The notes under the pieces: generated by a model
Seen by the model: the letters and a program-made list of their open reading frames with translations, nothing else
What the model was told of the DNA's origin: nothing
The model's database searches: none
Origin: Streptosporangiales bacterium
Lineage (GTDB): Bacteria > Actinomycetota > Actinomycetes > Streptosporangiales > Streptosporangiaceae
Direction of reading: 5' to 3'
DNA: 32,598 bases
NCBI GenBank assembly: GCA_009380095.1
Contig: WHSL01000043.1
Location: forward strand, 1-32,598
In this document: positions 1-32,598 of the stretch, piece after piece
Layout: each line of letters opens with the position of its first letter
How positions within the stretch are numbered: position 1 is the stretch's first letter
Program-made: the position numbers and the translations under genes

Positions 1-1
1 C

Positions 2-3000
2 GGCTGGGCGGCACTGGAGGACGCCGGCTACCCGCGGGCCCGGCTGCACGAGGCGTACGCGGGCAAGGCAGGGGTGTTCGCGGGCACCATGTACAGCGAG
101 TATCCGTACTTCGCTGTGGAACGCACCCTGGCCGGCGACCCAGTCGACGCCGGCTCCTCGGTCGCGGGGATCGCCAACCGGCTGTCGTACTTCCTCGGGT
201 TACGCGGCCCCAGCATGACCGTCGACACCATGTGCTCGGCGTCGCTGACAGCCGTCCACCTGGCCGTATCGTCACTGCGCTCAGGAGAGTGCGCGCTGGC
301 CGTGGCGGGTGGTGTGAACCTATCCCTGCATCCGTACAAGTTCATCGAGCAGGCGCGGCTCGGCATGACCTCCGCCGATCACCGCTGCCGGGCGTTCGGC
401 GCGGGCGCCGACGGCTTCGCGCCCGGCGAGGGCGTCGGCGTGATCGTGCTGAAGCCGCTGCGCGCCGCCGTCGCCGACGGGGACCGGATCCATGCCGTGA
501 TCAAGGCGACGGCGGTGGGGCATGGCGGGCGTACCAAGGGCTATACCGTCCCGAACCCGGACGCGCAGGCCGAGCTCATCACCTCGGCGCTGTGCCAGGC
601 GGGGGTGGAACCGTCGACGGTCTCGTACGTCGAGGCGCACGGTACGGGGACCAGGCTCGGCGATCCGGTGGAGATCGACGGGCTGGAGCGGGCGTTCGGG
701 CCGCTGGCCGCCGGTTCCGTGCCGATCGGCTCGGTGAAGTCGAACATCGGGCACCTGGAGGGTGCGGCGGGGATCGCCGGGCTCACCAAGGTGGTGCTGC
801 AGTTGCGGCACCGCCGGCTCGTGCCAACTCTGCACGCGACGCCGCCGAATCCCGAGATCGACTGGTCACGTACGCCATTCCGCCCGCAGCTCACGCCGGC
901 CCCCTGGGAGGGTACGGAACCCCGGCGCGCCGCGGTCAGCGCGTTCGGCGCGGGCGGGGCGAACGCGCACGTCATCCTGGAGGAACCCCCGGCGCCCGCT
1001 GGCCGTGGTGGATCGGAGTCCGCCCCCACGCCCGCCCGCCGTGGCGGGCCGGGGTCGGAGCCGTACGGGATCGTGGGGCCGGCCTCCACGCCCGCCCGCC
1101 GTGACGGATCGGGGTCCCGCCCGTACGGGATCGTGGTTTCGGCGCGGGACGAGGAGCGGCTGCGGGAGTCCGCGGGCCGACTGGCGGCGTACCTGGAGGC
1201 GCATCCCGAGCTGCCGCCGGCCGACGTCGCGTACACGCTGCGCGTCGGGCGGGAGCCGCTCCGTCGCCGCCTGGCGTTCACGGCCGCGGACCACGGCGAC
1301 GCGATCGCCCGGCTCCGTGAGGCCGCCGCCGGCGCCCCGCTCCGCGACGAGTCGCTGCCCGAGCCTGTACCGGGCCTCATTGTCAGCCTCCCCACGTATC
1401 CGTTCGCCCGCGAGCGCCATTGGCTCCCCGGGCCCGAGCCGACGCCCAAGTCAGCGGAGCCCATGCCGCCGGACGGGCTCGTCCCCACATTCACCACGAC
1501 ATGGCATCCCGACCCTGGCGCACCGGGGCACGACTCGGCGGACGAGACGATCTGCGTGTACACCGACGCCACCGAAGCCCTGGCATGGCGCCTCGCCGAC
1601 GGTGCGACCGGCCTGACCCTGCTGCACGACCACTCGGCCCTACCGGACCTCACCCGGCGCCTCACTCCGCGCGGCCGTCTCCGCGTACTGCTGGTCACCT
1701 CAGGCCTTCTCGGCATGCCCGGCCCGGCGCCCAGTACCGACGGCGCGCTGACCGCAGGTTTCCTGCGGGCGCTCCCCGCCGAGTACGCGGGCCTCACCGC
1801 GACCGTCGCCGACGTGGACGACGCGCCCGAGAACCTCGGCCTACTCCGCGCCGAGCTCGAAAAGGGCGCGACCGGCCGGGACCGCACGCTCATGGAGGTC
1901 GCCTACAGGAGCGGCGTGCGCTTCCGTGCACGGCCCGAGCCTTTCGACCTGGCGGACGCGATTCCCACGCTGGATCCGACGCGGACGTACGTAGTGTCCG
2001 GCGGGACCGGGACCCTCGGCACGGCCGTCGCCCGGCACCTCGTCCGGCGCGGCGCGCGGCGGCTCGCCCTGATGGGCCTGCGTCCGGAGCGGCCCGAGAC
2101 CGTACGGCAGGTCGCCGAACTGGAGGCGGCCGGTGCCCGGGTCGAGGTGTACACGGGGCCGCTGCCGGGGGCGGGGCCGTTCATCGACGAGGTCCGTACG
2201 CGGCTCGGACCGATCGGCGGGGTCGTGCACGCGGCGGGCCGGATGGGGGAGGTTGGGCCGTACGTCGGCAAGCCGGACGACGCGGTGCGCGCCGTGCTCG
2301 ATCCCAAGACCGTCGGGCTGCGCGTGATCGCCGCGTTCTGCGCGCCGGACCGGCCGGACTTCCTCGTGGCGTTCTCCTCGGCGTCCGCGCACGTGCCGCG
2401 GCTCGCGGCGGGGGTCGCCGAATACGCCGCCGCCAACGCGTACCTCGAGCATTACACGACGTACCTGGCCCGTACCGGCTACGGCAAAGTCTGCGCGATC
2501 GCCTGGCCCTCCTGGGGCGAGGTCATCGCCGAGCCCGAAGCCCTCTGCATCCTCGACGCGGCGCTCGCCGGCGACTCGCCTCCTACCCTCATCGTCGCCC
2601 CGCCCTCCACGGCTCCCGAGCCCGCGTGGACGGACCACCCCGCCGAGCTTCCGCGGCCTGTTGCCGCCAGGCTCCCGCAGCATGGGGGATCGGCGGACGC
2701 CCTGGCGCTTCCTGCCGTGCAGGAGCGGGCTGCGGTGCCGGAATGGCTCCGCGAGATCTTCGTCGCGACGCTGGCTCTGCGGCCTGATGACCTGGATCCG
2801 GACGTGCCGTTCGCGGACTTCGGCGTCGAGTCGGTCTTCCTGGCCGAGCTGGTGACCCGCATCGAGGAACACACCGGGACCAGCCTGGATCCCTCCGTCC
2901 TACTCGAACACCCGACCCTGGCCCAACTCTCCGCCCACCTCGCCACCCGGACCCCGGCGGACACCGGGCCGGCCACCCGGACCCCGGCGGGCACCGGGTC

Positions 3001-5056
3001 TGCGAGCCGTGCCCCGATGGACGTCGCGCCGACCACCCGTATCCAAGCGGACACCGGGACGGCCAGCCATACCTTGGCGGACGCCGGCGACCGCGCAACG
3101 GCGGAGGAGAGGGTCGCGATCGTGGGGGTGGCGTGCAGGTTCCCGGACGCTCCGGATACGAGCGCGTTCTGGGCGAACTTGCGCGCCGGGCACTGTGCGA
3201 TCTCCGGGCGCCGCCTCGGTGAGGCGTACCCCGGCGGCTTCGTGAACGGACTGGAGGACTTCGACCCTGGTGCGTTCGGCATGACCGACGACGAGGCCAT
3301 CTGCCTGGACCCGGCGATCCGCCTTGTACTGGAGATCACCGCGGCCTGCCTCGCCGACGCGGGACTCCGGGACGCCGAGGTCGAGGGGCGCGACGTCGGC
3401 GTCTTCATGGGCGGGCGGATGTCGGACTACCGCCGCCGCGCCGGAGTCCGTAGGGGCCCGGGCGCCTCGGGCGGCGACCAGAACTTCCTCGCCGCCCGCC
3501 TCGCCCAGCACTACGACCTCACCGGCCCCAACCTGGTGGTGGACACGGCCTGCTCGTCCGCGCTCGTCGCGGTCCAGCTCGCGGTGCGCAGCCTCGTCGC
3601 GGGGGAGTCGGAGCTGGCGCTGGCCGGCGGCGCCGACGTGCTGATCGACACGCACGTGCACGAGGAGTTCGGCGCGATCGGGGCGCTGTCGCCGACCGGG
3701 CGCTGCCGGGTGTTCGACCGTCGGGCGGACGGGTTCGTGCCCGGTGAGGGCTGCGGGATCGTCCTCCTCAAGCGGCTGGACCGGGCCGTCGCCGACGGCG
3801 ACCGCATCCACGCGGTGATCGACGCGATCGCGGTCGGCAACGACGGGCGGACCGTCGGGCTCACCACGCCGAATCCCGCTGCGCAGGCGGCCGTCATACG
3901 CCGGGCCCTCCACGACAGCGGGTACGCGCCGCAACACATCGGCCTGATCGAGGCCCACGGCACCGGCACCATGATCGGCGACCCCATCGAACTCCGCGCC
4001 CTCACCAGCGTCTTCCACGACCACCCCACGCCCGACACGACCTCCCACGACCCACCCGCCATCGCCGCCGTGCTGGCGACCCTGACCGAGGCGGCCGCAA
4101 AGGAGACTGACGCGCCGCACGAGGGCGCCGCATCCCGCGTGGGCGCCGCGTCCCGAGAGGGGACCGCGTCCCGAGAGGGGACCACGTCCCGAGAGGGGAC
4201 CGCTTCCCGGGAGGATGCCGCTTCCCATGACCGCGCCGCCTCCCACGAGGGGGGAGCCCGCTACGGGGGCGCCGTATCTCGTGAGGGCGCGGGCGGGGCG
4301 GGGTGGTGTGCGATCGGGTCCGTGAAGTCGAACATCGGGCACCTGCTGAGCGCGGCCGGTATCGCCGGGCTGATCAAGGCGGTGCTCGCGGTGGAGCATG
4401 GGGAGATCCCGCCCACCCTGTTCTGCGACGAACCGAACCCGCGCTTCGACTTCGCCGCTTCGCCGTTCGTACCGGCCGGCGACCTCCGGCCCTGGCCCGC
4501 CGGCCCACGCGTCGCCGGAGTGAGCGCGTTCGGCCTCGGCGGCACCAACGCCCACGTCATCGTGAGCGCTTACGACGGCACCCATACGCCATCCCGCACG
4601 CCCCTCCCACCCCCGGTCTTCCACCGCCGTCGCCTCTGGCTGGACCGACCCCCCGAACCCGACCCGGCCCACTCCCGCACCGCGGCAGCCACCCGCGCCA
4701 CCCCTGCGACCCCTACCACTCGTGCGGCTCCTGATCCTGCGCCCCCGGCCACTCCCGTCGCCCCTGCCGCCCCCACCGCCCCGGCCATCCCGGTCGACGA
4801 GAGCGGTGGAAGGGTCGCCGCGATCATCACCCCGGCCGACCCGGGAGGCGCGAACGGCGGGGCGTCCGCGGTCCCCGTCACCCCGGTCGCCGTGACCGCC
4901 ACTCCGGACGGGCCGCTCGCCGTGACCGGCACTCCGTCTGGCCTGGTCGCCGAGAGCGGCGGGCCGGTCGCCGGGGCCGGGGTGGAGGGCGAGCCGGCGG
5001 GCAACGGGTCCGGGCCGGTCAGTTCGCTGCTGGACCTCAGGTTTGGAGACGCTTGA
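2..5056 (+). CDS. trans-AT PKS, KS-KR-ACP-KS (5' end outside window)
   Basis: The reading frame is open from base 2, and the first visible residues already belong to a KS, so the start lies upstream. Domains in order: KS1 (to about 990; catalytic Cys codon 233 in VDTMCSAS, His codons 638 and 752), a post-KS linker (about 1125-1425) without an AT, KR (about 1540-2560; GGTGTLG at 2000, Tyr codon 2423), ACP (about 2720-2950; serine codon 2831 in GVES), and KS2 (about 3115-4570; Cys 3551, His 3956 and 4340). A Pro/Ala-rich tail of roughly 160 residues follows. The absence of AT domains is the trans-AT hallmark. KS2 has no processing domains behind it, so its module is completed by another protein, most simply the DH-ACP-KR at the start of the 10471-26817 product. 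By position and architecture it corresponds to the 3' part of a LnmI-type subunit (inference). Oddities are a repeat insertion inside KS2 and two extra residues between the KR serine pair and tyrosine. Confidence 0.95.
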   Translation, partial: GWAALEDAGYPRARLHEAYAGKAGVFAGTMYSEYPYFAVERTLAGDPVDAGSSVAGIANRLSYFLGLRGPSMTVDTMCSASLTAVHLAVSSLRSGECALAVAGGVNLSLHPYKFIEQARLGMTSADHRCRAFGAGADGFAPGEGVGVIVLKPLRAAVADGDRIHAVIKATAVGHGGRTKGYTVPNPDAQAELITSALCQAGVEPSTVSYVEAHGTGTRLGDPVEIDGLERAFGPLAAGSVPIGSVKSNIGHLEGAAGIAGLTKVVLQLRHRRLVPTLHATPPNPEIDWSRTPFRPQLTPAPWEGTEPRRAAVSAFGAGGANAHVILEEPPAPAGRGGSESAPTPARRGGPGSEPYGIVGPASTPARRDGSGSRPYGIVVSARDEERLRESAGRLAAYLEAHPELPPADVAYTLRVGREPLRRRLAFTAADHGDAIARLREAAAGAPLRDESLPEPVPGLIVSLPTYPFARERHWLPGPEPTPKSAEPMPPDGLVPTFTTTWHPDPGAPGHDSADETICVYTDATEALAWRLADGATGLTLLHDHSALPDLTRRLTPRGRLRVLLVTSGLLGMPGPAPSTDGALTAGFLRALPAEYAGLTATVADVDDAPENLGLLRAELEKGATGRDRTLMEVAYRSGVRFRARPEPFDLADAIPTLDPTRTYVVSGGTGTLGTAVARHLVRRGARRLALMGLRPERPETVRQVAELEAAGARVEVYTGPLPGAGPFIDEVRTRLGPIGGVVHAAGRMGEVGPYVGKPDDAVRAVLDPKTVGLRVIAAFCAPDRPDFLVAFSSASAHVPRLAAGVAEYAAANAYLEHYTTYLARTGYGKVCAIAWPSWGEVIAEPEALCILDAALAGDSPPTLIVAPPSTAPEPAWTDHPAELPRPVAARLPQHGGSADALALPAVQERAAVPEWLREIFVATLALRPDDLDPDVPFADFGVESVFLAELVTRIEEHTGTSLDPSVLLEHPTLAQLSAHLATRTPADTGPATRTPAGTGSASRAPMDVAPTTRIQADTGTASHTLADAGDRATAEERVAIVGVACRFPDAPDTSAFWANLRAGHCAISGRRLGEAYPGGFVNGLEDFDPGAFGMTDDEAICLDPAIRLVLEITAACLADAGLRDAEVEGRDVGVFMGGRMSDYRRRAGVRRGPGASGGDQNFLAARLAQHYDLTGPNLVVDTACSSALVAVQLAVRSLVAGESELALAGGADVLIDTHVHEEFGAIGALSPTGRCRVFDRRADGFVPGEGCGIVLLKRLDRAVADGDRIHAVIDAIAVGNDGRTVGLTTPNPAAQAAVIRRALHDSGYAPQHIGLIEAHGTGTMIGDPIELRALTSVFHDHPTPDTTSHDPPAIAAVLATLTEAAAKETDAPHEGAASRVGAASREGTASREGTTSREGTASREDAASHDRAASHEGGARYGGAVSREGAGGAGWCAIGSVKSNIGHLLSAAGIAGLIKAVLAVEHGEIPPTLFCDEPNPRFDFAASPFVPAGDLRPWPAGPRVAGVSAFGLGGTNAHVIVSAYDGTHTPSRTPLPPPVFHRRRLWLDRPPEPDPAHSRTAAATRATPATPTTRAAPDPAPPATPVAPAAPTAPAIPVDESGGRVAAIITPADPGGANGGASAVPVTPVAVTATPDGPLAVTGTPSGLVAESGGPVAGAGVEGEPAGNGSGPVSSLLDLRFGDA
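1021..1140 (+). repeat. 60-bp tandem duplication in post-KS linker
   Basis: Bases 1021-1080 and 1081-1140 are two adjacent, closely similar copies of a 60-bp unit. They encode about 20 residues each containing PARR and PYGIV. A decayed partial copy precedes them near 990-1020. The repeat is in frame and lies between KS1 and its linker domain, so it lengthens the linker without breaking the protein. Confidence 0.85.
2942..3091 (+). repeat. Five 30-bp units (10-residue repeat) between ACP and KS2
   Basis: Five consecutive 30-bp units encode decapeptides of the type ATRTPADTGP. The first two are almost identical and the later three are diverged. The unit is in frame and forms the flexible ACP-to-KS2 linker. 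Confidence 0.85.
4130..4291 (+). repeat. 18-bp minisatellite inside KS2
   Basis: About nine 18-bp units encode a hexapeptide of the type ASREGT. Units at 4148, 4166 and 4184 are almost identical, and flanking units are progressively diverged. The array lies between the two catalytic histidine codons of KS2 (3956 and 4340). These are 128 codons apart here, against 38 in the first complete KS of the downstream megasynthase. All units keep the frame. Confidence 0.9.
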
Positions 5057-5292
5057 TGGACGCTGAGATCTTGGCCCTGCTGCGGCGCACCGTGGTCACG
5101 GTCGTCCCGGAGATCGACGCCACCGAGGTCGTCCCGGACGCTCGGCTCGCCGACCTGGGCTGCAACAGCATCGACCGGGCCGACATCGTCACGCTCGTCA
5201 TGGAGGAGCTCGGCGTCCAGATCCCGGTCGGGGAGTTCGGCGGCGATCACGACGTACGCTCCCTCGTCGGACTGTTCGGGGCCTACGCGTGA
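5056..5292 (+). CDS. Free-standing donor acyl carrier protein of beta-branching cassette
   Basis: A 78-residue ACP with the phosphopantetheine serine at position 38 in LGCNSIDRADIV. The Cys-Asn before the serine and the following IDR are typical of donor ACPs of HMG-CoA-synthase (HCS) cassettes (AcpK, LnmL type) rather than of modular PKS ACPs. It would carry malonyl, then acetyl after decarboxylation, and hand it to the HMGS-like enzyme. The ATG at 5056 overlaps the TGA of the PKS gene (TGATG), so it is translationally coupled to it. The in-frame TTG at 5053 is the less likely start. Its neighbours KSdc and HMGS support the assignment. Confidence 0.92.
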   Translation: MDAEILALLRRTVVTVVPEIDATEVVPDARLADLGCNSIDRADIVTLVMEELGVQIPVGEFGGDHDVRSLVGLFGAYA

Positions 5293-6458
5293 CTGTTGTC
5301 GTCACCGCCCTCGGCGTGGTCTGTGCCCTGGCCCACGACGCTCCTTCCTTCGCCCAGGCCCTGCGCGAGGGGCGCACAGCCATCACTGAGCGGCACGACG
5401 GGGACGAGGACGCGCCGCCCTTCGCCGCACGGCTCACCGGATTCGAGCCGTCCCATCCCGCGGCCCGGCGCGCACCCCGCCCGATCCAGGCCGCGCTGAC
5501 CACGGCCGCGGAGGCCTGGACATCCGCCAGTCTGGACGCGGACCCTCTGCCTCCCGGCCGGGTCGCCCTCGTGGTCGGCGGCAACAACCTGACGGGCCGG
5601 ACCGCGTACGACCTCGCCGCGAAGAACCTCGCGTACGTCCCCCCACGCTTCGCGCTGCACATGCAGGACACCGACCACGTCGGGACGATCAGCCAGGCCC
5701 TCGGCATCACCGGCGAAGGGTTCACGGTCGGCGGCGCCTCCGCGAGCGGGAACACGGCGATCATCGCCGGAGCTCGCCTGATCGCAGCGGGCGCCGCCGA
5801 CGCCTGTCTCGTCGTCGGGGCGATGACGGACCTGTCACCGGTGGAGGCGGCCGCGTACCGGAATCTCGGCGCGCTGGCCTGGGAGAAGCCGAGCGTGCCG
5901 TTCGACCGTTCGCACGCCGGCTTCGTGCCGGGCGAGGGCGCGGCCTGCCTGGTGCTGGAGCGCGCCGGGGTACGGGACGTGCCGCCGCTGGCCCGCCTCG
6001 CCGGCCACGCGCAGCGACTCGACGCCAACGCGCTCGCCGACCCGTCGGCGGACGGTGAGGTCGCGGTGATGACGGCGGCCCTGGCCTCGGCCGGTGCGAC
6101 ACCGGCCGAGGTCGGCTATGTCAACGCGCACGGTACGGGCGCACCGCGCGGCGACGTCACCGAGGCGGCCGCGCTCCGGCGGGTCTTCGGCGCGCCGGGT
6201 CCGCTGGTCAACTCGACCAAGGCGCTCATCGGTCACTGCCTGAGCGCCGCCGCCGTCCTGGAGGCGGCCGCCACCGTGATCCAACTCCGGGACGGCTTCG
6301 TGCACGCCACCCCCGGCCTGAACGACCCCATCGACCCGAGCCTCCGGCTGACCGGCCCCGCCGCGCACCCCGCCTGGATCGGCCTGGCCCTGTCCAACTC
6401 CTTCGGCTTCGGCGGCATCAACACCTGTATCGCCCTAGCCACCCCCGACACCGCCTGA
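5289..6458 (+). CDS. Decarboxylating ketosynthase-like protein (Cys-to-Ser) of HCS cassette
   Basis: A 389-residue stand-alone KS fold. The nucleophile position, normally Cys in DTACSS, is Ser151 in GGASASGN, while His281 (NAHGTG) and His316 (LIGH) are kept. A KS without the cysteine but with both histidines decarboxylates malonyl-ACP instead of condensing. This is the role of KSdc proteins in beta-methyl-branching cassettes, making acetyl-ACP for the HMGS-like enzyme. Start GTG 5289 overlaps the ACP stop (GTGA), giving tight coupling. In the leinamycin cluster this step is done instead by LnmK, an acyltransferase/decarboxylase that supplies propionyl, so acetyl supply is predicted here. A chain-length-factor role is unlikely given the neighbours. 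Confidence 0.9.
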   Translation: MTVVVTALGVVCALAHDAPSFAQALREGRTAITERHDGDEDAPPFAARLTGFEPSHPAARRAPRPIQAALTTAAEAWTSASLDADPLPPGRVALVVGGNNLTGRTAYDLAAKNLAYVPPRFALHMQDTDHVGTISQALGITGEGFTVGGASASGNTAIIAGARLIAAGAADACLVVGAMTDLSPVEAAAYRNLGALAWEKPSVPFDRSHAGFVPGEGAACLVLERAGVRDVPPLARLAGHAQRLDANALADPSADGEVAVMTAALASAGATPAEVGYVNAHGTGAPRGDVTEAAALRRVFGAPGPLVNSTKALIGHCLSAAAVLEAAATVIQLRDGFVHATPGLNDPIDPSLRLTGPAAHPAWIGLALSNSFGFGGINTCIALATPDTA

Positions 6459-6465
6459 GCGCCGA

Positions 6466-6612
6466 CCCCCGTTCCGTTCCCCGAAGGGGACGGCGGCACC
6501 GACACCGCATCCGCCGGCCCGACCGGACGCTGAGGGCGACTCCGGGGAAGACAGGTCCCGTCAAGGTGTCTCTCCCCCGTTCCCGTTCCACAAAGGGGAC
6601 ATCCCGGGCACC
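6466..6612. repeat. Imperfect direct repeat in 251-bp gap after the KSdc gene
   Basis: Two related blocks, about 6466-6499 and 6574-6612, share CCCCCGTTCC, then AAGGGGAC, and end in GGCACC. The first copy can fold into a short hairpin (TCCCC, GAA, GGGGA). The gap 6459-6709 interrupts an otherwise overlapping operon and contains no credible gene. Its function is unknown; an internal regulatory site or decayed sequence are both possible. Confidence 0.6.
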
Positions 6613-6634
6613 ATTTCGACGGTTTCGGGGGAGA
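6571..6634. repeat. Perfect 9-bp inverted repeat with 46-bp loop
   Basis: TCTCCCCCG at 6571-6579 is exactly complementary to CGGGGGAGA at 6626-6634. The second copy of the direct repeat lies in the loop. No T-run follows, so it is not a classical terminator. It lies 76 bases upstream of the thioesterase start and could affect mRNA folding or processing there (inference). Confidence 0.45.
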
Positions 6635-6709
6635 CGACATCTTGGGGGGAGGCCCCGGCTCGGAGGGGTGCGCAATGGTGAGCGGTCGGGTGGGGGCGGG
6701 GCGCCTAGC

Positions 6710-7447
6710 GTGAGCGACATGGTGCGGTTGTTCTGTTTGGCGCATGCGGGCGGGGGTGCGCTGGCCTTCCGGCCGTGGCGCGGGCGGCTCGGGGACGGGA
6801 TCGCCTTGCACCCGGTGGTGCTCCCAGGCCGGGAGTCCCGCTGGGGGGAGACCCCCTACACCTGGATGGACGACCTGGCGGACGGCGTCCTCAGTGAACT
6901 CGCGCCACTGCTACACGGCCCGTACGCGTTCTTCGGGCACAGCATGGGCGCGGCCGTCGCGTACGAGCTCACCCGCCGCCTCACGGAGCGCCCGGCACAG
7001 GGACAGGACCCCCCGATACGACTCCTCGTCTCAGGCCGCCGCCCACCGCATATCCACGCGCCGCGCAACCGCCGCACCCCCGCGCACCTGCTCCCGTACG
7101 AGGACTTCCTCACCTACCTCCGCGCACTCGGCGGCGTACCACCGGAGGTACTGAACGACCGCCGCACCCTCGACGCCTTCCTCCCCGCGATGCGCGCCGA
7201 CTTCGAGGTCAACGAGACCTACACCCCGCCGCGGGCCCCGCGCCTCCAGATACCGGTGTCGGCGTTCCGCGGTGTGGAAGACCCGGCCGTCACGGCCGAC
7301 GACATGCGCCGCTGGCAGGAGGTGACCGGCAAGAGCTGCACGCTGCGCACCCTCCCCGGCGGCCACTTCTACCTCAAGGGCGGCCCACCGGAACTGCTCG
7401 AAGCGATCCGCGACGACCTCACCGGCGTCCCCGCCGGCCAGGGGTGA
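6710..7447 (+). CDS. Type II thioesterase (alpha/beta hydrolase)
   Basis: A 245-residue editing thioesterase of the kind that clears stalled or wrongly loaded carrier proteins in PKS/NRPS systems. The catalytic triad is visible: Ser78 in GHSMGA, Asp191 in the VEDPAV segment and His219 in GGHFYL. The N-terminal LFCLAHAGGGA motif is typical of the family. The GTG at 6710 is chosen because G-rich sequence lies 8-10 bases upstream; ATG 6719 is the alternative. The frame is open further upstream but that stretch looks non-coding. It sits inside the beta-branching cassette, as LnmN does near the leinamycin cassette genes. Distinct from the TE domain of the megasynthase. Confidence 0.93.
   Translation: MSDMVRLFCLAHAGGGALAFRPWRGRLGDGIALHPVVLPGRESRWGETPYTWMDDLADGVLSELAPLLHGPYAFFGHSMGAAVAYELTRRLTERPAQGQDPPIRLLVSGRRPPHIHAPRNRRTPAHLLPYEDFLTYLRALGGVPPEVLNDRRTLDAFLPAMRADFEVNETYTPPRAPRLQIPVSAFRGVEDPAVTADDMRRWQEVTGKSCTLRTLPGGHFYLKGGPPELLEAIRDDLTGVPAGQG
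7440..7447 (+). promoter_or_regulatory. Ribosome binding site deciding the HMGS start
   Basis: AGGGGTGA ends 5 bases before GTG 7453 and overlaps the thioesterase stop. It matches the anti-Shine-Dalgarno well. The upstream in-frame GTG at 7444 lies inside this site and so is the poorer start. Confidence 0.6.
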
Positions 7448-7452
7448 TACGC

Positions 7453-8685
7453 GTGGCGGTGGGGATCGAGGCGATCGGGGTCTACGCCGGGCGCGCGTCG
7501 GTCGGCGTACGGGAGATCTTCGACCGGCGGTCCCTGGACCCGAGCCGGTTCGACAACCTCATGATGGAGCGCAAGTCCGTCGGCCTGCCCTGCGAGGACG
7601 CGGTCACCAACGCCGTCAACGCCGCCAAACCGCTGGTCGACGCGCTGACGGAGGCGGAGCGCGGCGCCGTGGAGGCGGTGATCGTCGGCACCGAGTCGGG
7701 TCTCGACTTCGGCAAGCCGATCAGCACGTACGTACAGGAGTACCTCGGCCTGCCCCGGACCTGCCGCTCGTTCGAGGTGAAGCACGCCTGCTACGGCGGG
7801 ACGGCCGCGCTGCAGACGGCCGTCGCGCTCATCGCCGCGACCCCCGTGGACGGCGTGAAGGCCCTGGTCATCGCGGCCGACGCGGCGAGCGCGACGGACC
7901 GGGACTCGTACTGGGAACCCTCCCAGGGCGCCGGCGCCGTGGCCATGCTCGTCGGCAAGGACCCGCACATCCTCGAGCTCGACCCCGGCGCGAGCGGCCT
8001 CTACAGCCACGAGGTGATGGACACGCTCCGCCCGCGCGCCGATCTCGAGGCCGGCGACTCCGACCTCTCACTCCTGTCCTACCTGCACTGTCTGGAACAG
8101 GCCTACCGCATGTACGAGCGCCGCGTGGACGGCTGCGATCTGCGCTCCACGTTCGCCCACCTGGTGTTCCACACGCCGTTCGCCGGGATGGTGAAGGGCG
8201 CGCACCGGACCCTGATGCGCAAGGTCACCGGCGCGTCCCCGGCCGACATCGAGGCCGACTTCACCCACCGCCTCGCACCATCCCTGCGGTACGGCCGCCA
8301 GGTCGGGAACGTCTACTCCGCCTCGCTGTATCTCGCGCTCTGCTCGCTGATCGACAACGGCGCCCTCGCACCCCCGCAACGCGCCGGACTGTTCTCGTAC
8401 GGCTCCGGCTGCGCCTCGGAGTTCTTCAGCGGCGTGCTGCCCCCCGGCGCCCGCGCGCGCCTCGCCGCCCAGCGCCTCCCCGAGGCGATCGCTGCCCGCC
8501 ACTCCCTGGACTGGGACGACTATGAGCAGGTCAGTGACCTCGCCGTGCACCGCATGGCGGGCGTACGGGACCACGTGTTCGACCCGGAGCCGTACGACGC
8601 CCTCTACCGGAAGTGCCTCGACGGCCGCGGGCTGCTCGTACTGGACCGGATCAAGGACTTCCACCGCGCGTACCGCTGGAGCTGA
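7453..8685 (+). CDS. HMG-CoA-synthase-like enzyme (HCS) for beta-branching
   Basis: A 410-residue HMGS-family protein of the PksG/MupH/LnmM type. It condenses the acetyl group on the donor ACP with the beta-keto group of a polyketide on a PKS ACP. The triad is intact: Glu81 in VGTESG, Cys113 in KHACYGG and His240 in FHTPF. The start AVGIEAIGVYAG fits the family N-terminus. It is coupled to the preceding thioesterase gene. With the donor ACP and KSdc it forms three of the usual five cassette members. ECH2 is present as a domain in the megasynthase; ECH1 is not found in this window. Confidence 0.95.
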   Translation: MAVGIEAIGVYAGRASVGVREIFDRRSLDPSRFDNLMMERKSVGLPCEDAVTNAVNAAKPLVDALTEAERGAVEAVIVGTESGLDFGKPISTYVQEYLGLPRTCRSFEVKHACYGGTAALQTAVALIAATPVDGVKALVIAADAASATDRDSYWEPSQGAGAVAMLVGKDPHILELDPGASGLYSHEVMDTLRPRADLEAGDSDLSLLSYLHCLEQAYRMYERRVDGCDLRSTFAHLVFHTPFAGMVKGAHRTLMRKVTGASPADIEADFTHRLAPSLRYGRQVGNVYSASLYLALCSLIDNGALAPPQRAGLFSYGSGCASEFFSGVLPPGARARLAAQRLPEAIAARHSLDWDDYEQVSDLAVHRMAGVRDHVFDPEPYDALYRKCLDGRGLLVLDRIKDFHRAYRWS

Positions 8686-8698
8686 CCGGCCGGAGCCC

Positions 8699-9175
8699 TC
8701 ACCAATCCCAGGTGCCGACGGGCGGCCACGGCGAGGGCGGCTCCGCCCCCGGCTGGGAGAGGTTCCGGGAGAACATGGACCCCTGCTCCACGCGCGCCCG
8801 CAGCGCGGACCGGAAGCGCTCGTCGGAGGGCAGCCCGGCCTCGTCGGCCGCCGCCAGCATCAGCGTCACGAAGCGCGTGCGCTGCTCCTCGGTGATACGC
8901 AGGTTCGCGTGCGCCCGGAACAGGCCCCGTACGCCGTCGTGGTGCTCGGTGTAGCCCTGCCGCCCACCCATGATCTCCTCGAGGAACGCGGCCAGGTGCT
9001 CCGCGTGCCCCGGCCGCCCGGCCGCGAACATCTCACCGAGCAGGTCGTCGGCGAGCGCGGCCGCGTGGAACAGCCGGACGAACTCCTTGAGCCACTCCCG
9101 GCCCCCGATGTGCTCGAGCATGGTGCGGCCGCCGACCCGGGTGACCCCGGAGGCGCGCAGTCCTTCCACCTTCAC
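8699..9175 (-). CDS. Truncated haemoglobin (group II-like)
   Basis: A 158-residue two-on-two globin. Visible features are LEHIGGREWLKEFV at the start of the fold, EEIMGGRQGY, a probable proximal haem His89 in RAHANLRIT, and the C-terminal SQPGAEP common in actinobacterial group II proteins. Such globins bind O2 or NO and may detoxify NO or peroxide. The start is uncertain: GTG 9175 is preferred because third-position GC bias begins there, with ATG 9121 and ATG 9238 as alternatives. It converges with the HMGS gene (13 bases apart) and diverges from the P450 gene. Whether it serves the pathway, for example by handling oxygen or NO near the P450, is unknown. Confidence 0.85.
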   Translation of the reverse strand: MKVEGLRASGVTRVGGRTMLEHIGGREWLKEFVRLFHAAALADDLLGEMFAAGRPGHAEHLAAFLEEIMGGRQGYTEHHDGVRGLFRAHANLRITEEQRTRFVTLMLAAADEAGLPSDERFRSALRARVEQGSMFSRNLSQPGAEPPSPWPPVGTWDW

Positions 9176-9258
9176 ACCAGGTAGGCAACCAGAGCCCCAC
9201 GCGACGGCTTGCGCAGTATTGAGCGGGAATGTCGGCATCGCCGCCGCAGAGTCGCAGC
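9176..9258. promoter_or_regulatory. Divergent promoter region, globin / P450
   Basis: These 83 bases separate two divergent starts and are richer in A/T than the flanks, so they probably hold both promoters. I see no confident -10/-35 pair and no strong palindrome. An in-frame ATG at 9229 would extend the P450 by ten residues. Confidence 0.4.
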
Positions 9259-10461
9259 ATGACCGAGACGATTCCCGGCACCCACCTCGACCGGTTCCCC
9301 GCGCATCGCGAAGGCCCGTTCCACCCGCCGCGGGCGTACCTGGACCTGCAGCGGGAGCGTCCGGTCCACCGGGTGACGCTGCCGAGCGGGCTGGAGGCCG
9401 TACTGATCACCCGGCACGAGGACGTGCGTGCCGTGCTCGACGACGAACGGATGAGCGCCGACGAGACCGTCCCCGGCTATCCGTTCCTCTACGAAGGGGC
9501 GTTCGAGTCGCCGCTCAAGGGCACGTTCATGCGGGCGGACGGGGAGGCGCACTACCGGATCCGGCGCATGCTGATGAAGGACTTCACCGTGCGCCGCGCG
9601 CAGGCCATCCGCCCCGAGGTGGAGGCGATCGTCGCCGAATGCCTGGACGCGATGGCCGCGCACGGCCCGCCCGCCGACATCGTGACCGACTTCGCGTTCC
9701 CGGTGCCGTCCCGGACGATCTGCCGGATCCTCGGAGTCCCATACGAGGACCGCGAGGTGTTCGAGTCCAACACCCGCGCCATGATCAACACCGCGAGCAC
9801 CCAGGAGCAGGTGGGCGCGGCGATGCAGGCCATCTTCGGGTACCTGGACGAGCTCGTCACCCGCAAGTCGGCCGAACCGGGCGACGACCTCATCTCCCGG
9901 CTGATCGTCGAGGAGCTCGAACCCGGCCGGCTGGACCGCCGGGAGATGATCACGATCGCGCTGATCCTGCTGGTCGGCGGGCACGAGACGACGGCGACCA
10001 TGCTGGGTCTGGGGACGTACGCGCTGCTGGAGCACGCCGCGCAGCGCGCCGAACTGCTCGCCGACCCCGGGCTGTGGGGCACCGCCGTGGACGAGCTGCT
10101 GCGGCACCAGACGATCGTGCAGAACCCGATCCAGCGGGTCGCCCTGGACGACGTCGAGGTCGGTGGCGAGGTCATCCGCAAGGGCGAGGGCGTGCTGCTG
10201 GTGCTCGAGGCGGCGAACCGGGACCCGCGCGCGTACGCCGAGCCTTCCCACATGGACCTGCGGCGGGGTGCGCGTAACCACGTCGCGTTCAGCTTCGGGC
10301 CGCACCACTGCCTCGGCCACGCGATCGCGCGGATGGAGCTGGAGGTCGCCTTCCGGGGGCTGTTCACCCGGTTCCCCGGGCTGCGCCTGGGCGGTGAGCC
10401 GCCGCTGCGGCCGCCCGGCGTGGGCCTGTTCGGCGTGGAGTCGTTGCCGGTCACCTGGTGA
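9259..10461 (+). CDS. Cytochrome P450
   Basis: A 400-residue soluble bacterial P450. The I-helix oxygen-activation motif GGHETT (Glu243-Thr244-Thr245), the K-helix ExxR (Glu279-Arg282) and the haem loop FSFGPHHCLG with ligand Cys351 are all intact. It would hydroxylate or epoxidise the polyketide, needing ferredoxin and reductase from elsewhere. Leinamycin-type clusters also carry P450s (LnmA, LnmZ), but the site of oxidation here cannot be read from sequence. ATG 9259 gives the usual family length; ATG 9229 is possible. It ends 9 bases before the megasynthase start, so the two are probably co-transcribed and the region upstream of the P450 may drive both. Confidence 0.95.
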   Translation: MTETIPGTHLDRFPAHREGPFHPPRAYLDLQRERPVHRVTLPSGLEAVLITRHEDVRAVLDDERMSADETVPGYPFLYEGAFESPLKGTFMRADGEAHYRIRRMLMKDFTVRRAQAIRPEVEAIVAECLDAMAAHGPPADIVTDFAFPVPSRTICRILGVPYEDREVFESNTRAMINTASTQEQVGAAMQAIFGYLDELVTRKSAEPGDDLISRLIVEELEPGRLDRREMITIALILLVGGHETTATMLGLGTYALLEHAAQRAELLADPGLWGTAVDELLRHQTIVQNPIQRVALDDVEVGGEVIRKGEGVLLVLEAANRDPRAYAEPSHMDLRRGARNHVAFSFGPHHCLGHAIARMELEVAFRGLFTRFPGLRLGGEPPLRPPGVGLFGVESLPVTW

Positions 10462-10469
10462 GGGGGAAG
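10461..10469 (+). promoter_or_regulatory. Ribosome binding site of the megasynthase gene
   Basis: AGGGGGAAG lies immediately before GTG 10471 and overlaps the last base of the P450 stop codon. It supports a GTG start and coupled translation with the P450 gene. Confidence 0.65.
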
Positions 10470-10470
10470 C

Positions 10471-13400
10471 GTGCCGGGCGAACCGATCAGCTGCCGGCTC
10501 ACCGTCGGTACCGGCGACTTCGTGCTGCGCCATCACCACGTGTACGGGGTGGGCGTACTGCCGGGTGTCGTGTTCATCGACGTCGTGCTGCGGGTGCTCG
10601 CGGCGCGCGGCGTCCCGCCCGCCGAGGTGACGCTGCGGGACGTGCTGTTCACCGAGCCGCTGACCGGCGACGTGGACCGTGAGGTGCGGGTGGTCGTCGA
10701 TGACGGGTCGGTCACGGTCGACGGGCGCCCGGCCGCCGGTGGGGAGTGGCGGCGGCATCTCACCGCGCGGCTGGTGCCGGGATCGTATGACGATCCGGTG
10801 CTCGACCCGGCTCCGCTCGTCGCCGGTGCGGAGCGGGTGCGGGATCTCGCCGAGCTGTACGCGCAGGCGCGTGGTGAGGACATTGTGCACGGTGCGGCGA
10901 TGCGTGCGGTCGGGCGGCTGTATCTGGCCGGGGACGGGTTGCTCGCGGAGTTCGCGTTGGAGGAGCCGGGGGTCGACGGGTTTCATCTGCATCCCGCGCT
11001 GCTGGACGCCTCGACGTTGATCGCGTTCGCGCGTACGCCTGCGCTGGACGCGCCGTTCATCCCGATCACGATCGACGCGGTGCGGGCGCCGCGCCCGCTC
11101 ACCACGGGCGGGTACGTGCATGTGCCGCGTCCCGAGAGTGTGGCGGCCACCGGGGACGTGATGCGGTCCGGCTATCGCGTGTACGACCGTGGTGGGCTGT
11201 TGATCGCTGAGTTCCGCGGGCTGGCCTGCAAGCGGATCCGGCACCCGGGGCTGATCACCCGGCACGCCGCCGGGTCTGTTGCGGAGGACCCGGTGGTCGG
11301 GTACGCGCGGCGTATCGAGGCGCTGGTGGCGGGGGAGCTCGGGGTTGCGGTCGATCTCGTGGATCGTGGCGTTGGCTTCTACGACCAGGGGCTGGACTCG
11401 CTGGCGATGCTGCGGATCAGCGAACGCCTGGAGGCCGTCACCAGCACCGAGCTGTACCCGACGCTCCTCTTCGAGCACGGCGACATCGACACGCTTGCCG
11501 CGCATCTGGCCGCCACGTACGGGCCGCCGACGCCCGTCGCGCAGGCGGTTCCGGCGCCGGAACCAGGGCGAGAGCCGGCGCCCGAGCCGGGTCCTGTGTC
11601 CGCATCCGAGCATGAGCCGGCGTCCAAACCCAAGCTTGAGCCGGCGTCCGAGAGCGAGCGTGGACCGGCGCCCGAGGCCGAGCGTGGACCGGCCCCCGAG
11701 ACAGAGTCGCGGTGTGGCGGAGAGCAGCGGCCGCAGGGGGAGGTGCGCCTCTATCGGCGAGTGTGGCGGCCCGCGCCAGCGCCCGCGGCCGAACCCGGTG
11801 AGGCGGGGCGCGCCGAGGGCACCGAGGTACGGACGCTCATCGCGCCGACGGAGCCGTACGCGGAGCTGACGGCCGCCGCGCGTGACCTGCTCGGCGCCTC
11901 CCGTCCCGTACTGCTGCACGCTGGCCCGGACACCCCGGAACAGGCGGCACTGGCCGCGGCCGCGCGTACGTTCACCGCCGAGACGCCCCGGCTCACCTGT
12001 CGCAGCGTGGTGACCGCCGGCGATCCGGTGGAGGCGGCGGCCCGGGAGACGTCGATCGGCGGGCCGGAGACCGAGGTCCGGTACCGGGCCGGCCGGCGTG
12101 AGGTGCCACGCTGGGAGCGCCTCACCGGCGCCGGGACCTCGCCGCTGCGCAAGGGCGCCGTCTACCTGATCGTCGGCGGCGGGGGAGGACTGGCCCGCTC
12201 GCTCACCCGCCACCTGACCGAGCGGTACGACGCGCACGTCGTCCTCGCGGGGCGGGGTGTGGACCCCGGCCTGGGCACGGAGTACGTCCGCGCCGACGTG
12301 ACCGATCCGGAGCAGGCTGCCCTCGCCGCCGAACACGCGCGGCTGCTGTATGGGCGGCTGAACGGCGTCTTCCATCTCGCCGGTGTGGTGGACGACGGGG
12401 TGTACGTCGCCAAGGACCCCGCGCGCAGCGCCGCCGTACTCGCGCCCAAGCTGGCCGGGCTGCGCAACCTCGCCGCGGCCACCGCCGAGGACCGGCTCGA
12501 CGTCTTCGCCGTGTTCTCCTCGATCAGCGCGGTGCTGCCCAACCCCGGCCAGGCCGACTACGCGTACGCCAACGCGTACTGCGACGGGTACGCCCAGGCG
12601 CGTGGCCGTCCGTACGTGTCGATCGGCTGGCCATACTGGGCTGATGGCGGGATGCGCGCCGAAGGCCCCGGCATGTCCACCGAACAGGGTCTCGCCGCCC
12701 TGGAGCAGGCTCTCGCGAGCGGAGAGCCGTACGTCGCGGTCACCTGCGGGCGGGAACTGCCGGAGGTCACGCCGGAGACCTCGCCGGCCGGGCGCCCCGG
12801 TGACATCGCGATCATCGGATTCGCCGGCCGCTATCCGCAGGCGCCCGGTCTCGACGCGTTCTGGCGCAACCTGACCGAGGGCCGCGACAGCGTCACCGCG
12901 GTACCGGCCGCCGCGTGGGAGCGGCGTCCCGGCGCCGGCGACGCGGATCCGTACTGGGGCGGGTTCCTGGAGGACGCCGACACCTTCGCGCCCGCCTTCT
13001 TCAAGCTGTCGCGGCGCACCGCCGAGCGGATGGACCCGCAGGAGCGGCTGTTCCTGCAGACCGCGTACCACGCGCTGGAGGACGCCGGGCTGGACCCGGC
13101 CGGGCTGCGCGGCACGCCGGTCGGGGTGTTCGCCGGGGTGATGTGGAGCCATTACCAGCTGCAGGCCGCCGGCGACGGTGTCGCGCCCACGGTGCTGCAC
13201 TCCTCGGTGCCCAACCGAGTCTCCCACCATCTGGACCTCACCGGGCCGAGCGTCGCCGTGGACACCGCCTGCTCATCCTCGCTGGTCGCGCTGCACTTGG
13301 CGGCGGAGAGCATCCGCTCCGGCGACTGCGAGCTGGCCATTGCCGGCGGGGTCAACCTCACCGTGCACAGGCAGAAGTACGCGCAGCTACGCGCGGACGG

Positions 13401-16400
13401 CTTCCTCGCCGAGGACGGCCGGTGCCGGGCCTTCGGCGCGGGCGGCACCGGGTACGTGCCCGGCGAGGGAGTCGGCGCCGTGGTGCTGAAGCCGCTGGCC
13501 CGGGCTCTCGCCGACGGCGACGCGATCGACGCGATCATCCGCGGGTCGGCGGTCAACCACAACGGCCGTACCAGCGGCTACACGGCGCCGGGCCCCGCGG
13601 GGCAGGCGGCGCTGATCCGTGCCGCGCTGGACCGTGCCGGGGTCCCGCCGGAGACCGTCTCCTATATCGAGGCGCACGGCACCGGTACCGCGCTCGGCGA
13701 TCCCATCGAGATCGACGGGCTGACTCGCGCGTACGGCGGCTCCGGGCCGGTCGTTCGTCCGGTCGGCTCGGTGAAGACCAACATCGGGCACCTGGAGAGC
13801 GCGGCCGGGATCGCCGGGCTCACCAAGGTGCTGCTGCAGCTGCGGCATCGCGCGCTCGTACCGTCGCTGCACGCCGATGTGCCCAACCCGGAGATCCCGT
13901 TCGACTCGTCACCGTTCCGGGTGCAGCGGGCCTATGAGCCGTGGCGGCCGCTGGCGGAGGGTGTGCCGTTGCGTGCCGGGATCAGCGCCTTCGGCGCGGG
14001 TGGCGCGAACGCGCACGTCATCGTGGAGGAGCCGCCGGCCGGGCACCGCCGTACCGAAGGGCGGCCGCTCACCCGCTTCCCGGTGGAGCGCTGCTGGCTG
14101 GGCGACTGGGCGGCCGGCCACGATCCCGTTCCGGCGGCCCTGGATGAGCCCGGGGCGGCACGGGTCGAGCCGCTGATGCTGCGCGTGCTGGACCCGGGGA
14201 TCGCGCTGATCGAGCTGCGGGAGCCGATGTTCACCGATGCGCTGCTCTCCGCGCTGGAGAACGCGTTCGCGGAGGTGGAAGCGCGTGCCGAGGTGAAGGC
14301 GGTGGTGCTCACCGGGACCGAGCGGGTGTTCGGCATGGGTGGAACGCCGGAGACGCTCCGCCGCCTCGCCGCGCGCGACGGCTCGTTCACTGAGGCGGCG
14401 TTCCTGTACGAGGGGCCGCCGCGCTGCGCCAAGCCGGTGATCGCCGCCGTCCGGGGGCAGGCGCACGGCGGCGGGCTCGCCTTCGGGTTGCACGCCGACG
14501 TGGCGGTGCTCGCCCGGGACGGCTCCTACAGCGCGAACTTCCTCAAATACGGCTTCACCCCCGGCCTCGGCGCGACCGAGGTACTGCGCCGCCGGTTCGG
14601 CGCCGGTATCGCCGCGGAGATGATGCTCACCGGGCGTACGTACTCCGGCGCCGAGCTGGAACGGCGTGGGGCACAGATGCGGTTCGAGGACGGCGAGCGG
14701 GTACTGCCGGCCGCGCTGGAGCTCGCCCGCTCGATGGCGGAGCTTCCCGTGGGGGCACTCGGTGCGCTCAAGGCCGAGCTGGCCCGGCCGTACCTGGACC
14801 GGCAGCCCGAGGTAATCGCCTCCGAGACCGCGATGCACCAGCGGACCCTGGGCGATGAGGCCACCGCCCTGCTCGCCCACCGCTTCGCCCCCGCCCCCGC
14901 CCCGACGCCCCTCGACCCGGTGCCGGCCCCTCACCCGGCGCCGGCCCTCGAACCGGTGTTGGACGGGGATGTGACGGCGGCCATCGTGGCAGGGCTCTGC
15001 GAACGGCTCTATTTGGAGCCGGGCGAGCTGGACCACGGGCGGCCCTTCACCGATTTCGGCCTCGACTCGATCGGCGCGGTCGAGCTGGTCCGCGACCTCA
15101 ACGAGAGGTTCGACATGGACCTCGACTCGACGGTCGTGTACGACCATCCAACCGTGGCGCGGCTCACCGAGGCGGTCACGGCGGAGATCGCTGCGCAGGG
15201 GGCGCTGCTCCAAGCCGCGACCGCCCCGTCCACACCACCACCTTCAGAACCCGCCGCACCGCGCCGCACCGTCGCCCTCGCACCACTCGACGCCGCCGAG
15301 CAGCCCCCGCCCATCGCCGCCGAGCTGTCTCCGCCCGCCGCCGCCATCCCGCTCCCCACGCTCATCGCCGTCGCCGATCCGCTGCCGCCCCCTGCCGCGG
15401 AGCCGCTACCGCCCCCGGCTGCCGAGCCGCTGTCGGTCTCGGACGCCGGGGCGGGGGCGGTACCGGATCACGAGCGCGGGGGCGATGCGATCGCGGTCGT
15501 GGGCATGTCGGGGCGGTGGCCGGACGCGCCGAGCCTCGACGCGTTCTGGGCGAACCTGCGGGCGGGGCACTGCGCGATCCGTCCCGCGAAGCGGTGGGGA
15601 GCGAACGGCGAGGGCCCGTACGCAGCGCTGCTGGACGACCCGGAGGTCTTCGACCACCGCTTCTTCCACCTCTCACCGCGCCAGGTCGAGGAGATGGACC
15701 CGCAGCAACGACTGTTCCTCACCGAGGCGCACAACGCCCTGGTGGACGCCGGGTACGCCACGACCCCCGGGCTGAACTGCGGGGTCTTCGCCGGCTGCGC
15801 ACCCGGCGACCATCTCACGCTCCTCGCCGACCAGGGCCGGGACGAGAGCGCGGGCGCCTTCCTCGGCTCCTCCGGGTCGATCCTCGCCGCCCGTATCGGC
15901 TACCACCTCGACCTGCGCGGCCCCGCCGTCGCCATCGACACCGCCTGCTCATCGTCGCTGGTCGCGGTACACCTCGCGGCGCAGAGCCTGCTGGCCGGGG
16001 AGACCGATCTGGCGCTGGTCGGCGGGGTGGCGGTGATGCTGACGCCATCGCTGCACGTACGGTCCGTCGCCGTCGGGATGATCTCCCCGACCGGCACCTG
16101 CCGGCCGTTCGACGCCGCTGCAGACGGCATCGTGCTCGGCGAGGCCGTCGGCGCGGTCGTACTGAAGCGGCTCGCGGACGCGCTGCGCGACGGCGACCGG
16201 ATCCACGGCGTCATCCGGGCGAGCGGCGTCAACTCCGACGGCCGCAGCAACGGCATCACCGCGCCCAGCGGCGCCGCCCAGGCCGAGCTGCTACGCCGGG
16301 CGCACGAGCGCGCGGGCGTACGCCCCCGCGACATCGGACTCGTGGAGGCGCACGGCACCGGTACCGCCCTCGGCGACCCGATCGAGCACCGCGCGCTTCG

Positions 16401-19400
16401 CGAGGTGCTCGGCGATGCGGACACGCCGTGGTGCGGGCTCGGCTCGGCGAAGGGCAATGTCGGACACACCACGACGGCGGCGGGCATCACCGGGCTGATC
16501 AAGCTGCTGCTGGCCCTGCGGCACCGCGAGCTGCCGCCGCTCGCCGGGTACGAGCGGCCCAACCCAGAGCTCGACCTGGAAGGCGGGCCGCTGTACGTGG
16601 TGCGCGAGCCGCGTCTCTGGGAGCCAGGTGCCTCCGGCATCCGTATCGGCGCCGTCTCCAGCTTCGGCTTCAGCGGCACCAACGCCCACGTCGTGGTCGC
16701 CGAACCTCTCGGCCCCGGCCCGGAACAGAAGCCGGAACAGGCCACGGAGCCGAGCCCGAAGCGGACGACGACGCCGAAGCAGGAGAGGGGCCAGGCGCCC
16801 CGACCGGGGACGGCTCAGGCGGCGCGACCGGGGACGGGGCACGCGCCCGGACCGGGGACGGGTCAGGCGGCAGGTCCGGAGACCGGGCAGGCGCCGGGGC
16901 CGGGGGTGGGGCAGGCGGCGGGGCCGGGGACGGGGCTGGCAACGAGACCGGGGACCGGGCAGGCGGCCGAGCCGGCACCGGACCTCGCCGGCAGGATGTA
17001 TCTGCCCGTGTGGCGGGAGACAGGTCCGCCGGGCTCGCCGGCGGAGGGCAGGCACGTGGTCTTCCGGTGCGAGCCAGGTCTGGACGCGTTCGCGCAGGCC
17101 GCCGCGCTGCTGCGGGTCGTGCGCGAGCTGCCCGCCGCCGAGCCGGTCACGCTGAAGGTGCTCACCACCGGAGCGACCGCCGCGGCGCCGGGGGAGACGG
17201 CCGATCCCGGCCCGGCAGCGCTGATCGGACTGACCCGCACCATCGCCGCCGAGTACCCGCACTGGCGGGTGGCACTGATCGACGGCGCCGCCGAAAGCGA
17301 GGTCGCGGCGGAGGACTGCGCGCACACCGTGGTCGCATTGCGGGACGGACGGCGCCTCGTCCCCGGCTACGACCCGTTCAGCCCGCCCACCGGACCCGCG
17401 CCATTCCGGCGCGGCGGCACGTACCTGCTGCTCGGAGGGGCCGGTGGCATCGGCCGCGCGGTCAGCGCGCACCTGGCCCGTACGGCCGGAGCACGCCTGG
17501 CCTGGATCGGGCGTCGACCCGAGGACGATGCGATCCGCGCCGCCATGCGGACGGTCGAGGACTCGGGCGGGCGGGCCATGTACGTCACCGCCGACGCCGC
17601 GGACGAGGCGGCCCTGCGACGCGCAGTCAGAGCGGTCCGGGACAGGTTCGGCCCGGTCCACGGCGCCTTCCACACCGCCGTCACGCCGCGCGACCGGCTG
17701 TTGCGCAACACCACCGAGGCCGATCTGGCCCATGTCTTCGCGGCGAAGGTGACCGGCGCCGAGAATCTGGTCGCGGCGCTGCACGGCGAGCCGCTGGACT
17801 TCCTCGCCTTCTTCTCCTCCTCCGCCGGGCTGATCGAGGCGGACGGCCAGGGCGGATACGCCGCCGCGAGCACCTTCCAGGACGCGTACGCCGCATACCT
17901 GCGGGCGGAAGGCGTCCCGGCCACTGTGATCGACTGGGGGTACTGGGCATCGGTGGGCATGGCCGCCGACGACCGTCACCGGGCCGCGTTCGCCGCCGAC
18001 GGCGTCGGCTCCATCGAGCCGCCGCTGGGCATGGCCGCGCTGGAGCGGGTGCTGGCCGCCGGCGTGGAACGCGCCGTGGTCATCGAGGCCGCCCCCGAGG
18101 GGCTGGCCCGGCTCGGGATCACGGCGGCCCCGGAGCCCGCCCCCGGCGAGTCGGCCGCGTACATCAAGCGGGTGTTCGCCGAGGTGCTCGGGCACGCCGA
18201 GGACGAACTGGACGAACGGGTCACGTTCGAAGAGTTCGGCGTCGACTCCGTCGTCGGCGCGGAGATCGTGGAGCGCTTCGAGCGCGACCTCGGACCCCAG
18301 CCGGCGACGCTGCTGTTCGAGGCGAACACGATCGAGAAGCTGGCCGCCCGGCTCACCGCGCCCACGTCCCGGACCGGCGAGCCCGAGGCCGACGAGCCAG
18401 GCCCGGAGCCGGACCTGGACGCCATCGCCGTCATCGGGGTGACGGGCCGCTACCCGGACGCTCCCGATCTGACGGCGTTCTGGGACAACCTGACCGCTGG
18501 GACCTGTTCGATCCGCGAGGTGCCGCCCGGCCGGTTCGACTGGCGCGGCGCCGCCGACTCCCGCAAGGGCCCGCGCGAACACCAGCGCTGGGGCGGGTTC
18601 CTGGACGGCGTCGACGAGTTCGACGCGGGGCTGTTCGGCGTGCTGCCCCGCGACGCCGCCGACATCGACCCGCAGGAGCGGCTGTTCCTGCAGGCCTGCT
18701 GGTCGCTGCTGGAACAGGCCGGGTACCTGGGGGAGTCGCACGAGCCGCGCACCGGCGTCTTCGCCGGGCTGATGTACGGGGCGTACGGGGAGCTCGGCGC
18801 GCAGGCCTGGGAACGCGGCGAGGTCACCGGCGCGCACTCGGCGTACTGGTCGGTCGCCAACCGCGTCTCCTACACCTTCGACCTGACCGGCCCCAGCATG
18901 GCCGTGGACACGGCCTGCTCCTCCTCGCTGACCGCGGTGCACCTGGCGTGTGAGGCCATCCGGCGCGGCGACTGCGCGATGGCGATCGCCGGCGGGGTCA
19001 ACGTGATCCTGCACCCGCTGCACTTCGTGTCCCTCGGCGCGCGCGGCATGCTGGCCGGCGACGGGGTGCCGAAGGTGTTCGATGCGGCCGCGGACGGCTA
19101 CGTGCCCGGGGAGGGCGTGGGCGCCGTACTGCTGAAGCCGCTGCGTACGGCCCTCGCCGACGGCGACGACATCTGGGCGGTCATCGCCGGTACGGCGGTC
19201 AACGCGGGCGGTAAGACCAGCGGCTACACCACACCGAACCCGAACGCGCAGGCCGCGCTCATCGCGGACGCGATCACCCGGTCCGGGCTGGATCCGGCGA
19301 GCGTGGGACTGATCGAGGCGCACGGCTCCGGTACCGCGCTCGGCGACCCGATCGAGCTGGCCGGACTGGCTCAGTCTTTCACCGAGCTCGGCGGCGGTCC

Positions 19401-22400
19401 GGAGCGCTGTGCGATCGGGTCCGTGAAGTCCAACATCGGGCATCTGGAGGGCGCCGCCGGGATCGCCGGGCTCACCAAGGCGCTGCTGCAGATCCGGCAC
19501 GGCCGGCTGGTGCCGACGGCGAACCTCGCCGAGCCCAACCCCAAGATCGACTTCGGTGTGTTCGCGCCGCAGCGTACGGAGGCCGGCTGGTCGGCGCCGC
19601 ACGTGGCCGGGGTGAGCTCGTTCGGTGCCGGCGGGGCCAACGCGCATGTGGTGCTCGCGGGGTACGACCGGGCACCGCGCGGGCCCGAGCCGGCGGGGGA
19701 GAACACGCTGGTTCTGTCCGCACCCGACGCCAAGCGGCTCGACCGGCTGGCCGAGGCCGTCGCCGCGTACTGCGAGGACCCGCCCGCAGGGGTGACCGCG
19801 GCCGCGCTCGCGTACACCAGCCAGGTGGGGCGGCGCGCGTTCCCCCACCGCCTCGCCGTCACCGGCCGCGACCTGGGGGAGTTCGCCGCCGCTCTCCGCG
19901 CCGGGGAGGCCGGCGGGCTGTCCTCGACGGCGCGCCGGTGGCTGAGTGGGGAGCACGTTGACTGGGCGGCGGACTGGCCGGACCCGCCCGGCCGGGTCGC
20001 CTTCCCCGGCATCGCGTTGTTGCGCACCCGCTCCTGGGTCACCCCGGCCGCCACCCGCACCACCGCGGAGCCCGCGCCCGCGCTGCGGTACGAGCGGCCG
20101 GTGTGGCGGCCCGCGCCGCTCGGCATGGAGCAGCACTCGGTCCGGACTGCGGCCGTACTCGGGGACGGCCCGCTCGCGGAGGCGATAAGGGCGAACCTGC
20201 GTGCCATCGGCATCGAACCCGTCGCTACCCCGGGCACCGACCCCGCTGATCCCGTCGGCACCGCCCCTGTCGGCACCGCCCCTGTCGGCACCGAGCTCAT
20301 CGGAGTTCGGCCGGACGCGCTCGTGTATCTCGCCGGCGTGGACGATGCGGTGGGCGCATTCCATGCGTTGTTCGGCGCGGTCGTGCCGTTGCTGCGTCCG
20401 GGCTTGCGGATCGTGGCCGCGCATCCCGGCAACCCGCCGCATCTGTCCGCCTTGTCCGCGCTGGTCAAGACGCTCGCACTGGAGTGCCGTGGGAGTGGCG
20501 TGACGGTGGTCACGGCCGATCCGGATGCGATCGTGGCGGAGCTGCGGTACGGCAAGGACCCCGACGTCGCGTATCGCGACGGGGAACGGCTGGTGCGTGC
20601 CGAGGAGGAGTACAGGCCGGTGCCGCGGCCGGTGCGGTTCCGGGCCGACGGCACGTACCTGATCACGGGTGGAGCGGGCGGCATCGGCCGGCACCTGGCC
20701 GGGCTGCTGCTGCGCCGCGGCGCCGGCGAGGTCGTCCTGACCGGCCGCTCCCCGGAGTCGGCGGATCTGCCTCCCGGCACCCGGTATGAGCGCTGCGACG
20801 TCACCGATCCGGCCGCGGTGGAACGGCTGATCGGCGGGCTGTCCGGGTTGCGCGGAGTGATCCACGCCGCAGGAGTGATCCACGATGCCCCGGCCGCCGA
20901 GAAAACCCCGGAAGGGATCGCCGAGGTGCTCGGGCCGAAGATCACCGGCACGCTCAACCTGGAGGCGGCGCTCGCCGGGCGCAACCTAGACCTGTTCGTA
21001 CTGTGCTCCTCCGTCGTGGGCGGCGCAGGCAACCCGGGGCAGGCCGACTACGCGTACGGAAACGCGTTCCTCGACGCGTTCGCCGTCTCCCGCGACGGCG
21101 TGCTGTCCATCGGCTGGCCGCTGTGGGACGACGGCGGGATGACCGTGGACGCCCGCACCACCGAGGCGCTGCGCCGGCGGTACGGCGTGGTCCCGCTGGA
21201 CACCGAGGCGGCGCTGGACGCCTTCTGCACGCTGCTGACGGGCACGGAGCCGGTGGCCTCCGTGGTGCGGCTCGCACCGACGGAGGAGGGGACCGAGTTC
21301 GGGCCGGAGACCACGGCGCCCGAGCCGGAGCGCAGCGCCCTGCCGCGGACCGCCGCAGCCGAGCCGCGACTCTCCGCAGCCGAGCCGCGACTTCCCGTGG
21401 CCGAGCCGGGATCCCCAGCGGATGTGCTCGATCACCTCCGCGGACTCGCCGCGTCGTTTCTGCTCGTGCCGCCCGAGGAGGTGGACGCCGAGGGCGAGCT
21501 CATCGACATGGGGTTCGACTCGATCAGCATGACCGACCTCGCCGAACAGGCCGGGGCCGCGTACGACATCGAACTCAACCCGGCCGTACTGTTCGAGCAC
21601 CCCACCCTCGCCGCACTCGCCACCCACCTGGAGACGCACGCCGCGACGGCCCGCCGGACCGTACGCGCGGAACCGGCCGAACCCCGGACCGTACGCGCCG
21701 AGCCGGCCGAACCCCCCGCCTCCGCCGGGGACATAGCGATCATCGGCATGGCCGGGACGATGCCCGGCTCACCCAGCCTCGGCATGTTCTGGAAGCACCT
21801 CGCGGCCGGTGACGACCTGGTGCGACACGTACCGGAGGAGCGCGAGGAACTCCTCGAGGATCCGCGCACCCGACACCTGCGGGGCGGCTTCATCGACGGG
21901 GCCGGCGACTTCGACGCCGCGCTCTTCGGGGTGTCGCCGCGCGAGGCCGGGCTGATGGACCCGCAGCAGCGGCTGTTCCTGCAAGCCGCGTGGCTCGCCG
22001 TCGGCGACTCGGGGATCGACCCCGCCGCGCTGGCCGGCACCGATACCGGGCTGTTCGCCGGGGTGTCTACGCACGACTACGAGGACCTGATGGCGATGCA
22101 CGGGCTGCCCACCGAGGCGCATACGGCGACCGGGCTGTCCCACGCCGTCCTCGCCAACCGGGTCTCCCACCTGCTGGATCTGCGCGGGCCTAGCGAGGCC
22201 GTTGACACCGCCTGCTCCAGCTCGCTCGTCGCCGTACATCGTGCGGTACGGGCGCTGCGCGCAGGGGAGTGCGAGCTCGCCCTCGCCGGCGGGGTCGGCC
22301 TCACTCTTACCCCTGGGCTGTTCGTCGCGTTCACCGAGTCCGGCATGCTCAGCGCCGCCGGGCGGTGCGCGACCTTCGACGCCGCCGCCGATGGTTACGT

Positions 22401-25400
22401 ACGCGGTGAGGGTGTGGGGGCGGTGCTGCTCAAGCCGCTGTACGCGGCGCTGCGCGACGGCGATCCGGTGCACGCCGTGATCGCGGGCAGCGCGGTGGGG
22501 CACGGCGGGCGGGCCGCGTCTCTGACCGCGCCCAACCCGCGTGCCCAGGCCGACGTCATCACCGCGGCGCTGCGGGATGCCGGGGTCGCGCCCGGGGACG
22601 TCTCATACCTCGAGGCGCACGGTACCGGCACGCGGCTCGGCGATCCGGTGGAGATCGAGGGGCTGAAGAAGGTCTTCGGTACGGCCGCTGGAGAGATCGT
22701 GGTCGGTTCGGTGAAGACCAACGTGGGGCACCTGGAGGCCGCAGCCGGGATGGCCGGGCTGCTGAAGGTGCTTCTGTCGCTCCGGCACGGCAAGCTCCCG
22801 CCGCACCTGCATCTGGACACCCTCAGCCCGCACATCGACCTGGCCGGCACGCCGCTGACCATCTCCACGCGGCTGCGCGACTGGCCGGACCGGCCGGTAC
22901 GGATCGCCGGGGTCAGCTCGTTCGGGTTCGGCGGCACCAACGCGCACGTCGTCGTACGTGAGGCGCCCGGTCCTCCGCCGCCCGTGCGCGACGTGCCACC
23001 GCCGGCCCGCACCCGCCACTGGTTCACGGTCCCCAAGCCCGCCCCCGCCCCCGCGCCGGCCCCTGCTGCCCCTGCCCCTGCCCCTGCCTCCGGCCCCACG
23101 CACGCGTCTGCCTCCGCGCCCGCGCCTGCCTCCGCGCCCGCGCCTGCCTCCGCGCCCGCGCCTGCCTCCGGGCCCGCGCCTGCCTCCGCCCCTGCACTCG
23201 GTCCCGCGCCCGCCACTGCCCGCTCGTCCGGCCTGGCGTCCGCATCGCCAGCTCCGCCGCCGGCCGCATCGCCGGCCGCATCGCCCGAGCCATCGCCGGA
23301 CGGGCTCGCCGGGCGTATTCGGTGGCATCTCGCCGACCTGCTCGGCGGCGTCGCGGCGATCCCTGATGACCGGCCGTTCCAGGACCTCGGCCTCGACTCG
23401 ATCTTCGCGATGGAGCTCGCCGAGCGTCTGTCCGCCGAGGTCGGCCGCGAGGTGCAAGGCGCCGACCTGTACGAGTACGACACGATCGCCACGCTCGTCA
23501 CATACCTCGATGGGCCTCCACCCGAGCCGGCGGCCGCGCCCGAGGAGGGGCCCGAGGACGCCACTGATGGAGCCTCCGCACTCGCCGAGCTGCTGAGCGA
23601 GGTGGCCGGGCGGCCGATCGGGCCGGGCGACGACCTCGCGGCCGCGCTCACCTCGCTGCAGATGCTGCGCGCGGTGAGCACGCTGGAGGAGACGCACGGG
23701 CCCCTACCGAAGACGCTGTTCTTCGACCACCCCGACCTCGCCACGCTAAGCCGCCGCCTGAGGGAGGAGCCGACCGCCCCGGCCACGCCGACCACCTCGA
23801 CTGCCCCGACGACGCCGACGGCCCCGACCCCGCCGATCGCCTCGACCATGCCGACGGTCCGGAGCGCGCCGATGGCCCCGACCACGCCGACGGCCCCGAG
23901 CGCGCCGATCGCCTCGACCGCCCCGAGCGCGCCGTTCGCACCGAGCGCGCCGGCCGTCCCTACCGCGCCGGTCGTGATGCGGAAAGATGCGCTCGACGGC
24001 GATACGGCCGCCGCGGTTCGCCGCCTCACCGAGGCGCACGGCGTGGAGAGCGGCCTCGCCGGGGAGGACATCGCGCCCTGGATGCTGGTCACCCCGGACG
24101 GCTACGCCGAGCTCGCCCAGGACGACGCCGCCGTACTGGGATGGAGCCTGACCGGCGCGGACGAGGCACTGCCCGGCCTCGCCGACGCGGTCGCCCGCCA
24201 CGCACGGGACACCGGGCGGCGGGCCGCCGTACTGTCGCCCGTTCCGCTGACCGAGCTGGCGGGCGAGCCGTGCACCGCCACCCCGTTCGGCGTTGTACAT
24301 CACCTCGACGTCGCCGCGTTCGGCCTGGACGGCGCGCCGATGCGGCGGCTGCGTTCGGTGCTGAGCCGGTTCGCACGCGCCGGCGAGGCCACCGTCACCG
24401 AGTACCGCTCCGGCGACGACCCCGAGACCGACCTGGCGATCACTGAGCTGGTGGATGCCTGGTCGGCGGGCAAGGGCGACGTGGCCCCGTACGTGGCCCG
24501 GGTCCGCGAGCTGCTGCGCACCGGCGCCCTCGGCGACGGGCACCGGGTGTTCCTCACCCGGCTCGACGGGGAGCCGGCCGCCGTCGTCGTGCTCACCCCG
24601 CTCGGCTCCGAGCCGGGCTACCTGCTGGACGTCGAGTTCTACCGCGACGGCCTGCCACCCGGCACGCTCGAACACACCATCGTGGAGATCATCGCCGTGC
24701 TGCGTACGGAGAACGTGCCGACCCTCAGCCTCGGCCTCACCCTCGGGGTAGGGGTCACCGACTCCCCGAACCCCTCGCCCGACGCCGAGCGGGAGCTCGA
24801 GGAACTGGAACGGGCCAGCATGACCGGAGCGGGCAACCTGCGGTTCAAGCGCCGCTTCCGCTCCGCCGAGCTCCCCGTGTACCTGCTCCAACGCACGGCC
24901 GATCCCGTCCCGGTGGCGGACGTGCTCCTGATGATCGCCGGTACCGGCGACACGCCCGAGGTCCCGCCCGCGCCCCTGCCCGGCACGATCGACCTGGTCA
25001 CCGACTCCTGGGCGGAGCGCGACGACCTCTGGATCACCGACCGGCCTCGCCCCCTCGCCGCCACCGACGCGATCGCCCAGCCATGGCTGCCGTTCCCGTA
25101 CGTGGCCGCGACCCCGAGCGGACGCGCCGCCGAACGCGCCCTCTGCCGGGCCTGGCCGGGCCGCAGGGGAGTGGTACTGCACAACGGCCTCTTCCCCACC
25201 TGGCTGCACGCCGCCGCCACCGCCCGGTTCGAGCCCGAGCCCCTCACCGACCTGCCGGCCCAGTTGGAACGGCACGCCGGCCGGGTGGCGTTCGTCGCGA
25301 TCGAGCCCGGCTGCAACGCCGCCGGAGGCCCGGCCACGACCCTGGAGGAGCTGCGGGAGATCAAGAAACGGGCGGCCGGCGTCCCGCTCGTCCTGGACGC

Positions 25401-26817
25401 CACCCGCATCGTCACCGCCGCGGCCGGCCGGACCACGGGCGACCCCTGGGACCTTGTACGGGAGATGCTGGCCCCCGCCGACGCCGCGACGCTCAGCCTG
25501 TCCAAGGACTTCGCCGTTCCCACCGGCGGCCTCGTCTGCGCCCGGTCTCCCGAGCTCATCGAGCGGCTCCGCACCGACCGCGAGGCGTACGGCGGCGACG
25601 TGAGCCTGATGGACCGGCGGATGCTGCAGGCCGCGCTGTCCGACCATGCCGGGATCGCGCGGGCGGTACGGGACCGCCGCACCGCCGTGGCCGCCCTGCA
25701 CCGGCGGCTGCGTGAAGCCGGGCTACCGGTCACTCCCGAGCCGGGCGGCCACTGCGTGCTGCTCCGCGGCGACCTCCCCGACGGATGCGGCGTACGGGCC
25801 GCCCCGCACCTGCACGGCGACGCGCACCCCGAACTGGCCGGGCACGTACGGCTGGCCGTACCGCTCGGCATGGACACCGCCACCGCCGAACGCGCCGCCG
25901 ACCGCATCGCCGAAGCAGCCGGACCGCCCTCCGACGAGGGCTGGTTCGCCCGGCAGCTGCGTGAGCTGGGCGGACGGTTCGGCGAAGCCGACTATCACCC
26001 AGCCGGCGAGAACCTGGAGGTGCTGCGCGAGTTCCGCCTGGACATCGAGCACCGGCTGGTCACCGACCCCGACGGCGAGGTCGAGGTGTTCCTCGCCGGC
26101 TCCGGCCCCGACCTGGTGCTGATGCACCCATTCAACATCGGCGCGGGCATGTTCGCCGCCCAGTTCGCCGGGCTCGCCGGCCGGTACCGCCTGATCGTCG
26201 TACACCAGCCCGGCGTCGGCCGGACCCGCGTCTCGACCCCGCTCAGCCTGGAGGGCCTGACCACGCTGCAGCGCCGGGTGCTGGAATCGCTCGGCATGAC
26301 CGGCCCCGTGCACGTCGGCGGCGCCTCGGTCGGCGCGATCTTCGCCGAGTACTTCACGCTCCAAAACCCCGGCTACGTACGATCCCTCGCGCTACTCGGC
26401 GGCTCCTACCGGTTCGCCAACCGCAAGGGCCGCATCGACCGGCTGGACCAGGTCATTTCCGAGGACTTCGCCTCCATCCAGGCCGGCACGTCGTCGCCGG
26501 GTGTCGCGGCCGTCCGCGAGGACCTCACCGCGCTGCTGCTTCGCTGCGAGAGCATGGACCCGCGGACCGGCCTGCGCTACCTCGACCTGTTCGCCCAGGA
26601 ACCGGAGCTGGCGCCGCGCCTCCCCGAGATCGCCGTCCCCACGCTCGTGGTCCAGGGCCGGTACGACTCCGTCGTCGGCGTCAAGACCGGCCACTTCCTG
26701 CACGGCGCCATCCCGGACGCCCGGTACGTGGAACTGCCCGAGGCGGGCCACTTCGTCTGCCTCACCGACGCCGAGAAGGTCAACGCCGAGCTCACCGCCT
26801 TCCTCACCGCACCGTGA
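10471..26817 (+). CDS. LnmJ-like trans-AT PKS megasynthase with DUF-SH-TE terminus
   Basis: A single 16.3-kb gene for a 5,448-residue protein. Domain order with approximate residues: DH 5-255, ACP1 278-350 (Ser310), KR1 430-760, KS 778-1188, ECH2 1232-1472, ACP2 1495-1570 (Ser1533), KS 1672-2080, KR2 2176-2530, ACP3 (Ser2593), KS 2650-3066, KR3 3207-3590, ACP4 (Ser3684), KS 3754-4166, ACP5 (Ser4310), ACP6 (Ser4395), DUF 4510-4812, SH 4840-5150, TE 5204-5448. No AT and no methyltransferase are present. All four KS domains keep Cys-His-His and all three KRs keep the catalytic Tyr. The DUF-SH-TE end is the signature of leinamycin-family synthases; the domain most different from what I recall of LnmJ is the embedded ECH2. 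Start GTG 10471 has a strong ribosome binding site. Individual modules are described separately. Confidence 0.96.
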   Translation: MPGEPISCRLTVGTGDFVLRHHHVYGVGVLPGVVFIDVVLRVLAARGVPPAEVTLRDVLFTEPLTGDVDREVRVVVDDGSVTVDGRPAAGGEWRRHLTARLVPGSYDDPVLDPAPLVAGAERVRDLAELYAQARGEDIVHGAAMRAVGRLYLAGDGLLAEFALEEPGVDGFHLHPALLDASTLIAFARTPALDAPFIPITIDAVRAPRPLTTGGYVHVPRPESVAATGDVMRSGYRVYDRGGLLIAEFRGLACKRIRHPGLITRHAAGSVAEDPVVGYARRIEALVAGELGVAVDLVDRGVGFYDQGLDSLAMLRISERLEAVTSTELYPTLLFEHGDIDTLAAHLAATYGPPTPVAQAVPAPEPGREPAPEPGPVSASEHEPASKPKLEPASESERGPAPEAERGPAPETESRCGGEQRPQGEVRLYRRVWRPAPAPAAEPGEAGRAEGTEVRTLIAPTEPYAELTAAARDLLGASRPVLLHAGPDTPEQAALAAAARTFTAETPRLTCRSVVTAGDPVEAAARETSIGGPETEVRYRAGRREVPRWERLTGAGTSPLRKGAVYLIVGGGGGLARSLTRHLTERYDAHVVLAGRGVDPGLGTEYVRADVTDPEQAALAAEHARLLYGRLNGVFHLAGVVDDGVYVAKDPARSAAVLAPKLAGLRNLAAATAEDRLDVFAVFSSISAVLPNPGQADYAYANAYCDGYAQARGRPYVSIGWPYWADGGMRAEGPGMSTEQGLAALEQALASGEPYVAVTCGRELPEVTPETSPAGRPGDIAIIGFAGRYPQAPGLDAFWRNLTEGRDSVTAVPAAAWERRPGAGDADPYWGGFLEDADTFAPAFFKLSRRTAERMDPQERLFLQTAYHALEDAGLDPAGLRGTPVGVFAGVMWSHYQLQAAGDGVAPTVLHSSVPNRVSHHLDLTGPSVAVDTACSSSLVALHLAAESIRSGDCELAIAGGVNLTVHRQKYAQLRADGFLAEDGRCRAFGAGGTGYVPGEGVGAVVLKPLARALADGDAIDAIIRGSAVNHNGRTSGYTAPGPAGQAALIRAALDRAGVPPETVSYIEAHGTGTALGDPIEIDGLTRAYGGSGPVVRPVGSVKTNIGHLESAAGIAGLTKVLLQLRHRALVPSLHADVPNPEIPFDSSPFRVQRAYEPWRPLAEGVPLRAGISAFGAGGANAHVIVEEPPAGHRRTEGRPLTRFPVERCWLGDWAAGHDPVPAALDEPGAARVEPLMLRVLDPGIALIELREPMFTDALLSALENAFAEVEARAEVKAVVLTGTERVFGMGGTPETLRRLAARDGSFTEAAFLYEGPPRCAKPVIAAVRGQAHGGGLAFGLHADVAVLARDGSYSANFLKYGFTPGLGATEVLRRRFGAGIAAEMMLTGRTYSGAELERRGAQMRFEDGERVLPAALELARSMAELPVGALGALKAELARPYLDRQPEVIASETAMHQRTLGDEATALLAHRFAPAPAPTPLDPVPAPHPAPALEPVLDGDVTAAIVAGLCERLYLEPGELDHGRPFTDFGLDSIGAVELVRDLNERFDMDLDSTVVYDHPTVARLTEAVTAEIAAQGALLQAATAPSTPPPSEPAAPRRTVALAPLDAAEQPPPIAAELSPPAAAIPLPTLIAVADPLPPPAAEPLPPPAAEPLSVSDAGAGAVPDHERGGDAIAVVGMSGRWPDAPSLDAFWANLRAGHCAIRPAKRWGANGEGPYAALLDDPEVFDHRFFHLSPRQVEEMDPQQRLFLTEAHNALVDAGYATTPGLNCGVFAGCAPGDHLTLLADQGRDESAGAFLGSSGSILAARIGYHLDLRGPAVAIDTACSSSLVAVHLAAQSLLAGETDLALVGGVAVMLTPSLHVRSVAVGMISPTGTCRPFDAAADGIVLGEAVGAVVLKRLADALRDGDRIHGVIRASGVNSDGRSNGITAPSGAAQAELLRRAHERAGVRPRDIGLVEAHGTGTALGDPIEHRALREVLGDADTPWCGLGSAKGNVGHTTTAAGITGLIKLLLALRHRELPPLAGYERPNPELDLEGGPLYVVREPRLWEPGASGIRIGAVSSFGFSGTNAHVVVAEPLGPGPEQKPEQATEPSPKRTTTPKQERGQAPRPGTAQAARPGTGHAPGPGTGQAAGPETGQAPGPGVGQAAGPGTGLATRPGTGQAAEPAPDLAGRMYLPVWRETGPPGSPAEGRHVVFRCEPGLDAFAQAAALLRVVRELPAAEPVTLKVLTTGATAAAPGETADPGPAALIGLTRTIAAEYPHWRVALIDGAAESEVAAEDCAHTVVALRDGRRLVPGYDPFSPPTGPAPFRRGGTYLLLGGAGGIGRAVSAHLARTAGARLAWIGRRPEDDAIRAAMRTVEDSGGRAMYVTADAADEAALRRAVRAVRDRFGPVHGAFHTAVTPRDRLLRNTTEADLAHVFAAKVTGAENLVAALHGEPLDFLAFFSSSAGLIEADGQGGYAAASTFQDAYAAYLRAEGVPATVIDWGYWASVGMAADDRHRAAFAADGVGSIEPPLGMAALERVLAAGVERAVVIEAAPEGLARLGITAAPEPAPGESAAYIKRVFAEVLGHAEDELDERVTFEEFGVDSVVGAEIVERFERDLGPQPATLLFEANTIEKLAARLTAPTSRTGEPEADEPGPEPDLDAIAVIGVTGRYPDAPDLTAFWDNLTAGTCSIREVPPGRFDWRGAADSRKGPREHQRWGGFLDGVDEFDAGLFGVLPRDAADIDPQERLFLQACWSLLEQAGYLGESHEPRTGVFAGLMYGAYGELGAQAWERGEVTGAHSAYWSVANRVSYTFDLTGPSMAVDTACSSSLTAVHLACEAIRRGDCAMAIAGGVNVILHPLHFVSLGARGMLAGDGVPKVFDAAADGYVPGEGVGAVLLKPLRTALADGDDIWAVIAGTAVNAGGKTSGYTTPNPNAQAALIADAITRSGLDPASVGLIEAHGSGTALGDPIELAGLAQSFTELGGGPERCAIGSVKSNIGHLEGAAGIAGLTKALLQIRHGRLVPTANLAEPNPKIDFGVFAPQRTEAGWSAPHVAGVSSFGAGGANAHVVLAGYDRAPRGPEPAGENTLVLSAPDAKRLDRLAEAVAAYCEDPPAGVTAAALAYTSQVGRRAFPHRLAVTGRDLGEFAAALRAGEAGGLSSTARRWLSGEHVDWAADWPDPPGRVAFPGIALLRTRSWVTPAATRTTAEPAPALRYERPVWRPAPLGMEQHSVRTAAVLGDGPLAEAIRANLRAIGIEPVATPGTDPADPVGTAPVGTAPVGTELIGVRPDALVYLAGVDDAVGAFHALFGAVVPLLRPGLRIVAAHPGNPPHLSALSALVKTLALECRGSGVTVVTADPDAIVAELRYGKDPDVAYRDGERLVRAEEEYRPVPRPVRFRADGTYLITGGAGGIGRHLAGLLLRRGAGEVVLTGRSPESADLPPGTRYERCDVTDPAAVERLIGGLSGLRGVIHAAGVIHDAPAAEKTPEGIAEVLGPKITGTLNLEAALAGRNLDLFVLCSSVVGGAGNPGQADYAYGNAFLDAFAVSRDGVLSIGWPLWDDGGMTVDARTTEALRRRYGVVPLDTEAALDAFCTLLTGTEPVASVVRLAPTEEGTEFGPETTAPEPERSALPRTAAAEPRLSAAEPRLPVAEPGSPADVLDHLRGLAASFLLVPPEEVDAEGELIDMGFDSISMTDLAEQAGAAYDIELNPAVLFEHPTLAALATHLETHAATARRTVRAEPAEPRTVRAEPAEPPASAGDIAIIGMAGTMPGSPSLGMFWKHLAAGDDLVRHVPEEREELLEDPRTRHLRGGFIDGAGDFDAALFGVSPREAGLMDPQQRLFLQAAWLAVGDSGIDPAALAGTDTGLFAGVSTHDYEDLMAMHGLPTEAHTATGLSHAVLANRVSHLLDLRGPSEAVDTACSSSLVAVHRAVRALRAGECELALAGGVGLTLTPGLFVAFTESGMLSAAGRCATFDAAADGYVRGEGVGAVLLKPLYAALRDGDPVHAVIAGSAVGHGGRAASLTAPNPRAQADVITAALRDAGVAPGDVSYLEAHGTGTRLGDPVEIEGLKKVFGTAAGEIVVGSVKTNVGHLEAAAGMAGLLKVLLSLRHGKLPPHLHLDTLSPHIDLAGTPLTISTRLRDWPDRPVRIAGVSSFGFGGTNAHVVVREAPGPPPPVRDVPPPARTRHWFTVPKPAPAPAPAPAAPAPAPASGPTHASASAPAPASAPAPASAPAPASGPAPASAPALGPAPATARSSGLASASPAPPPAASPAASPEPSPDGLAGRIRWHLADLLGGVAAIPDDRPFQDLGLDSIFAMELAERLSAEVGREVQGADLYEYDTIATLVTYLDGPPPEPAAAPEEGPEDATDGASALAELLSEVAGRPIGPGDDLAAALTSLQMLRAVSTLEETHGPLPKTLFFDHPDLATLSRRLREEPTAPATPTTSTAPTTPTAPTPPIASTMPTVRSAPMAPTTPTAPSAPIASTAPSAPFAPSAPAVPTAPVVMRKDALDGDTAAAVRRLTEAHGVESGLAGEDIAPWMLVTPDGYAELAQDDAAVLGWSLTGADEALPGLADAVARHARDTGRRAAVLSPVPLTELAGEPCTATPFGVVHHLDVAAFGLDGAPMRRLRSVLSRFARAGEATVTEYRSGDDPETDLAITELVDAWSAGKGDVAPYVARVRELLRTGALGDGHRVFLTRLDGEPAAVVVLTPLGSEPGYLLDVEFYRDGLPPGTLEHTIVEIIAVLRTENVPTLSLGLTLGVGVTDSPNPSPDAERELEELERASMTGAGNLRFKRRFRSAELPVYLLQRTADPVPVADVLLMIAGTGDTPEVPPAPLPGTIDLVTDSWAERDDLWITDRPRPLAATDAIAQPWLPFPYVAATPSGRAAERALCRAWPGRRGVVLHNGLFPTWLHAAATARFEPEPLTDLPAQLERHAGRVAFVAIEPGCNAAGGPATTLEELREIKKRAAGVPLVLDATRIVTAAAGRTTGDPWDLVREMLAPADAATLSLSKDFAVPTGGLVCARSPELIERLRTDREAYGGDVSLMDRRMLQAALSDHAGIARAVRDRRTAVAALHRRLREAGLPVTPEPGGHCVLLRGDLPDGCGVRAAPHLHGDAHPELAGHVRLAVPLGMDTATAERAADRIAEAAGPPSDEGWFARQLRELGGRFGEADYHPAGENLEVLREFRLDIEHRLVTDPDGEVEVFLAGSGPDLVLMHPFNIGAGMFAAQFAGLAGRYRLIVVHQPGVGRTRVSTPLSLEGLTTLQRRVLESLGMTGPVHVGGASVGAIFAEYFTLQNPGYVRSLALLGGSYRFANRKGRIDRLDQVISEDFASIQAGTSSPGVAAVREDLTALLLRCESMDPRTGLRYLDLFAQEPELAPRLPEIAVPTLVVQGRYDSVVGVKTGHFLHGAIPDARYVELPEAGHFVCLTDAEKVNAELTAFLTAP
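10483..12760 (+). other. Module part DH-ACP-KR (no KS)
   Basis: The DH hot-dog fold has HxxxGxxxxP at His22-Pro31 and a second-half HPALLDAS with Asp179, but lacks the usual Gln/His four residues after the Asp. ACP1 follows with GLDSL (Ser310), then a Glu/Pro-rich linker and KR1 with a GGGGGLA nucleotide loop near residue 568, Ser684 and Tyr697. DH-ACP-KR order is typical of trans-AT systems. The missing KS is most simply the C-terminal KS of the 2-5056 gene. This is the only DH visible in the window. Confidence 0.88.
12802..15190 (+). other. Module KS-ECH2-ACP with embedded crotonase
   Basis: The KS (Cys934, His1069, His1107) is followed directly by an enoyl-CoA-hydratase fold at residues 1232-1472, then ACP2 (Ser1533). 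The crotonase segment HGGGLAFGLHAD (from His1332) and FLKYGFTPGLGAT (from residue 1357) resembles PksI-type ECH2 enzymes, which decarboxylate the 3-methylglutaconyl-type intermediate. It does not resemble ECH1 dehydratases. No KR or DH is present, so the condensation product stays beta-keto, as beta-branching requires. Leu1539 sits where beta-branching ACPs usually carry Trp (serine plus six). Confidence 0.85.
15481..18370 (+). other. Module KS-KR-ACP (first)
   Basis: KS with Cys1826, His1961 and His1999; its second His motif reads GNVGHTTTAAG, unlike the NIGHLE form of the neighbours, suggesting a different substrate clade. A repeat-rich linker follows, then KR2 (GGAGGIG near 2322, Ser2450, Tyr2463) and ACP3 with GVDSVVGAEI (Ser2593). 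The predicted outcome is a beta-hydroxy group unless a dehydratase acts in trans. Confidence 0.88.
16792..16974 (+). repeat. 24-bp tandem array in KS-KR2 linker
   Basis: Seven full and one partial 24-bp units encode an octapeptide of the type QAAGPGTG. All units are in frame. The array lengthens the linker between the KS and KR2. Neighbouring units differ at several positions, so expansion is not very recent. Confidence 0.9.
18418..21640 (+). other. Module KS-KR-ACP (second)
   Basis: KS with Cys2816, His2951 (HGSGT instead of HGTGT) and His2991. A remnant post-KS linker (about 3075-3190) follows without AT activity motifs. KR3 has GGAGGIG at 3400-3406, Ser3514 and Tyr3527. ACP4 has MGFDSISM (Ser3684). 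Short 15-bp repeats encoding PVGTA occur near 20256-20295 and two RTVRAEPAEP copies follow the ACP. The expected product is a beta-hydroxy unit. Confidence 0.88.
21730..23760 (+). other. Terminal module KS-ACP-ACP
   Basis: KS with Cys3915, His4050 and His4087, then an Ala/Pro linker, ACP5 with LGLDSIFAMEL (Ser4310) and ACP6. In ACP6 the serine motif reads LTSLQML (Ser4395), with Thr in place of the usual Asp. The module has no KR, DH or ER, so it delivers a beta-keto thioester to the DUF-SH-TE region. Tandem ACPs are frequent where beta-branching or tailoring takes place on the synthase. Confidence 0.85.
23110..23181 (+). repeat. 18-bp tandem array (Ala/Pro linker)
   Basis: Three exact units and one near-exact unit of 18 bp encode ASAPAP. 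They lie inside a longer Ala/Pro-rich linker (about 23035-23310) before ACP5. The identity of the copies at DNA level suggests recent slippage. Confidence 0.9.
23815..23919 (+). repeat. 33-bp direct repeat in Pro/Thr/Ser linker
   Basis: Bases 23815-23847 and 23887-23919 differ at about three positions. They sit in a Pro/Thr/Ser/Ala-rich linker (about 23770-23975) joining ACP6 to the DUF domain. Confidence 0.75.
24004..24912 (+). other. DUF domain of DUF-SH didomain (GNAT/DUF2156-like)
   Basis: About 300 residues (4510-4812) between ACP6 and the lyase. Position and size match the DUF of leinamycin synthase LnmJ, proposed there to help add cysteine to an unsaturated chain. The middle (near AVLSPVPL, LRSVLSRFARAG and HRVFLTRLDGEPAAVVVL) resembles the C-terminal domain of lysyl-phosphatidylglycerol synthases (DUF2156), a GNAT-like fold that moves aminoacyl groups. 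That resemblance is by eye and moderate. Confidence 0.7.
24988..25920 (+). other. SH domain: PLP-dependent cysteine lyase
   Basis: About 310 residues (4840-5150) of the tryptophanase/tyrosine phenol-lyase fold. Visible landmarks are Asn4949 in GCNAAGG, Asp4976 in LVLDATR (contacts the PLP ring nitrogen) and Lys5012 in LSKDFAVPTGG, which forms the Schiff base. The order and spacing match tryptophanase (NSAGG, MDAAR, KKDAMVPMGG). In leinamycin the SH domain cleaves the C-S bond of a cysteine adduct, leaving a thiol on the polyketide with loss of pyruvate and ammonia. The same role is inferred here. Confidence 0.88.
26080..26814 (+). other. C-terminal thioesterase domain
   Basis: An alpha/beta hydrolase of about 245 residues with Ser5286 in GGASVGA, Asp5399 in GRYDSV and His5427 in AGHFVC. 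It releases the finished chain by hydrolysis or macrocyclisation. Leinamycin-type products are macrolactams, but the nucleophile here cannot be decided without the loading region. Confidence 0.9.
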
Positions 26818-26840
26818 CAGGGGCAAGGAACGGGCGGGGA

Positions 26841-27611
26841 TCAGCGGAAGTAACGCACCGTGGCGTCCTCGGCGCCTCCCTCCGCCAGGTGCCGCGTGAA
26901 CCGCCCCGCATGCACCTGGTGCACAAAGTTCCAGGTGAGCGAGACGCTGTCGGACAGCGCGAGCACCGTGTGGCACCAACCGGCGGGGATGTAGACCGCG
27001 TCGCCGGGCTCCAGGATCTCGTCGAAGGCCGGCCGGGCGTCCCTCCAGAGCGGGAACCCGCCGGGCGCCGGCGGGAACATGATCACCCGCTTCTCCCCGG
27101 CCGCCTGGCACAGGCAGGCGTCGCTGCCCCACGGGTCGGTGTGCAGCCGGGTACGCCCGCCCGCGCCGCACACGAAGATCCCCTTGCCGGGGAAGGAGTC
27201 CCGTACGGGATCGGCCGCCCGCGCCGGGTGCGGGAACACGTATCCGGAGTCGGGCAGGAACGTCGGCACCGACCAGTCCTCGACGAGCGCCGCGAAGGCG
27301 TCGTCGGCCCAGGGAAGCCGCTCCGGGCCCTGCCGGGAGAACCAGCGCAGGTACGGCGGCTCGTCATGCCAGGCCGCCCGGGTGTGCCGCGATACATAAT
27401 CGCCGAACGTGGACAGGCCGCGCAGCGCGAAAAGCGTGTCGTAAAGCGGAACCCGCAGGCCGCCGAAGCGCTCGGCGAGCGTCGTCAGGTCCCACGGCGG
27501 GGCCCACCGCCAGCCGGCGAGCGCCCCGCGCACCAGCACCGGCCGTCCCGGCACCAGGTACTCCGTCAGGAACGTCTCGGACCGCAACGTGTCCACCGTG
27601 CCCAGCGTCAT
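26841..27611 (-). CDS. JmjC-like cupin, Fe(II)/2-oxoglutarate oxygenase
   Basis: A 256-residue cupin_8/JmjC-type protein. The iron ligands of the facial triad are visible: His157 and Asp159 in RLHTDPWG, and His214 in PAGWCHTVL. The fold's start (EYLVPGRPVLVRGAL) and the IPAGWCH turn are typical. Members hydroxylate proteins or small molecules. ATG 27611 is preferred because the family usually starts close to this motif; GTG 27662 is an alternative 12 bases after the preceding gene. It converges on the megasynthase with only 23 bases between stops. It could be a tailoring hydroxylase of the pathway or an unrelated neighbour. Confidence 0.88.
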   Translation of the reverse strand: MTLGTVDTLRSETFLTEYLVPGRPVLVRGALAGWRWAPPWDLTTLAERFGGLRVPLYDTLFALRGLSTFGDYVSRHTRAAWHDEPPYLRWFSRQGPERLPWADDAFAALVEDWSVPTFLPDSGYVFPHPARAADPVRDSFPGKGIFVCGAGGRTRLHTDPWGSDACLCQAAGEKRVIMFPPAPGGFPLWRDARPAFDEILEPGDAVYIPAGWCHTVLALSDSVSLTWNFVHQVHAGRFTRHLAEGGAEDATVRYFR

Positions 27612-27674
27612 GCGCCCGACCGTACGGCCGCCTCCCGTACCCGGCCGCCCAATAGTGCGCACCGGCGGGCGGGC

Positions 27675-28829
27675 TCAGCCTGCGAATTCGCGTTCGAGCG
27701 GGGTGCGGAAGCGGGGCGTGACGGTGACCGGGCTGTCCGCCAGCCAGGCCGCGAGCCTGTCGCGTTCCGCCTCGACGGCGGCGGTGGCTTCGGCGTCGAG
27801 GGCGGTGAGGGGCTCCCAGACGACCTCGCCGGTACGGCGCTGCGCCCAGCCGCCCACCACCCGGCCGTTCCACCACACGGTGGGGCCGATGTTGCCGCTC
27901 CGGTCGTGCAGCCGGATGCGCTGCTCGTCGTCCGGCAGGTACCAGTCGCGGTGCTTCCAGCCCATCGGCGTCGGGTCCAGGGCGGGCAGCAGCGCGGCCC
28001 AGTTCCCGTCCGGGGCGTCGGCGTCCAGGGTCTCCGCGAGGGCGTAGCCGGGGCCCTCGTCGAGCTCGACCGGGACGGCACCGACCGCGGTCAGTGCGGC
28101 GTGGGTCTCGGTGAGCGTCCAGCCGGTCCACCACTGCAGGTCGGTGAGCTGGCCGGGCCCGTACGCGGACAGCCAGAGCCGGGCCAGCGTGGCGCGGGCC
28201 TCGGCGGGCTCCGGCTCCGGCAGCGCGGGGGCGAGCGCCCAGCGGAACTGGTTGCTGGTCCAGCCGCCGCGCGGCGCCCGGCGCACCACCGCGCCGCGCA
28301 TCCCGAGCAGGGTGAGCAGCCGTGTGCCGATGCTGAACGGTGGCGCCCCGGAAGGACCGGGCACCGCGGTCCGCAGCCGCGGCACCCGCTCGGCCAGCTC
28401 CGCGCCGGTCGCCTCGCCGAGCTCGGCGAGCACCTCCAGGACCTGCGCGTTCACCGAGTCCAGCCAGTCCTCGCCGAGGCCGGCCGCGGTCAGGTACTTC
28501 AGCACGTTCCGCTGCTCTCGTACGGTGACCGCGCGCGACGCCGCCCGCACCACCGGGGCGAGCTCCACGGGGACCACGAACACGGTGCGGCGCATGCCAT
28601 GCATCCGTACCAGCGATCCGTCGTACAGCTCCTCGCCCACGGACTTCAGGCTGGAATCGCCGAGGCGGGCCCGTACGGACAGGTGGACGGTGGCCGGGTC
28701 CGTACCGTGCAGCGCCACCACCGCGGCGGTGACCTCGGCGGCCGAGCCGGCCGGTACGGAAAGCCGGTGTCGTGCCGCGAGCAGACGGCGGCGATGGACC
28801 GCCGTGACCGCGGGCGAGCCGCCGCTCAC
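27675..28829 (-). CDS. Winged-helix DNA-binding protein, AlkZ/YcaQ (HTH_42) family
   Basis: A 384-residue protein of the HTH_42 family, which includes the DNA glycosylases AlkZ and YcaQ that remove bulky alkyl lesions. At the position where AlkZ relatives carry the catalytic Gln-x-Gln, this protein has His41-Gly42-Thr43 (LHGTDPATVHLS). That form is common in uncharacterised actinobacterial members, so glycosylase activity is uncertain. The GTG at 28829 is chosen because AGGG lies just upstream; an in-frame ATG at 28880 exists. It probably forms a short operon with the cupin gene. In a cluster for a possible DNA-alkylating product it is a self-resistance candidate, but it may be housekeeping. 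Confidence 0.85.
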   Translation of the reverse strand: MSGGSPAVTAVHRRRLLAARHRLSVPAGSAAEVTAAVVALHGTDPATVHLSVRARLGDSSLKSVGEELYDGSLVRMHGMRRTVFVVPVELAPVVRAASRAVTVREQRNVLKYLTAAGLGEDWLDSVNAQVLEVLAELGEATGAELAERVPRLRTAVPGPSGAPPFSIGTRLLTLLGMRGAVVRRAPRGGWTSNQFRWALAPALPEPEPAEARATLARLWLSAYGPGQLTDLQWWTGWTLTETHAALTAVGAVPVELDEGPGYALAETLDADAPDGNWAALLPALDPTPMGWKHRDWYLPDDEQRIRLHDRSGNIGPTVWWNGRVVGGWAQRRTGEVVWEPLTALDAEATAAVEAERDRLAAWLADSPVTVTPRFRTPLEREFAG

Positions 28830-28857
28830 TTTTGAGCCGCCCTGTCGGTGCCCGCCG

Positions 28858-28874
28858 CTACGGTGGCTCCGTAG
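28858..28874. promoter_or_regulatory. Palindrome in divergent intergenic region
   Basis: CTACGG at 28858-28863 and CCGTAG at 28869-28874 form a perfect 6-5-6 inverted repeat midway between the divergent starts at 28829 and 28928. This is a plausible operator. The regulator is unknown. Confidence 0.45.
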
Positions 28875-28927
28875 GCGCAATCGAGGTTCGTGAAATCGGG
28901 ACCGTCCGCAGGGGAGGCGTCGTTTCG

Positions 28928-29359
28928 ATGGCTGCTGCTCATGACCACAACTACTACCGGACTCTCATCGCCGTCGCCGACGACTGCCCGGTCGACGAGA
29001 GCGTCGTCCCGGAGGACACGCGGCGCGGCGGCAAGAAGGGCGTGGCCTCGATCCACTACGACATGCTCGCCGGGCAGCCGTACCGGCACACCCAGGAGGA
29101 CGTGCTGTTCCAGACCTGGCTGGAGCGGCAGGACGAGCAGCCCGGCTCGCCGGACGAGATAGCCCGCCTGCGGGACGAGTTCTTCGCCAAGCCCAAGCCC
29201 TGCCTGCGCACGTCCCCGCTCGGCAAGCGGTACGGCTGGGGCTTCGCGTTCGACGCCGAGGGCCGGGTCGCGCTGCTGCCGATGGAGTCCGAGGAGTACC
29301 GGAAGCTGCTCGACGGGGGAGAGGTGAAGGTGCTCAAGGCGATGAAGACGAAGCGCTGA
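28928..29359 (+). CDS. DUF6157-like small protein
   Basis: A 143-residue soluble protein beginning MAAAHDHNYYRTLIAVADDCP, with conserved-looking KKGVASIHYDML and RYGWGFAFD blocks. It resembles the DUF6157 family, which has no known function. ATG 28928 is preferred over the upstream in-frame ATG 28832 because AGGGGAGG lies about ten bases before it. Its 3' end overlaps the end of the convergent AT-ER gene by 26 bases. I see no link to polyketide synthesis; it may be an ordinary chromosomal gene caught between cluster segments. Confidence 0.8.
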   Translation: MAAAHDHNYYRTLIAVADDCPVDESVVPEDTRRGGKKGVASIHYDMLAGQPYRHTQEDVLFQTWLERQDEQPGSPDEIARLRDEFFAKPKPCLRTSPLGKRYGWGFAFDAEGRVALLPMESEEYRKLLDGGEVKVLKAMKTKR

Positions 29360-31625
29360 GCCCGCCGGGCCGACCAGGGCCTCGTAGCCGTTCGGCCGCG
29401 CCGCGCATCAGCGACTCGGCGACGACGTCGACGTGCCGGGCCCGCCGGTCGGCGAGCGCGGTGCCCGCGGCGTACCGGTTGAACGCGCCCATCGCCGGGC
29501 CGCAGTGCACTTGGAAGTTGACCCGGTCGTCCGCCCTGCCCTGCAGCGCCGCGACGGTGGTGCGCGCCAGGTAGGCGCGGAAGACCAGCGCCATCTTGAC
29601 CTTGGGGTCGGCCTCCGCGCGGGCGGCCTGACCGGGGTCGCGCCCGGCCAGGTAATGCTCGCGGGTCTCCCGCCAGATCTCGTCCAACGACCGGCGGAAG
29701 TAGGTGCGCTCGATGGTCGCGCGGGTATGCGCGTCGATCTCCTCGAGGGAGTCGTGCTGCCGGAACAGCCGGTAGAGCTGGTTGGCGCGCGCGGCGAACA
29801 GCGTGCCTTTGCGCATCACCTGCACCCGGGCGCCGAGCTCGAACATGTCGCCCGCCGGGGCGTAGGCGGTGTCGTGCTCGGTGAGGTCGGCCAGCGCGTC
29901 CTTGACGGCCTCGGACGTGCCGGCCTCCGGCGTGCACTGGTTGACGGAGCCGGTCACCACGAAGTCCGCGCCGAGCACGAACGCGGCCGCGACCGCCTCC
30001 GGGCAGCCGAGCCCGCCGGAGGCGCCGACGCGCAGCGGCTCGGCGTACCGTTCCGCGTCCATGACCGCATCCCGGAGCCGGGTGAACGCCGGGACCAGCA
30101 CGGGCATCGCCGCGCCGTCGGTGTGGCCGGCGGAGTCGGCCTCCGCGCACACGTCCCCGGCGACCGGGAGGCCGTGGGCCGCCTCGGCCTCCTCCCGGGT
30201 CAGGGCGCCCTCGGCGACGAGCCGGTCGAGGATGGCGGCGGGCGGCGGCCGCATGAACGCCTCCGCCACCTCCAGCCGCGAGGCCTTGGCCAGCACGTGC
30301 CGTACGGCGACGGGCCGTCCGGCGGCGTCCCGGTGCGCGCCGGCGAACCGGAACCGGACCAGCGGCGCGGTGATCCGCGTGTACCCGGCGGCCTCGGCGA
30401 ACCGTACGTCGTGCCGGAGCAGCAGTTCCACGGTGGCGCGCTCGAGTTCCTGCTCGCCCGGTCCGTAGAGCAGGTTGACGCCGAAGTTCGCGCGGCCCGC
30501 GAGGGCGGACCGGATCGTGATCATCGCCTTCTCCACGGCGTCCAGCGGCAGTCCGCCGGAGCCGAAGAAGCTCATCAGACCGGCCTCGCCCATCCGGATC
30601 ACCAGCTCCGCGGAGGAGATGCCGCGGAACATCGACCCGGCGAGGTACGCGTACCGGATCCCGTAGTCCCGCCGGAACGCGGCCGATCCCAGTTGCCTCG
30701 CCGCCTCCTCGGCGCTGCTCGCGGCCTCGGCGGCCGGCGGGGATCGTGGGGGGTCAGTGGGGGGTGGGGGAGCGGGGCGGGCCGGGGGTTCCGTACGGCA
30801 GGCGCGCCAGAGCCCGGTGAGCGTGGTGCCCGGTCCGACCTCGGCGACCTCGGTGACACCCAGCCCGAGCAGCGTGCGCATCGAGTCCCGCCACCGCACG
30901 GGACCGCTGATCTGCTCGGTGAGCAGCGCTCCGATCCCGGTATCCGGGTACGGGCGGGCGGTCGCGTTGGCGATCACGGGCACCCGGGGAGGCGCGAACG
31001 GTACGTCCGCGATCGCCTGGCCGAAGGCCTCGGCCGCCTCCCGCATGTACCGCGAGTGGAAGGCTGCGGCCACGTTGAGGCGGACGAACCGCCCGCCAGC
31101 CTCCCGTACCGGCACCGCCAGCGCCGCGACCGCCTCGCTCGGCCCGGAGATCACGGTCTGCTCGGCGGAGTTGAGGTTGGCGACGTCCACCGCGCCGCCC
31201 TCGAGCAGGCGGATCACCCGCTCGGCGGGGAGGCCGATCACCGCCGCCATCGTGCCCCCGGCGGCGCGCTCCATCAGCTCGCCGCGGTGCCATACGATCC
31301 GCAGCGCGGTCTCCAGGTCCATACACCCCGCCGCCCACAGCGCCACCAGCTCGCCCAGGCTGTGCCCCGCCAGGGCCGCGGGCGGCGCCGCCCCGTCGTC
31401 CAGCCGGGCCAGGTACGTGAGCGCGTCCACCAGGAACAGCGCGGGCTGCGCGTACCGGGTGCTGCCCAGCCGTTCCCGGTCCGCGCAGACCTCGGCCACG
31501 GAGAAGCCGAGCACCCGGCCCGCGGTCGCCAGGTGCTTGGGGTAGCGGTCGAGCACGCCGGCCCCCATGCCGGCGTGCTGGGAACCCTGCCCGGGGAACA
31601 GCCACGCCTCCACGGCTGGGCTCAC
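29334..31625 (-). CDS. Trans-acting acyltransferase-enoylreductase (LnmG type)
   Basis: A 763-residue didomain. The N-terminal AT (about 1-290) has FPGQGSQ, Ser89 in GHSLGE and the catalytic His in AAAFHS, consistent with malonyl-CoA specificity; it would load the AT-less modules of both synthases. A Pro/Ala linker leads to an FMN-dependent enoylreductase of the PfaD family (about 305-763), with GASGGLGCPEAV and FVVTGSVNQCTPEAGTS. This reduces an alpha,beta-double bond in trans. It matches LnmG of leinamycin, also AT plus oxidoreductase. GTG 31625 overlaps the regulator stop (GTGA); the frame continues upstream only as an antisense-like shadow within the regulator. It is the only AT in the window. 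Confidence 0.94.
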   Translation of the reverse strand: MSPAVEAWLFPGQGSQHAGMGAGVLDRYPKHLATAGRVLGFSVAEVCADRERLGSTRYAQPALFLVDALTYLARLDDGAAPPAALAGHSLGELVALWAAGCMDLETALRIVWHRGELMERAAGGTMAAVIGLPAERVIRLLEGGAVDVANLNSAEQTVISGPSEAVAALAVPVREAGGRFVRLNVAAAFHSRYMREAAEAFGQAIADVPFAPPRVPVIANATARPYPDTGIGALLTEQISGPVRWRDSMRTLLGLGVTEVAEVGPGTTLTGLWRACRTEPPARPAPPPPTDPPRSPPAAEAASSAEEAARQLGSAAFRRDYGIRYAYLAGSMFRGISSAELVIRMGEAGLMSFFGSGGLPLDAVEKAMITIRSALAGRANFGVNLLYGPGEQELERATVELLLRHDVRFAEAAGYTRITAPLVRFRFAGAHRDAAGRPVAVRHVLAKASRLEVAEAFMRPPPAAILDRLVAEGALTREEAEAAHGLPVAGDVCAEADSAGHTDGAAMPVLVPAFTRLRDAVMDAERYAEPLRVGASGGLGCPEAVAAAFVLGADFVVTGSVNQCTPEAGTSEAVKDALADLTEHDTAYAPAGDMFELGARVQVMRKGTLFAARANQLYRLFRQHDSLEEIDAHTRATIERTYFRRSLDEIWRETREHYLAGRDPGQAARAEADPKVKMALVFRAYLARTTVAALQGRADDRVNFQVHCGPAMGAFNRYAAGTALADRRARHVDVVAESLMRGAAERLRGPGRPGGLSASSSSP

Positions 31626-32338
31626 GAGGCGGCGAGGAGGTATTGGAGCAGGCGGTCCTCGTGCACGACGATCGCCTGGGAGCGCCGCTCCACCAGCTGG
31701 TCGTCCTCGAAGCAGCGCAGGAAGTAGCCGACCCGGGAGCGGGTGGTGCCGACCATCTGGCCGAGCTCGTCGTGGGTGATCCGGCAGGTGATGGACAGCG
31801 CCGGGCCGGTGCGTACGCCGTGCTTGCGGGCCAGCCGCAGCAGGGTGGTGGCGAGCCGCTGTTTGCTGTCCAGGGTGACGAAGTGGGTGAGGGCCTCCTG
31901 CTGGTCGGCGATCCAGCCGGTGAGGTAGCGGTGCCAGGCGTCGCGGAGCAGCGCGTCCGCCATGATCTGCTGGAACTGGTCGCCGGCGATCACCCGGATC
32001 TCCGCCTGCGTCTTCGTCATCGCGGTCTCGGAACGCTGCCGGGTGATGAGGCTGGAGACGCCGAGCAGATCCGTGGGCCCGTTGATCGCCAGCAGGCACG
32101 GTTTCCCGCCCCAGGACCAGGTGACGCTCTTCACCCAGCCGCTCTGTATGAGATAGAGCCAGTCACCCGAGTCGCCCCAGCTGTACAGGTGGACGGCGGA
32201 CGGGAGCTTACGGATCGGCGCGTGAAATGCACCTTCGTTTATCCGCTCAAAGAGAATCCGACCCAAATCGGAATCGTCGGGAAATGCTTTTCTGGAACCT
32301 CCAGTCGTGCCCGTAATCGTTCGAAGCGATGTCGGCAT
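31622..32338 (-). CDS. Crp/Fnr-family regulator (LnmO type)
   Basis: A 238-residue transcription factor. The N-terminal half has a cyclic-nucleotide-binding-type beta-roll (LYSWGDSGDWLYLIQSGWVKS). The C-terminal half has a winged helix-turn-helix near residues 185-215 (ITHDELGQMVGTTRSRVGYFL). No N-terminal cysteine cluster is seen, so an oxygen-sensing Fe-S centre as in Fnr is unlikely. ATG 32338 is chosen because GGGGGAGG lies six bases upstream; the frame stays open to 32398. It overlaps the AT-ER start by GTGA. LnmO, the pathway activator of leinamycin, is of the same family, so a cluster activator is the natural inference. Confidence 0.93.
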   Translation of the reverse strand: MPTSLRTITGTTGGSRKAFPDDSDLGRILFERINEGAFHAPIRKLPSAVHLYSWGDSGDWLYLIQSGWVKSVTWSWGGKPCLLAINGPTDLLGVSSLITRQRSETAMTKTQAEIRVIAGDQFQQIMADALLRDAWHRYLTGWIADQQEALTHFVTLDSKQRLATTLLRLARKHGVRTGPALSITCRITHDELGQMVGTTRSRVGYFLRCFEDDQLVERRSQAIVVHEDRLLQYLLAAS

Positions 32339-32386
32339 GGCATGCCTCCCCCGCGTCGTAGCCCTGTATCGAACCGGAAGGCTCGT

Positions 32387-32400
32387 ACGTGCGTTCACGT
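32387..32400. promoter_or_regulatory. Palindromic operator candidate upstream of Crp/Fnr gene
   Basis: ACGTG at 32387-32391 and CACGT at 32396-32400 form a perfect 5-4-5 palindrome, about 49 bases before the regulator start. The dyad symmetry is what a Crp/Fnr dimer would bind; autoregulation is inferred. Confidence 0.45.
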
Positions 32401-32419
32401 TCGCGTCTCACCCTGGGAT

Positions 32420-32461
32420 GGGGGTGGCAGGGGAGGTGGTCAATACTGAGCATCCACCCCC
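32420..32461. repeat. 8-bp inverted repeat upstream of the regulator
   Basis: GGGGGTGG at 32420-32427 is exactly complementary to CCACCCCC at 32454-32461, with a 26-base loop. It may form a hairpin or protein site. No T-run suggests a terminator. Confidence 0.35.
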
Positions 32462-32598
32462 GAAGCCCCAATGTGGCCAGGTCTGAGCTGCGCTTATCTG
32501 CTTGAACGGGACGGTCGGACAGGACACGCGGTCATGCGCCGAAACGGTGGCCCACCCCACGGACGCGGCACTTTCGACCATGGAAATCGCGCGCGACG

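Follow-up and report, generated by a model that had tools for sequence, protein, structure and literature searches.

The window analysed here, a stretch of 32,598 nt from contig WHSL01000043.1 (assembly GCA_009380095.1, Streptosporangiales bacterium, Streptosporangiaceae; position 1 is its first letter), probably encodes the terminal module of a hybrid NRPS-PKS of the leinamycin family that would install an -SSH group, rely on one HMG synthase (HMGS) for modules 5 and 8 and possibly be accompanied by a protective DNA glycosylase of the AZL2 type. By analogy, the product would resemble leinamycin and carry a reactive S-S group. The DUF-SH system is already known; what is new, as far as the literature search shows, is a lineage with a single HMGS whose acceptor ACP is altered, and the presence of an AZL2 gene in such a cluster. 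No earlier account of either was found in the literature searched, which included parts of the largimycin papers PMC9396626 and PMC13200230, most subscription journals and a 2017 survey of 49 clusters being outside its scope.

The window opens with an LnmI-like PKS gene (2-5056, forward strand), read as KS-KR-ACP-KS by domain HMMs, whose 5' end is lost at the contig edge. This is followed on the same strand by a discrete donor ACP of 78 residues resembling LnmL and WsmT (5056-5292), a ketosynthase, KS0, with GGASASGN replacing the catalytic Cys motif (5289-6458), which presumably serves the HMGS cassette as its decarboxylating donor enzyme, an LnmN-like type II thioesterase (6566-7447) and an HMG synthase of the upstream, module-5-type clade (7444-8685). 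A bacterial-type globin lies on the reverse strand (8699-9238), and a 75% identical copy occupies the same place in the cluster of Micromonospora sp. RHAY321; a literature search linking leinamycin with globin returned no related paper by title. A cytochrome P450 (9229-10461) and an LnmJ-like megasynthase of 5448 residues in one open frame (10471-26817) follow on the forward strand. Downstream, the reverse strand encodes a Cupin_8/JmjC-like protein with an HxD...H motif (26841-27662), which has a 57% identical counterpart in the Micromonospora cluster, and an AlkZ-like DNA glycosylase with the AZL2-type motif LHGTD (27675-28880). A DUF6157 protein on the forward strand, whose true start is probably further in (28832-29359), is followed on the reverse strand by an LnmG-like AT-ER, combining a trans acyltransferase with a PfaD-type reductase (29334-31625; pfaD_fam, 7e-188), and by an LnmO-like CRP/FNR-type regulator (31622-32398).

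The window genome (G000) comprises 413 contigs, and the cluster is spread over at least three of them. A frame of 1084 residues on contig C256 shares 48% identity with the front piece of Micromonospora LnmI (its residues 299-1360), and contig C237 holds an LnmI front together with a divergent ECH1, laid out as in Micromonospora; no sequence bridging C256 and the window was located in the same genome. Of the parts expected of an eight-module hybrid NRPS-PKS, C256 has condensation- and adenylation-like sequence and C237 a carrier protein, the NRPS domains of Micromonospora LnmI being assigned by eye. The HMGS cassette is represented in the genome by HMGS, KS0, donor ACP and ECH1, and no module-8-type HMGS was found there.

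Domain HMMs gave the megasynthase order as DH-ACP-KR / KS-ECH-ACP / KS-KR-ACP / KS-KR-ACP / KS-ACP-ACP-DUF-SH-TE. No DH was recognised in module 6, where both Micromonospora and the 'Deltaproteobacteria' MAG locus L029 have one. All of the domains now described are on the forward strand. The module-5 ACP lies 3' of the ECH (14968-15186) with the motif GLDSIGAVE, and thus Ala at position +3 from the carrier serine. In module 8, the KS (21727-22965, domain HMM) is followed by the acceptor ACP, the first of the tandem pair (23305-23520; GLDSIFAME, Ala at +3), and by a second ACP (23566-23772) carrying the clade-2 signature of Thr -1, Met +3, Arg +5 and Pro +26. The DUF has a DUF2156/LPG_synthase_C fold, that of the MprF C-terminal domain (24007-24945), the SH is a predicted PLP-dependent thiocysteine lyase domain (24985-25920), and the TE has Ser5286 within GASVG, with Asp5399 and His5427 as candidate partners (26011-26814). 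Pfam matches were LPG_synthase_C for the DUF (E 1.5e-15), Beta_elim_lyase for the SH (1.8e-18) and Abhydrolase_1 for the TE (1.1e-13). The terminus of tandem ACPs, DUF, SH and TE put forward in the first-pass annotation was thus recovered by the domain HMMs in an open frame; its interval of 23560-26817 does run from the second ACP to the TE, but omits the first tandem ACP at 23305.

The SH domain contains a fold-type I PLP lysine together with the partner Asp and Asn, and these residues (Lys5012, Asp4976 and Asn4949) were found where they had been placed at the outset and are invariant in all 23 aligned SH domains. By sequence, the domain matched PDB entry 9cen, titled 'thiocysteine lyase (SH) domain from guangnanmycin A', with an E-value of 2e-53, which excludes chance. 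The predicted structure (pLDDT 91.3) likewise had 9cen as its best solved match (TMq 0.90, 40% identity), with tyrosine phenol-lyases and tryptophanases ranking behind it. In a tree of 48 rows, built from SH domains of 35 of the 39 loci and 13 free lyases, 34 of the 35 SH rows, the window's included, grouped together (96/76), as did 12 of the 13 free lyases (99/100); the reading of the SH as a free tryptophanase domain, a grouping that would have counted against the first-pass annotation, was ruled out on this basis. The exceptions were L063, a short MAG contig placed among the free lyases with weak support (80/48), and the free lyase L008, which stood alone on a very long branch. The idea that the short loops mark a truncated and dead SH was also rejected, as much of the C-terminal shortening recurs in the relatives L010 and L011 and the fold was predicted with confidence. 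The first-pass annotation had predicted a thiol or thiol-derived group. Sulfur installation remains the prediction, but PMC8479088 describes three family SH domains as thiocysteine lyases that install -SSH, the isolated thiols being disproportionation products; because published SH domains of this kind are thiocysteine lyases, the nascent group in the window should, by analogy, be a hydropersulfide (-SSH). A plasmid search matched 32 records, among those listed four Streptomyces/Kitasatospora plasmids with a query coverage of 80% or more (at about 41%) and 16 others in which the match was confined to the lyase part, with 12 further records beyond those listed.

Membership of the leinamycin family, as originally proposed, is backed by the module-8 architecture, the trees, the fold and the gene set. 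DUF-SH gene clusters are known in number: 109 had been counted by April 2021, including three groups that are not leinamycin-type (PMC8479088). A search within the same order yielded seven other DUF-SH megasynthases in 345 genomes, and a scan of named genomes yielded 38 loci, including that of Streptomyces sp. CB01635 (L062), a leinamycin producer by the same source. In a DUF-SH-TE tree sampling 33 of the 39 loci, the window, Micromonospora sp. RHAY321 (L030) and the 'Deltaproteobacteria' MAG (L029) formed a group supported at 100/100, to which none of the remaining 30 rows belonged.

The three clusters of this sub-lineage were found to differ from their relatives in their HMG synthases. PF08540, the HMGS C-terminal family, was searched at E <= 1e-8 in 31 genomes, comprising 30 of 34 (L044, L046, L048 and L052 omitted) and the window's own. 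The window and Micromonospora genomes each yielded one gene, as did the cluster contig of L029, compared with two in each of the 28 other genomes (28/28). The L029 genome has a further HMGS on contig C52, whose frames in their best matches show 34-44% identity to either cluster type; it is therefore probably of another kind, and was rejected as a missed LnmM-type gene. An HMGS tree of 60 rows, fewer than all the matches of the genome search, split at 100/100 into two clades, one of 28 genes that lie upstream of the megasynthase or on a different contig, the other of 32 that lie just downstream of it. The window, Micromonospora and L029 enzymes all fell in the upstream clade, the L029 one pairing with a Chloroflexota sequence (100/98) and not with the window's, whereas the HMGS beside the CB01635 megasynthase fell in the downstream clade. 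From the gene order, the latter is presumably LnmM. The neighbours listed by the first-pass annotation survive in most cases, namely the LnmG-like AT-ER, LnmO-like regulator, LnmL-like ACP and LnmN-like TE, but its 'LnmM-like' HMGS was assigned to the wrong subtype, being of the upstream, WsmD-type clade. In none of the lineage's three clusters was an HMGS of the LnmM/WsmS type seen; each has one of the WsmD, or module-5, type. In PMC7618002, WsmS, which clades with LnmM, acts only on ACP7 of module 8 and WsmD only on the module-5 ACP, and neither replaces the other. The genome counts are to be read with the second HMGS lying on another contig than the SH in six of the 28 comparison genomes, the leinamycin producer among them, where it need not be a cluster gene; L065 (Streptomyces NBC_01669) has no HMGS beside its megasynthase, though two in its genome. 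As the window genome is in 413 pieces and its cluster in at least three, an absent HMGS gene could sit in a gap, and the Micromonospora contig, at 961 kb, is the stronger case for a single HMGS.

The loss of the module-8 enzyme is accompanied by a change in the module-8 ACP. At position +3 of the acceptor ACP, Arg is present in 34 of 36 two-ACP loci (a count omitting L063, which is a short contig and not LNM-type, and L065, in which no DUF was found, and including L044 and L054, which lack a TE where their contigs end), and the two exceptions, the window and L029, have Ala. L030, with its single module-8 ACP, has Thr. The module-5 ACP has Ala at +3 in all 15 readable cases from 17 sources (the window, Micromonospora and all but one of 14 fetched stretches), the two unreadable ones being the leinamycin producer's stretch, in which no ECH domain was found, and L029. 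The module-8 residue has thus changed exactly to the module-5 residue in two of the three members. Five acceptor residues, Asp35, Arg39, Asp/Glu41, Tyr60 and Asp63 in WsmR ACP7 numbering, have been reported for clade 1 of 29 PKSs and not as a definition of the family; the window acceptor ACP keeps four of the five, with Arg39 replaced by Ala, and all three members of the lineage (the window, L029 and L030) retain Asp -1, Glu/Asp +5, Tyr +24 and Asp +27. The substitution R39A in ACP7, the module-8 acceptor, abolished HMG formation, as described in PMC7618002. Because the loss of the module-8 enzyme and the change in its ACP go together, we infer from these sequences that one HMG synthase may serve modules 5 and 8 in this sub-lineage; as a single lineage of three clusters is concerned, the association is one correlated event and not a statistic.

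The DUF2156-like character of the DUF, suggested from the letters alone, was confirmed by its LPG_synthase_C match, a Pfam family matched by all 25 DUFs compared, and by its fold. The model (pLDDT 91.8) matched the C-terminal synthase domain of MprF over its whole length (7duw, Z 23.6; 5vrv, E 4e-17), followed by 2hqy, of unknown function, streptothricin aminoacyl-tRNA-dependent synthases (Z 17), FemX (Z 15-16) and then acetyl-CoA enzymes. As modelled, the domain is folded like tRNA-dependent aminoacyl transferases, a match that by itself shows no function. All 25 DUFs conserve Asp4720 and Lys4793, and the window DUF is the sole exception at several otherwise constant positions. The role of the DUF is left open in PMC8479088 and is a proposal in PMC7618002. 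It is conceivable, as a long shot, that the leinamycin-family DUF is a domesticated tRNA-dependent aminoacyl transferase that would collect the persulfidated cysteinyl group of a cysteinyl-tRNA and hand it to the alkene on the ACP, the S-S unit then being drawn from the translation apparatus. Cysteinyl-tRNA synthetase reportedly makes cysteine persulfide. The tRNA reading is weakened by the acidity of the domain (pI 4.7 in the window; mean 5.5 over the 25), and a search joining leinamycin with tRNA-dependent enzymes returned no related paper by title.

The AlkZ-like protein matches PF06224 across its whole length. AZL2 proteins have the signature H-phi-(S/T)-(D/E), with phi aliphatic, and one of them excises 7-methylguanine, according to PMC9040887. 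The window motif is LHGTD (phi = Gly, as in L081 and L091) and that of L030 is IHATD; a standard QAQ-type AZL was rejected on the window motif. As PF06224 genes occur in all 34 genomes searched, with five to six matches per genome among those listed, any linkage has to be argued from position. Among the matches listed, G346, G356, G358, G352 and G370 have a PF06224 gene no more than about 55 kb away on the contig that bears the SH, with an estimated two or so such linkages expected by chance, and weight was therefore given only to the core-adjacent cases (the window, G346 and G356); the G352 glycosylase lies past another PKS gene. The AZL2 gene is situated between the cupin and the AT-ER in the window and adjoins the regulator gene in Micromonospora, the only one of the 38 loci to hold an AZL2 within the fetched flanks. 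The window and Micromonospora copies were not accepted as proven orthologues, not being shown to be mutual closest kin. Leinamycin alkylates guanine. It is thus plausible that the AZL2 glycosylase may be a self-resistance gene, removing guanine adducts of the product from the producer's DNA.

A route can be proposed in which KS8 would extend the chain on the first module-8 ACP, and the HMG synthase, with KS0, the donor ACP and ECH1, would replace the beta-ketone by a beta-branch bearing a carboxyl group. The DUF would then aid the addition of L-thiocysteine to the resulting alkene, a step only proposed in published work, the PLP-dependent SH would cleave the cysteinyl C-S bond so that -SSH remains, and the TE would release and cyclise the chain. 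These steps, from chain extension to TE, are taken from work on leinamycin, guangnanmycin and weishanmycin (PMC8479088 and PMC7618002) and are transferred here by homology. The single module-5-type HMGS would serve both modules, as permitted by the replacement of the docking Arg by Ala or Thr in the module-8 ACP, and the AZL2 glycosylase may clear guanine adducts of the product from the producer's own DNA.

Alternatively, module 8 may no longer be beta-branched, the HMGS acting in module 5 only and the DUF-SH adding sulfur to an unbranched acceptor. This would explain why no module-8-type HMGS was found and why the Arg is gone whose mutation in WsmR cost HMGS activity (PMC7618002). However, the other acceptor-clade residues are kept in all three members, and in a module without KR or DH the beta-ketone would offer no alkene for thiocysteine, making an unbranched module 8 unlikely. 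It is very improbable that the SH is a cysteine lyase leaving a plain thiol: LnmJ-SH does show weak cysteine-lyase activity in vitro, but LnmJ-, GnmT- and WsmR-SH favour the thiocysteine mimic 50- to 106-fold and thiols arise by persulfide disproportionation (PMC8479088), and the closest structure, 9cen, is a thiocysteine lyase domain. Slighter still is the chance that the cluster is degenerate and yields no product, as the missing module-6 DH, which Micromonospora and L029 have, and the deviating positions of the window DUF could suggest; the 16-kb frame is open, and the four KS cysteines of the megasynthase, the module-8 carrier serine, the TE triad candidates and the PLP residues are all present.

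The closest contest concerns the glycosylase, as the view that it is a general repair gene present in the cluster by chance falls only a little short of an even chance. Of 59 other relatives' genomes searched, 13 hold AZL2-clade genes (with fragments in a fourteenth, G150), closest kinship between the window and L030 copies was not shown, and no AZL2 was found within 20 kb of a gene cluster in Streptomyces, by the account of PMC9040887. Against this, the window gene sits between two cluster genes, the only one of the 38 loci to share the window's cupin also holds an AZL2, and in Saccharothrix ST-888 a QAQ-type AZL lies one gene from the AT-ER. If the glycosylase does belong to the cluster, it would hint at a product that alkylates DNA. 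Under the preferred reading of one HMGS for both modules, the pairing of a single enzyme with an ACP altered at a residue shown to matter constitutes a natural experiment on HMGS-ACP pairing, useful for the engineering of beta-branches, and the Micromonospora terminus, in which a TE accompanies a single module-8 ACP, offers a test of the proposal that a second ACP is needed for off-loading.

Among known systems, the guangnanmycin GnmT SH (9cen) has the same fold, PLP lysine and partner residues, whereas in the window SH the loops preceding the catalytic part and those close to the C-terminus are shorter. The leinamycin cluster of CB01635 shares the KS-ACP-ACP-DUF-SH-TE terminus, a type II TE, an HMGS and a CRP-type regulator, but has a downstream-type HMGS beside the megasynthase and Arg in the module-8 ACP, both lacking in the window; no donor-ACP match was found in its fetched flank and no ECH domain in its fetched module-5 stretch. 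Weishanmycin (wsm) and largimycin (lrg) resemble the window in their DUF-SH terminus and beta-branching in two modules, and weishanmycin also in its KS0 donor and in-cis ECH, but employ two module-specific HMG synthases (PMC7618002), in contrast to the one of the window's lineage. The AZL and AZL2 glycosylases (AlkZ, HedH4; PMC9040887) have the full-length PF06224 match and H-phi-T-D motif in common with the window protein, although AZL2 was reported outside Streptomyces gene clusters and the window's lies within one. The nearest relative in gene content, Micromonospora sp. RHAY321 (G346:C1, 470.8-516 kb), has the LnmI-like gene, KS0, type II TE, HMGS, globin, P450, LnmJ-like gene, cupin, AT-ER, CRP regulator, AZL2 and divergent ECH1, with one HMGS in its genome, and differs from the window in having one module-8 ACP, a module-6 DH and its AZL2 past the regulator instead of between the cupin and the AT-ER.

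The module that carries the SH (thiocysteine lyase) domain, module 8, was found to contain a single ACP ahead of DUF-SH-TE in the LnmJ-like megasynthase of Micromonospora sp. RHAY321 (L030; G346:C1, about 477-481 kb). This was the only such case among the 35 loci having both DUF and TE. Judged from domain order, the single ACP would count against the proposal that off-loading by the TE requires a second ACP. A different departure was seen in Streptomyces sp. NBC_01669 (L065), where SH and TE were present, the DUF was undetectable and HMGS was not found within the fetched flank; this locus is possibly a DUF-less variant. Module 6 of the window megasynthase (15484-18366) had no recognized DH domain, whereas one was present in the same module of the Micromonospora cluster and of L029, a leinamycin-type cluster in a metagenome-assembled genome (MAG) labeled Deltaproteobacteria. 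A hydroxyl may therefore stay at that position in the window product. The L029 megasynthase was broken into several frames, with unreadable codons.

A further leinamycin-type cluster was located in a Chloroflexota MAG (Ardenticatenaceae; L041), and four large Streptomyces or Kitasatospora plasmids (H1-H4) gave, among the matches listed, DUF-SH-like hits that covered 95% or more of the query and were about 41% identical to it.

The DUF6157 gene of the window (28832-29359, forward strand) had a counterpart near the L029 megasynthase start (53%), and in Micromonospora a protein resembling its product was encoded about 14 kb from the LnmI gene. Elsewhere in the window's genome, on a separate contig, L188 (G000:C64:4546-5709) encoded a protein with 61% identity to one near the Micromonospora cluster (531-532 kb), which by eye appeared acyl-CoA-dehydrogenase-like.

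The window also carried a bacterial-type globin (8699-9238, reverse strand), a repeated neighbor within leinamycin-type clusters that lay on the same contig as SH, at most 54 kb away, in 12 of 34 genomes (11 counted from globin and SH positions, with G376 added via its locus range). The leinamycin-type cluster of Saccharothrix sp. ST-888 contained a QAQ-type AlkZ-like glycosylase (L138; G356:C862:68796-70022, reverse strand) one gene away from the AT-ER, and in Streptomyces sp. CB01201 an AlkZ-like glycosylase gene (G358:C40:198020-198982) was situated beside the NRPS start.
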